Shown: piece by piece, positions 1-64,000 of the stretch
Layout of the letters: each line of letters starts with the position of its first letter
How positions within the stretch are numbered: the first letter of the stretch is position 1
DNA from: Rhizoclosmatium globosum
Taxonomy: Eukaryota; Chytridiomycota; Chytridiomycetes; Chytridiales; Chytriomycetaceae
DNA: 64,000 nucleotides
Reading direction: 5' to 3'
NCBI GenBank assembly: GCA_002104985.1
Contig: MCGO01000089.1
Coordinates: forward strand, 102,349-166,348
The notes under the pieces: generated by a model
The model's database searches: none
What the model saw: only the letters and a program-made list of their open reading frames with translations
What the model was told of the DNA's origin: nothing
Program-made: the position numbers and the translations under genes

Positions 1-831
1 CATTACCATTCGTATCCATTTGTTGCATCCTCAGTCTCCCTTCTGGCGTAGTTAAATCTGGCCCATAAAACTCGTCTTTACTTTCTGGATCTTTTGGGAA
101 AGGATATCCATTCCCACTGTTTGGAGCCCAAATAAATGCAACCTTGGATTTATCATCACCAAGTTCTTTGCGCCAATAGTTGATGCAATATATCCAAGAT
201 TTCTTGAATTCTTCTGGTCTCTGTCCGTATGGGAACCAGGAGCCATTCATTTCTAAAATTGGTCAGCCTCCAAAGAATATCCGTCATTCACATTATACCT
301 GGAGCAAAGCGCACGAAAACACTACGCCCAGCAGCAATAAGAGCCTTGAAGTAAACAACCATTTGGTCCAATTGGCTGTCTGGAATCGACATTAGTTTGA
401 TTGATTGAGAGCAATCAAAACGAACCCTTGATGGCGTCGAAACCCAAGAACGGATACAGAGTCAAGTAAGCATTTGCATCTGTCTTTGTATCCTGCAGCT
501 GTTGAATAAACTGTTCGGTGATGATGGGGGCTGTCCACGGCTTATGGACACCACTAAGATCGATATCGGTCTGAAAGAAGTTCAGGTTCTTTCCAAGGCG
601 GTCATTGATTGCTTTTGGGGTGTCGCTGTTGTTTCGGTCGTACCAAGCTCCTCTATTGGTTCGTTAGCATTGATGGGAAGGGTAGGTTGTGGATGTAGAT
701 TGAGAGCCCGCATTTGGGCTGACAAGGATTACCAGTACTAACATTAACACCTTTCCAGTTGGTGGTTCAAGTGGAGCAAGGCAGAGGCAGAATGGGACCA
801 AGGAGAGGAGTGCTACGAAAGTGGCTTGCAT
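1..831 (-). CDS. GH26 beta-mannanase-like protein, 3' part outside window
   Basis: Paralogue of the next gene. The start is the ATG at 829-831, followed by a hydrophobic signal peptide (MQATFVALLSLVPFC) and the shared APLEPPTGK block. After introns the frame near 1-250 gives MNGSWFPYGQ, the GH26 block with the acid/base Glu just upstream, then FIWAPNSGNGYPFP and MDTNGN, closely matching the neighbour. Family knowledge: GH26 enzymes cleave beta-1,4-mannan or related glucans with two Glu residues. The segment carrying the nucleophile Glu lies beyond the left edge. Secretion is inferred from the signal peptide. The gene is head-to-tail with its paralogue, so a tandem duplication is likely. Confidence 0.75.
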
Positions 832-961
832 TGGCGAACTTAAAAATTGTGTTGATTGGATGAGTTCATGTGCCGTTTAAACATGCGTAATTGGAAATTA
901 ATAATTGATATTTTATATATAGTTATATAGTTATCAGCAATATACATGCAGAGAATCCCCT

Positions 962-2439
962 CTAAACACAGAGAAATATAAATAGCAGCGACAGCGAAAT
1001 CCCAATTTCAGTCGACCTTAACCCCGCTCTTGATGCAAACACTAAAAACGATGTCATATTTGCCTCGGCGTCATTACGAAACGTCGTTTCGACTTCCTCA
1101 TTCGCTGCTTTAAATGCATCCGACCCAGGAGCCCCTCCAAAATTTGAAAAGTCACGCCAAGTTTCTTCTTCACTCTTGACAAATTCAAATGTGCACACTG
1201 CCTTGAACATCGGGTACTTGGCAATAAACGCTGGATTCAAGAAAGACTCCCACCAAGCTTTTTCATTTGCGCTCGAGTAATGTCTGATCTGGAGCTCCTG
1301 CCCAGCTGGCGTTTTTCCAAGCAAAGTGGTAAGCAGCACCGGTTTCAGCAACGATAAAGGGTTTCGAGCCAGCAGAATAGCCAGGAGATCCCGTGGCGGA
1401 TGAGAAATACGTATAAAATGGCTTGTTTCCCCAAGTTTGTTTCGGATCATCGGGTTGTAGTCCTTGCATCATACCCTCGAATTTCCTTGGAGATGGAATC
1501 GAATTATTTATCCACGGGTATGAATTTCCGTAAGTGTATATTGATAAGCCAACCCAGTCAACGTATGCATCGCCCGGGTAGTAGGGAAGGTACGGGTCGT
1601 CATCTGCGTCTAGATCACCATTCCCATTCGTATCCATTTGGCTTATTCTCTGCTGTCCAGAAATAGTTGAGTTGTCAGGTCCATAAAATTGGTCCTGGCT
1701 ATCTGGGTCTTTTGGGAAAGGATACCCATTCCCACTGTTTGGAGCCCAAATAAACCCAACTTTGGATTGATCGGCTCCCAAAGCTGTGCGCCAATAGGTA
1801 ATACATTTGATCCATGTTTTCTTAAAGTCTTCAGGACGTTGGCCATAAGGAAACCACGATCCGTTCATTTCTAAGGAATATCATTAAACGGATGCCTTCT
1901 CACACAATCCAAACAACAAACCTGGAGCAAACCGAACAAATACTAAACGACCAGCGATAATAAAGCTCTTGAAGCGTCCGGCCATATCAGCAAGTTGTTC
2001 CGCTGAAAAGGGTTCAACCACGTCAAATCAAGCAGCTTTCCAAGAATCCACTGACTCACTTGTTATCGCATCAAAGCCCAAGAAAGGATAAATAGTTAAA
2101 TAAGCATGCGCATTTGAACCAGTATCGTTGAGTTGACTGAGGAACTGGTCCGTGAGGCTCGGAGCAGTCCATGGCTTATAGACACCACTCAGGTCAATGT
2201 CCGTCTGGAAGAACCGCAGCTTCTTTCCGATGCGATCGTTGATTGCTTTTGGGGTATCGCTGTTGTTGCGGTCGTACCAGGCTCCGCTGTGGTTCACCAA
2301 AGAGTAGTTGTATTATTAGAACTCCGACATGGGTTCGAGGGTAGTTTACATAAGGACTTTGCCCGTGGGAGGCTCCAGTGGTGCCAGACAAAGTATTTGA
2401 ACAGGAACAAGGAGCAGCAACAGTGTGCTGAAGTGCATG
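962..2439 (-). CDS. GH26 beta-mannanase-like, probably GPI-anchored; one apparent frame break
   Basis: The start ATG is at 2437-2439, with signal peptide MHFSTLLLLLVPVQILC. The body contains GAWYDRNNSDTPKAINDR, FVRFAPEMNGSWFPYGQ (probable acid/base Glu in the EMN motif, split by an intron near 1870-1915) and PFIVAETGAAYH (probable nucleophile Glu), the two diagnostic GH26 sites. A second intron near 1997-2060 starts GTGAGT and ends TTTTCAG. The C terminus ends in a polar segment followed by a hydrophobic tail with no cytoplasmic residues (GISLSLLFIFLCV), as in a GPI signal. At about 1265-1272 the frame must shift by one base (LLERK then stop, against NEKAWWESFLNPAF in the next frame) in an AAATGAAAAA stretch. 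A homopolymer error or an early pseudogene are the two options. Likely role: secreted mannan hydrolase. Confidence 0.8.
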
Positions 2440-2541
2440 GCAAGAGACAATGCTTTGATTTGAAGTTTTGTTTTTTGTGGACAAGAGATCAAAAGAACAC
2501 ACAAAGAAAAGAGATCGGATATGAGGCTGGTTAAAACAGAA

Positions 2542-4291
2542 TTACTGACTAGGTGTAAAGAATGAGGAAGGAAGAGCTTGCTTGTTTTGAAGCTGGCGGC
2601 GACGGTAAAGGAGGACACTTCCTGCTGCGAGAATGAAGACAGCTGCTCCACCGAAAACTGATCCAACAACAATACCAACATTAACATTAGACGAAGAAGA
2701 AGATTCGGTGTTGGAAGGATTGTTGGATGCATTGGTTGGAAGAGCCGTTGCAGAAATTGTAGACGACACTGTACTCATAGAAGAAACTGTAGAGAAAGTG
2801 GTGGCGGTGGAGCCTGAAAATGAGTTGGATTGTGTATATGAAGTAGCTGGAAGTGCCATACCATTTCGGGGAACAACACCGTTAATAACGGCAAGTGCAT
2901 TGAGAATCGCGACAGTTTCAAATTGATCGCGAACATTAGTACCGTCTCTCAGAGTGAATCCGGTTCCAACTCCAAGGTTTCTCATACAATTCCAATTGGA
3001 GTTGCAGCCTCTGAAGTTAGCTGTCGCAGAAGTACGAATAACACTTGCAACCGAATTTTGAACCACTGCATCTGGTGTGGCCAAGGACAAATGAAAAAGG
3101 CCCTTATAAATAGCCCAATAATAACCGGTCGGAGATTTGCAGTTTGCACCAGCGGCGCAAGACGGCTCGAATGAAAGGACATCGTTGACCACGAATTGAC
3201 GCTTGATGGAGGCGAAAATGTTATGCGCCTCAGTCAAATACTTGGTATCTTTTGTTGCAATATACATGTTGCTCATTCCGGTCAAGAGTTCGCCAGTGTG
3301 GTATGAGTACTGTTTATAATTGATTGGTTGGATAGAACTTAGGACATTGGATTTCGGATAGAACACAACATACCACTTGCTGATTTGGAACACATTCGTT
3401 GCTCTCGACTCCATCATAGACGGTGTAATCAGCGGAAACGAGTCCAACTGTCCTCAGCCAATTCCAAATTTGATCAACTTTGTTCTTGTAATCGGCATTT
3501 CCAGTCAAGCGAAACAATCTCGCACCTAAATCAACCATCTGCGCGTTTGTAATGGTCGATTTTAAGGTTGGATGATATCCGCCGCTTCTACTTCTGGACC
3601 AGAAGATTCCACCTCCACAAGTTGAAGCATCCCAAGACATCCAAACCTCTTCGAAGGTTCTTGTGGCAAGTTGAAGATGAAATGAGTCACCATTTTCCGC
3701 AGCAGTCATACTAGTGAGTCCCCACCAACACATATCATCGTTCCATCGTGTGGTTTCCTCAACATAAGGGGAAAGTCCGCCCATATAATCACCATTTCCA
3801 CCCGCACTTAAAGCAAGCTGTGAATCGGCAAAAGACTTCCATGAAAGATCTCCGCTCCATCTGAAGTATTGGTAAAACAGCTGTCAAAGTGAGTGTGTCA
3901 GAGCACTCAAGTTCCCAACTTCCGATCCTGACAGAACTTACATCCCAGTACTGTCCCGACTCATGCCATTGAACATTCCTGTACAAGATCAAGAAAAGAG
4001 AGGCATTTGTTTGATCAGATCAAGATTGATTGCCTCCAAACACACTCACCACTGTCCATCGCCTCCATACTGCTCAATCCAGGCTCCGTTTCCTTCTTGA
4101 TTATCGTTAAAGTATTGTTGAAGCGGTCCCATGGCAGCCTTTGCAGCAGCCGCGACCGCATCTGATTTGAAGTTTTACCAAAGTCCGCACTCGATATCAA
4201 CCGTACCTTTGCTGCCAACGTCAATGTTTTGCTGTGCGAGAACAAAAGGTGAAAGCCCAACAAGAGCTCCGATGAGGTTTGGTAAAAACAT
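2542..4291 (-). CDS. GH76 (Dfg5/Dcw1-like) membrane-anchored mannanase 1
   Basis: The start ATG is at 4289-4291 with signal peptide MFLPNLIGALVGLSPFVLA. After the first intron comes the family block AAMGPLQQYF, then NVQWHESGQYWD, RWNDDMCWWGL (the consecutive Asp pair that is catalytic in GH76), CGGGIFWS and TITNAQMVDLGARLFRLTG. A Ser/Thr stretch follows, then a membrane helix (VGIVVGSVFGGAAVFILAAG), a basic stop-transfer (YRRRQLQNK) and a short tail. Family knowledge: GH76 proteins are endo-alpha-1,6-mannanases or act on GPI-anchor mannose during wall cross-linking. Ascomycete Dfg5/Dcw1 are GPI-anchored, whereas this one carries a real transmembrane tail. It is first of five head-to-tail paralogues and the most divergent of the first four. 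Confidence 0.85.
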
Positions 4292-4422
4292 TTGTGAGAG
4301 TAAAAGTAAAATCCTGTGCTGACCCCCTTATCGCAAATTTACACGAAAACGAAAAAATTAAGACTACTTTATTGAACGTAGTGAAAACAAAGGACTCTGC
4401 TTCGTGACATTTTTTAAGTCCA

Positions 4423-6610
4423 TCAAACTCGGGCCGCCATGAACTCGGATGATCCTCCAAGTTGAGACTCCAGCGCATTGGCCTTTGCGGACAACGCCCC
4501 AGTCTTGTTTTTGTAGTAAAACGCGCCGGCTGCAATCAAAGCCACGGCTCCGACACCTCCTACAACTCCACCAACGATAGCTCCAGTATTTGTGCTCCCA
4601 GAATCAGAACTTGAATATAACCCCGTGACTGTTTGAGTGAACGAAAAGGCTCTTATAGTTGGAATAGCTTCTTGTGAAGACGTCTTGGTCGAGCTCCTAG
4701 AAACTACTCCAGAGGAGGAATAAGAAATGGACGAAGAATACGTGTTAGAAAAGGTTGTACCGGATGAAAATGTAGAGGTGGGTTTTGTTTGTGATGTGAA
4801 AAAAGTAGATAAAGTAGATGGCACATTACTAGTAGAAGATACGACCGTTGTTGCAATCGTTGACGTGAATTCAGTGGTTGATGTTGCGGCTGCCGAGCTG
4901 GAAGTTGGGACGACTGTCGTTTCAGCCGTTGTTGTTGTCGTAGTCGTGGTAGTTGTAGTTGTGTTTGTGGCAGCTGCGACTGTAGTCACTACAGGAGCTA
5001 CAGCGGATGAAACAACTGGTTTAGGGGAGGACGGGCCAAAGCCTCCACCACCATTCACAATGATGATAGCAGTCAACAAAGAAACTGCTTCGAATTGATC
5101 ACGTACGTTCTTTCCATCAGGGCTGAGGAGTGTAAAGCCCGCACCTGGACGAACACTTTTAACCAAATCTTGAGATCACCAGCAAACTCACCTGCCCCGA
5201 AATTACGCATACAGTCCCAGTTATTTGTGTTACAATGGCTCAGAGTACTAGCAGCTGTGGCTTTCAGAATGGATGCGATTGAGTTTCGGACACCAGAATC
5301 ACTAGTGGCGCGGTATAAATATCCAAGTCCTTTGAAAACTGGCCAGTTGTATCCTGATGGATTCTTGCTGCAACTCAATACGTCACAATTGGGGCCGAGA
5401 ATCCCATCCCCACCAACAAAGTTGGCCTTCAGTCCGTTGAAGACTTTAATGGCTTCGTCAACTTGTCCCATCAACGATAAACCAGCCATGGCTTCTCCAG
5501 CATGATACGAGAACACATCGTTCGACACGGCTCCACAGTCATTCGTGTACACACGGTCTAAAATCACGTAACCGCCTCCGTTCTCAATCACAAGGCCAGC
5601 CGACTTCATCCAGTTCCAAATCTGCATCGCTTTGTCAGCATGACCGAGACGAGAACCAAGATCAATCATTTGCACGTTCGTGATTGAGCTCTTGAGATAC
5701 GGATTAGTAGATCCAGGTTGACGGTTTCTGCTCCTACATTTATGCAGTTAGCATTCCAACAACGATAATCCAAATAACGAACCAGTAAATGCCACCACCG
5801 CACTGATCGTCCCAACTCATCCAAACTTGATCAAACGTTGTGGAAGCAAACGCCCGCAAGTCTGCGTTCCCAGTAGCTTCAGCTCCAGAGATACCTGTCA
5901 AAACGTGTCAAAAACAAATTTTTTCTCTTGTTTGCTGGCTGAACACACTTGACAACGCCCACCACGCAATATCATCGTTCCATCGACCATCTTGAGACTC
6001 GTTCGGAGAAAAGCCACCCCTAATTTTGTTTAGGGTTACGGTATACCTTATCATAATCAGTCTGACTTACAAGAAATCGCCTCCATTTCCAGATGCAGCA
6101 GAAGCATACATATTGTTAGTCGCGAATCCGTTGTTACTTCCATCTCCAGAAGCAAGAGAGTACTGAAAAAACAAGTCTTGATACATTCCTGTATATTGAA
6201 AGAGTAATCAATATCCCAGAGCTATGGATAACCATATAATCGACTGTATGTTTACCTGATTCGTGCCATTGAACCACCCATCGACCATCTGTTGATGTTC
6301 TACCACGTCAGAATATTGTCTTTGCTGGACGCATCAATCAAAAACGCACCTGGGTTCTCCTTCCATGATCCCTTTCCTTCAATATTAGGATCAACAAAGT
6401 ACTGCTGCAATGGTCCCATGGCAGCTTTGGCAGCGGCAAGGACAGCACCTAAGAACATAAGAAAGCAAGACACCAATCAGCCACAACACTACAACAATTG
6501 AAATGCAGTAGAATAGACAAGAAATCCTACTTACCCTTGTCAGTTACATCCAGTTGTGCGTTGACGACTGCGCAAGAAAGGACTGCCAAGATGATTAGGA
6601 TCGATCGCAT
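4423..6610 (-). CDS. GH76 membrane-anchored mannanase 2
   Basis: The start ATG is at 6608-6610, signal peptide MRSILIILAVLSCAVVNA, mature start QLDVTDKGK, as in the paralogues. The minus strand near 5955-5995 reads RWNDDIAWW, the catalytic Asp pair. The 3' exons give SRNRQPGSTNPY, ITNVQMIDLGSRLGHADKA, NDCGAVSNDVFSYHAGEAM and GKNVRDQFEAVSLLTAI. The stalk is unusually long and Thr-rich, with a run of about 11 Thr (DNA near 4925-4970), followed by a membrane helix (GAIVGGVVGGVGAVALIAAG) and a 30-residue cytoplasmic tail. Several short introns interrupt it. The segment 5071-6120 is nearly identical, introns included, to the next gene, while both flanks are diverged. Confidence 0.85.
5071..6120 (-). 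repeat. Near-identical tract, copy 1 (gene conversion or recent duplication)
   Basis: Matches 7266-8315 at a constant offset of 2195 bases with no indel noticed by eye. Two introns are identical too. Differences cluster in a short island at about 5617-5660, with only isolated changes elsewhere (for example near 5373, 5390-5400 and 5957). The tract stops abruptly at both ends. Confidence 0.85.
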
Positions 6611-6836
6611 GGAGGAGTCTTTTTGTGAAAGTGTTTTTCGGCAGCCAGTTTGCCGGTCAATAAAACAAAGAGTCAAGAAGCAAAGCAGTGAATTCAACTC
6701 TGTACGTAATGAAAAGAAAAAGGAGGAGAAAGGTTTATCGTCATACTGATCAATGTGTTTCAACCTCAAAGCAATCAACTAAAACACGCGTATAGTCGCA
6801 GAACAAAAAATGAATTTAACAGGACTGTCCAACGAA

Positions 6837-8792
6837 TTAGGTAGAAGACATGAATTGTGATGTCTCAGAGGGTGCGAATGGTCCCTCCTTCGCCACTGAA
6901 GTCTTTTTAGAGTAGAAGTAATATCCAAGGGCAGAGATTGCAGCTAAAGCCCCAAGTCCACCGACTACACCACCCGCAATGGCTCCACCGTTAACAGAGT
7001 TGCCGGAATCTGTTGCTTGTGTCGTTGTCGTAATCGCAGGAGCTACTGCCGTTGCAGTAATGATTACTGTAGAAGTGCGGAATGTCGAAGCTGATGTCGA
7101 ATTGAAGGTGGAAGTTGCGATCGAAGTAGATACAAAAGATGTCGTCTGTTCAGAGCTTCTTGAAGGGACTGCATTTGTAGCATTCACGACTACGGCGGTT
7201 GTGGAAACAGCAGGTTTTGGCACAGAAGGACCGAAACCTCCTCCTCCGTTCACAATGATGATGGCAGTCAACAAAGAAACTGCTTCGAATTGATCACGTA
7301 CGTTCTTTCCATCAGGGCTGAGGAGTGTAAAGCCCGCACCTGGACGAACACTTTTAACCAAATCTTGAGATCACCAGCAAACTCACCTGCCCCGAAATTA
7401 CGCATACAGTCCCAGTTATTTGTGTTACAATGGCTCAGAGTACTAGCAGCTGTGGCTTTCAGAATGGATGCGATTGAGTTTCGGACACCAGAATCACTAG
7501 TGGCGCGGTATAAATATCCAAGTCCTTTGAAAACTGGCCAGTTGTATCCTGATGGATTCTTGCTGCAACCCAATACGTCACAATTGGGGCCGAGAATTCC
7601 ATCTCCGCCAACAAAGTTGGCCTTCAGTCCGTTGAAGACTTTAATGGCTTCGTCAACTTGTCCCATCAACGATAAACCAGCCATGGCTTCTCCAGCATGA
7701 TACGAGAACACATCGTTCGACACGGCTCCACAGTCATTCGTGTACACACGGTCTAAAATCACGTAACCTCCTCCATTCTCAATCACAAGGCCAGCCGACT
7801 TCATCCAGTTCCAAATTTGCATCGCTTTGTCTGCGTGGCCAAGTCGCGCACCTAGGTCAATCATTTGCACGTTCGTGATTGAGCTCTTGAGATACGGATT
7901 AGTAGATCCAGGTTGACGGTTTCTGCTCCTACATTTATGCAGTTAGCATTCCAACAACGATAATCCAAATAACGAACCAGTAAATGCCACCACCGCACTG
8001 ATCGTCCCAACTCATCCAAACTTGATCAAACGTTGTGGAAGCAAACGCCCGCAAGTCTGCGTTCCCAGTAGCTTCAGCTCCAGAGATACCTGTCAAAACG
8101 TGTCAAAAACAAATTTTTTCTCTTGTTTGCTGGCTGAACACACTTGACAAAGCCCACCACGCAATATCATCGTTCCATCGACCATCTTGAGACTCGTTCG
8201 GAGAAAAGCCACCCCTAATTTTGTTTAGGGTTACGGTATACCTTATCATAATCAGTCTGACTTACAAGAAATCGCCTCCATTTCCAGATGCAGCAGAAGC
8301 ATACATATTGTTAGTGGCAAATCCGTTGTTACTTCCGTCCCCGGACGCCAGAGCATATTGAAAAAACAAGTCTTGATAAATTCCTTACTCAACGAATTAG
8401 CGTCAAAATATATGGCTAGAAACAAGTAAAATACCTGATTCGTGCCATTGAACAACCCATCGCCCGTCTATTGATTGTTGAAGGTTCGAGAACGAGGGTT
8501 AACAACTTCAACATCGAAGCCTCGGTTGCCCCTAGAATAATCAAAAATGCACCTGGGTTTTCCTTCCATGATCCCTTTCCTTCAATGTTAGGATCAACAA
8601 AGTATTGTTGTAATGGTCCCATTGCAGCTTTGGCAGCGGCTAGGACTGCGCCTGTTGAGTAAGACACAGTTAATGAAGAACAACAGCGATCAAGGCTCTA
8701 ATCTAGCGATCCGTACCTTTATCGGTTACATCCAGCTGTGCATTGACCATGTTCACAGCCATGAGCGGAAGAAGCGTCTTGATCAAGTGCAT
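6837..8792 (-). CDS. GH76 membrane-anchored mannanase 3
   Basis: The start ATG is at 8790-8792, signal peptide MHLIKTLLPLMAVNMVNA, mature QLDVTDKG. The order is the same as in mannanase 2: AVLAAAKAAMGPLQQYF, an Asn/Gly/Trp-rich segment, the RWNDDIAWWAL catalytic pair, ITNVQMIDLGARLGHADKA and CDVLGCSKNPSGYNW. The Ser/Thr stalk is shorter and lacks the poly-Thr run. The helix is GAIAGGVVGGLGALAAISAL, with a tail ending SETSQFMSST. It shares a ~1.05 kb mosaic tract with the preceding gene but has its own stalk, tail and signal peptide, so the pair is an older duplication homogenised in the catalytic part. Confidence 0.85.
7266..8315 (-). repeat. Near-identical tract, copy 2
   Basis: Partner of 5071-6120 (offset 2195). 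It covers the 3' two thirds of the GH76 catalytic domain and the introns within it. A dense cluster of mostly silent differences lies at about 7812-7855, flanked by almost perfect identity. Confidence 0.85.
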
Positions 8793-9349
8793 TTGAGGCG
8801 TGGACTTGGAGATGTTCGGTGTTTTTCCTCTGACAGGGAATGCGAAAGGAATCGACTCGCAATCAACAGGGGAACGTTTCACTATAGTTGATTCGTTAAT
8901 CAAATATTAACAAGGTATGATGAAAACTAATGATAGCAGGGAAGGTTGTCGTAAATAAGGGACTAAAGTACAGTGGGAATGGTTGCCAAGACTCGCTATG
9001 TAATAATGCATCGTCGTCGTTTAATTTCGGTAGAAGCGATGCCACACTTTTTGATGGCGAGGATGGATTGGTGGTGTCTTCATGGTTTTCAAGTTTGTTG
9101 TTGGGAAACCATTTTCAGGGTGCTTTGGAAATCCACAATCGTCCAGCAACGGGATCTTCATTTACACTGAAAGCATTTGTAATTTTCAGCGTGCAATAGC
9201 CACAACTCAGTGTTCCGAAGTTATCTCTTGAACCAACTTTCGGCGCCAAAGGGAAATATAAAAAGAGGAACATCCTCGAAAGAAATCAAAAAAATACGCG
9301 TCTTTGAGGAGAAAGAACACTGAGAACAGAAAGCGAAAAATTCAAAACA
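8793..9349. other. Intergenic, 557 bases
   Basis: Between the 5' end of GH76 gene 3 and the 3' end of GH76 gene 4. It holds the upstream region of gene 3. Reading frames across it are short and show no family motif, and no RNA gene was seen. Confidence 0.6.
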
Positions 9350-11230
9350 TTAAGCGTTAGAGGTTACGAATTGAGAGTTTTCGGATGGCTCAAAGGTTGC
9401 CTTGGTGTTGACGGCACGTTTTGAATAAAAGTAGTAAACCGCAGCAGCGATAGCACATAAACCAGCAAGTCCTCCGACGACTCCACCAGCGATTGCACCA
9501 GCATTATTAGAGCTTCCTGAGTCCGCGAGTGCCGCAGCTGTAGTTGTCGAAACAGCAGCAACAGCAGTGTTGAAGCGGATAGAAGAGCTTGCAGTAAGAG
9601 TTGAAGAAGTGACATTTGAAGTGCTTGCAGTAGCGGAGGCTGTGACATTGCCAGCTGGTTTGGCAGTTGATGGTCCAAACCCTCCACCACCATTAACAAC
9701 GATGATCGCATTCAACAAAGCGACAGCCTCGAACTGATCACGAACATTCTTTCCATCAGGACTGATGAGAGTGAACGCAGCACCTGATTTTGGGTGAAGA
9801 GAAAAAAATTGGGATTTTTGGCAAAACTCAAATTTGCAAATTTGTGTCAACTCACCAGCCCCAAAGTCACGCATACAATCCCAGTTCGAAGAGCAGTGTC
9901 CGAGAACGTTTGTTGCTGTTGCCTTGAGAATCGCGGCGATGGAACTCTTGGTGCTTGCGTCACTGGTTGCTCGGTACAAGTAAGCCATTCCCTTGTAGAC
10001 TGGCCAAGAATATCCAGACGGGTTCTTGTTGCACGGCATAACGTTACAATTGGGTCCCAAGATACCATCACCACCGACAAAGATATCCCTCAGACCCTTG
10101 AACACCTTTGTAGCTTCTTCAATTTCGCCCTGAAGGGCCAAAGCTGTCATTGCTTCTCCCGCATGGTATGAATACACGTCTTGAGCAACGTTTCCGCAAT
10201 CGTTCGTGTAAAGTCTGTCGAAAATAATGTATCCTCCATTTCCGTTGTCGACAACTAGGTTTGCGGACTTGAGCCAGTTCCAAATTTGGGTTGATTTGTT
10301 GGGTTGCCCCAGTCTGACGGCCAAATCCATAACTTGAACATTTGTGATTGTACTCTTCATGTAAGGATTTTGGGAACCAGGTTCGCGATCTCTGCTCCTG
10401 TAATGCCAAAGGTCAGGAGTTGTTAGAGTCAGGACACGAATCAAGTTCCATACCAGTAAATCCCGCCACCACATTTGTCGTCCCAACTCATCCAAACTTG
10501 ATCGAGGGTTGTTGAAGCAAATGATTTTAGATCCGCGTTGCCAGTAGCCTCAGCTCCAGAGATACCTGTCAAGCTGCCCGTCAGCCACAATCTCGACAGA
10601 AACGCCTCGGATTACTCACTCGACAAGGCCCACCACATAATATCGTCATTCCAGCGTTGATCTTGCACGTCGGTCGCCTTGAAGCCGCCTCTGAGATCGA
10701 GTTAGGGCTGGTTCAAGGTTCAACGTGTCCACTCACAGGAAATCACCATTGCCAGCAGCCGAAGCATACATGTTTCCATCAGCGAATCCGTTGTTGCTTC
10801 CATCGCCGGTAGCAAGTGCGTATTGGTAGAACAGATCTTGATACATTCCTAATCCAACTTGTTAGCAGCCGATCTAACCATACACCCCTTCCTCCACGCA
10901 CCTGACTCGTGCCATTGAACAACCCAGCGACCTCCTTCAAAGACGAGGGTTAATGACGGGCTTTGACAGCTGGATTCTTGACACTTGATCAAGTGTACCT
11001 GGATTCTCGGCCCACGATCCTTTTCCTTCCACATTCGGTCCATTAAAATACTGCTGAAGGGGTCCCATGGCTGCCTTGGCTGCGGCGAGAACAGCTCCTG
11101 ATTCAGACACAAGTATTACTCACCATCAACCAATCAAAGCTGTATGCGAGGCTTTACCTTTATCAGTCACGTCTAATACTTGGCCATTGGTCAGTGCGAT
11201 CAATGCGGCAAAGGGGAGAAGGGGAAGCAT
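9350..11230 (-). CDS. GH76 membrane-anchored mannanase 4
   Basis: The start ATG is at 11228-11230, signal peptide MLPLLPFAALIALTNG, mature QVLDVTDKGK. The minus strand near 10640-10665 reads QRWNDDIMWWAL, the catalytic Asp pair. Downstream come CGGGIYW, SRDREPGSQNPYMKSTITN, NDCGNVAQDVYSYHAGEAM and GKNVRDQFEAVALLNAI. A Thr/Ser/Ala stalk leads to a helix (GAIAGGVVGGLAGLCAIAAA) and a tail ending SENSQFVTSNA that resembles the tail of mannanase 3. It is third closest in the tandem set. Probable role: cell-surface mannan trimming or cross-linking of glycoproteins to the wall. Confidence 0.85.
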
Positions 11231-11435
11231 TGCGAAAATGAGGGTTGATGATTGTGTTCTGCGGTGGAGATGTTCACGTTTTTGGTTCTTCAAGAATCCT
11301 GAAGACACTCAATTAAAACAAGTTGCCGAGAGAGAACAATGCAAGTCGAATGATTCTCAGTTCGAAAGTAACATAAGAATTGTTGAAAAATAGGGGTACT
11401 TAAATTGAATCTACTGTTGATTTTTTGATCGTGCA

Positions 11436-13403
11436 TCAGAATCTTGAGCGTGAAGATTGGCTTCGACCTGACCCTTGAGAATGGCCTCCAGTGCTTCCAG
11501 TAGGCGTCCTCACATCCCAACCTTCGTTCCTTCCCGCATTTCGACCGCCATCCATGTAATCATTCCTTCCAGCATCATTTCGTCGAGGAACTCCACGCCC
11601 CATATTATTCTTGCTGCCACTTATTGGACCTTCAACCAACTTCTCCCTTGACGAGCTCGTATACATTTCCCTTTCTGAATACGCCACCTGCTGCTCAGCG
11701 CCTTATTGCGCTTCACAACCAAAACCACAATCAAGATGACAAGGATAAGTGCGACACAACCGAATCCAATTCCAAGATACAGTGCGAGTTTTGTGTTTGC
11801 TCCAGTAGCAGCTTTCGTTGATCCATCTCCAGTGACGATAGGAGTTTTGTCTTGAACATGTTGGATCACTGGCGCACCTGTGATGACGACTAGGGCGTTT
11901 AGAATGGCAACAACTTCGAATTGATCACGCGGAGATGTTCCGTTCCATAGAGTACGATCGGTGCCTGAAAAAATGTTTCGAAGTTGCGATTAGGAACGTT
12001 AAAGCAAATTCAACCTTTATGAAGACTCACTGGGATCCAAGTCACGAATGCAGTACCAAATTGAATTGCAGGGCTGGAAATTGAACGCAGCACTTGCGGC
12101 CATTATTGTACGGATCTGAGCTTTGATGGAATCGTCTGTTGTAATTGAGTACAAGACCCCAATTCCTCTGTAGACTGGCCACATGAAACCGTTTGGCATA
12201 ATCGGAGCAGGTCCACGCATGGGATCGTACAGAATATTGTTGAACGTGAAATGTGAGGCAACGTGCTTGAAGTGTTTATGCGCTTCGTCAAGATATCGCT
12301 GGTTTCCCGTTGCTTTGTACATTGTAGCAAGACCTGACATAAGCTCTCCAGAGTGGTATGAAAACTGAGAAAAGGTTTACATAATTTAGCTGTTGTAGGT
12401 CGGGATACATACCAGCGTTCTATCAATTGCACAAGCACGGCTGTCAAGACCATCGGCAACAGCGTAAGTGACCGGATCAATCAATGTTGAACTCAGCATC
12501 CAAGTGTAAACACGATCAACGTAGTCACGATACATTTCGTTCTTGGTATAAGCGTACAATCTGGCGCCCATGTCCACATGCTGCGCGTTTGTAATCGAAG
12601 ACTTGTAGTAGGCATCGTTGACTTTTGGAGTTGTTCTATCACGACTCCCTGCTTGATTTTTAGAGTATGTACACTTACACAGCAAACACTCACAAAACAT
12701 CCCTCCTCCACACGAGTCATCCCACTGTTCATACATCTGAATAAAGGTCGTATTGACGACATCAATGTACCGTGGATTCTGCCCCTCAATGGGATTTTTC
12801 GGGGCCAGAATACCATCCTTTGTCGCTTCAGCTGCAGACATCACACCAAGCGCCCACCATCCAATATCTATTACATCCCGATTTAGTAAATGATTTCATG
12901 AATGAAATAAAACTCCACAAACCGTCATTCCATCGTCCAGTCTTCTTCGTAATCTCATCGAGAAACCCAACATTTGGTCCAACAGCTTGCTGCATCTGAT
13001 CATCCACCCAGTCATTGAACTGACTATCTCCCGTGAGTCCAAAGTAATCATAAAAGAAGCCCCAATAAATTCCACTGATGAATATCAGTAACGATCTATA
13101 TAAGGTGTCTTTCTAAAAAATACCTCTCATGCCATTGAATTAACGTCTTTGAGGCTGAGTAAGTTTCCTGCCATGCTCCGAGACCGGGCGAGTTGTCTTT
13201 GAAGAACATCTTTAACGGCCACATTGCCATTTTGTAGGCGTTCAGGACGGCCGCTAGAGGTGAAGATGGGGCACGAGTTATTTTGATGAAGCATAAGTGG
13301 CTAGAAAAACGGAAGAATTGAAGTGTTTACCTTTATCAGTGACATCCAAGGGTTCAGCGAATGCACATATAGACAGGAGGCTAAGGAGTGCAACGAGAAG
13401 CAT
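11436..13403 (-). CDS. GH76 membrane-anchored mannanase 5; frame break in tail
   Basis: The start ATG is at 13401-13403, signal peptide MLLVALLSLLSICAFAEP, then LDVTDKGK. An intron with GTTTGT donor and GTAATAG acceptor falls inside the catalytic motif; joined it reads RWNDDIGWWALGVMSAAEAT. Then SSITNAQHVDMGARLYAYTK and SYHSGELMSGLATMYKATGN. The helix LALYLGIGFGCVALILVILI is followed by VVKRNKA. At about 11700 the frame changes by one base: the raw frame ends about 30 residues later, while the shifted frame continues EQQVAYSEREMYTSSSREK and a Gly/Arg/Asn-rich tail to 11436. GH76 gene 6 has a comparable DGEMYTRG tail, which supports the shifted reading and a missing G. Confidence 0.8.
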
Positions 13404-13631
13404 GCTGTCGCCTTCGCTACTTAGGTTGCTCTGATGAATTTTGAACCCGCCCAATAACGCTCTGAATTTTTTTGTAACGCCCCGCAAAGTTCAACCACAC
13501 AGAATTCAAAGCCAACAAACAAAATTGAAACACAAGCCAATGTGCATAAACCACCTTGTCCCGCAGTCCCTTTCCAACACTTATGCACACGTTCACCTTT
13601 TACGTTTGGTAGTACTCGTTTATTTTTGTTA

Positions 13632-16600
13632 CTATTCTTCTTGAATAGAGTATTTCTCCAACAGTTCGACAACTTTAGTATGACCCATTGCTCTTGCCAA
13701 ACTGACGGCAGTTCCACCTTGGTAATTCACAAAATCCAGACAAGCTCCTTTTGAAAGCAAAAGACCAACCTTCTCTAAATTTCCATCTTCTGCTGAGTAC
13801 ATTAAAGACGACGACCCATTTTTATCACATGCATTCACATTGGCCCCTTTCGAAAGAAGAAGAGCCAGAACCTCTGCGCTTCCGTATTTTGCTGCGTAAA
13901 TAAGCGGTGTACAACCTTTGGCATTCGTTGCATCCAATTTTGCACCCGTTGATATTAAAAAGTCCACTGTGTCTACGTGTCCCTTCAGTGCTGCGAGCAT
14001 TAAAGGTGTCCATCCTTTCTTGTCTGCAGTATTCACCATAGCTCCATTAGATATTAACATCGAAACTGTTTCGGTGTAGTTTTTAATCGCTGCCAGTGAT
14101 AGTGCAGTCCATCCATGGTGGTCTTCCGCATTCACATCAGCTCCATTCTCTAATAAAAGCATGATGACTTTTGTGCTATTTGATTGGGCAGCTGACATCA
14201 ACGGTGTACATCCTTTTAAGTTATAAGCGTTCACTGTAGATCCTTTTGAAATAAGGAAAGCAACGGTGTCTGCATATCCACCTTCAGAAGCAAGCAACAG
14301 AGCAGAGTTTCCGTTTTTGTCCGCCGCATTCATGGAAGCTCCACTGGACACCAACGATTCAACAACCTTAAGGTGGCCCTTTGACCCAGCCAACATCAGA
14401 GATGTCTTTCCATTATTGTTTGCAATATTCACGGCAGCATTTTTCGATAGCAATAGAGCAACGACATCGAGATGTCCTTTCTCGGCTGCGTACATAAGAG
14501 GAGTATTTCCTTCCTTGCAGGGAGAATCAGTTATCGCGCCATTGGATAACAATAGTGAGACTGTCTCCAGGCTTCCATTAAGTACAGCGTAAGTCAGCGA
14601 CGACCACCCTTTGCTGTCAAGAGCATTTATCGAGGCTCCAGCATTAAGAAGTATCTGAACGATATCATAGTCTCCAATTTCAGCCGCTTTCATTAATGCT
14701 GTCCATCCATTCTTGTTCATTGCATCCACAGTAGCTCCATTTGAAACCAAGAGTATTACTGTTTCTTTATAGCCCTTGGAAGCTGCATAGAACAGCGACG
14801 ACATCTCGTTCTTATTGACAGCATTCACAGTGGCGCCATTTGAAATAAACAGAGCAGCTGTTTTTGTGGATCCCGTCAATACCGCGAATAGTAACGGTGA
14901 CATTCCGTTTCGATTTGTGGGATGCACGGAGGCTCCATACTTGAGCAAAAGGGAGCAGGTGTCATTATTTCCGGATTGAGCTGCATACAAGAGAGGTGTC
15001 ATTTCATAGTTGTCTATGGAATCTACAACTGCACCGCTTGATAAAAGCATTGAACAGATTTCAGTGTATCCTTTGTGAGCAGCATACATCAGAGGCGTTA
15101 ATCCATTTTTGCAAGGCTTGTCAATTAAGGCTCCTTTAGAAAGCAGGAATCGAATAATCTTGGCGTTTCCAATCTGCGCTGCAATCAGTAAGGCTGTCAT
15201 TCCGTTGTTGCTAACACTGTCCACAGCGGCGCCGTTTGATAGTAATACATCAACAATATTTTCATCGCTCTTTTCGACAGCAAGAATGAGTGGTGTTAAT
15301 CCGTCCTTGTCTGGTTCATCCACATTCGCACCGTTTGAAATTAGAAGGGAAACAGCCTCTGTGTGCCCATTTGAAACTGCAAGCGTCAAAGGCCTCACTT
15401 TGTCCTTTGTTGCCCGATCAGAAAAAGCACCGTTCGACAGCAGAATCTGAATCACTTGAACGTTTCCGTTCTTTGCTGCAAACATCAAAGGCATCCACCC
15501 AGTCCTACTAACAGAATTTACATTGGCCCCATTTCCAATCAACAATTCCACAGTCCCAACATGCCCATACAAAGCCGCATGCATGAGAGCGGTCCAACCA
15601 TTCTTTGTTGAAAGGTCTACAGCGGCTCCGTTCGAAAGCAAGAACCCAACCGTTTCAGTTTGTCCGTTTCTTGCTGCAAATATCAACGGCGTCCACCCTT
15701 TCTCATTCGCAACATCAACATGGGCCCCATTCGAAACAAGCTGTGAAACACTTTTAATGTCTCCGTTCTGCGCTGAATACATGAGCAACGTAAGACGCCC
15801 ATACGTTGTGAAATCCCAATCAACAAGAGCCTTGACTGATGCCCCATTCTCCACAAGCAGTTCGAAAATCGCGTCATTGTTCAAAAGAATCGATGCGGCT
15901 AACGCAAGGAATCCGAATTTTTTAGAAAAGTCGGCTATATTGGGAGGAGGGTTGTTGGTATCAATGTGATGCGACCAGTTCTCTAGAGCATAAGAAGTTG
16001 CAGTGGAGAGCTTTTCTTTGATGCCGAACCATGCTTTTTGGGCGAGCGAGTAGACGACTTGTTTGTGGCGGCTGACATCTTGAGTGGTAAGGAACGACCC
16101 CAATATATCCAAACAGCTGGTTGCAAGAGCGTAGTTTGATTCAGATTCGCTGATCAAGAAATTTTGTTTGCATCGCGCAGGGTTTGAGAAATAATCTTTG
16201 ACACTCTTGTGAATCACTGATATTCTGTTGGCTGAAATTTTGAGGACGGAGCGCATCTGTTTGAAGTCAATCAAAACAAATATCAAAACGATTAATGGCT
16301 CACCTTATCAACAAACATCACTGTCTCGTTATACAACGTATTTGTCAATATACTTAAAGAATTCAAGTCGAGAGGAACTCTAGAAAACAGAATCGCGCCA
16401 AACAGGGCCTTAAACACATCGATATCGAATTCATGTGCTATATTCGCTGCAATTGCGGCATAAACGTCATCAGGTCCCTCGGAAAATTCTTGGATGGCTT
16501 TCACAGCTTCATCAGGACCATATTTAGAAGATTGTAAGAACTGAATCACAACCTTGACAAATATCAATAGCCCTTCTGATTTGCTGACAATGAGATCCAT

Positions 16601-18740
16601 GGCTACCAGAGCGGCAGCTGGAAGTTCAAAGGTTTCAATGTTCCAAAGCTCCTTCAACCGTTGTTTTACAACAATCTGAACGTCAATTAAATTGTTTTCA
16701 TTCGTTGGCGACAGTTCATATGAACTCAGCTCCGTAAGGCAATCGTAGATATCCTTTTCAGGTCGGCCCGTCAAAAATATTTTGACAAATGAAGGAAGCT
16801 TTGGACCAAATTCCGTCAATATAGTCAAAAGCACTTGTCGTGTTTCATACTTCAACTCATCAATGGCATCGATCACCATCAACACTGTCTTTCCACAATT
16901 CTGAACTTGATTGAATCCACCAAGAACCAAGGTTTCAAACGCCTTGACCGGGCTTGTAAGGATACTCGCATCGCCTTGTTCAACAGCCGCCGCATCCGCT
17001 TCCATTTCAGATTCCACATATGCCTTGAACTCAGGAAACCGTTCAGAAAGAGACCATACCATATTCGAAACAACCATTGCAGGGTCATTCCGCCAACTAT
17101 CACCAAACGAGCAATAAAACTGAAACGCGAGCACAACGTCATCCGGAACGCTTTGAGTAACAGCATACGAAATCAACGACTTCCCCGTTCCCGCGCCTCC
17201 ATTCAACCAAATAATATTAACTCCATCCTTTCGAGTTGCCCACTGATACACCAAGTCCACAGCCCACCCTCGCGTCCCACCCACAAACTCCTTTGCATAA
17301 TCCGCAACAACGTTCTTGAAGTCGAACGGGTTGAGCCATTCTTGCAACTTTGATACAAATCCAACGACAGATTTGGGCATGTATTTCGGGACTTTGGATT
17401 CAATCTGGCGGAATACAGTCTCTAATGCTGAGGACCAAGTGGGATCGTTACCCTTAACCGCGCCTTTGAAGTCACCGTATAATATTCCAGCAGTGAGAAG
17501 GAAGGGCTTCGCAGTCGATGGTTCGCGTTTGTAGGATTTCACTTGCTCGATTGTCATGTCGCCAAACATGTAAACAGGGATAATAGGGATTCCTGAGTCA
17601 GCAGCATATTCAAGTTCGCGTACGCAATTGGGTGAAACCTATTAATGTCGTTTTTGGAATAATGTGAGTTGGGGTGAGAAAGGCAATGGAAGACACACCA
17701 AATATTTGGGCGAGAGACAGACAATCAAAGCGCTGGAACGCGTCAACCCGAACGTCATTCCATCGTAAATATTGGTTTTCATTTGCTCCTTATCCCACCA
17801 TAATCGAATGTCAGGGTATTTGAAACGGATACAGGCACATAGGTCTGCTACTTGATCTTCGGTGGACCAACTTTGCAACCATAAACAAAAGAAGTCAATT
17901 GTAAAAGAAACAGAGACAGTTGAAATACCTGTAAGATATCATTACGTCAAACGTTTCACCCATATCGGCCATCGGAGCTATGAGTTCACGTTGCGGCGCA
18001 GGAGTCCGTGCCACAGTGTCGAGAGTTTTGCTGGAAACACGCTCAAGGTACAATTCGTATCCAGATATACAAAGGTCTCGAAGACTGTCATTGTCCACTG
18101 GGATTCGGTTTCCAGATACAGAGAGAGCTGCAGAGAGCTTATACCCATGCGACGAGACGTCAAGTTTCTGTTCGATCTACAACCGGTATTAGTGATTTGG
18201 AATTTTTGGAAACAATGAGAACGCAAACACCTGTTTGGTCAAGTGTTCGACAGTAAATTCAAACACTCGAATACCATATCCGAACTGCGCCTTAGACCCA
18301 ACATCAAAGACAGTGAGTACAGCGTAATTTGCGAATTCAAAAACTGTCTGTTTCGAGGGATACTGAACGCGCTCGATAATCGCATCAATACGTCCGCGAT
18401 CCGTAAGCATCTGCCGCAATGCAACTCCCGACAACAACGATTCATTATAGAACACCATAATATTGAAACTATTGTCGAGGTCGAATGCTTCCCGTATCTG
18501 TTTTCAAAGTGGTATAAACAACTTTTATGATATCGAATCGAAAGCAACCTTCGCTTTGAGTTCGCGGCCTCTTGTTCCTTTGTCGATCTCAACGAGTTCA
18601 TAGTCTTTTGAATCCATGTGGCGTTCTACCCTCACACTGAGGGGGAACGTGTGTTCATAATGTGTTGGCACAACTGTTGCTCGGTATTGGTCAGGCTACG
18701 ATGGATGCAAAGAGGAGAGAGGAAAGGTTACCTGATTCAT
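13632..18740 (-). CDS. TIR-NACHT-ankyrin NLR-like receptor with possible N-terminal ubiquitin-like folds
   Basis: Seven exons join in frame by eye: 18732-18740, 18549-18695, 18231-18497, 17929-18176, 17699-17870, 16304-17638 and 13632-16256, giving 1600 residues. All introns are GT-AG. Residues 1-210 look like two beta-grasp (ubiquitin-like) units (RGRELKAKIREAFDL; FEFTVEHLTKQIEQKLDVS), an inference. TIR is at about 215-310: FDVMISYSWSTEDQ, then IRLWWDKEQM, SALIVCLSPKYL and SPNCVRELEYA, whose Glu aligns with the catalytic Glu of NADase TIRs. NACHT: P-loop GGAGTGKS at about 428-435, Walker B TVLMVIDAIDEL near 535, KIFLTGRPE sensor. 22 ankyrin repeats of 33 residues occupy about 880-1595. The architecture matches NLR/STAND sensors: repeats sense, NACHT oligomerises, TIR signals or hydrolyses NAD. 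It is a lone gene with no obvious effector partner. No frame break was seen. Confidence 0.88.
13650..15794 (-). repeat. 22 tandem ankyrin repeats (99-base period)
   Basis: Consecutive 33-codon units of the form TPLxxAAxxGxxxxVxxLLSNGAxV with no linker or indel between them, inside the NLR-like gene. Units are clearly related but diverged; they are not the near-identical type seen in some fungal WD or TPR receptors. The last unit is cut short by the C terminus (SIQEE). Confidence 0.92.
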
Positions 18741-19226
18741 TGTTTTGGCTCGGATGCAAAGAGACAAAATGCGTGACAGTTGAAGGTTGATTGGCTGACG
18801 AGAACAAGTTGTCACTAACAGTTTATCAAGAGATAGTATCTTGAAAAGAGTTCTCACATTGGTCTATTGGTATTGAGATCGGACTGTCAGTGTTGCTCGG
18901 AACTTGCTTCACTGCTGCCACTGAGATGTTTACTATGCAATCAAAGACTTTAACAACTGGAAGTCCCATCATTCATAGGTTACCTTCTTTTGAAGACCCA
19001 TTTCCCATTATTGTGGGCTAGAACGGGTTGTACTTTGGGTCAACTTTGCTGATGTGAAGAAAGTGTAAATGTCACTCTAGGTTTATCCCACTTTTATTGT
19101 ATTCTTTAACCATACATCATTTGTTAATATACAGTTTTATCTATCAAAAAAATGAATTTCATAAAAAACAACCCCTAATTATGTCACCACACCACGTCCA
19201 GGCTCCAATCCACCCCTTTTTCCCCT
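18741..19226. other. Intergenic, upstream of the NLR-like gene
   Basis: 486 bases between the NLR start and the stop of the CorA gene. It should contain the NLR promoter and the CorA 3' end. No gene-like frame or RNA was recognised. A short plus-strand frame here overlaps the CorA last exon in antisense. Confidence 0.6.
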
Positions 19227-21153
19227 TCATGCACGCTCCAACAACCCCATCTTCCATGACCCAATCATCGTCACAACAACAATCACAGTCGTCCAAATCC
19301 AGAAATACCAAAACCCAAGATCATAATGCAATTCCGGGAAATAATCAAAGTTCATTCTACGGAACAAAAAATTAGAGTTTCTTGAGGTGGGGGAAACAAG
19401 GGTAAAAACTTACCCATACACACCCGCCACAAACGTTGTCGGCAGAAACACAAAACTAACCACAGACAACAACTTCATACTCTCATTCGTCTGATGCGAT
19501 ATCATATTAAACGTCAGATCAAGTAACGACGTAGCAGACTGTTCCATCGCCTCCAGCTCTTCAAGGATCGTAAGGCAGTGGTCCAACACGTCCCCGAAAT
19601 ACGTCTTTGTGAGAGGGGAGAATAGGTTTTCCGGGGATGTTTCCTTCAACGCTGTCAATAGGTTTTCAGTTGGCGCGAGTTTTCGACGAAGGATTGTGAG
19701 TTCTTTGAGGACGAGGTGGAGGGCTATACGTTGGGGGAATTTTTTTTGATGAATATTGTGGCTTGAAATAATTATGTGCGTTAAAGAACGTACTCTTTGT
19801 GTAAGCGACTTTCGGGGCTCCAACAACACTATCATGAACACGATTAATCTGTTCCTCGTAAAACTCAACAACTTCGAAAAAGTGGTCCACGATTCCGTCA
19901 ACGATTGCATGGACGAGGAGACCGGGGTCGCCTGTTTTACGATGTCAAAAAGTCAAAGTCCGCTCGAAAGGGATCAGAAACCGTACCAGACTTTCGCAAG
20001 ACAGTAAACCGTTCTTTTACGCCACAAGCCCGACAATGTTCGACAAATTCACCCAACTCCTTATTCTTTCCACCAGTCACGGCAGGAGTTGTAGAACTTG
20101 AGGAAGCCCCGTACAAAACCTCCATGACACGGTCAGTGACTTGTCGCCCGGACCCTTGGAACACGGAAACGACGATATTCCCGCACAGAAAGATGCTGCA
20201 TTCTTCGAGATGAACTGTAGGCCTGGGAAAAGCTTGAGAAATGTTGCTCCGTTTGTCTGGTATTCAAATAACATGTTAGTTCATGCTCCCTCGTATTCGG
20301 CATTGGTCAAATGCAGTCATCAGTTCACAGATATGCACTCACTCCGCTGCTCTTTCCCCTCGTGAAGATGACACTGCTTGATTCATTTGGGCTACACTCA
20401 GAACTCTCCCCACAACTTTCCCCCGTTTCCACACATCCAAACTCAACGCACCTCCTTCCACCAAATCAAAACAAACACTAACCAGTAACCCGGTCAATAA
20501 CCTCATTATGCCCCTGAATCAACACCGGCAAATTCTGCGGCACACTTGCACTCTCTACACTCCCAATCGACAGAATCGGCATCAACAGCGAAATGTACGT
20601 GTGCGAGTCATACGAGTCCGTCTTTATACGTTGCGGGAGGTGGAACACGTCTTCCTGTATACATTTTGCCAAGAGTTATTTCCGGGTTTTTGGTTTATGT
20701 TGAAAGGAGGGAGGAGAATGGTACCACAGCGAGAGGGTGGAGGTTCAGTTTCGATTGGAGGGCAGACATTGAGGATGTTGTTAGGCCGGACACGTTGATC
20801 CATCTGATTGCGGTTGGGTCTGATGAGAAGGGAGACGGGGTGTTGAGAGCGGCAGACAGGGATTCGGAGGATACGACAGTTGAGTGGATGTCAGCGTGGG
20901 TAAAGTCAACGATTGAAATGTGTGGGGCAGTTTTGTGGTTGTGTTGGATTGAGGGAGAAGGTGAAGGTGCGGGCAGAGTGAGGCCCGGAGCAGAGTTGCG
21001 CACGTGTTCTCGCTTTGACTCCGTTTTTGGCGGTTGCGAAAGTGCGAGAACCGCAGTCGTTTTGTGCACGGCGGCTTGGAAGCGGTGGCGGGCCGATTGC
21101 GATCCTGTTACTTTCGGTGGTGGTGGTTGGTCGGATTGTTGGAACTCGCTCAT
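19227..21153 (-). CDS. CorA-family divalent-cation (Mg2+) transporter
   Basis: The start ATG is at 21151-21153. Exon 1 has a Ser/Pro-rich cytosolic start and RWINVSGLTTSSMSAL with KLNLHPLAV; the next exon continues EDVFHLPQRIKTDSYDSHTY, the conserved CorA cytosolic block. Then IFLCGNIVVSVFQ, HFFEVVEFYEEQINRVHDSV, the long stalk helix, the first membrane helix (LSVVSFVFLPTTFVAGVYG) and, across an intron (GTAAGT to CCGTAG), the signature GMNF joined as VYGMNFDYFPEL. The second helix is FWYFWIWTTVIVVVTMIG, and the protein ends LLERA. The GMN motif marks pentameric Mg2+ channels; plasma or mitochondrial membrane cannot be decided. The middle exons around 20280-20480 are not fully resolved. Confidence 0.85.
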
Positions 21154-21654
21154 TCGATTCGTGGTTCAAGTCAGTGGGAACAAATTAAAAACATATTGGC
21201 GGACATCAAACATCCATTTTCCATACTCAAAATGGAGACATGAGGTATCCCAATTTCAATGCTGCCTCGTAAAAGAACAGACACTGAAAACCCTCAAGTC
21301 TCATTCTTCTGCTTCTCCATTTCCTTGTAAACAAGTACTCTGAAAAGAAGCAGGTATAGAAAAGGAGATGTGTATATCCGCAATATGCAATTCCCTTTCT
21401 CAGATCCAAATACATGAACAGAGAAAAAAGGAGGAAAAGCAAGGTGGGCAATCAACAATCCCTTTTACAAAAGCGGTCGTGTATTTTATTACGGGCGAAC
21501 CGAGGCGCATGCAGAAGGGGTAAAGAGAGGTAGGATGGCTGACTAAAACAATCAGTAGCCCTTGAAAGAAAAACATACACTAAATAGAGAAAGAGGAAAG
21601 AGGGAGGAGGGATGATTACCGCCACCTTCTAAGATCCCAACAAACCAATCCAGC
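21154..21654. other. Intergenic, 501 bases
   Basis: Between the CorA start and the RPL6 stop (both minus strand). It holds the CorA 5' region and RPL6 3' end. Purine-rich stretches occur near 21420-21440 and 21575-21612. No gene was seen. Confidence 0.6.
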
Positions 21655-22359
21655 TTAGAACTTCATCAAGTGTGGCTTCTGTCCCTTGGTGAGAGAGAAG
21701 GAAGCGTTCAAGTAAGCCTTCAACAAAGGAGTCTTCTTGACCTCAGCAAGGATGGCAGCATCAACAGCCTTCTGGGCAGCAACACGCTCCTCAGCAACTG
21801 GGCGCTTGGCAGCAATGTCGAACAAAGCAGCCTCAGTAGCCTTCTGCTTAACCTCACGGGTAGCCTTGAAAGCAGCGTCGTTGACAATCTCTGGAACAAC
21901 AACCTTGGAGACATCCACCTTAGCAGAGGTAGCGATAGCGTAAGCCTGGTTAACACGACGCAATGGAACACCGTTGATCTTGAATGGACCAGTAACCAAC
22001 AACAAACCAGAAGGCAAGGTCTTCAAGTAGACGACACGCTTTCCAGCGAAACGACCGGCAATCAAGATCAAGACAGTTCCAGGGGTGATGGAAGCACGGG
22101 TGGTGGATGGGCGGTTGACCTTGCGGGAGAGACGTGGGACTGGGGCGTCTTCGGCCGGGTAGAATTTGGAGGTCTTGACGAGGGAGACGGTACGGGTCTT
22201 TCCGTTCTTTGCTCCACCGATTGGCTTGACGACGGTGGTTGGCTTTGGCTCGGTCTTGGCTGGGGAGGCCTTCTTGCGGTGGAAGAGACCCTTGGCCTTG
22301 TAGGCGGCAGAGCGGGAGAGCGTGGCGACTCCTGGGATCAACTGGGGGTTCTTGGTCAT
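21655..22359 (-). CDS. RPL6: 60S ribosomal protein L6 (eL6)
   Basis: Single uninterrupted 234-residue frame. The core SITPGTVLILIAGRFAGKRV, LLLVTGPFKINGVPLRRVNQ, the EIKKTPLL-like AEVKKTPLLKAYLNA and the end FSLTKGQKPHLMKF are the conserved eL6 signatures. The N-terminal half is basic and variable, as in other eukaryotes. eL6 sits on the 60S subunit surface. Codon use is strongly biased to C/G-ending codons, as expected for a highly expressed gene, and unlike its neighbours. There is no intron in the coding part; a leader intron upstream of 22359 is possible but not shown. Confidence 0.96.
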   Translation of the reverse strand: MTKNPQLIPGVATLSRSAAYKAKGLFHRKKASPAKTEPKPTTVVKPIGGAKNGKTRTVSLVKTSKFYPAEDAPVPRLSRKVNRPSTTRASITPGTVLILIAGRFAGKRVVYLKTLPSGLLLVTGPFKINGVPLRRVNQAYAIATSAKVDVSKVVVPEIVNDAAFKATREVKQKATEAALFDIAAKRPVAEERVAAQKAVDAAILAEVKKTPLLKAYLNASFSLTKGQKPHLMKF

Positions 22360-22685
22360 TTTTTAGATGTCTGCTTTCGAAGAGGTGAGGGTTAGTGTCC
22401 ATATACTGAGGAGGGGTTGGAGGAGGGATGTCGCAACAGACAGCATCATCGATCACATCCATCGCATCCAGTCCACGGCAATCACGGCTGATCATCAGAT
22501 GGTACTCGACACGGTTGGATAGATACGATGACGCAGTGATGGCTGTGGTCGTGGTGATGGGTGATGGCAGGTAAGTGGTCACATACGTTTTTGGCAAAGG
22601 TACGAAAGCAATGAGAACAAGACGAACAACTCACTCAAACAAAACCAAAAAAGAAGCGAGAAAGTAAAGTATGATACAGTGTAGT
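22360..22685. other. Intergenic, RPL6 upstream region
   Basis: 326 bases between the RPL6 start and the stop of the ZCCHC10-like gene. It probably holds the RPL6 promoter and leader. The minus-strand frame read through here is only an upstream extension in another frame. No separate gene was recognised. Confidence 0.55.
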
Positions 22686-23319
22686 TTATTTCGAATTTCT
22701 CTTTGATGAAGATGATTTACTTCTCTTTCTCTTCTTTCCATCATCTGAATCACTGGCCGAACTTGAGCTAGAGTCACTGTCACTGTCACTGTCCGAAGCA
22801 CTACTATCACTAGAGTCACTTGAACTACTCGAACTACTACTTGAGTCTGAGTCTGAATCCGAATCCGATGCATCCGGCCTCCTCTTCTTGTTCTTGTTCT
22901 TTCTCTTGTTCTTGTTCTTACTCTTCAATCGTTCCTTCTCCTTCCGTTCCAGAATCCGATTCGCCAGTCCCTTTCTGTCTTCCACTTTCGCAACGTCGTC
23001 GTCGTCGTCGTCGTCGAAACGGGACTCGTTGTCGCCGCTCTTCACGGCCTTTGCGAGCAGCTTTGAGCGCGATGGTCGCGAGGCAAATGCTTTTTCGCCT
23101 TTGCATTCGAATGAGAAGTGGCCCTGTGTTTTTGGGTTGGAGAATTGAGTTAAAGTTGGATGCAGTGGTGGAAGGAGTTGAGGAGGTACAAGGGAGAAAC
23201 GTGACACGCACAAACTGGAGACAATTTTGACAGCGGGTCGTTGACTTGTTGGAGGGTCCTGCGTTGGTGCCCCCTCGTCGGATTTGTGTGAGCGATGTCA
23301 CAGGAACTGAGGAGAACAT
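22686..23319 (-). CDS. ZCCHC10-like CCHC zinc-knuckle protein
   Basis: The start ATG is at 23317-23319 (MFSSVPVTSLTQIRRGG). An intron with donor GTGCGTGT and acceptor ACACAG joins exon 1 to exon 2 exactly inside the zinc knuckle: CQNCLQF then GHFSFEC gives C-x2-C-x4-H-x4-C. Next come KGEKAFASRPSRSKLL, as in ZCCHC10, a seven-Asp run from a GTC/GAC trinucleotide repeat (about 22997-23017), a Lys-rich region and a long Ser/Asp tail ending in basic Ser repeats. Family members are nuclear and RNA-associated with unclear function. The Ser/Asp tail is a likely CK2 target (inference). Confidence 0.85.
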
Positions 23320-23616
23320 TTGCTTTCGTTTGAAGTGAACAAAATAAACCTATTCAAAGTATGGAGAACTCCTTGCATCCAATAAAGGAGTATAATGATG
23401 TATACAATCAATAGATAAACTCTTTTCTTTTCTCATGGATAGGTTCAACCAGACTGAACTTCAACACCCAAAAAACTAGAGTAAATAAATAAAAAGCGCA
23501 TGGAAATAGTTCAGCCAGTGAGTAACAGCATGGAATGTCATAATGGCTCGGGGAAATCAATCAAATAAGCAATTTTGATGACTAACGGTCCCGCGCACAC
23601 CCCATATTTATCAGAT

Positions 23617-23698
23617 GGGCAGTTGACCGAGCGGTCCAAGGTGCCACGTTAAGGCCGTGGTCTCTCCGGAGGCGTGGGTTCGAATCCCACACTGCTCA
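23617..23698 (+). tRNA. tRNA-Leu (anticodon AAG)
   Basis: 82 bases, no intron. The 7-bp acceptor stem is GGGCAGT with ACTGCTC (one G-U pair) and discriminator A. The anticodon stem CCACG/CGTGG encloses loop TTAAGGC, so the anticodon is AAG (A34 probably edited to inosine). A long variable arm around TCTCCGGAG marks a class II tRNA. The T arm is GTGGG TTCGAAT CCCAC and carries the internal B box. Confidence 0.95.
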
Positions 23699-23729
23699 CA
23701 TTATCTTGTTGATTTGTTGGTTTTAGAAG

Positions 23730-24517
23730 GTGATGGGTTACTATGGTATGATGATAAAACGTTCCATAAATTCTTTTAAACTCTATTCTTCTATTCAAGC
23801 TTCTTTTCCTTGTGTGGAGACTGTGGCCTTGAAGCACAATAAGTTTGTTTTGCACAATGAAAGGCAAACTTACTCAAAAATGTTAACAATAAGTCCCACT
23901 TCAGATGCTGAATTCATCACATCTCTTTCACGCCGTATTCAAGACTGGCTCATCCAACGAAACTCTCTTCAGCAAATTGTGCTCTCTTCTGTGGAAACAA
24001 ACGGATACATCGTACAGAACCATGCCTTTGTATTTACTCACTCATCGCTTGGCTCCATTGGATCCGTCTTCCTCGAGCCACTTCCCAAACATCTCGTTGA
24101 GACGTGGAAACTGGTTCACATTGGTAGAAAGCACTCAAGTCTGATTCGTCTCGGTTACCATACTGACACTTAACACCGAAAGACAAACAGACACTCTTCC
24201 TCTCAAAACTAATGCTTGAGCCGTCTCTGATTGGATCTTCATCGAAGCCTGATACACCCTCCTTTGGGAGTCAAATGATCCAATGCATTTTGAATGCGAA
24301 TGCAGGGATTCCAATCGTCCTTGATTGTTGGGACGGGAATACATCTTTGCGGTACGTATCCTCTTCCTGGAGTTTGTCCCCAACTCTCATCAAACAACAA
24401 CACAGACGGTTCTACGAACGTCATGGATTTAAATTACACGGAATATTCGAGGAAACAGACCAAAAGTCAAACGAGTCTTGGAATATCGCTGTTTATGTCC
24501 ATGAGAATAGAGGATAA
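23730..24517 (+). CDS. GNAT-type N-acetyltransferase
   Basis: The C-terminal part is clear: SFGSQMIQCILN (CoA-binding helix), GIPIVLDCWDGN, then across an intron (GTACGTATCC to CAACACAG, about 24352-24403) SLRRFYERHGFKLHGIFEE, the typical GNAT end. Upstream, SLGSIGSVFLEPLP and ETWKLVHIG fit the central strands. The join between these parts, about 24120-24225, was not resolved; a CTAATGCTTGAG branch point/acceptor is visible but the phases do not match cleanly. The start may be any of the ATGs at 23730, 23748 or 23880; the first lies only 31 bases after the tRNA. The substrate is unknown. Confidence 0.65.
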
Positions 24518-24692
24518 ATGTATTGTCTTTATTCTTTTGTTCGGAGTGCCCGCAACTATCCTACTTTTGACTTTACAAAAAACTAATTCTTGGATGAAGG
24601 AGTGCCCGCACGATCCTTTTTCTGGCTGTTTAACGATAAAATGAAAGGGGTAGAAAGAAATAATAATTGGGTAGGATACTTGGTCGTGGTTA

Positions 24693-26792
24693 TTACGCTG
24701 CGACTCTACCAGGCGTTTCAGATCGTGCGCGAGAGTTGCTACGTGGACCTTGAGATTGTTGTGATGGGCCTTGTTGATATGGATTTTGTTGAAATTGTGG
24801 TTGTTGGAATGTGGCTTGGTGGTTAGGTTCTTGTTGATATGGTCCTTGCATGCCGTCTTGCACAACAATTCTGCCAGGAGATTTCGGACGTGGAGAGTGC
24901 TGGTATTGTGGACCACCTTGAATGGGAACGTCTACAATTCTACCCTCGGAATTCTTGCGAGAATTGTTGTACACTGGATTCGCTCCATACTGCTGTTTAT
25001 CAGAATACTGCGGTAATCCACGCGGAACTTGCTTTGCAGCATCTTGTCTCCGATATTCCTGTCCGCGAGTGTACATTTCACCATCCTCATATTCTCTTCT
25101 CTTCACATCCCCACCAAAATGTCCCCTTGCATCCACAGCTGCCTTCTTTCGCTTCCAAACCAACACACCAATTACAGCAATAATCAAAACCGCCGCGGCT
25201 CCTACCCCAACTCCAACATACAACAACGTATTCCCACCTTTCCCGCCACCGCTATCACTCCCAACCGTCGCAGTTGCCAGCGGCGCCTGCACAACCTTTG
25301 TCTTCACATTCACACCAGCAACAACTGCAACAGCCTCCAAAACAGCCACAACCGAAAACTGATCCCGCACACTCGTCCCATCCAACAGCGTATGCCCAAC
25401 GCTCACATCAAGCTTCCTCATACAATTCCACGCAGCATCACAAGTCCCAAACAAATCAACAGCCGACATCTGCAGAATAACCGTCACCCTCGCCTTCACA
25501 GTCGCATCCGTCGTCGCCGCATACAAATCCGCAAGCCCCTTATACACATGCCAAAGAAACGCATCCGGCTTAGTAGCGTCACTAGGATCATACAAAACAC
25601 CACCGTCCCTCGTAAACGTCCTATCCAGCCACGCGAAATGTGAATGCGCTTCGTCAAGATACTGCTGAGACCCTGTCGCCCCATACATGATCGAAAGCGC
25701 GCTTATAATTGTACCGGTGTGATAACTCCTGTATATAATCGCGCCTGTGACTTTATCAAAGTCTGTGGGTGCACAGTAGCGGTTATCGATTCCGTCTGTA
25801 AGGGAGAAGGTTTTTGGATCAAAGAGGCCTGGCGTATTCTTGATCCATGTGTTGACACGGTCGAAGGCGACGATGTAGGAAGGGTCCTTTGTCATTCGGT
25901 ACAAACGCGCGCCAAGTTCCATGTGCTGGGCGTTTGTGATTGCGGATTTGTAGTATTGCTGGTTGGGATGTTCTGGGTTGAAGGAGTGGTTGATGCTCCA
26001 AAAGATTCCTCCGCCGCACGTGTCATCCCAACTGTAGAACATTTCGTAATAGGTGTTGTTTGCGACGGAGAGGTAGAGTGGGTTTCCGGCGCCGTTTTCG
26101 ACAAGTACTTTTGGGTTTACTTTTCCGAGACCGTTTGTTGCTTCAGCAGCGGTCATGATGGCAAGGCCCCACCAGGCAATGTCGTCGTTCCAACGACCGG
26201 TGCTGATTGTTGCGACTGACTTTCCGTCCTATTTGAATATCGCTTAATTTTTAATAAATTCGGAAGTTCAACGTACCAAATAGTCTGCATTCAACCCAAT
26301 CGAGATCTGCATGTTCCCATCAACCCAATCAACGTAAGTATCGTTCGGACTCAATTGCATATACTGGTAAAACAAGTCCCAATACATTCCCCTAAACTTC
26401 GCATAAGTAAGCAGACTTTCGTAAGAAAATACTCAACGATTCATGCCACTGTACGCCGTCATGACTCTTCCCATCCGTGAAGATATACTTTTCAATCCAA
26501 GCACCTTGATTCGAGTTGGCTGCAATCAAAAGTTAGCTAAATCAGCACCCCCATCTGGCACTGTATCACCATCAAAGTACATCGCAAGCGGACCCATCGC
26601 TGCCGTCAATGCATTCATGATCGAGTCTAAAAACCGAATTGAAAAGTGTCAGCAACCAATGTCAATCAAAACTTAGAGTATGCCTCCAAATCTAAAAACT
26701 CAACTCAAATCCAAGAAGTTGACAGTTTGTTGAGCAGACGCAACCGATACAGCGATCGCCGCTGCCGTGACTGCAGTCGATCCTAGTTTCAT
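24693..26792 (-). CDS. GH76 membrane-anchored mannanase 6, long cytoplasmic tail
   Basis: The start ATG is at 26790-26792 with signal peptide MKLGSTAVTAAAIAVSVASA. Catalytic block GRWNDDIAWWGLAIMTAAEA, then YSWDDTCGGGIFWS, SAITNAQHMELGARLYRMTK and YRSYHTGTIISALSIMYGAT. A short Gly/Ser stalk leads to the helix LLYVGVGVGAAAVLIIAVIG and VWKRKK. The cytoplasmic tail of about 150 residues is much longer than in the other copies, rich in Gln/Pro/Tyr with RRQDAAKQVP, YQQEPNHQ and a basic Ser/Arg end. The 3' exon is about 1.4 kb. Separated from the main GH76 cluster by about 11 kb; closest to gene 5 by motif wording (SITNAQHM/V, EMYT). Confidence 0.85.
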
Positions 26793-27767
26793 ATGATGCC
26801 ACCCAACTCGATATCGAAGAAAAGTTTTCTCAGGCAAAGAGCCATAATGAGGGCCTGCAATGAAATTGAGCGGCAATCCCCAGACAAGCCACAAATTAAA
26901 TTTTTTAGAGGAGAGAAATAAAACAGATCTGTAGAAAAAACGACTTTTTCTCTTTATATTGTCTCTGTTGTCTTAAGAGTGAGGTGTTGGTTTCTGTTTG
27001 CCAAATACGAGGAGATGGTTCATAAAAGCAAAAATAAAGCCAAAGAGATATCCAAATTACCTCGAAGGTAACAATATTCCGTTTTAGTTACCGCCGTACA
27101 TTTCACTTGAATGAGTATGTGAGAATCCCTTGCGCAAATGCATTCATTTGGTTGGCACATGGCCAGTCTTCACTTTAATTAACATTGATAGCATTTTGAT
27201 CTCCAAATGAATTTGTTTGCCAGAGACAAATTCACTTTAAAATTTAAGAGAGAAGAAGAAGAATGAATAAGTACAGGTAATGAATTTATTCTTTGATTCA
27301 TGAACGCATCTGTACGCCATCATACAACAACGCCTACCAACAAATCTTAACAGATGACACAACGCCTTCCATTTGGGATTGATTATCTGTATTAAGTTAA
27401 TGTAGTTAGTATGCAATACGATGGTTGTGAGGAAGAAGCGCCAGTTCATAAAAAACACGCTCAACACACGAAAGGGAAGGAGATAAGTTACCTGCTAGCT
27501 TTCAAGGAGTAAAAAATCAGAACTTGTTCACGAAGTGAAAGAAAGGATAGGGAAAAGAAGCAAGTAGGGAAAAAGGTAAAAAGAGTTGTGGGATAGGTAA
27601 TACTGGTATTCTCGAAACTCCCATCATAAAACGAATTACAAAACAAAAAACAAATGTCCTTTCCTTCCCTCCCCCAATCAGCTTCTTATTTCCTTTTTTG
27701 TGATTGAAGCGTGTATAAGTTTGTGTTTGGAAGAGAAGGGAATGAAGGAGGGGAGAAGAAACAAGTG
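26793..27767. other. Intergenic, 975 bases, AT-rich
   Basis: Holds the upstream region of GH76 gene 6 and the 3' end of the next small gene. Minus-strand frames at 27237-27467 and 27517-27873 are rich in Phe/Leu/Pro from pyrimidine tracts and show no family signal. I see no supported gene. Confidence 0.55.
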
Positions 27768-28303
27768 TTATACTCTGTGAAAAAGGGAAGACGGGATCAA
27801 TGATTCGCTCATTCAGTAGGGAGGGAAAGGGATTGAAAAAGGAGGGTAAGGATAAGTGATAGCTTTTACTCACCGATCGTCATCCTCAAAAACCCAAGTG
27901 AACATATGCAGCCCGCGAGCTCGGAATTGACCAATTGCCGTAATTCCAGAATCTACTGAAGCCGTTAACGCAAGAGACTGATGATTATGATTGTCAGTTT
28001 TCGTTTGCACTTTTTCAGTTTGACAGCATCCAAATCGTCTGCCCTTTCTCCAAAAAAGAAACGTACCGAGATTGATGTAGTCCTTAATGGTGTTGAATCG
28101 AAAGAAGGTTTAGAGTTTGGTGTTCCGGTGTTGAAAGACGATGCATTTGGAGTTGATGAGAAAGGTGCGCTGGATCCAAATGATGCGAATGTCGGTTTTG
28201 ATGCATTTGCGGTGAATGAAGAAGCTGCGAATCTTGTCGATGATCCTGTCGGAGTTGACTTTGCAAACTGCGATGCACAGCGGAAAGCTGAGCGGAACGA
28301 CAT
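27768..28303 (-). CDS. Small uncharacterised protein, possible mitochondrial targeting
   Basis: Three exons fit: ATG at 28301-28303, MSFRSAFRCASQFAKSTPTG and a Ser/Thr/Phe-rich segment; intron GTACGTTT to ATCATCAG; then LTASVDSGITAIGQFRARG and LHMFTWVFEDDDR; intron GTGAGTAA to TTTCACAG; and a last exon giving Val then TAA (27768-27770). Total about 115 residues. The Arg/Ser/Phe-rich, acid-free N terminus suggests a mitochondrial presequence. I do not recognise the C-terminal block. Good splice sites argue it is real. Confidence 0.5.
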
Positions 28304-28432
28304 TGATTTGGTTTTTTGGTGGATAGTTTTCAAATATTTGGTGGATCATGAAAGAGAACTATTCCATTCTATACCTACCACTGTATGGCCAAGTTGTTAT
28401 GGAAAATAGCATTGGTTTCATTAAGATGCAAC

Positions 28433-28907
28433 ATGGAAGTTGTGTCTCTGGATGTTGAAAACGGAAGACATCTGAAACTGATATTCATTCCACCTTACAC
28501 GTTTGAATGCCATTCGATCACAATAGCAGAGACCCCTCTTGCAAGTACGATCTGCTCTGGTTTATAATATACTCGCTGATCCCACCTCTAGTTCTGACTA
28601 TATTGTCACAAGTCAGCTTCAATCTATGGCAACATCTCTACCAACAAATGTTAATGAATCCACAGACTCAAATTCACTGGAAGAAAAGTCGAGAGTCTTT
28701 GTAGAAACCTCTTTATTTACAACAACTGGCAATGTCGTCATCCTCAAGCAGGGTCGGCGTATGAAGAGTGTCGAACAACTCATCTTATCAATGGACAACG
28801 TTGTATCTCTTGATTCGACGGTTCAGAAAGTACAATCCTTTGGCGATCTCAACGCAAAATACAATTCAACATACTTTGGACCAAAAGACCCCAACAGCTT
28901 ATTCTAA
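28433..28907 (+). CDS. Hypothetical small protein with FG-D-LF tail
   Basis: The supported part is 28527-28907, ending TVQKVQSFGDLNAKY and YFGPKDPNSLF. An upstream exon may begin at the ATG at 28433 (MEVVSLDVENGRHLKL), but I could not find an intron that keeps the frame; an in-frame ATG also exists at 28626. The tail resembles that of the minus-strand small gene at 32568-32912 (VQTFGD, FGEAKDGDLF). No known family was recognised. It lies tail-to-tail with the first PacC-like gene. Confidence 0.35.
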
Positions 28908-28983
28908 ACAACCAGAATATGATATCCAAAAGTCGAATTATCCAAATTAAAGTTTAAAAACACCTCATGAAAATAAATGCAAG

Positions 28984-31181
28984 CTAAAACAACGCCCCAT
29001 CGTCAGGGCGACCAAACTCATTTCCAGATCCACTGTTTATCATTCCATACGCCTGACTCAAGAGGTTCTGTTCATCCCCTAAACTCTGCATCGATAGAGC
29101 TTGAATAGACATCCCAGTACCACCCAAGCCCTGAATCACACCATCAAACTGTGCAAGATCTGCATACACTTCATCACTCCCACCACTCGTACCCACCAAC
29201 CCAAACCCACCACTTGGGCTTCCCGAAAACCCTCCCACCTGTTGATGCTTCCCGAATCGATCCAAAAACTGCACAGGAGCTTGACTCATGAACCCGCCAC
29301 TATTCACACGAATCCGTCGGTCATGCATCTGTCGCGCGATTGAGTCCTGCTGTAGCCTGACAAACGGACTTCCAGCGGCAAGACCACCAACGAATCCTGC
29401 TTCGTCGAACGATGGGAACGGAACAATGGGACTCGCTGTTTCCAAAAGACTTGTCGCGACGGGTGGCCGTGCATATGGGTGTGGTCGGGATGTATTGAAG
29501 TTGGGGGAAGGCATGAGGAGGGCGTGGATGGCTCCTGTCGTTGACTGATTGATGTCAGGTGTGTGTGTCGGTTGGAGGAGTTGATGGGATGAAGTTGAGC
29601 GTTGTGGTCGATTTGCCGCACGGTTGAAGGCTGCTCTCAGGGATGAGTTGACGTTGTCAGCAGGGCTCATGCTTGGTGGGGCTGGTCGCTTGAATTGGGG
29701 TTTCTGTTGCAATGAATTTGGGCTCAAGAAGTTGGGACTTGGTACATAAGCTGAGAGGGGTTGGGGTGGGAGTGGGGTATTTAGAAGTGAATGAAGTGAG
29801 TTCGTGTGTGAGTTTTGTATTGATGGATTATTTGTAAACGCTGGAGACTGTGTTATGAAAGTAGATCCTGAAGATTGTTGTTGAAGCTGTTGAATTTGAT
29901 TCTGGAGCTGTTGTTGCCGACGCTGTTGAACAAGTTGCTGTTGTCTTTGATTCAAAAGCATTTGTTGGCGGTCTAATTCAAGCTGTTGTTGGTCTGCTGA
30001 AGATTGTTGAGAAAGTTGAGGAAACTGGCCATCAGGTGTCGCGTATCCCCCATGCTGCTGACCATGTACGGACTGTTGCGAAAGTGAAAGTAAAGCCTCT
30101 AACGCCGGATTCATCATGTTCGGGGATGTTTGCATTCTTGATGACGGCAATACAGTTGACTGCAGAGAAGCAGCCTGTTGGATGTTCGGAGCAGTAACAT
30201 GCCCCACATGAAGCGTTCTTCTACCAGCTTTACGCACACCTCCTGTTAGTCGAGGTCCTTCGCGAACAAGTGTGTGGCCAGTGTCTTTATCTTGGACAAG
30301 TGTGGCTGGTCCTGGCCGATTTCCCTGGGCAGTGGCTGGATCAACATAAGTATGCCCCTGCTTGGTGCAACTGTTGATGATACTGTTAGCATGATACAAT
30401 GTAATAGAGAGCATGTCGGACGCACTGTTTTTTTAAATCCTGCGGCCTAATAACAGAAAGCAAGTAGTCAGTTAAGGATCATTAACTTCAGAACGAAGAC
30501 GAGACGGCCATTCGCCAATCCAATCCAGCTTTCATGAGTCATTCGTGTGATTCCAAAGCCATCATTCCCAAATACTCCGCAGCAGAAATAGAAACCCCAC
30601 CATCACAACACTGACACGTACCATTTAAACTGAGCTCCACAATCGCTGCAAACATTCGCCTTAAACGGAACATGAGCCCTACAATGAGAAACAATATGAT
30701 CTCGTTTGCTGCATAAATACAGTCAGAAACATAAACGTGTATGTTCAGTGATGACAAAAACCTGAATGGCCGATCAGCATGGTTACAGCCCATCCATAAG
30801 CATCGAAGCGTCAAGTTTCCATGAGATTTGCGGCCAACGTGAGCCTCCGCCAAATGGGAATAAAAGACATCTGAACGAAAGAAGAGTCAGTGTCTAATTC
30901 AGTTTTGACAGGCAGGAATAGGAGTCCTCACCTGGATCCGTGAAGTTGAGCATACACGGATATCCTGGTTTGACAGCCCATAAACACACAAAGTTGGATG
31001 GAACTTGTGGTTGAGGCTGTGCTTCAGTTGATGGTTTTGAAAGCTGGTTCCCGCCGTGCATCTGATTTGGAGAGGCTGAAGAAGCGTTGGAGTTCCATGT
31101 TGTCGTTGGAGGAATGAGAAGGCTCTGGGAGGCAGAAGTCGATGTCAAAGCGTTGCCAAGTTGGTCAGCGCCCAGTTCCAT
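28984..31181 (-). CDS. PacC/Rim101-like C2H2 transcription factor 1
   Basis: The start ATG is at 31179-31181 (MELGADQLGNALTSTSASQS). Finger 1 starts FVCLWAVKPGYPCMLNFTD; then HVGRKSHGNLTLRCLWMGC; finger 2 SKRDHIVSHCRAHVPFKANV; finger 3 CSDCGAQFKW joined across introns to PQDLKKHCTKQGHTYV. HVGRKS, KRDHI-SH and PQDLKKH are the PacC/Rim101 zinc-finger signatures. A conserved extension follows (RPGPATLVQD), then Gln-rich coiled stretches and a long disordered activation-like region ending NEFGRPDDGALF. Family knowledge: PacC controls ambient-pH genes by binding GCCARG. The processing region of ascomycete PacC is not evident. The largest single-module member of the array. Confidence 0.8.
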
Positions 31182-31239
31182 GGCTCTTTTTTCAATTTGA
31201 TAAGGGAAAAGAGAAAGGAAAGAAAATAAAGGTTATGTA

Positions 31240-32483
31240 TTATTTGCGAATACCCATTGCTTCTGTTGATCCTCTTCTTATCCGTGTGTTGTTATTCACA
31301 GACAGCATAGCACTTTTGGTGGTGCTCGCTCGTGCCATGACCGTAGTTGACTGTTTGATAAAAGTAATGTTGTTCATACTCTCAGTTGGACTCGTCAAGT
31401 TTCCGTGAGAGTTTCCCGCAGGGTTTCCAGTGAGGTTATTGGCAACGCTAGTGGTTCCAAGATTGCTTGCACACCCAACTGACATTCCACTCAGTACAGG
31501 CCCAGCACCAGTCGCTGCTGCTTCTCTGTAGGAATCTTGGTTTACGAGTCCAACGTCTTTGAACATGTCGAGGAATCTTCGTGACATGACTGACTGAATA
31601 CAAACCAAAGGCAACACACACCAGCCCCTATTAAAATCGATTACAAACTACGCTGTCCATAAAAATAAGCTTACATATTCCACATCGAATTGGTGTAAAA
31701 ATTCCCACCCCACGTCTTGTAACTTATACTTCCAATCAAATATATCGCCGCCGTACTCCCCGTCAACATACTCAACTGAAAAATCTCAAGCTTTTGCCTG
31801 ACTCCCTTCCTACCTCCGCCCCTTGAATCCAAAAATGTTTTCCCTGCAACCTCCACTAAAAACCAAATCTCAAAATACAAAAACGACAAGCCACACGCCG
31901 CCGCCTGGTATATATCCTGCGCAAAGCAATAATTGATATCTCCATATATACAAACAACATTCAACGCAAGACTTCCCGCAATACAAACAAGCATCACGAA
32001 AAAGTCTACCGCGCCAGTTCGATTAAACAGCTCCGACGGAACAACGATATACTTTCGATAACAGAGCAAGTAATACGAAAACAAGAAACAAAACAGTTCA
32101 AACAAGTAGTACGCGTGTAACTGCGAGAAACAGACTTCCGGGTCAGGTGTGAGATTGAACATCATACAGTCGAGGAAGAACACTCCCGATATGGAGGCAC
32201 AGATGTTGGACACGATGGCTCCCCCGATCACGTACCATATCGGTTTTCGTTTGAACTTGAGGACAAAGTCGAGTAGGAGGGTGAGGGTAAAATAGAACTG
32301 GTAGACCAAGAAAGCTGAAAATGTTGCATAGTCGGAGTTTCCCCATGTATACGAGTAAGTCCATCCGGTTGTCGGAAGTGAAACTGAACTATTCTTTGAT
32401 ATACTTTGAGGAGTGGTTGAACGATGCGTCGTGAGGAAGTGCATTTCCAGAGATCGACAGTGGGAAGGAATTGTCGAGAACAA
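31240..32483 (-). CDS. Seven-helix membrane protein, uncharacterised
   Basis: The ATG at 32483 is the upstream option; an internal ATG is at 32444. Hydrophobic segments include FSAFLVYQFYFTLTLLLDFV, VIGGAIVSNICASISGVFFL, YYLFELFCFLFSYYLLCY, VDFFVMLVCIAGSLALNVVC, ACGLSFLYFEIWFLVEVAG, MLTGSTAAIYLIGS and, after an intron (GTAAGCTT to TTTAATAG), MGWCVLPLVCIQSV. The N terminus has Asn-x-Ser/Thr sites and the C-terminal tail is Asn/Ser/Thr-rich and presumably cytosolic. The topology is receptor-like, but no GPCR family motif was recognised. It interrupts the zinc-finger array. Confidence 0.6.
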
Positions 32484-32567
32484 ATGGGTTTAGACTCTCA
32501 ACCAGGCCATCATTATCGTGTAATATATAATATTCTATTTTCCCAGCTTTCTATATGTAAATATTAT

Positions 32568-32912
32568 CTAAAACAAATCTCCGTCCTTTGCTTCCCCAAA
32601 TTCATTATTTTTCCAAACACCAAGGATATCTCCAAACGTCTGCACAGCCTCGACAGACGGTATGTCAATATCACGTAATATGGATATCAATTCAGCAAGT
32701 GTATCTTGTGTGTTTTCATCGATTGTTGTGCCGCGTCGAAATGCTGGTTCCCTTGAAGGTGGCGAACGAGACGTTTTCGGCGGTAAAGAACAACGTTGAT
32801 AAATCCTTCTTTTCAAATGCTGATTTGGTATCTCTTCAGGGTTTGGGCTCCTGTCTTTCTTGTCTTGCAAACAAAGTGGACTTGGAGTTGGACCAAGAGG
32901 TGATTGCGACAT
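32568..32912 (-). CDS. Small protein with acidic FG-D-LF tail
   Basis: 114 residues from the ATG at 32910-32912: Pro/Ser/Arg-rich start (MSQSPLGPTPSP), a helix-like LAELISILRDIDIPSVEAVQ, then TFGDILGVWKN and NEFGEAKDGDLF. The last block matches the end of the neighbouring transcription factor 1 (NEFGRPDDGALF) and resembles the plus-strand gene ending at 28907. It has no zinc finger. It may be a detached tail domain of the factor family or an interacting small protein. Confidence 0.45.
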   Translation of the reverse strand: MSQSPLGPTPSPLCLQDKKDRSPNPEEIPNQHLKRRIYQRCSLPPKTSRSPPSREPAFRRGTTIDENTQDTLAELISILRDIDIPSVEAVQTFGDILGVWKNNEFGEAKDGDLF

Positions 32913-33274
32913 CGTTAACAGATCTCGTTTCGCACACCCAACCAAGTTCTCTCTTTTATTAGATCAGAGACACATTTTCGAGAGTGGCTGTGGTGGCTTC
33001 CTGAACACGTCGGACTGTGTGGATCAGATCTGAAACACTGCCACTCATCCACCGAGATTTTGCCCACCTTCCTCCAAAATCAAACCTTCAAACTAAATGC
33101 AATTGATGCACTGGCAATGATCCGATGAAAGCTTCAAGTTAAATCCATGGACAAGTGAATAAATCCCTGGAAGGCAAACGACTACAGCGACGGCACATAT
33201 TTATTTGGCTTTAGAACTGCCAACGATATCACACCAAAATTGTAATTGCGGGAATAAACAATCACTTCCATAAG
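32913..33274. other. Intergenic, 362 bases
   Basis: Between the small protein gene and PacC-like gene 2. Nothing recognisable beyond short frames. Confidence 0.5.
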
Positions 33275-34256
33275 CTACTGTTGACCCAACATCAAGTGCT
33301 CCAAAAACAGCTCCTCCTGTAACCGCTGATGCTGCCTGAAATTACAATATGCTTGATACTGCATCGGATTCAGTTTCATGAGCCTCTCCGGCGATGGCCC
33401 GTTATTTGACATAACCGAAAAGGCCCCAAAGAATGGATCAGATGGGATATAATGCGACAATTGTGATGGAGTGGATGCAGAAATGTCGCAGAGGTTTAAT
33501 TGAGTTGAGAAGGATGGTTGTTGCTTTTGAGTTGCCCCCATTTCACCCAATGCTGAAGACTGAGAACTCTCTTGCGGCGGAGTCAAGGCAGATTCAAACG
33601 ACGACGAAGAGCATGAATTCGAAGTTGCAGTCAATAGCGGGGACTCCATCAATAGAAGAGATGAGGCGTTCATAACTGTTTCAGAACCTGGAGCAAGCGA
33701 GGGAGACACCGACAACAAAGTATTGAGAGCATCATTTGAATGTGGAACGAGGTTGATTTGTTTTGATTGAGCGGAATCGGAAGTCTTTCTGGCTTTGACA
33801 GCTGATGCTTTTGACAGGGGTTTGACAGCACCGGCTCCGTCACCCACGCTTCCACCATGAACCTTCGCAACGTGTTTCCGCAGATCGTGCGCCCACTTGA
33901 ACTGCGTCAGACATTGAACACACTCAAAGCTCTGTTATCGTATCAATCAATCAGTCACACTCACTCAATCACACCAAAACACCAACAAACACCAAACGAA
34001 CCTTAAACGTAAAGTGACTCGTCAAATGATTCAACAAATGCGCACGCTTATCAAACACTTTCTCACTGCGTGCACATCCTACCCATCGACACTGAAGCGT
34101 GCGCATCTGCGTTCCACTCTTTTTGGATCCAATATGGTCTTGCTCAATATGCGCTTTGAAGGTCTCTGCATCGTCAAAGTTGAGGAGGCACGGCTCTTTG
34201 GTCTTGGGACACCCCCACAGACAGGGGAAGCGGGTCGTGGCAGGGACTGTGTCCAT
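33275..34256 (-). CDS. PacC-like C2H2 transcription factor 2
   Basis: The start ATG is at 34254-34256 (MDTVPATTRFPCLWGCPKTK). Finger 1 LNFDDAETFKAHIEQDHIG; finger 2 LQCRWVGC then FDKRAHLLNHLTSHFTFK; one intron (about 33934-34001); finger 3 FECVQCLTQFKWAHDLRKHV followed by KVH. PacC-type spacing is kept, but KRDHI is changed to KRAHL and PQDLKKH to AHDLRKH, so DNA preference may differ. Basic and Ser-rich middle region. The C terminus MQYQAYCNFRQHQRLQEELF ends LEHLMLGQQ and is shared with the next two genes. Confidence 0.75.
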
Positions 34257-34400
34257 TGAAGGTGCGGCAAATTGGGGGGGGTTTTGGTGAAGGAGACTGG
34301 TCTTGCTGGCGGGAAAATTTTTGTTATCGTCACAGCCACAACGGAAGTCGATTAATGTAGTCTATTGTACTGTGTGTTGTGTATGGTTGTGGAAATTTAT

Positions 34401-35335
34401 CTACAGTGAAGGTGGTGGAAGCGATGCATTTGCAAGCTCCCTCTCCCTTCGTTCCCTCAACAGCCGCTCCAAAAATAACGATTCCTCAATCTTTTGATGA
34501 TGCTTAAAACTCAGATATCGCTGAAATTGCTGCGGTCCGAGTTTCGCGGCCATGCTTTCCGTGAATAAACGCTCCTCTTCGTCAACAGGTGGCGGCGCAA
34601 ATGGTTGGTTCTGATTTGCAGTGATCGTGCTCAATGGCAGTAGAAATTGCAGTCCATGCGATTCTCGATAATTCGCGTGATTCGACGTTGTTGAGAGAAC
34701 TGAAGAGGATGAGGGCGTTGTGGTGGGTATAGGTGCTGAAAACAGCGAACTTGGCGTTGCTCCAATAATAGGTGATGATTCTCGGCTATCAACAAGGTTT
34801 CTTAAAGGTATTGATCCATTCGTTGGTTGTTCCACAACCTCAACTTGACTTTTGGTGTAATCAGGAGGGATGGGTGCAGGCACTGGCACATCTTCGCTGC
34901 TCGAACTTCCCTGAGGCGCGGGAGACATGGAAGATGTCGAAAGTTGATGATGTTTCTTTTGATGCTTCTTAAGATCATGCGACCTGGTCAGGTTCAGTTA
35001 GGAGACGTCATACAGGTACATACAGGAATCCAATACAAAGAACCAAACCATTTGAACTCGGAATCACAGCTATCACACCGGAATGCTTTATGTGCAATAT
35101 GTGACTTTATGTGATTGAACAGTAAGGCTCGTTTCGCAAACTCTCGTTCCTTCATTGGACACGAAATCCATGAGCATCTGAGATTCAAGGTTCCATCCTT
35201 CTTGTGCCCTACATGTTCCAGCGATAAATGTTCGTTCAGTTTATCTGCATCCGTGAACGTCTTTAAACATGGTGTATCAGGCTGGATGGTCCACAGACAG
35301 GCGAACGGCTGTGGAGAAGGTCCGGTTTCTGTCAT
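34401..35335 (-). CDS. PacC-like C2H2 transcription factor 3
   Basis: The start ATG is at 35333-35335 (MTETGPSPQPFACLWTIQPD). Finger 1 FTDADKLNEHLSLEHVGHKK; finger 2 LRCSWISC then FAKRALLFNHIKSH; finger 3 FRCDSCDSEFKW, an intron, then SHDLKKHQKKHH. Disordered Pro/Ser/Thr middle. The C terminus FQRYLSFKHHQKIEESLFLE continues RLLRERRE, the shared tail helix. It sits 145 bases upstream-to-downstream from gene 2 on the same strand, so a tandem duplicate; fingers have drifted from the PacC consensus in the same manner. Confidence 0.75.
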
Positions 35336-35493
35336 TGTTTTTTAGACATAGGACCTGGTACTCGTTTTCAAATCAACTCCCAATCTAACAAATCTATTTC
35401 TAAAAAACGAACAATATACTCTCCGTGGTATAATAATTACAACAGGTTGAAACGAACACCGGCAGCCACTACTAGAGATATAACCCCCTTAAA

Positions 35494-36216
35494 TCACACC
35501 AAGAAGTTAAACCCATTCGCTTCATCCTCAGCCTCCTTTTCCTTGACAAGTCTCGCTAAAAACAAGTTTTCCTGCATACGCTGGTGCTTCTGATACTGAA
35601 CAAACAGTTCGAACTCTGGCGAACCCTTCCCGAGCAACTCGAGTGCAAGACTGGCAGTATCCACAGTATCCACATTCTTCAATGGTAATATAAACGCAGT
35701 AGCAGGTTCCTCATCATTCTTGTTGAGTGATGCCGCAAATTGATTCAACATTGAGAGATCTGTTTCCTCCATCCTGGCAGGACTTGCACCCATCAAAGTC
35801 GAGGGCGAAACATCCACCGAAGAGAACAAGAAAGGCGATGAAACAGATTCTGTATCAGCCCTGGGACTTTCCGAAGCAGCCGAGGTCGAAAAACGTAAAT
35901 TGGAAGTTGTTATCGTATCCAACATTATTGATTGATCGAGAGAAAGACGCTTTGGCAGCAACTCGGAGGAGACATCGCCGCCGTCTCTCTTCCGCTTTCC
36001 TGGATTTGATTCGAGGTTGAGCATGGACGGCATCCAGGGAAGCGACCTGTGAGACACGTGTCAATTTATGCTCCCTTTCAACGCCAAACGCCCCCAATCA
36101 ACAACTTACATCATGTCCAGCATAGAGTCCGAATGGAGTCCCGTGAGTGGGTATAGAGGATCCAGTTGGCTGGAAGTGGTGAAGGATGCCGGAAAGTCGA
36201 AAGGGGAGCTTGACAT
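35494..36216 (-). CDS. Tail-domain paralogue of the PacC-like factors, no zinc fingers
   Basis: Exon 1 starts at the ATG at 36214-36216 (MSSSPFDFPASFTTSSQLDP); intron GTAAGTTG to CTCACAG; exon 2 reads SLPWMPSMLNLESNPGKRKR (possible nuclear localisation signal). The protein ends FELFVQYQKHQRMQENLFLA then RLVKEKEAEDE, the same C-terminal helix as in factors 2 and 3. No Cys/His finger is present in any frame of the gene that joins to this. Total about 220 residues. Possibly a dominant partner or co-regulator that uses the tail helix to pair with the finger proteins (inference). Confidence 0.65.
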
Positions 36217-36378
36217 GTTTTTTGAGCGTGTTCTTTTTTGGTCGCAATCACTTGGTGGCGGAAAGCCGTTTGATCAAAATCATTATGGAGAGCATTATGA
36301 AGATAAAGATCAATTAACATACACTACAATGAGATTTATTACACGACACAAACAGTAAGGACAAACCCAAAAACCAAT

Positions 36379-37727
36379 TCAATCTATTGACATCTCTAAA
36401 AACGACTCTGGATCTTGCATCAATTCAAAGCTATTATCCGAAAGCTGTTGATTTTGTTGACTATCCAGTTGCGGTAGTGAAACCGGAGGAACCAACACTG
36501 AGTCCGTCAACACTGGAGGTATTGTTGGAATACCAGAAGCAAAATTTACCGACTGTTGTAAAAATATTTGCATGTTTTGGCCGTCCATCGCTGAAAAGAC
36601 TGGAGCATAGGTCGAAGTGTCAAACGACCCGAACGCTCCAACAGCTGGTGGAAATGGCAAATAAATTTGTCCCAATTGAGGAGCATGTATAGGGTATATG
36701 AACATAATGTTTGGTTTGTAGGACACTGAGGATAATAGCGTTTCAGCGCCGTACAGTGATGATGCGGTAGAACCGAATATGCTGTCAGATGGTAATTTTC
36801 TTTGATTCACTGGAAGCGACGATTTGTTGAGACATGAAGTGGTTGAGCCACCTTGGGAATCTGGATGACGTGAGGATCCTCCAGTGTTAATTGAGGATGT
36901 ACCACCAATGTTCGATTTAGTTGTAGAATTTTCGTTTGCGACTCCCTCAGAACTTAATATTTGATGAATTTCCAAGATCTGGTTTTCAGTATCAGGATCT
37001 TGATGCATCTTGGCGAGGTGATTCTGGGTCTGGGAAACAGGCGCTGGAAAAGCGGTGTGAGTTGGAGAAACCTTCAAGACTGACTTTGGAGCGGACTCAG
37101 AACCTGCACCTCGAACAAACTTCGGGGGTTTTGAAAGCCTTTTTCTGAGAGGTGGGAATTTTTTGAGTGTTTGAGTGTTAACAGTAAGGTCGTCGCTTGA
37201 CTTTGAGTGTTTTGATCCATCCAGCACATCGCCGCTAAACTTATGACCTTTCTTCAAACAATGCTTCTTCAGATCATGGGGCCTAATATCGAATCAAATG
37301 GTGTTGTTAGATTTCTTATTATGGCCACATAATAAATGGAGATTGCCCCTTACCATTTGAATGTCGCTGAACACTCATCACACTGATTCGCCCTGAAACT
37401 AACATGCGCTCTACAATGCGACACAATATGATCCCGTTTACTAAATGGTCTGTCCGCGTGTGAACAGTTGAGCCAGAGACAATTGAGTGAAAGCGGGTAG
37501 TCCGAAGACGCTTTGCGACCAACGTGTGTTTCAGCGAGATGTGTGTAGAAGGCTTGCGGGTCTTCAAATACTTCGAAGCAAGGTACTTGTGATGAGACTT
37601 GCCAAAGGCAGCTGTAGGAAGATGTTGCGGGTTGTTTGGGCGTTGAAGTGGGAACAGTTGGAGCGATTGGTGACAGTAACGGCAACATGGAGGTGGTGGT
37701 GTCTGCTTCGTAGCTCAGTGAATTCAT
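36379..37727 (-). CDS. PacC/Rim101-like C2H2 transcription factor 4
   Basis: The start ATG is at 37725-37727 (MNSLSYEADTTTSMLPLLSP). Finger 1 YSCLWQVSSQVPCFEVFEDP then FYTHLAETHVGRKAS; finger 2 LNCLWLNC then FSKRDHIVSHCRAHVSFRAN; finger 3 CDECSATFKW, an intron, then PHDLKKHCLKKGHKF. It is closest to factor 1 in the fingers. A basic patch (PPLRKRLSKPPKF) follows. The C-terminal region is Ser/Asn/Pro-rich and ends in an acidic segment (FELMQDPESFLEMSID), typical of an activation domain. One intron at about 37285-37350. Confidence 0.8.
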
Positions 37728-38162
37728 GTAAAGATTGGAAGAAAGGGTAAAGGAGATTGAATGAACACGAGTCTTTAATTAAGGGGAAAAGCTTGTGTAA
37801 TCTAACAGGCGTTTCCGAATACCCTCAGTTCACAAGCTTTTCTTACCTACGCTCCTTTTAATGACAGACTACCTCGATTTGTATATGTTATTATATTGCA
37901 ATTAAAGCTTCAAGTTAAGTATCCTCATTTGGGAACGGGACTACTCATCTCCTGTCTGCCCTGAGATGGCAAGTTTAGGCAAAACCCAAGTGGAACCCGA
38001 CATTGACAACCCTCTTCCGAAGCTGTTTCGTGGACGTCTCAGCGAAGTTCTCAAAATTGAACCATCAACGCCAATTCAAGGAGAAACAATAAATACGTAT
38101 TATTCAACCTAACATAAAACTAAAAGAGATATGAGCTTAAAACCCCACCCCTGCCCAGAATA
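37728..38162. other. Intergenic, 435 bases
   Basis: Upstream region of factor 4 and 3' region of factor 5. AT-rich. No gene seen. The PacC-type site GCCAAG occurs by eye in several places of the array, but is too short to be meaningful without counting. Confidence 0.5.
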
Positions 38163-39810
38163 TCACGACCACAAATCAACTTGCGACCTTCCACCTGTCT
38201 GAAAATGAAATCCCGTTGATTCAAGTGTACAATCACGAAGATGAGTGGGTACCTGTCTCTCAGGAGATTCCGATGGTTTATCTGACAAAGGAGAAATTGT
38301 GTTTGCTGGTGTTATAACGTGTTGATGATTAAAGTTTCTTTGATCTTGTGCACGGTGTGCCACGTAGGAGTGATGCGATTGAGTTTGGTATGGTTCTGGG
38401 TGTGGCCGAGAGAACTGAAAAGAATGGTGCCATTGGTCTTGGGAATGAGGGTGTGGGAGAGAAGGTGGGTGGGGATTATAATGTCCCCATTGGTGGGAAC
38501 CAGGTCCATGGATCGTGCGAACTGAAGGAGCGGGGTGGTAGTGCGTGGGAGGTTGAGGTTGGTAATGTTGCATTTCTGCTGGCTGTGGTGCTCGTGGATA
38601 CATTCCGTGATTGTTATTATGATGATATGATGAATGATGGCCAGAATGTTCTGGACGGTAGTTAAGGTTTTGAGGATACGGAAAGGGACCTGGTTGTTGA
38701 TGATGCTCATAATAGCGATGTATGTTCTTTGGTTGGTGTGGTGGAGCAGGATAGAAATGCTCTTGAACTTGGTGTGATCCATAATGTTGCTGAGGAGGTG
38801 GCTGAGATTGAAGATGCCCATGATTGAACGTAATCTGAGCTGGACAAACAGGTGAAACTGATGATTGTGGTTTTGGTGCCAAGGGTCTTGGTGGTGCAGC
38901 TACAGCTCTCTGCAAAGTCGGTGGACCAACCGAGGCGTGCGCTGGTAGCAAAGAAGCAAAGGCGGGTAGTCTTGGACCCTCAGGCTTGATATCCGAGTCT
39001 TCCTTTTTCAAAGTAGCAGATGAACTTGAACTTCCGCTTAAATCACTTGATTCATCATCGTTGTCTCTTGTCAGACTTAAAGTTGTAGTACTTGCTTTTG
39101 CCACAGCGGCGTTACCAGTAGGAAATCGCTGGTAAGTCTTTTGACGTCCTCCGTTCAGAGATGGGCCAAATCTGACTAAAGCTGGACCACTTCCATCTTG
39201 TGCGTCAACGACATAGACTGGCGACGGACCAGGTTTTCCTTTACTTTCTGGAACGATATATTCGTGGCCTTGGCGCAAACAATGCTTCTGTTGAACATAT
39301 CGAAGTTTTAACTTCCAAAACCTTGTTTAACAACGTTTCCTCACCTTAAGATCTTGAGGCCATTTAAATTGTGATCCGCAGTCCTAGATAACGAAATGGC
39401 GTTATGGTTTGTTGTATGGATGGTGGCGAGACAAAATGTAGAGCCAAGGCGTACCTTACAGATATTGGCCCTGAAGTGGACATGAGAGCGACAATGGGAT
39501 ACAACGTTATCTCTCTTTGAAAAGGCTCGCCCTTGATGGAGACACCCGATCCAGTCACAAGTGAGCTGAAGTGTGCCCAGGGCTTTACGACCGATGTGAT
39601 CTTGAAAATCAGGTGAAAGGAAACAGTGTTAGTACAATCAGCGACAGCCTCTTCTTTTCCAAGCTCACCTTCTGATAGATGAACGTACAAAGCATCAGGA
39701 TCGTCGAACTGGAGTGAGCATCTCTTCGGGTTGCCCTGCTCAGTCCCCACGTTCCACAAACACAGGAACACTATCGGAAGATCATCGGAGGTTTTAATAG
39801 GCCGTGGCAT
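38163..39810 (-). CDS. PacC/Rim101-like C2H2 transcription factor 5, His/Pro/Gln-rich tail
   Basis: The start ATG is at 39808-39810 (MPRPIKTSDDLPIVFLCLWN). Finger 1 LQFDDPDALYVHLSEG, an intron, then DHIGRKALGTLQLTC; finger 2 FSKRDNVVSHCRSHVHFRAN; then IC, an intron, DCGSQFKWPQDLK, an intron, KHCLRQGHEYIV. An extension shared with factor 6 follows: PESKGKPGPSPVYV and GPSLNGGRQKTYQR. The remaining 280 residues are extremely His/Pro/Gln/Tyr-rich (disordered). Four exons with GTACGC and GTGAGG donors. A close duplicate of factor 6. Confidence 0.82.
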
Positions 39811-40223
39811 AGTGAGAGTTGTTTGATGACGACAGAAGTTGAGTAACAAAGCTGAGGGGTGCTTTTTTCCTCTAGCCTTTGGTGTTGGATTGGCAGAGAC
39901 AAAGGCTCGAAAATTTTCAGACCCTCTCCGCGACCTTCCAACTTGATCACAGAATGGGGCAGAAACGAAAGAATGGGTAGGAAATAGGATGGCCGCTCAG
40001 ATGAAGTGGTCCAATGAACTATCTATCGCACACTGTCTCTATTACGTACCAGCGATGAGAATGGTTCAGAACAATGCTAATGCCAATACCAACATTTGAT
40101 TGGTGGGCAGACAAAGAGTAGGTGAAGTGTTCCTTCCATTTCATCCAAAAGGCAAGATGACGTAATGCATTACTATATTATTGCAACGCCACTGAAATGA
40201 AAATAGAAAAAAAAGAACTGTTG
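39811..40223. other. Intergenic, 413 bases
   Basis: Between the 5' end of factor 5 and the 3' end of factor 6. No gene-like frame or RNA seen. Confidence 0.5.
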
Positions 40224-41776
40224 CTAACATCTCTGCGCATTAATATACTGAGGAATATGATATCCTGCCCTACTGTCCTCATTCTGAAAAGGATAAACGT
40301 CGTGATGTCCTCCATGCCTTGGATTATGTAATGGAGATGATACAGTCCTCGGAGCAGTTGCGTGATGATGTTGTTGTTGGCGGCTATAGTACTCTTCGTG
40401 AGCGTTAGATTGAACTCCTTCTTCAAATGAAGGTGGACATGGTTGTCTGCCAAAGTGATACCAGTGTGAAGAGTAAGACACATGCTGCACATGTGGATGA
40501 ATATGACTTGGAGCAGCAACGTGTTCGCTTGAGGCACCATAAGCTTCGTGATTCGCATACGCCGGCTGGTAATTGGTTTCTTGGAACAACGGATTACGTT
40601 GATGTTGATATCCGTGGTGATCATAACGCTGTTGATGCACAGTAGGAACGTATACTGGCGGCTTATTCCAAGACTCGAGATGTTGATTCGGGGTGTTCAT
40701 ACGTCGATGGTGTTCAGACTTTGGCGACGGAAGGTACGATCTCGAATGATCGTAATCGACGATTCCTTCATTAGAATACGCACCATTATACATTGATGAA
40801 TGAGCCTGATATTGTATAGTTGTATTGGTGCGGCTAGAGTTGTTACACTCTTCCTTTGCCATCAAAGCTTGAATCCCAGGAAGCCGTTCAGGCAGAGACG
40901 GAGATAATTTGATTGGTTCAACAACGGTCTTTGGTTCTTCTTCGATTTTGGTGACTGAAACGGTAACCTCAGTTTGAGTAGTGTTGCCTTGGCTTTTGTC
41001 ATTGGGATTACTTGTAACCAAACCATGCGTAACAGAAGCACTGCCCGTAGATCCTTCTGGTGCAGAACATCGTTGGTAAGTCTTTTGTCGGCCACCGTTG
41101 AGTGAAGGTCCATATCGAACAATGGAATGTCCGCCGTCCTCAGTTTCCTCAACATACACAGGAGAGGGCCCTGGTTTTCCTTTCGACTCTGGAACAATAT
41201 ATGTATGTTCCAATTTGATGCAGTGTTTCTATTTTTGTCATGTTCAGTACAAGTTGTTTTGGTATTGTGAGTGTGGCAAAACCTTCAAATCCTGAGGCCA
41301 CTTGAATTGTGAGCCACAATCGACACATATGTTTGCACGCTCCTCGCTGGTGTGATTGTAACCAGTTAGTAAAGCAAAAACCCGAAACTGGGAGATCGGA
41401 TGTTGAGGAGATCGGAGGATGTACGCCATCTTCCTTTGAAAGGTAAATATTGGAACTCACCATGACTGACAACGTTGTCTCGTTTTGAGAAGTGGCGGTT
41501 CTGATGGAGGCATCCAATCCAGCGACAGGTTAGTTGAAGAGTGCCCAGTGCCTTTCTGCCAATGTGATCTGTTGTATTGCGCCAAGTGAGCAAACAAAGC
41601 GGTTCATTCGACATTTGGTTGTATGTTTCATTACCTTCGGAAAGGTGGACATATAGAGCATCGGGATCTGTGAAGGTACAGGGACACCGTGTAGTGCCGT
41701 TCAAGTCTTTGGAGACACTCCAGAGACAAGGAAAGATGGACGGTTGATCGTCTGAACTCTTGATGGGGCGAGGCAT
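40224..41776 (-). CDS. PacC/Rim101-like C2H2 transcription factor 6; finger 2-3 junction unclear
   Basis: The start ATG is at 41774-41776 (MPRPIKSSDDQPSIFPCLWS). Finger 1 CTFTDPDALYVHLSEG, an intron, DHIGRKALGTLQLTCRWIGC, FSKRDNVVSH; later ERANICVDCGSQFKWPQDLK, an intron, KHCIKLEHTYIVPESKGKPG and GPSLNGGRQKTYQR as in factor 5. Between SH and ERANIC, where factor 5 has CRSHVHFRANIC, a GTGAGTTCC donor interrupts the finger and no acceptor restores the frame and the second His of finger 2. Either an unusual intron or a damaged finger. The tail is His/Tyr/Gln-rich. Confidence 0.72.
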
Positions 41777-42091
41777 TGGTTATTGGCAAGTGTTGCAGGT
41801 ACGTCTGTGTGGGAGTAGACAGGAAGCCGAGGTCCAGCAGTTGTAAGTGCAAGTTTTTGGGCTGAGCTGAACTGCCACTGTATCGTAAAAATTGCCAATG
41901 ACCATTGCATTGCCCACTGTTTCTTGAAATAGATGGAGGGCTCCAACGATTGGCGGGTAAGATGGGGCAAACCATTGATATCCACTCAAGGCACTCAAAA
42001 CACTCAAAACTCAATTTATGTCAGCACTATTACATTCCATTGTTTATATTTATTCAAATATGTTTATATGCACGAAAGCAAATAACAAGAA

Positions 42092-44616
42092 TTACAGTAA
42101 CAGATTATTCACAGACATTCCGGGTCTTTCCGCACCTACAGTTTCGCCATTTAAATCAGGGGCAAGATGTTGAGGGTGATAAGGATGCGGAGGAATTTGA
42201 TGGGCATCGACAGGTCTCGCGTATGGATGATGCCGAGGACTCGCGAAATGTTCGTTTGGAGATCGGAATCCTTGATGGAGCGGCCGATGTTGTGGAGGTG
42301 GACCCATTTGTTGCTGCGGTGGATAGTTTGGATATGGGTGTTGTTCTCCCAGTCTTGGCATTGGTGAGGGGATTGGTGTGGTGTGGTGATGGGGCGTATA
42401 GTGTTGTGATGAAGACTGGGGTGGAGGTGGAGGGCCATGAGGATAATATTCTTGAGGTGGTGGTTGATAAGGTGGATAGGGATAGCTGGGTCTTGGAGGA
42501 GCAGCGTAAGGCTGTGGTGGTCCAGGTGGAAAATCATAGGGGCGAGGTGGATACTGACCAGGAGGGTACTCATGTGGACGAGGAGCATATTGAATCGAGT
42601 GTGGTGATCGCGGTGGATAGTGTGCATAACCATCATCGACGTAACCTCGGGGTTGAGGTCGTTGGGGTAGCGGATAAGGTTCATAGTTTGAACGATGGTG
42701 ATTTAAATGTTGCGGAGAATACTGTGAATGATCTGGCGAATAAACGTGCTGCATTGGAGACCTTTGATACGGGGTTAACGGCTGTCCGTGTACCGGAATA
42801 TGCGAAGCTGTGTGTTGAGGATACTGCTGAGGTGATGGATAATGCGACGTATAAGTTGAATGCTGTTGAGTTGGATGATGCGGTGATGGATACTGAGGAA
42901 CTGGGTGGCTTGATAGATGTTTGTGTGGCGGAGGTGCTAGAGGTTGTTGAGCGTATTGGGGAGGGGTCGGCTGAGAATTGTAAGGTTGTGCTGGGCGAGG
43001 AGGAGAGTAGTGGGAATGGGGGTATTGAATAGTAGGGTGGTTTTGGTTTAACACAGATTTGCGAGATTGTGGCGATTGGTTCTTTGGAAACGAAGCCATG
43101 GATGGCAGCATTTGACTTGAAGAGGCCGACTCCAAACCACCAGAAGTTTCTAACTTCAACGAAGATTGCAACGTCGGAGGCTCAGGTGCGGGATGCGATC
43201 TTATGTTTGTTGTCGATGGACCAGCCGATAAATCCGTCTCGAGCTTTGTGTCACGTTCAGGAGCCTTTGTAAAATGCTTCAGCCTTAAAATATGCTTTTG
43301 TAGATCTTGCGGCCTGGTTTTAAACAGTTGAGTGATCGTTTAAGGTCTCAAAATACATACCATCGAAAAGCGACTCTGCATATGGAACAGACATGGTGGG
43401 GCTGGAATGTGATGTGCGACTTGCAATGGGTCAAAAGGTCATCTTTGGACAGGAATTCAAGTTTGACTGGACATCCCCGCCAAAGGCAGTTAAATGATTC
43501 GGCTAAATATAAAAAATTGAGTTAAAATTGGTACAATATCTCAAAATAGCTTACTTTGATGTTCATTGATGAGGTGATCCATAAAGGAATCAGCCTCCGT
43601 AAAACTCTTGAGACATGGAAAGTTTGCGTCGACTGTGGAAGGCCAAAGGCATGACTGGGAACTGTTTTGCTGATGAGGAATCTCCGTTGGTGACTGAACT
43701 TTGGCCAACACCGGTTTTATATGGAGTTCACGATTGACAACAGACGGATTTGGATTCGGTTTTTTCTCTTCTACGTATGGGTGACCCTTTCTCAAGCAAT
43801 GCTTCTTAAGATCGTGCGGCCTGTGTATGATTTTTTTTGTTTAGGAGATGCATCATCAAAGGTTCAAACACACCATTTGAATGTTCTGCCGCACGTTTGA
43901 CACTCGTATGGTTTTGTGGGAACATGCATACGACAGTGAGAGACGAGGTTGTCACTATTGTAGAAAGATACGTCAGCATTGTGGTTCAGTTGGGTTAGGA
44001 ATTTTTTTAAATGCAATCAGAGTGGCCCCATCTGCATCAGAGCATCTTCTCAGTGCAAAAGCATAATAACAATCACAATGGGAGCGTTTGTGGTGTCTCA
44101 GTAGAACAATGAGACACCAGCCAAGGAAATTTGAACGCACCGCTTCACAAAGGGCCGTGTACCGTGAGGACAGCCTTGCCACATACAATCCAAGAGAGCC
44201 GAGGGTTGCAGGAACTTTGATGCTCTGCGACCAACGTGATCATCGACAATGTGGTCGTAGAGATGCGAACCCTCGGCAAAGACAAGGTTGCAGAGCGATC
44301 CATTTGCGATCCAGCGACAGGGAAGCGCCTGGTCCTGGTCCTGGTCCTGTGTCCGAGCCTGTGTTTGATTTAATGGTTCCTGAGGTTGCTGGTCGGAGGA
44401 TGTCGCTGGAACTGTGTCTTGTTCGGAGGTTATTGTCCCAGGCTGAAGCTCGACAACTTGAACGACAACGTTGCTTGGCCTTGTCTCACTCTGACTTGGC
44501 AATTCCCCTTCATAGTCTCCATCGCTTCTAATATCGCTGCTCTCTTCGGTCCCACTTTCGGACTCGGTGGCTGGTGCCGTTGCTCTGGTTTCGTGGCTGG
44601 CTGTGGACGAAGGCAT
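42092..44616 (-). CDS. Double-module PacC-like C2H2 transcription factor 7 (six fingers)
   Basis: The start ATG is at 44614-44616 (MPSSTASHETRATAPATESE). Module 1: LPCRWIANGSLCNLVFAEG, LYDHIVDDHVGRRAS, LLDCMWQGCPHGTRPFVKR, an intron, DNLVSHCRMHVPTKPYECQT then CGRTFKW, an intron, PHDLKKHCLRKGHPYVEE. Module 2 continues in the same exon: SQSCLWPSTVDANFPCLKSF, MDHLINEHQ, an intron, ESFNCLWRGCPVKLEFLSK, DDLLTHCKSHITFQPHHVCS, AFRW, an intron, PQDLQKHILRLKHF. The 350-residue tail is Pro/Tyr/His/Gln-rich, ending MSVNNLLL. Module 1 finger 3 keeps the PacC-like VPTKPYEC. A fusion of two neighbouring factors is the simplest origin. Confidence 0.78.
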
Positions 44617-44981
44617 TCCCCAATCAGTTTCCTTTTCCCGGTAAAAATTTGCCTGAGAGAAGGAAGTGCTCAGGGACAAGACATTTTAAGGGCGACTTAA
44701 AACTCCGCCACCAGGCTTCCCTCCTGGCTAGATCTTTTGGATGGGACGAATGCAGACGGTTTCATGGATACAGAACCCCTGGAAGCGTTTGGTACCTTAC
44801 GTAACTCCACCATATCTTTCAATCTCCATCAGTGTCGGAAAATTCAAAACGAAAGATTAGAAATGCTAACTTCTTGGTTGTTCAACTGTTCATTGTTACT
44901 ACTAACTTAAGTGTATTTGGAGTCACTCTTTGGGCCATTGATGCCATTCCATTGTTTGCAAACAATCAATCTCCACTAACT
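44617..44981. other. Divergent upstream region
   Basis: 365 bases between the start of factor 7 (minus) and the start of the cNMP-binding gene (plus); it probably contains both promoters. No separate gene seen. Confidence 0.55.
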
Positions 44982-47900
44982 ATGTCGACCACCACCAGCA
45001 GTGTCGAAGATGTCCGCATTGATCTGAGTGATTCCTATTACTATCGCAATCATGTCTTTTCGTACAATCAACGTTTGATTCTTCCAACTGCAGCACTTAA
45101 GTCTGCCACAACTGCCAAGAAAGCAATTTGCTCTCGCCCGCCCACTAAGACCCAACCGCTTTCAAAGAAACCAAAGGAATCGGAACCACTGGACTCAAGA
45201 CAGCGTGTCGTGACATCAACTAGCACATACGTGCATAACCCACAATCACATCTCGACAATGCCCTCTCTCAGCACTCGCAAAGAAAGAGCTTTTATACTG
45301 ACTTGATGCTTGTGAAATCCATGACTATTCAGCAACCGAGCACAAAGTCGCATCAATTAGGTTCAACTAAGTTGACGAACAAGCAAGCAGCAAGCGTTTC
45401 TACTGTTGAAACGATTGAGCCAATTAACTGGAAGAGATTTGGAAAGGAGGCAAGAATGGGATACTTAAAGCCGATTCGATTTGGAAACCATCCAGATCCA
45501 AGTCCAGTACCATCACGACTGGGAAGATCTGAGGCATGGAAGAAACCTGAAAAAGTTCCACGTATTGCGTCAAGAGAATCGGTGACCGAAAGTGACGATT
45601 TGAATGAAGAGTTTGAAGACGTTGACCCGAAATCCACTCTCCTTGATAGCAGCCTCTCCATCAGAACGTTAAGCGCCATCGCGGCACCAGCCCCTCCAAC
45701 AACTCCAGCCATACCCTCAAAAATCCCCGAACCCCTAAAGCCAAAATCCCGCGTCCGCCTTCAAACCAGCAAATCCTCACACCCCTCAACCCACACACCA
45801 AAAAAAGTAACCATAACCCCCCGCGACAACCTCTTCCCAAACTCCTTCCGCATCCACCACACCCACCGCGTCCCACCCCCAAAACCCTCCCCCACTACAC
45901 CCCACCCCACCCCTCCACCTTCCCCAAACCCCCTTCTCCCCTCCAAAACCCAAAACCACAACCGTCTGGGAAGACCACCTCTACCGCCTCGCCCAACTAA
46001 AACTCAAACGCAAACCGCACCTACCCCCCACAGACCCTGAACCCCCCGCCGAACTCGACTACATCACCCGCCCGCGCAGCGCACACGTCCCGTTCCGCGT
46101 TGAAGAACACGTTCGCGCTGTTACGATGGTTGTGGAGAAGGAGGTTGTGGATGACTATGAGAAACGGATGCGCGGGCTGTTTTTGCCGAGTCTGTTTGCT
46201 GGGGATGAGGTTGGTGATTATGTTGGGAATAGTGCACGGGATCGGAGGTTACGGGCTGCGGTTGTTGCGAGTGGGGGTGCTGGGTTTGGGGGGCCGCATG
46301 GAGGCGTTTTAGGGGGGAAGGGGATGGTTGCTGGGGGTGTGAAGGGGGTTACGTTTTCAGATAAGAAGCCGGTTGTTAGTGGGACTGGTGGTGCAGGTGT
46401 GGCCACGTCGACGGATGTGAGGCCTGGGTCTGGGTTAAAACGTGTTTCGGGGAGGCCTCTTTCTGGGTCGTTGATGAGACAAAATGGAGCAGCTCCGAGA
46501 GTTGCCGGGGCTGTGCGTGTACCGTCAGCGAAAGGGAAGAAACCTGGAACTGAGACTGCAGTTGATCGGAGTCGCAAACTGTCAACAGCTATGAGCAAAG
46601 CTGTTACACCTCCTGCTGGAGCCGCCAAACCAAGGAAAAGCATCGCTACAGTGAATTCAAACGATATCGACGTTCCTGATGATCTTCGAGTTGTGGATAT
46701 TCGATGGGATTTGGCTCTGTACAGTGCTTTCAAACAGAACCGCATCAAAAAGAGCGTCTTAGAAGACATTTTGAAACCAGAAGACGAGACGAATGAAGTA
46801 CGTATACTGCGTGCGAAACAAGACAAAATCGACCTCATTGGTGCAGCACAAGTTCGAAGATTTTATCAAATGAATGTCGGGAGCAGGAACGACAAGGAAC
46901 TTGACGTATTGGACAGCATTCTCGGAAAGTACAAATGTTTTGCGAAGCTCAGTCCGGTGGTAAGTTCACCATTCTTGCCGCCCAACCTCATTAAATATCT
47001 GACAGGTTCGGTACAAACTCTACAACTGCTGCTCGATCGAAACACATCCTCGCGGCACAGTAGTTATCCGAGAAGGCCATCAAGCGAAATATTGGTATAT
47101 TATCCTCTCCGGCGAATGCCTACAACAGCTTCGCCCCGACACTCCAATGTCCGTCACCACACGCGTCCAAATCGGTGGATCCGTCGGTGAATTCGCTTCA
47201 GTCTTTAGCAGCGTCGCTAACGAGACTCGACACGTTCGTGCAACCTGTCTGATGCGAACAGAGTTCTTGAGAGTTGAGAAGGGAGATTTCCAAGCGATCA
47301 GTCGCGAAGCACGGGGACTAGATTCAATGGTATTCGAGTTTTTCACGACAGTTCCAGCGTTTTTTGGGGTTGAACGACTTGTGTTGCAGAGTTTGTGTCA
47401 AAGAAGGTGAGTTTCCCGTTTCAATTGGGGAGTTCTTAAAATCGGTTTTAACTCTTCATGCTCCAAGCATCGTTCGTAAATTCGATGCAGATCAAGTAAT
47501 GCTCCGTGCCGGTGAAATGTGTTCCAACATGTACTTTATAATGCGAGGAAAAGTCCGAGCCCTTCATCTCGTCTCCTTCATCAAAGTCGACTGCGGTGTT
47601 CCAACAACAAACAACATTGACAGGCGCCATAAATACATCCTCTCCCCGTGTGGCCAAAACGCAAACGCACAGTTAAAACCAGGCGACGAAATCGTACGTG
47701 AACTCGCGACGGTGTTGGACTTGAGTAATGGCATGAGTTTCCCGCCCATGAAGCCTAGTAAAGTCGTGCAAGAGCAGGAGGAAGCGGCAGCAGCCGCGGA
47801 AGCTAAGGCTAATGGAGGAATATCTTTCAGCGCAAAACGAATGAGCATGAAACCGGCTGGAGATGTACACGCACTCCCATGTCCATTCCATTTCGTCGTG

Positions 47901-48275
47901 GTAGATCGTCTCGAAGTAATCGTGATTGCAATTCAAGACTTGATTGAGATCCTACCACCTGAAACCCTGAAACGTGTACAAGAGCATCGAAGCATGACAG
48001 ATGTGAGTTGTCAAGAGATTGAGGAACGGTACATGAGCGCGTTGGGGTGGCGAGAGACAGAGAATTCAGGGTCCAAGACGTTACGGATCGATCATTTTAG
48101 TAAGGACGGGAGTTGGAGTCATCCTGTTGTCAAGAACAAGTTCAAGAATCATGATTATGATCCGTTTGATATTCCTGGAAAGAAGAGTGGCGGTGGAACC
48201 GGGAGTGTGGGGAATCTGTTAAATCCTGAAAAGAGGCAAAAGAGTTTATTGGAGCTGATGGTTGATGGATTGTAA
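44982..48275 (+). CDS. Cyclic-nucleotide-binding-domain protein (CNBD2-like)
   Basis: The first plausible ATG is at 44982 (MSTTTSSVEDVRIDLSDSYY). The N-terminal 600 residues are Ser/Pro/Gly-rich. Then LRVVDIRWDLALYSAFKQNR, an intron (GTAAGTTC to CTGACAG, about 46959-47006), VRYKLYNCCSIETHPRGTV, REGHQAKYWYIILSGECLQQ and VGEFASVF with TRHVRATCLMRTEFLRV: a cNMP-binding roll with a divergent phosphate cassette. A further intron (GTGAGTTT) and then FDADQVMLRAGEMCSNMYFI open a second roll. A frame change in the C-rich stretch 45800-45960 is needed to join the first part. Related proteins occur in flagellated organisms, fitting a zoospore. Cytosolic; ligand binding not certain. Confidence 0.7.
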
Positions 48276-48336
48276 TCTGATGGCATTCGATTCCACAAAG
48301 TTATTGCTCCTTCTTTCTCTTTTTTCTACTCAAATA

Positions 48337-49017
48337 ATGTCGCTTCTATCCACAACTCGTCTCAGCTGTCACGGCCGCTTCTTCAGCGCACTTCTCTCCT
48401 CTTCTCATCGATACGCCTAAGTTCATCAAAGCCGAATGTAACGATCCTGCATACCTCGAACCAGTCAAGTCCAAAATACGAAGCTCCACAACGTGTTGGG
48501 GAGAAGGCCCACCTCATTTATACTGGTCCTCTGAACGGAGCAATTCAAGGAGCTCGAATGTTTTCTGTGGTTGCGGCAGTTGGATGCGTTGCTTGTCTCC
48601 CTCTGACTTGGGGTTTTTTGGTCGTGGATAAAGTCACTATGGCATCTATCTGTAAGTGTCGTTTATTCATTGATTAGTCAATTCTAACTCTAAACTGTAG
48701 TTGGTGGAGTCGCTGCAATGCCAATGCTCGCCGTTGCTTGTATCTCACCTGGATATGTAAACAGAATGTGGATTCCAAAAGACGCGAAAGAGCAAACACT
48801 CATGTTTGAAACAGAAACTTTGTTTGGGACAGCCCGGCATCGAGTCATTCCAGTGAGTCAGCTTCGGTATCGACAGTGGGGAATTTGGGGCACTTGGAGG
48901 TCTGTGGATGACCCTTGGTATAAGCCTGGATTCGCTGTAGATTTCCCAGAAATCCAAAAGGATTTTGTGCTCAATAGGATTTATGAGCAAGTGAACGAGC
49001 AGTCAAAGAAGCAATAA
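48337..49017 (+). CDS. TMEM70-like mitochondrial inner-membrane protein
   Basis: ATG at 48337 gives a presequence-like start (MSLLSTTRLSCHGRFFSALL). The conserved body is EKAHLIYTGPLNGAIQGAR, a first helix FSVVAAVGCVACLPLTWGFL, an intron (GTAAGTGTCG to AACTGTAG, about 48651-48701), a second helix GVAAMPMLAVACISPGYVNR, ETETLFGTARHRVIP and a C-terminal charged segment ending NEQSKKQ. This order (YTG, helical hairpin, membrane-distal segment) is that of TMEM70, which helps ATP-synthase assembly. The presequence and body are in different frames near 48400, so a base is missing or the true start differs. Confidence 0.65.
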
Positions 49018-49440
49018 AGGTTCAGTTTAGTACATTATCCCCCTTCTCTCATTCCTTCCCCTCTTCCTCGCATTCTTCTTAAGACCGCATTTCTCTCTTT
49101 TGTTCCACTCCTCACAATCTTCCTTCTCCCACATATTATAAATTGTGATTCCACCTCCTTCTCATTACCCACCTCGTTTCAAGATCAATACGAGAGAGGG
49201 TCATACTAGGGAGAACAACAATCTTTATTCTTTCTTGTTCGGAGGGATAGAGGACTTCCCATAGAACTGTTTCGTTTACTTCGAAACTTACACGGAAGTT
49301 GCTAAGGTCCATGAGAGCCAGTCATCCGCCACGCCTCCAGAGATGCCTGGTTGTAATGGATCCAACATTATTATGTATTTTCCGTCTATAGTTCCAATAA
49401 ATCGATAATCTGTTCCTGTCATCCAAAATCTTTCCACGAA
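49018..49440. other. Intergenic, 423 bases, pyrimidine-rich
   Basis: 3' end of the TMEM70-like gene and upstream region of casein kinase 1. A long CT-rich stretch lies at 49038-49135. No gene seen. Confidence 0.5.
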
Positions 49441-51327
49441 ATGTCTTCCACCGATGTCCGCGAGTCCAAGACGGCTCACAAGCTGATGGACCTCCGCGTA
49501 GCCAACAAGTACCGCATCGGCCGCAAATTAGGCTCTGGATCGTTTGGCGAGATCTACCACGGTTGGTTCGAATAACGTTAAGCGCAGAGGTTAAACGTGG
49601 GTGACCGTTGTTTGAACCAGGAACCAACATCAGCACGGGCCAGGAACTCGCAATCAAACTCGAACCAACAAAGTCGAAGCATCCGCAACTGGAATTTGAG
49701 GCGCGTGTTTACAAAGGCCTGAGTGGCGGCGGTGCGTGTCTCATGTTGATCCCTCGCTTTCCCCGTACTAAACCACCCTCACTTGAACCAGTCGGCGTGC
49801 CTAATATGTACCACTTTAACATCGAGGGAGAGTACTACTGCATGGTCATTGACCTGCTTGGGCCCAGCTGGAGGACTTGTTCAACTTCTGTGGCAGAAAG
49901 TTCTCCATCAAGACCGTCCTGCTCCTCGCGAATCAAATGGTTTGTTTACAGCTCAGCTAAAGAACAGAGTGTGGGATAGCGTGGTGGCTGGCTGAAGAGG
50001 GGGAGGAGTGTGGGAAGCGGGAGGCTCCACCAACATACGTGGATCACAGAACCTATCAAGACGCCTGAACGCCAAAACGCAAAGCAATATCGTATCGTAC
50101 TCGAGTTATATATTAAGGAGTCAGCTCTCGCAGAGGCCTCTCGTCGCTTCACAATCTGACAAAACCCAACATTGACTCTCACATTCACCCGCCAGATATC
50201 CCGCATCGAATATATGCATACGAAAAACTTTCTACATCGTGATATCAAGCCGGATAATTTTCTGATGGGTCTTGGACGTACAGCACATCTTGTTCATGTT
50301 ATTGATTTCGGGCTCGCCAAAAAATACCGCGATTCAAGGACGCATCTGCATATTCCGTACAAAGAGAACAAGAGTTTGACGGGTACAGCCCGATATGCGA
50401 GTATCAACACGCATCTGGGAGTTGGTGAGTTTCCTGATTTTTCTCTTGAATGGTTGGTGTTGATTATCCTCTCTGTTTAGAACAATCTCGAAGAGATGAT
50501 TTAGAAAGTATTGGATACCTGCTCATGTACTTTTGTCGGGGTAGCTTGCCATGGCAAGGGCTGAAGGCTGCAACGAAAAAGCAAAAGTATGATCGGATAC
50601 GGGACAAGAAACTGAGTACCTCTCCAGCCACTCTTTGCGCGTATGTTTTATTTTTATTTTTTAAGCAGGGGTTTTCCTAATGATCCAATTTACAGTGGCT
50701 TTCCACGAGAATTTGAAGTGTATCTAAACTACGTGCGCGGCCTCCGATTCGACGATAAGCCCGACTACGCCTTCCTCAAAAAATTGTTTTCAGATTTTAT
50801 ATGAGTTCAGGATTGCGGAGGAAGGAGAAACTTTTGATTGGGTTGTTCGAAAGTACGTAATTTAAAGCCCCATCTCATTCTTCCCACTCCGATTCTAAAT
50901 GACTCCTCTCCCTCAGGTTGGAATGTCAAATGGTGACTCAACTCCAATGGAAGACTCGCCAATGCCTCAAACTGCCCAATCACAAATACCACTGACTACA
51001 GGGGCTCCCACGCCGAACCGAGTCGTGCCCCCTCAACCCCAAGTATTCTATCCATCCCAGCAGCAGCAGCAGCAACCGTTATCTCGCAACTCAACAACGA
51101 TACGAGAATACAACGGAAATGGAAATGAAGGATACGTTGAAGATTTGGTCAACTCAAGAACAAGTCTCGCCAACGGGCTAGGGTCCCAAAACTTTCAGGT
51201 TCCTCCACCGCCACAGCCTGTACAACAGATTCAACAACAGCAACAGCAGCAACAACAACCGCAGAGGAGGATGAGTGCGAGGTTGGTGGAAGCTCAAGCT
51301 GCGAGGGGATACGCGAAACAATACTGA
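49441..51327 (+). CDS. Casein kinase 1 (CK1/Hrr25-like), two apparent frame breaks
   Basis: Exon 1: ATG at 49441, [18 protein letters not shown] (glycine loop). Then [11 protein letters not shown] (catalytic Lys), [14 protein letters not shown], an intron (GTGCGTGT to GAACCAG) and [16 protein letters not shown]. Later [46 protein letters not shown] and [13 protein letters not shown] with GSLPWQG: all CK1 signatures. The tail is Gln/Pro-rich with CAG runs. Two breaks: LGPSLEDLFNF requires an extra C at about 49868 (sequence has CCCAGCTGG), and the kinase end (KKLFSDF then [14 protein letters not shown]) shifts near 50800. Either draft-assembly errors or a pseudogene; the rest is fully conserved, favouring errors. 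Confidence 0.82.
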
Positions 51328-51528
51328 TTTGTGGTGGTGGGGAGGAGCAGGGTGTAATCATTTTTCATTTGGGTTTCGGCTGTTTTAAGTTTATTCACTT
51401 TGGAAAGTTTGTGTGTGAATAAGAATGTATAAGCACAGCTTGTTCGATTGTATAATATAAGCCACACCGCAGCGATAAAGACAATTTACTAAGTATTTAT
51501 TTATCAACCTAAGGTTTTTCGTTTTCGA

Positions 51529-52511
51529 ATGTCTCGAAAACCAGATCGTGCATACTATCTCCATATCATCAGCACCGCACATCCTGGGCTAGGCCGAGCC
51601 AAGGAAGAAGCTCTGCATAATCTATTTGACGATTACCCTGAACCCGACACATCCTCGACAGAGAAGCCCTGTCCCCATTGCAAGCAACGCAAAGGAACAC
51701 ACATACATCCGTGCCTTCGCGTGTGCAGTTCTTGCTCGCTACTATGGCGTTCGAGGGAAATATAACAACGGAAACGAGTGGGCAGCCAGATACAGCTCCT
51801 TCATTGCATCACTCACAGAGAAACAGTTGAACGACAAGTATGGATTCCAGTCAACAACTTCTTTCAACAAGATCACACAATCTATATTCAAGTTTCCTGC
51901 GAGAGTACCTGGATGCGCCTCAAGGCCTCCTGAACCAAATGCTTTATCTCTGGAATGCTGGTGCTGAGGATTGTACATACCCCCGATAAACTCCTTGACG
52001 TTAATCCGAGTCTGGAATTTCGGGACTATGGATTACTTAGGTTGCAGGAATTATGTTTGTATGGGTCATTACCAGAGACGCAATGTAACTTATGCGGAAC
52101 CGTGGCTGTTAACGCGAGTAATCAATAACCTCTCACATTCCTCTCAAATATTCCAGACTCAAGAAATGTAAAGCATGTAGTGCAGTGTACTATTGTTCGC
52201 GAGAATGTCAACGGGAACATTGGAAGGAGCATAAACTCTCGTGTCGCCCTGTTCACGAGTTGAAGAAGGGAGACTTGGTTCGTTTACTCGGGCTATCTGA
52301 TTCTAGCGATTTGAATCGAAGTTTCGCGAGCTTGGAAATTATGTTGAAGGAAAGGGAGGTGGGAAGTTACGTGGATAGGAGGAACGAATGGGATATTGGT
52401 CAAGCCAGAGAATTTGAAGCGGGCGGAAGAAAAGGAAGCGCATTACCACGAATTTTCAGCAACTTTTTTGGACGATGGGGAGGGGAACATCTGATAAGCG
52501 AATTAACTTAG
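51529..52511 (+). CDS. MYND zinc-finger protein, several frame changes
   Basis: Start MSRKPDRAYYLHIISTAHPG at 51529. The C-terminal half carries QCNLCGTVAVNA, an intron (about 52111-52154), then KKCKACSAVYYCSRECQREH followed by WKEHKLSC, a full MYND finger (C-x2-C, C-x2-C, YCS-EC-Q, HW-HK-C). In between, AFACAVLARYYGVRGKYNNG, SFLREYLDAPQGLLNQMLYL and LLDVNPSLEFRDYGLLRLQE read like coding sequence but lie in different frames, one change at a CCCCC run near 51980. MYND domains bind PxLxP-type partners; the precise role is unknown. Confidence 0.6.
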
Positions 52512-52765
52512 TAAGTTATCAGCGCCCATCCAATGAAAAAGCTGGGGCTTTCGTTGGCTGAATCCAACATTTGATATTGTCCAGATGTTGTGACTCTTCA
52601 AAAAATATTAACTAATAAATCTTGAGAAAGAACACCCACGCAGAAAGTTGAGGATCATTTAGCCATTATTTCAATTAATCCGAAAATACATAATGATGTC
52701 ATAACTGAACCACATTTTTTTGAGAGGCCATAAACGACGAGTCCGATGAAAAACGCGACACACAC

Positions 52766-53815
52766 ATGAACGGTCCAAAACCTACACTCGGAGCTCTTCC
52801 AGCGGAAATCATTCAAATGATTGTTCTCTGGATAAACCCACATCGACGAATGCACAAGCCAGGACGTCTTATTCTCATCAACAAACACTTTTTCAGCTCT
52901 CTTTACAATGAATCGTTTGTTCAACTGCATCGTAAGCGATATCGTTGCACTTATGGCGTTGTGACTGTTTGGACGGATTCTATGAGGCATTTGAGTTCAT
53001 AAGGCGAATGCGTTTGGAACTGGACAAATTGATTAACGCTGTGCAACCTCCAGATTCACTGATGCTGCGTTTCAGCCGTTTCAGAAATGGGTTTAACCAA
53101 ACATTCGGTCATTTGCCTGATGATTTTAATTCACTCAGTATCAAGACATTACTTTTGGACGGCTTTCACATTCCTTTGTGGACCTTACCCCAGCTTAAGC
53201 AACTCTCCATAATAAGCAAACGAAAGTTAAAAAAGAGCACTGGTCCCCTTTCCAATCAACATATCAGACTCAAGTCGATTGGAATACGTCAGAATGATAA
53301 ATTGTGGTCTGCGAGGACCGATCACATTGGGATTGTGCCCATCGCTGCAGCAATTACATCTCTCAAAGAATCAATTCCGCTCCAACATACCTCCAGGTTT
53401 GGATCTCTAAAAAGTTTGAAGTGTTTGATAATCGACGAAGCCGAGTTATCAGGCACTATTCCTCCAGAGCTTGGAAATATGGAAAATTGTGTATGCCTTT
53501 CGTTAAAGCGAAACTATTAACAGGCCCAATACCCTCCGAATTAGGAAATTTGCGACATTTAAAGCGCCTTTCGTTATCAGTAACAAATTGACGGGTCCGA
53601 TTCCGACTGAATTCGAGAGTCTTTTGAAGTTGACCATATTTCAATTAGATCATAATGAGCTTACTGGGCCGATCCCAGAGCAAATCGGATTGTTATCTCG
53701 GCTGGAAGAAATAAACCTCAGCCACAACAACTTGAGCGGTACAATTCCATCTACGCTCGGAAGCCTGCAGAATCTTAAGTCATTGAATGTCAGCCACAAC
53801 AATTTAAGCGGTTAA
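52766..53815 (+). pseudogene. Leucine-rich-repeat protein, multiply frame-broken
   Basis: Starts MNGPKPTLGALPAEIIQMIV, an F-box-like opening, then LRR units in changing frames: LKCLIIDEAELSGTIPPELG, LLTGPIPSELGNLRHLKRLS, KLTGPIPTEFESLLKL, LDHNELTGPIPEQIGLLSRL, EEINLSHNNLSGTIPSTLGS and LKSLNVSHNNLSG before a stop at 53813. These are 24-residue LxGxIP repeats as in plant-type LRRs, also found in chytrids and oomycetes. Frame changes occur near 52985, 53515 and 53585. Decay or assembly errors are both possible; three breaks in 1 kb and no C-terminal domain favour a pseudogene or fragment. Confidence 0.6.
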
Positions 53816-54259
53816 TTCCGGCGTTACTTGATAACTTGAAGCTGAAGTATCTTAATGTCGACCAAAATCTGACGAAGTACCAGACCCATGTTTTACCTTG
53901 AATTTTGAAAGCTTGTCTATCAAGGCGAGAGAAATCCATGATGGGATCATTTGATCGTCCAGTTTTCACTTCTCCTCCAGCTTCAAACCGCATTTTCACG
54001 GACAGTCACAACTACTTCATGGCAGGGTGATAAACCCTTATTCCTTTTTTTTCTTCACAAATAAATTGAATTTTCTTACGTTTCAATTATTGATGTTGTA
54101 ATATGTCTTACGATGAGGTCGTTTCTCTTCAAAGGATTCTGGAGCATAAGTCGCAGTGTGCGCTCTGAAATTACGTGGCTAGAGCACAACCACAAAATTT
54201 ATATGAACCAGTCTACTTTCTAAAAAAGCCACGGAATACAGAAGGAATTCCAGCTTGAA
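53816..54259. other. Intergenic, 444 bases
   Basis: Between the broken LRR gene and the 3' end of the hydrolase-like gene. Residual frame ELDNLKLKYLNVDQNL-like reading just after 53815 may be the decayed end of the LRR gene. Nothing else recognised. Confidence 0.5.
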
Positions 54260-56946
54260 TCATTGCGAAAACAGTAGCCGGCGTTTCTTCGGCTCAATCC
54301 AACCCTTGATATCGTCTGGATACTTGGCTCCTTCTCGGTCAAATCAAAGTAATCCTTCGCAACACCCAACGCGGACAAGAAACCCGTGAAATCTTGAGCA
54401 AACTCAAGCATCGCACCGGATCCAAGACCCACCGCCACGGGATCGATTATATTGGCAAACGATGGTTGCTTGATGCTGTATCCTGGAACGAGGGCTTTTG
54501 CAGCATCACGCCACCAGAAGTGAAGAGATCGAACTGTCCAGAGATAGTTGAATGCATCTATATATTTCAGAGATTATTCAGTGCCGTCTGTTCGATAAAA
54601 CTTAAACCACTTACATGCAGTTGGTTGTGAGGGTGCGTCCATTCCCGTCCAGCAGGCAACACGGTTTGCTTCAACACGACTATTTCCGTTTCTCATAAGT
54701 TCAAGTTAATACACAAGGAAGATACTCACTATCTTGGTTCTCTAGCTTTCACAATCTCCTGTGCAGTTCGCAAAGTCTCCATTGCCTCAATAGCCAAATC
54801 AATGTTACTTCCCTTGGTCTTGAGCTCAGCAACGTATTCGTACAAACACAGAACTTGATGAATTCTTAATGCCGTCATCCGACCCGCGTCTGCAATGTCA
54901 TCCCATAAGTCTTTCGTGTAAGCTGGAGCTTTGGCTGCAAGCGCGACAGTCCTTTGGCTCAGGTCCATGAATTTTCTATCCATTTCAAGTAAGAGTGGCT
55001 TTACGTATTGCGCGTATTCCAGATCAACGTTGACATCATCGTCCTTATGCTTAATGAGTGCGTCTGCAACGTGTTCAACCCAGTTTTCACCATTCTTGAA
55101 TTCTACTAGACCCAATCGATCAGGTTGTGTAAGCTTTCCGATAATCTTGGAGACATCGTCCCAAGTGTCCCAACCAACAATGTATCCGAGTCCATTCTTT
55201 CTCGAAATATCGTCATATTGCTCTTTTCCTTCTAGTTTTCCGAGGAGCAGCAAGTTGTGTTCTGCAGTCGTCCAATCGATAATCAAATCCTCTGCATCTT
55301 TTTGGTCTTGCTCTGTACTCATGTGACGAGACAATGGTCCAAGTAGCATACGTAAGGCTTCCTTCTCGTCTTTGATCTCAACGAACGGATTCCATGCTGC
55401 ACGGGCAGTCAACGCGTCATTCAACCAGTATCCCCATTCCCATCCAGACGCGAAAATCAGTTGACCGTCCATACGGTTCTTGTGCGTCGAGTTGTCTTCA
55501 TCAGAAGCAAGAAGACGCAAATCGTGAAACCGACGTTCAAAGTAAATTGGCATAAAGAGGGGAACATCAATATCGACAGACACCCAATAACAAGTCTCAG
55601 GATAAAAAACAACAGGCCGTTTGCCGTTTTGAGCTCAAAGTTGAGGTATTCACGAATGTACTTGAAGTCTTTGTTTCCATAAGTTGGAGCTGGGTCATCC
55701 AATGCATATGGCTCAACTGTGTGTGGTAGGACACCCAGCGTTGGGCTTGCAAAATGAGGCAACATGTTGTAATTGATGTCTTCGCCTGTACGTGGGTCTT
55801 TGTATCCTTTCGCTACTTGTCCGGCAGAACAGTGGACTTTGATGAACATTGTAATATCGTACTTTTCCGAAACGTAGTCAGCAGCAGCGTTCATCCAGTT
55901 TATCATTGTCTCAGGAGATGTGTGAGTAAACTCGGAGGTTCCACTCTGTGTTGAGTAATCAATAATAGTTAAAGACATGGAAGTCAACACACCTCAGTTC
56001 CCAAAAAGTCGAATCCAGCTTTCATCACCCAATCAAGACTTGATTGAATTTCTTTCACTTCAGCATCTAAATTGTCTCCGTTCCCAGTCTTGGTCAATCG
56101 GAAACTGTGCTGCTGAGCGAACGCGATTGGAACGTCAACACCAACCATAATTCCATAGGAGTGACCGACATCTACGATGCGCTTTAAACGTTCAATTCGA
56201 ACATCAGAACGTGCCCAGTCCATCCAGGTGCTTCCTTCCAACAGTGGCCATTCAACACCATTCTGCTTGTTTGCAACAAGCCATTCACAGAAAGAAGCGA
56301 ACTCGGGAATCTGGCTCTCCCACCCGATTTGATCGTCCACACCCTTTGGACCAAACCCTTGCAAGAAGGGAGTCAACTCAAGAGGGTGTTGGGTGTGGTA
56401 GTGGATGGCACGGAACTTCTTCCAGCGAGGAGCTTCATCGAAAGTTACATTCACGGTTCTCAAACCAACAGCAGGTGGAATCGATGGAGCGAGTGGGTGC
56501 ATGAACGCAAATCCAAGTTCTTCCAGGGCAGCATAAACTCCGTAAGCAAGACCACGGTTTCCGTGGCTCCAAACTGGCTGGATCTTCATACTGTTTTCAG
56601 TGCGAGGACCGTCTTCGAACGAGTTACGGCCATTGACAGCAACGACTGTTGATCCATCGTCTTTCAGCTGACACCGAATGTGGAACGATTCACTGCCCAG
56701 GGATTCCAGCGTCTCTCTTGAGATAAGTGCATTTGTGTACTCATTTGTACCAATGCAGAGCACCAGAGCCTTGTCCTTGTTGACAATGTTGTCAAAGGTC
56801 AGGGCAAAGGACTCGGAGCTGTTCACAACAGAAATCGTCCCGTCCGATAAAGCCTGACCCAAGAGAGTAGTGATGCGCGGAAGAACGGCAGAGGGAAGCC
56901 CGTCTTCCTCAGTCGTCCACACAATAATGTGGTTGAAAACGTGCAT
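54260..56946 (-). CDS. Uncharacterised TIM-barrel hydrolase-like protein, copy A
   Basis: Start ATG 56944-56946 (MHVFNHIIVWTTEEDGLPSA), no signal peptide or helix. N-terminal domain ends RGLAYGVYAALEELGFAFMH, wording like the accessory domains before GH20/GH67-type barrels. Barrel-like blocks follow: WKKFRAIHYHTQHPLELTPF, HSYGIMVGVDVPIAFAQQHS, AGFDFLGTE, an intron, SGTSEFTHTSPETM, ITMFIKVHCSAG, WVSVDIDVPLFMPIYFERRF and LIFASGWEWGYWLNDA, then a helical C-terminal domain. Frame breaks: a missing A near 55628 (FEL then NGKRPVVFYPETCYW) and one near 54324 (KEPKYPDDIKGWIEP). The family has no name I can assign; hydrolase function is inferred only from fold-like wording. About 80% of motif residues match copy B by eye. 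Confidence 0.65.
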
Positions 56947-57042
56947 TTGGCGGAACTAATTTGTGGAGTGTCGAACCTCCGATTTCAGTGTACAGCCACG
57001 ATTAAGGGCAATAGTTATATACAACTTTAATTCTGCATTTGT

Positions 57043-58175
57043 TCACAAACGAGATGTTAACTCTGCGAAGGGTTTTGTAGGGACGGTATTGATAGGTTCT
57101 GCCTTCTTTTTCTGACTTGTATACAGCACAATAACGCCGCAAACGATGACTAGGAATCCACAGGCAACGCTTATAGCAGCGTCCACAGAACTAATTGGCA
57201 CCGTTCGATAAAGGAAGGCAGATGAAACTAGAGTCATCCCCGTGAAACTAACATAACTGACGGGATATATCACTGCGCTTGAGTTTTGTGCCAGAGCCTA
57301 ATTGATATTAGTTTAGAACTGTGCAGAAGCTGAAACAGACTTACCTTGTTGAGGTAAACTATTTGAAACACAACTGCCAGACACATGAAAACAATCAAAG
57401 GGTACAGGGGCCATTGCAGAAATTGATTGTTGGTATTCCAATTCTTTGCAGATGTTACGATTGATGACCCAACACCCTGAGCACTCAGCACCAAAAACGA
57501 TCCACCGCAAGAACTCATTGCGATATAAACAAACGGCGAGTCCTTGGAATACCGAGGCTCGGCATAAAATTTGAGCCAAAGTATAAGCAGGATAATGCAG
57601 ATGAAATATGTAAGAAAAACTATTTGTAAACAATTACAAACGACATAACCCATTAATTTCTTAACCTACCTGGATGAATAACATTGGACATGAAGTCTGG
57701 TATTGTACTTGATTGTAACGATGGATTGACATGTGTCACTATTGATACAACGCCCAACACACACAATGCGCATCCCACCTTTCCCAAGAAGGATAGAGCA
57801 TCATGAAGCACGAAATGCGATAATATAGCATTAAAAACAATCGCCAGTGTTCCTAGCGGAGCTACAAGGATCGTTGGAGAGAAAGCGTATGCTCCAAAGT
57901 TGCACAATTCGCCAACAGCTTCTGTGAACGATCAACGATTAGAATCAACTACCTTTGTGCTTGTGCTTTTCAGACATACGTAACATCATTCCGATCCACC
58001 AACATGCGTTTTGAAGGTATGTTCCAGTTCCTTTTGCTTCAACTTGTATGAGGCCTCGCTTTCGAAGTACAACTGAGGATCCGAGAAAGAGACTGCTGGA
58101 TATTGCCAGTACGATTCCAATGACGTTTTGCCATGAGGGTAGTTCTGAGATGCTGGTGCCGTCTGTGTCGCTCAT
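57043..58175 (-). CDS. NIPA-like magnesium transporter
   Basis: Start ATG 58173-58175 (MSDTDGTSISELPSWQNVIG). The first helix segment IGIVLAISSSLFLGSSVVLR is followed by KRGL, the NIPA signature region; then ACWWIGMMLR, an intron, YAFSPTILVAPLGTLAIVFN, AILSHFVLHDALSFLGKVGC and LCVLGVVSIVTH. Later exons give FICIILLILWLKFYAEPRYS, SSCGGSFLVLSAQGVGSSIV, PLYPLIVFMCLAVVFQIVYL and IYPVSYVSFTGMTLVSSAFL. About nine helices in four exons. NIPA/DUF803 proteins carry Mg2+ at plasma or endosomal membranes. Short cytosolic C-terminal tail. Confidence 0.85.
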
Positions 58176-58616
58176 TTGTGATGATTTCTTGGCAGTTGAA
58201 AAAGAGTTTTCCTTGGAAGTTCTTGGCAAGTGGCTGTTCCTTTCAGTGTAATCAATTATGTACACTGCTTTGGTTTTGGCAGGAACTTTGTTCAAGTTGT
58301 ACTTCTACATTTGTAATGTCTATTGCACAAACATTTGTCAGCTTATTACACAGAATACTCGCATCAGATATGACCCAAATAAAGCATTACATATGCCAAA
58401 GATAGTCACAGAAGGGAGAAAGGGTATTTTTGTTTACATATTACAAACTTTAAAAATGAGGCTACTTTATTATCAAACCGCAACACTCCAATTCAAACAA
58501 TGAGGCAAAGAATAACAAACGGAGCATACTGCTATAAGAGGTTCAAACGAAAATAAAAGAAATATAAGAGGTCCAAAAAGTTAAAAATCAACAACGAAAA
58601 ATCATGGTAACCCTTT
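58176..58616. other. Intergenic, 441 bases
   Basis: Upstream region of the NIPA-like gene and 3' end of the following gene (both minus). AT-rich. No gene seen. Confidence 0.5.
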
Positions 58617-61600
58617 TCATGGCTCAACCCATCCCTTAATATCCTGTGGATAATGTGGCTCTTTCTCCGCCAAGTCAAAGTAGTCCTCAGCGACTCCAAA
58701 GGCAGACAAGAATTCAGCCACATCGTCAACAATACGGTGAACCAAACCCGATCCAAGACCGACTTCGATTGGATCAATAATGTTGGCGAATGAGGAAGAG
58801 TCAGTACGGTGGTTGTGGCTGAGGGCTTCAGCAGCATCACGCCACCAGTAGTGAAGGGAACGGACGGTCCAGAGGTAGTTGAAGGCGTCTGAATTTTAAT
58901 AAGTGTAAATTACGAGATATTTCGAAAAGAACAGGGTTTCTGTACTTACAAGCAGTTGGCTGCGATGGAGTGTTCAAGTTGGTCCATCCAGCAACACGTT
59001 CAGCATCAACACGGCTAGAAAATCTCGTTAACAAATGCAAGACAATTCATCAATACAATTTCACTTACTAGTGGTGCTCACGGTTGTTAACAATCGCCTG
59101 AGCAGTACGCAAAGTTGCCATAGCTTCCTTCGCAAGGGCAGGGTTGCGTCCTTGGTTCTTCATTTCATGGATGTACTCGTACAAGCACAAAATCTGGTGA
59201 GCTCTCAAGGCAGTCATGCGTCCAGCATCCGCAATGTCATCCCACAAGTCGTGCATGTATGATGGAGCTCTAGCAGCAATCTCAACCGTCTTGTGACTCA
59301 AAGCTGTGAACTTGGCGTCCATCTCGATCAAAAGAGGACGAACATATGTAACGTACTCTGCATCGACGCTGTCGGACTTCTTGTGCTTCCAGAGGTGTTC
59401 CTTGACGTGAGAGAACCAACCATCACCGTGCTTGAATTCAACAAGACCTAAACGGTCAGGTTGAGTCAAATGTCCCAAAATCTTGGAAACATCATCCCAA
59501 GTGTCCCAACCCTCCAAATATCCGTGTCCGTTCTTTCGATGAATATCCTCCCACTTTTCTTTACCCTCAAGCTTTCCAACCATCAAGAGCTCCTTCTCCA
59601 AAACAGTCCACTCAATAATCAAGTCCTCAGCCTCCTTCTTATCCTCCTCCGTGTTCATGTGAATAGAAAGCGGACGCAACAACTGACGCAAAGCTTCCTT
59701 CTCATCCGCAATCTCAATCAACGGGTTCCAAGCCGCACGTGCAGCCATAGCATCGTTCAACCAGTACCCCCATTCCCAACCAGACGCGAAAATCAATTGC
59801 CCGTCCATACGGTTCTTGTGCGTCGAGTTGTCTTCATCAGAAGCAAGGAGTCGTAAATCGTGGAACCGACGTTCAAAGTACATTGGCATGAACAAGGGGA
59901 CGTCAATGTCGACGGAGACCCAGTACGCGGTTTCAGGGTAGAACACGACAGGGCGTTGGCCGTTTTCGAGCTCGAAGTTGAGGTATTCGCGGATGTATCC
60001 GAAGTCCTTGTTTCCGTAGGTTGGGGCTGGGTCGTCGAGGGCGTATGGCTCGACGGTGTGGGGGAGGACACCGAGGGAGGAGGATGCAAAGTGGGGAAGC
60101 ATGTTGAAGTTGATGTCTTCGTTGGTGCGTGGGTCTTTGTAGCCTTTGGCGATTTGACCGGCGGAGCAGTGGACTTTGATGAACATTGTGATGTCGTACT
60201 TCTCGGAAACGTAATCGGCAGCGGCGTTCATCCAGTTGAGCATAGTTTCTGGGGAAGAGTGAGTAAACTCGGAAGTTCCACTCTAAAACGATACCGTGAG
60301 CTTAACGTCAAATGGAACATCAATCAACAAACCTCAGTTCCCAAGAAATCAAATCCAGCCTTCATAACCCAATCCAAACTATCCTGAATCTCCTTCACCT
60401 CTTCATCCAAGTGATCCTTCTTTCCGTTTCCGTTCTTCAAAAGACGGAAACTGTGCTGCTGAGCAAACGCGATTGGAACGTCAACACCAACCATAATACC
60501 GTAGGAGTGTCCAATCTCGACCATACGCTTCAAACGCTCAATACGAACATCAGAACGAGCCCAGTCCATCCAGGTGTGTCCCTCAAGAAGTGGCCACTCA
60601 ACTCCGTTCTGCTTGTTCGCAACAAGCCATTCACAGAATGAAGCAAATTCAGGAATCTGGCTCTCCCACCCAATTTGATCGTCCATACCCTTTGGACCGA
60701 ACCCTTGCAAGAAGGGAGTCAACTCAAGAGGGTGTTGGGTGTGGTAGTGGATGGCACGGAACTTCTTCCAGCGAGGAGCTTCGTCATAAGTGACGTTCAA
60801 GGTTCTCAAACCAACAGCAGGTGGAATTGATGGAGCGAGTGGGTGCAAGAACGCGAATCCGAGTTCTTCAAGGGCTGCGTAGACTCCGTAAGCAAGACCA
60901 CGGTTTCCGTGGCCCACACTGGCTGGATCTTCATGCTGTTGATGGTACGGTTTCCCTCTTCGTAAGAGTTACGACCGTTCACAGCAAGGATGGTAGCTTG
61001 GTGCTCGTCCTTTCTGGTACGGATGTGGTAAGATTCGCTTCCAAGAGACTCCATGGTCTCGTTTGAGATCAACGCGTTGGTGCACTCGTTGTCTCCGATA
61101 CAGAAAATCAAGGTCTTATCCTTGTTGATGACGGTGGAGTAAGCCAAGTCGAAGGAATCAGTGGAGTTGACGATTGTGAGAGCTTCAACTGGGACGGTTT
61201 TGCCCAAGAGGGTGGTTACTCGTGGGAGGACGGCAGTTGGGAGGTTGGCGTTGTTGTCTGTCCAAATGATGATGTTTGTGAATGCGTACATTCCAGCAAA
61301 GATCAATGGAACAACATCGCTGGCTGCAAGGATCTGTTCGACAACTTCGATTTCAACAACCTCAACTTCGGCTGGCATCAAAAGGACACCGACGATGGCG
61401 AGGATGGCAATGAGGACAGAGACTAGGACAATGACAATGGTGTTGTCGGACTTCTTTTCAACGATGACAACTTCAGTCTTGTTCTCAGTCACTACAGTTT
61501 CAGTGACGCTGGCAGTGGTTGCGTCGAATTCTCTGGTGACTGTAGCCTCGGACTCAACAACTTGAGTGGAAGCTTCATCAGCCACCTCAGTGGTAGTTGT

Positions 61601-63220
61601 AGTAGTGGTGGTTGTGGTAGTAGTAGTTTCGCTTGTTGAGCTCGTGGCAGCAGCAGCTCCTGCTGCGACGGCAACTGCAGCAACAGTAGAAACTTCAGCA
61701 ACATCAATCACGTTGGCTTCAGTGCGAGATGCTTCGGTGGCAGCAGCAACGGCCTCAACAGAGGAGACATTGGTGTTCTCTTCAGAATAAGAGGTTGCAA
61801 CAATAGTAGCTGACTCAGCAGCAGCGACAGTAGTTGACTCTACAACAGTAGCCTTAGAAGCTTCAGAAGAGTAAGATTCAGCCGCAGCAGCAACAGCGGC
61901 GGTGGAAGAAGTCTCAATTTTGGAGGAATAAGCGTCGGTGACAGCATTCGCAGTTGACTCAACAGTCACAGTCTCTGTGTCAACAACTTTAGTGTCAACA
62001 ACCTTTGTCTCTTCGTCTGAACAGCAGAGTAAGCAGCAGCTCCAACCGCAACAGCAGTAGCAGCAGCAGCAGCAGTAGTGACAGAAACATCCTCAGAAGA
62101 ATATCCTTGCGAGGCAACCACATCCGACTGAGCAGCATCCACAACAGTAACCGAAGAAACAGTAGTCTCATCGCTGTATGGACGTGGCGTAATCAAAGTT
62201 TCCACTGCCACAGCCACAGGAGCAGCAGCAGCAGGAGTCTCAACGACAACATACTCAGCCTCAGTAGAAGCCGAGTAGTAACATCCGCCTCTTCAATCTT
62301 CTTCACTCCTTCTCCGACACGGGTAGTGGTCACTTGCTCAGTGTCTTCAACGTAAACGGTACGAGTCTTCTTTTGCTTTTGGGCAATGGCATACAGCTCC
62401 GCATTTCTTGAGAGAGCTTTATCGATTCTGATCCATGAGGCTTGGTCTCTGACGTTCAAGGTGAAGGTGGTAAGGCTGTGGATAATACGGGGAATAGTGA
62501 TTAATGGTGGCAAAGATGAGAGTAGCAATGACATACGTCTCGTTCTTGAAGATGGCATCGGAGAGCTCAATCTCGACGCCGTTCCAACGACAATGTCTTG
62601 CTGACCAATTCTGAAGTTCACGGAGGGTAGAGTTGATTGTGAGCATGTGGGCGATCGCCCTGAGACCAACGGCATCAATCTCGTTCTCTTCAATGTCAAG
62701 TTTCTCGAGAGTTTCATTTACTTCGAGGGCCTGTTTTGTGAAGAGGAAGAGGAAGAGGAAGAGGAAGAGGGAGTCAGGAGTCAGGATCTCTTGAGTAGAA
62801 GCAAAACAACCAAACCTTTGCAATCAGAACCACATCATCGCAGGACAACTCAGCGCCAGACAAGTCCAAAGCGGCAATTGGTTCATTTGATCTGATCTGA
62901 TCAGCCAGCCAAACCACGTCCAAATTCGCCTTCTTCAACGACAGTTTCAGTTTCCTTTTGTTGTTCTTCTTCGACCTTCGACTTCGATTGCCCCGCACTT
63001 TTGTTACTTCGTGCGTCTCGGTGATCACCTTTTCAGTGACAACGCCCTCGGAGGTCGTGTACTGGTTCGTTGCCACGGACGAGGCGACGAGGTGCGACGG
63101 GGGCGGGTTGCTGCCGCTCTGTTTAGAAGGTGTTGGTTGGTTGGTTGCATTACTACTAGTGGAAGAGTGGATGAAAGAATGCATGCAGAGCAGAGAAGGT
63201 GGGAGACAGGTACAAACCAT
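58617..63220 (-). CDS. Tropomodulin-like LRR, Thr/Ala/Glu linker, membrane helix and hydrolase-like domain (copy B)
   Basis: The N-terminal exon (start uncertain, ATG at 63220 or 63184) has a Lys-rich patch and LDLSGAELSCDDVVLIAK; after an intron ALEVNETLEKLDIEENEIDA, LRAIAHMLTINSTLREL, IGQQDIVVGTEIELSDAIFK-like tropomodulin wording and VRDQASWIRIDKALSRNAEL. A linker of about 350 residues rich in Ala, Thr, Val and Glu follows, with a run of about 13 Thr. Then the helix NTIVIVLVSVLIAILAIVGV and the copy B hydrolase-like region, matching copy A from AFTNIIIWTD to the C-terminal KEPHYPQDIKGWVEP. Frame breaks near 62280, 62030 and 60917 (TGGGCC where TGGGGCC is expected). Predicted type II: LRR inside, hydrolase outside. 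Two separate genes cannot be excluded. Confidence 0.6.
61578..61630 (-). repeat. Poly-Thr codon repeat
   Basis: ACT/ACA/ACC codons in a near-perfect run encoding about 13 threonines in the linker of the LRR-hydrolase gene. A comparable run is found in GH76 gene 2 near 4925-4970. Prone to length change. Confidence 0.8.
62738..62772 (-). repeat. CTCTTC hexanucleotide repeat forming an intron pyrimidine tract
   Basis: About five copies of GAAGAG on the plus strand. On the coding (minus) strand this is a CTCTTC tract directly before ACAAAACAG, the acceptor of the intron that separates VVLIAK from ALEVNETL. Confidence 0.8.
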
Positions 63221-63338
63221 GTTTGTGTCTGCAAAATTGGTTGTTGGTCAATCTCCTCAGTCCAACCAAACAACCCAGAATAAAGACACTGCAGACACTA
63301 ATACACATGGATCTCAAATACACAATATTCTGATATTA

Positions 63339-64000
63339 TTAGGTCTTTCTATACAAATCATCCAGATCCAGCAACTCTTGTTCCAAGCCCTCTCCCTCCA
63401 AAAAGGTATCCCGCACTCTCGCAACAGAAACCCGAACCCATTCCCTCTTCACGACTTTGAATTCCTTCCAAATCGCATCCATGATTCCCCAAACTCCTCC
63501 AACAACAAACAACCACACCAGCAAGTCTTCAATACTAACCACCTCTTCTCCTTGTGCATCCACGGAGGGAAAACACATGAATTATGTCTCGCAAAAAGAA
63601 TTCCACCGCGTACACTAGTACAGCAGGTTCCATCGTAACCATACAAATCATGGCAACACCAACCTCCAACCCCTTCAACTCCTTCTGCACAGTCCACTTC
63701 CTCCTTCGTCTCTCAGAATCAACAGACATGGTTTCAGCAGCTGTAAACATGCTCGGTTCACGCGAATGTGTCTCAATGGCGTCGTAAAACAAGTCAACGG
63801 ATTCGATACTTCGGGTTGGAGATCGAAGAGAGTCTGCGAGAGATCGGGTGGGTGAATCTGAACGTCTTCGGATGTATGGTTCTTGAGAGGGTGTCGGTAT
63901 TGGTGGTGGTATGGGTGAACTCGAAGGATGAAGTAAAGAAGCTGATTCTTCTCGAAGTGAATTTGAAGGTGGCGGTGTAGGTAGGAATAGAGCGGGATAG
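63339..64000 (-). CDS. Uncharacterised membrane protein, 5' part outside window
   Basis: The minus-strand frame is open from the right edge: PPPSNSLREESASLL, Pro-rich segment, PTRSLADSLRSPTRSIESVD, LFYDAIETHSREPSMF, RRRRKWTVQKELKGLEVGVA, then hydrophobic MICMVTMEPAVLVYAVEFFL. After a frame change or intron near 63545-63590 it continues EEVVSIEDLLVWLFVVGGVW, IMDAIWKEFKVVKREW and ends LDDLYRKT. Two likely membrane helices and a basic Ser-rich cytosolic start. The family was not recognised. Confidence 0.45.

Follow-up and report, generated by a model that had tools for sequence, protein, structure and literature searches.

A probable TIR-STAND receptor with an ankyrin array and a candidate ubiquitin-like pair in the chytrid Rhizoclosmatium globosum

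We analysed a gene at 13632..18740 in a 64,000-nt stretch of contig MCGO01000089.1 of Rhizoclosmatium globosum (the whole stretch is called the window below). The gene is real, which confirms the observation made in a preliminary description. The explanation that accounts best for it, and which we consider probable, is that it encodes a fungal TIR-NLR: an intracellular receptor of the TIR-STAND kind, intact, which belongs to a large R. globosum family and would work as proposed below.

Joining seven minus-strand exons gave, upon translation, an open frame of 1600 amino acids. All introns of this model are GT-AG (36, 51, 54, 58, 60 and 47 nt). The exons, and two further candidates upstream, are:

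18984..19008, minus strand: proposed true exon 1 (MGNGSSKE + G), 25 nt, phase-1 donor GTAACC, myristoylation-type start
18732..18794, minus strand: possible optional exon of 63 nt between exons 1 and 2, phase 1 to phase 1, in frame on both sides
18732..18740, minus strand: exon 1 of the preliminary description (MNQ), which requires the 36-nt intron, shorter than all others of the model; probably a wrong start
18549..18695, minus strand: exon 2, residues 4–52; start moves to 18673 if the upstream exon 1 is used
18231..18497, minus strand: exon 3, residues 53–141
17929..18176, minus strand: exon 4, residues 142–224, phase-2 end
17699..17870, minus strand: exon 5, TIR
16304..17638, minus strand: exon 6, end of TIR and NACHT/STAND
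13632..16256, minus strand: exon 7, linker, ankyrin repeats and stop

We regard the exons as coding because differences between the window and the other haplotype contig are in excess at third positions (19 of 27 in the N-terminal part, 10 of 12 in TIR, 17 of 23 in NACHT), and because intron positions 2, 3, 5 and 6 are common to the window gene and its paralogues L010 and L012. The intact seven-exon gene described earlier stands in its frame, exons and introns, but its first exon is doubtful. The real start is probably the upstream 25-nt exon, which joins in frame at the acceptor before 18673, giving 1598 residues directly or 1619 via the 63-nt exon. The first exons of four paralogues (L022, L024, L025 and L026) are also exactly 25 nt long with a phase-1 GT donor; no such exon was seen in L014, L015, L020 and L027, where MGxxxS occurs in other arrangements. 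N-myristoylated proteins start with the pattern MGxxxS/T, which is fitted by MGNGSSKE at the candidate ATG (19008). Of 20 loci, 12 have an MG-x3-S/T stretch in the 620 nt upstream, where mononucleotide shuffling predicts 1.1; the background across the 64,000 nt was 12 in 198 tiled windows. The MGTQLT of L013 was put down to chance, since its twin L012 is without it. By locus group, 9 of 15 have a myristoylation-type start, and three others a CaaX-like C-terminal end.

The domains follow in this order from the N-terminus:

18363..18647, minus strand: candidate ubiquitin-like domain 1, about residues 20–97, spanning intron 2; sub-threshold ubiquitin, NUB1 and ubiquilin matches
18030..18341, minus strand: candidate ubiquitin-like domain 2, about residues 105–190, spanning intron 3; sub-threshold UN_NPL4, U11/U12-25K and ISG15 matches
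17447..17951, minus strand: TIR domain, about residues 217–345, spanning introns 4 and 5; TIR_2 match at 219–306
17615..17617, minus strand: Glu289 (in SPNCVREL), position of the NADase glutamate
16691..17251, minus strand: NACHT/NPHP3_N-type STAND ATPase, residues 411–597
13722..15917, minus strand: 22 ankyrin repeats, residues 840–1571

The TIR_2 profile (PF13676) scored 20.2 bits on the frame of exon 5 alone, rising to 48.9 on the spliced protein (cut-off 28). TIR profile matches included Cat1 (E 1.1e-8), TIR-1 (1.3e-6) and Roq1 (2.2e-6), as well as MyD88 and SARM1. In profile alignment the conserved TIR glutamate falls on a glutamate of TIR-1 and of Roq1, which we take to be the catalytic ones, in agreement with the earlier placement of the SPNCVREL glutamate at the NADase position. 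It is kept in all 20 fetched loci, including L028, the window gene's own other haplotype. The NACHT assignment was also supported: NPHP3_N scored 76.9 against a cut-off of 24.8, with the P-loop GGAGTGKS and the Walker B motif VIDAIDEL in place, while NACHT itself (PF05729) stayed below its cut-off in the window protein (23.9 against 26.7) and reached 30.9 in the relative P0013. The P-loop lysine is kept in 19 of the 20 fetched loci. The ankyrin array scored 766.8 bits with Ank_2, and a scan with a 33-residue consensus, which we picked from the window sequence, returned the 22 repeats counted before (21 strong, the first weak).

Profile evidence favours, without proving, the reading of the N-terminal ~190 residues as two ubiquitin-like domains, with limits estimated from alignments. 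In Pfam both units of the window protein were below cut-off (ubiquitin 15.1 against 25.4, UN_NPL4 16.6 against 21.9), and the best E for a ubiquitin-like family among eight members was 0.0056. Two N-terminal profiles matched ubiquitin or ubiquitin-like proteins in 15 of 18 and 25 of 34 PDB matches, touching both halves; many of these repeat a handful of proteins in variant form, and some are presumed to have that fold. None was significant alone (best E 0.013 and 0.016). A reversed-profile control gave three PDB matches, none of them ubiquitin-like. An AlphaFold model of P0013 from five sequences had a mean pLDDT of 40.7, with N-terminal blocks at 21–36 and TIR blocks at 51–76, values too low for it to inform on the fold. 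No Crinkler match was found.

The TIR-NACHT part of the window gene matched 46 loci in the genome, a count that includes both haplotypes and is therefore not to be taken as 46 genes, since most duplicate loci are probably two haplotypes. Indeed, the window gene and its other haplotype copy (C130), and four further groups, align at 94.8–98.9%, flanks included. Reading the duplicates as gene copies was dropped, as the flanks align too; one group has three members. The N-terminal ~190 residues matched at 19 of the 46 loci (E up to 1), all adjoining TIR-NACHT, and the sensors of the family vary between ankyrin, WD40 and Sel1-SAM. TIR_2 alone matched 89 places, 48 of them outside TIR-NACHT loci. 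One frame among these carries two TIR_2 stretches. The C130 copy has 14 frame-changing indels in exons; these look like assembly errors, because the CorA-side region has nine too, although the GH76-side region has only two and a broken allele is possible.

Substitution counts indicate that the front of these genes is under purifying selection, and the repeats less so. Between the window gene and C130, synonymous and non-synonymous counts were 44:13 in the front and 41:37 in the repeats (p 0.004, a rough value because synonymous changes are counted against non-synonymous codons). Between L010 and L011 they were 42:0 and 29:10 (p 0.0003). The repeats changed faster than the front in four of six comparisons, and the contrast was absent in two (p 0.43 and 0.39); pairs within L015/L017/L021 are not independent of each other. 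L018/L019 and L026/L027 were left out of the counts, because their joined frames were mismatched.

A protein search with residues 1–730 gave 12 matches, NACHT proteins, and one with residues 1–370 gave none among 2301 candidates. With an alignment of seven rows as query, scoring covered the 7999 candidates that had the most words in common with it and found Rhizoclosmatium proteins. R. globosum BCR33DRAFT_765973 (P0013) and P0014–P0017 resemble the window protein in having the N-terminal pair, whole or in part, TIR_2 (for P0014 from a precomputed list and alignment) and NPHP3_N/NACHT. They differ from it at the C-terminal end, where P0013 has Sel1 repeats with a SAM domain and P0014 has WD40; none of the five has an ankyrin array. 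The order of N-terminus, TIR and NACHT in the gene models P0013 and P0015 (the latter from Rhizoclosmatium sp. JEL0117) bears out their union in one gene. Podochytrium P0001 seemed by eye to contain TIR-like domains, but profile comparison gave this no support and the reading was dropped. No prokaryotic relative was seen among 87 stretches in a TIR-profile scan using one narrow peptide pattern.

Plant TIR-NB-LRR receptors have TIR, a STAND switch and a repeat sensor in that order. The window protein is like Roq1 and RPS4 in this, and in the place of the TIR glutamate; it differs in having NACHT/NPHP3_N for NB-ARC and ankyrin for LRR, neither NB-ARC nor LRR being among its Pfam matches, and its front (candidate ubiquitin-like pair and anchor motif) sets it further apart from the plant TNL type. 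The NADases SARM1 and TIR-1, ordered ARM-SAM-TIR, share the TIR, with an aligned glutamate in TIR-1, and are without NACHT. Among fungal proteins, HET-E, HET-D and NWD2 also combine NACHT with a repeat sensor, but they carry HET, a remote relative of TIR, or amyloid motifs instead of TIR_2, and the available parts of these sources report no ubiquitin-like pair there (PMC4986451, PMC9815663). Crinkler (ubiquitin clan) and SEFIR/TIR-like N-termini appear in the part of PMC9815663 available as separate types on fungal NLRs, whereas the window protein would combine ubiquitin-like and TIR parts.

The receptor may work as follows. A myristoylated start, or a CaaX C-terminus in some paralogues, would keep it at a membrane, and the ankyrin repeats would be the site where a ligand or host target binds. 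Next, the NACHT ATPase would switch and oligomerise, gathering the TIR domains; NAD+ cleavage by these, or their production of an ADP-ribose-type signal, may then trigger defence or cell death. Conjugatable ubiquitin ends in a C-terminal Gly-Gly, and GG is absent at the end of either ubiquitin-like unit; lying between anchor and TIR, the pair may be a binding or holding module rather than a conjugated tag.

The same receptor could use its TIR as a scaffold recruiting other TIR proteins, rather than as an NADase. The TIR_2 places outside TIR-NACHT loci, including the frame with two stretches, could then be its partners, and MyD88, an adaptor, is among the profile matches. We find this quite unlikely, as the glutamate is invariant in the fetched loci and the top matches, Cat1, TIR-1 and Roq1, bear enzyme or immune-receptor names. 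A somewhat less improbable alternative, though still an unlikely one, is that a different beta-grasp module, of the RA, RBD, PB1 or DCX type, or a fold without relation to these makes up the N-terminus. The sub-threshold Pfam and PDB scores and the low pLDDT of P0013 agree with it; the predominance of ubiquitin-like PDB matches over both halves and their absence from the reversed control argue for the pair.

It is also possible, though less likely than not, that the role of the family lies in self/non-self recognition or in development and not in defence against parasites. Greater divergence of the haplotype contigs in the repeats would suit such a role, but chytrids are not known to have the hyphal fusion on which known incompatibility systems act. 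In its favour, the fungal NACHT proteins HET-E and HET-D function in heterokaryon incompatibility (PMC9815663, PMC10197012). Decay of a duplicated family of little function is very improbable. L016 does have two stops and one frameshift, and last frames are shorter than 400 codons in 7 of 20 loci (L014, L016, L018, L020, L025, L026 and L028); however, the window copy is intact, the synonymous excess in the front is strong in several pairs, and L026 has a close relative, P0015, in JEL0117.

The rarity of TIR in fungi stated in the preliminary description is backed in print: a 2026 preprint, an atlas of eukaryotic TIRs, has almost none from fungi, and R. globosum alone supplies the fungal TIRs of EukProt, which holds few fungi (PMC13142454). 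TIR-like effectors on other fungal NLRs are also already published (PMC9815663). TIRs of R. globosum are in print, and we found no published description of the architecture of the window gene. Known fungal NLRs kill through HET or amyloids where plants use TIR (PMC4986451, PMC10197012).

We lean slightly towards a broader proposal: R. globosum would have tens of lipid-anchored, tandem-ubiquitin-like TIR-NACHT receptors in which sensor (ankyrin, WD40 or Sel1-SAM) and anchor (N-myristoyl or CaaX) are exchanged, forming a TIR-NLR immunity parallel to that of plants. The joining of anchor, ubiquitin-like pair and TIR would be a new arrangement for studying how TIR enzymes are restrained. R. globosum represents an early-branching fungal lineage, and TIR is rarely reported in fungi; with a large, diversifying family of chytrid TIR-NLRs, one could test whether most fungi have lost TIR-STAND immunity, or whether it was acquired a single time or evolved in parallel.

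We analysed the structure of the receptor gene and the identity of its domains. As the preliminary description had it, seven exons joined in frame into 1600 residues and a stop, through six introns of 36 to 60 nt that are all GT-AG:

18740-18732, minus strand, exon 1
18695-18549, minus strand, exon 2
18497-18231, minus strand, exon 3
18176-17929, minus strand, exon 4
17870-17699, minus strand, exon 5
17638-16304, minus strand, exon 6
16256-13632, minus strand, exon 7

Spliced alignment of residues 1-727 to the DNA recovered the five introns that fall within them, though this used the same protein and is not independent. The proposed TIR was found by Pfam at residues 219-306 (TIR_2, 48.9 bits, cut-off 28). 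The proposed NACHT was recognized as NPHP3_N at residues 411-573 (76.9 bits, cut-off 24.8), whereas the NACHT family itself scored 23.9 bits, below its cut-off of 26.7. In the last exon the best score of an ankyrin family was 766.8 bits, and scanning with a 33-residue consensus gave the expected 22 repeats, of which 21 are strong and the other is weak.

A profile of eleven TIRs matched Cat1, TIR-1, Roq1, MyD88, RPS4 and SARM1. In profile alignments Glu289 fell on a Glu of TIR-1 and of Roq1, and the position is Glu in all 20 family loci fetched from the genome, consistent with its earlier assignment as the putative NADase residue. One of these loci, L022, has Glu for Lys in the NACHT P-loop (GGAGTGES).

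We searched the 56.9 Mb genome of R. globosum (Chytridiales; strain JEL800 is named in PMC11291939), in which the window is contig C409, 102349-166348. The TIR-NACHT part gave 97 matches, clustered (gap under 1500 nt) into 46 loci; this and the following match counts are lower bounds, yet both haplotypes are counted in them. With E up to 0.01, TIR_2 matched 94 times, in 89 places; 86 of these matches are marked as exceeding the cut-off, and 41 of the places coincide with TIR-NACHT loci. For the N-terminal 216 residues, 46 matches (E up to 1) fell at 19 loci, every one adjoined by a TIR-NACHT locus. Matching stretches of the annotated R. globosum protein P0016 (BCR33DRAFT_825036) are encoded on contig C224 from 460920 on. 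The fetched loci form 15 groups by near-identity; one, L028, represents the second haplotype of the window, on contig C130, which is colinear with the window across 9.9 kb (94.9%). Pairing of a similar kind occurs in another four groups. Spliced alignment placed TIR and NACHT in 20/20 loci, and in 20/20 it also picked up at least a portion of the N-terminal region, incomplete in several. Since last frames were under 400 codons in seven of the 20, and L016 contains stops, the family may include broken or mis-assembled members.

The other 48 TIR_2 places include close series on contigs C112 and C55. At L037 (889-2478, minus strand; contig C201) a 529-residue frame has two TIR_2 stretches preceded by about 220 residues with no Pfam match over cut-off, which is a different TIR architecture; L038, also on C201, has a TIR_2 frame of similar length. 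At L041 (1021-1851, plus strand) a cysteine-rich stretch in front of TIR_2 resembles, by eye, a zinc-binding domain. Around the receptor, the window holds GH76 glycosidase genes (5073-13410 and 24693-26228; Pfam, three frames), tandem units that are nearly identical to each other (5073-5747 and 7268-7942, outside the Pfam-scanned frames), and an adjoining CorA-type Mg2+ transporter (19410-19952). Long frames in two similar sets lie at 54729-62092; the two pieces scanned there, 54729-55634 and 55984-56955, had no Pfam match.

The region in front of the TIR had been described as two possible ubiquitin-like domains. Pfam scores of the window protein were below cut-off for both ubiquitin (15.1 against 25.4 bits) and UN_NPL4 (16.6 against 21.9); among eight N-terminal members the best ubiquitin-like match (UBL_UBAC1, E 0.0056) was outscored by the unrelated RecQ_Zn_bind (E 0.0015). 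Most PDB matches of the profiles were counted as ubiquitin-like: 15 of 18 with eight rows, including U11/U12-25K (E 0.013), NUB1, ISG15 and ubiquilin, and 25 of 34 with eleven rows (best E 0.016), though in both sets a handful of proteins, each present in several variants, supplied many of the matches. The remaining eleven-row matches were eight PEP carboxylases and one designed NTF2. A reversed profile gave three PDB matches, none ubiquitin-like. These results favour, but do not prove, two putative ubiquitin-like units, at about residues 20-97 and 105-190. The predicted structure of P0013, an annotated R. globosum relative, was of very low confidence, with a mean pLDDT of 40.7, and N-terminal blocks at 21 to 36.

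We then compared substitutions in the front and in the repeats, in pairs that are not all independent. Synonymous to non-synonymous counts were 44:13 and 41:37, respectively, for the window and C130 (p 0.004), and 42:0 and 29:10 for L010/L011 (p 0.0003). L015/L017 (p 0.018) and L015/L021 (p 0.008) agreed, but the contrast was absent in L017/L021 (p 0.39) and L012/L013 (p 0.43).

The tails differ between members. Pfam found ankyrin repeats in the last exons of L009, L010 and L020, and WD40 repeats in those of L019 and L023; the other fetched loci were read by eye as ankyrin or WD40, and P0013 carries Sel1 and SAM. An 18-row TIR-NACHT tree, with several labels assigned by eye, split ankyrin-type (with P0013) from WD40-type at 99/98 support.

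MG-x3-S/T occurred within 620 nt upstream of the N-terminal region in 12 of the 20 loci, against 1.1 predicted by shuffling and 12 of 198 background tiles, these being tiles of the window itself. With L013's match set aside, MGxxxS was present in nine of the 15 groups. The putative first exon, up to its phase-1 GT donor, is precisely 25 nt long in L022, L024, L025, L026 and the window; no such exon was found in L014, L015, L020 or L027. In L014 a single open frame leads from MGQKQS into the N-terminal domain, and the annotated starts of P0015 (Rhizoclosmatium sp. JEL0117) and P0016 are MGGEQSKP and MGGNQSKP. In the window, MGNGSSKE at 19008 is in frame with the acceptor before 18673, whether or not a 63-nt exon is placed between them. 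Of the groups lacking MGxxxS, three end, by eye, in CVVM (L010/L011), CVLM (L012/L013) and CVIV (L019). These ends are CaaX-like, and the MGxxxS/T starts are of the myristoylation type. Neither feature was found in the inspected stretches of L009, L016 and L023.

A 2014 survey recorded no NLR in chytrids (PMC4986451). A 2022 paper cites TIR as having been reported from the NLRs of Chytridiomycota; it also describes TIR-like effectors for Pezizomycotina, and Crinkler (ubiquitin clan) is among the N-termini that it lists for fungal NLRs (PMC9815663). In a 2026 preprint, fungal TIRs in EukProt are confined to R. globosum (PMC13142454). Titles and abstract beginnings of open-licence papers gave no description of the architecture or family. 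TIR-NLRs as such are thus not new to chytrids; what appears to be new is the putative ubiquitin-like pair in front, together with the putative anchors and the size of the family.
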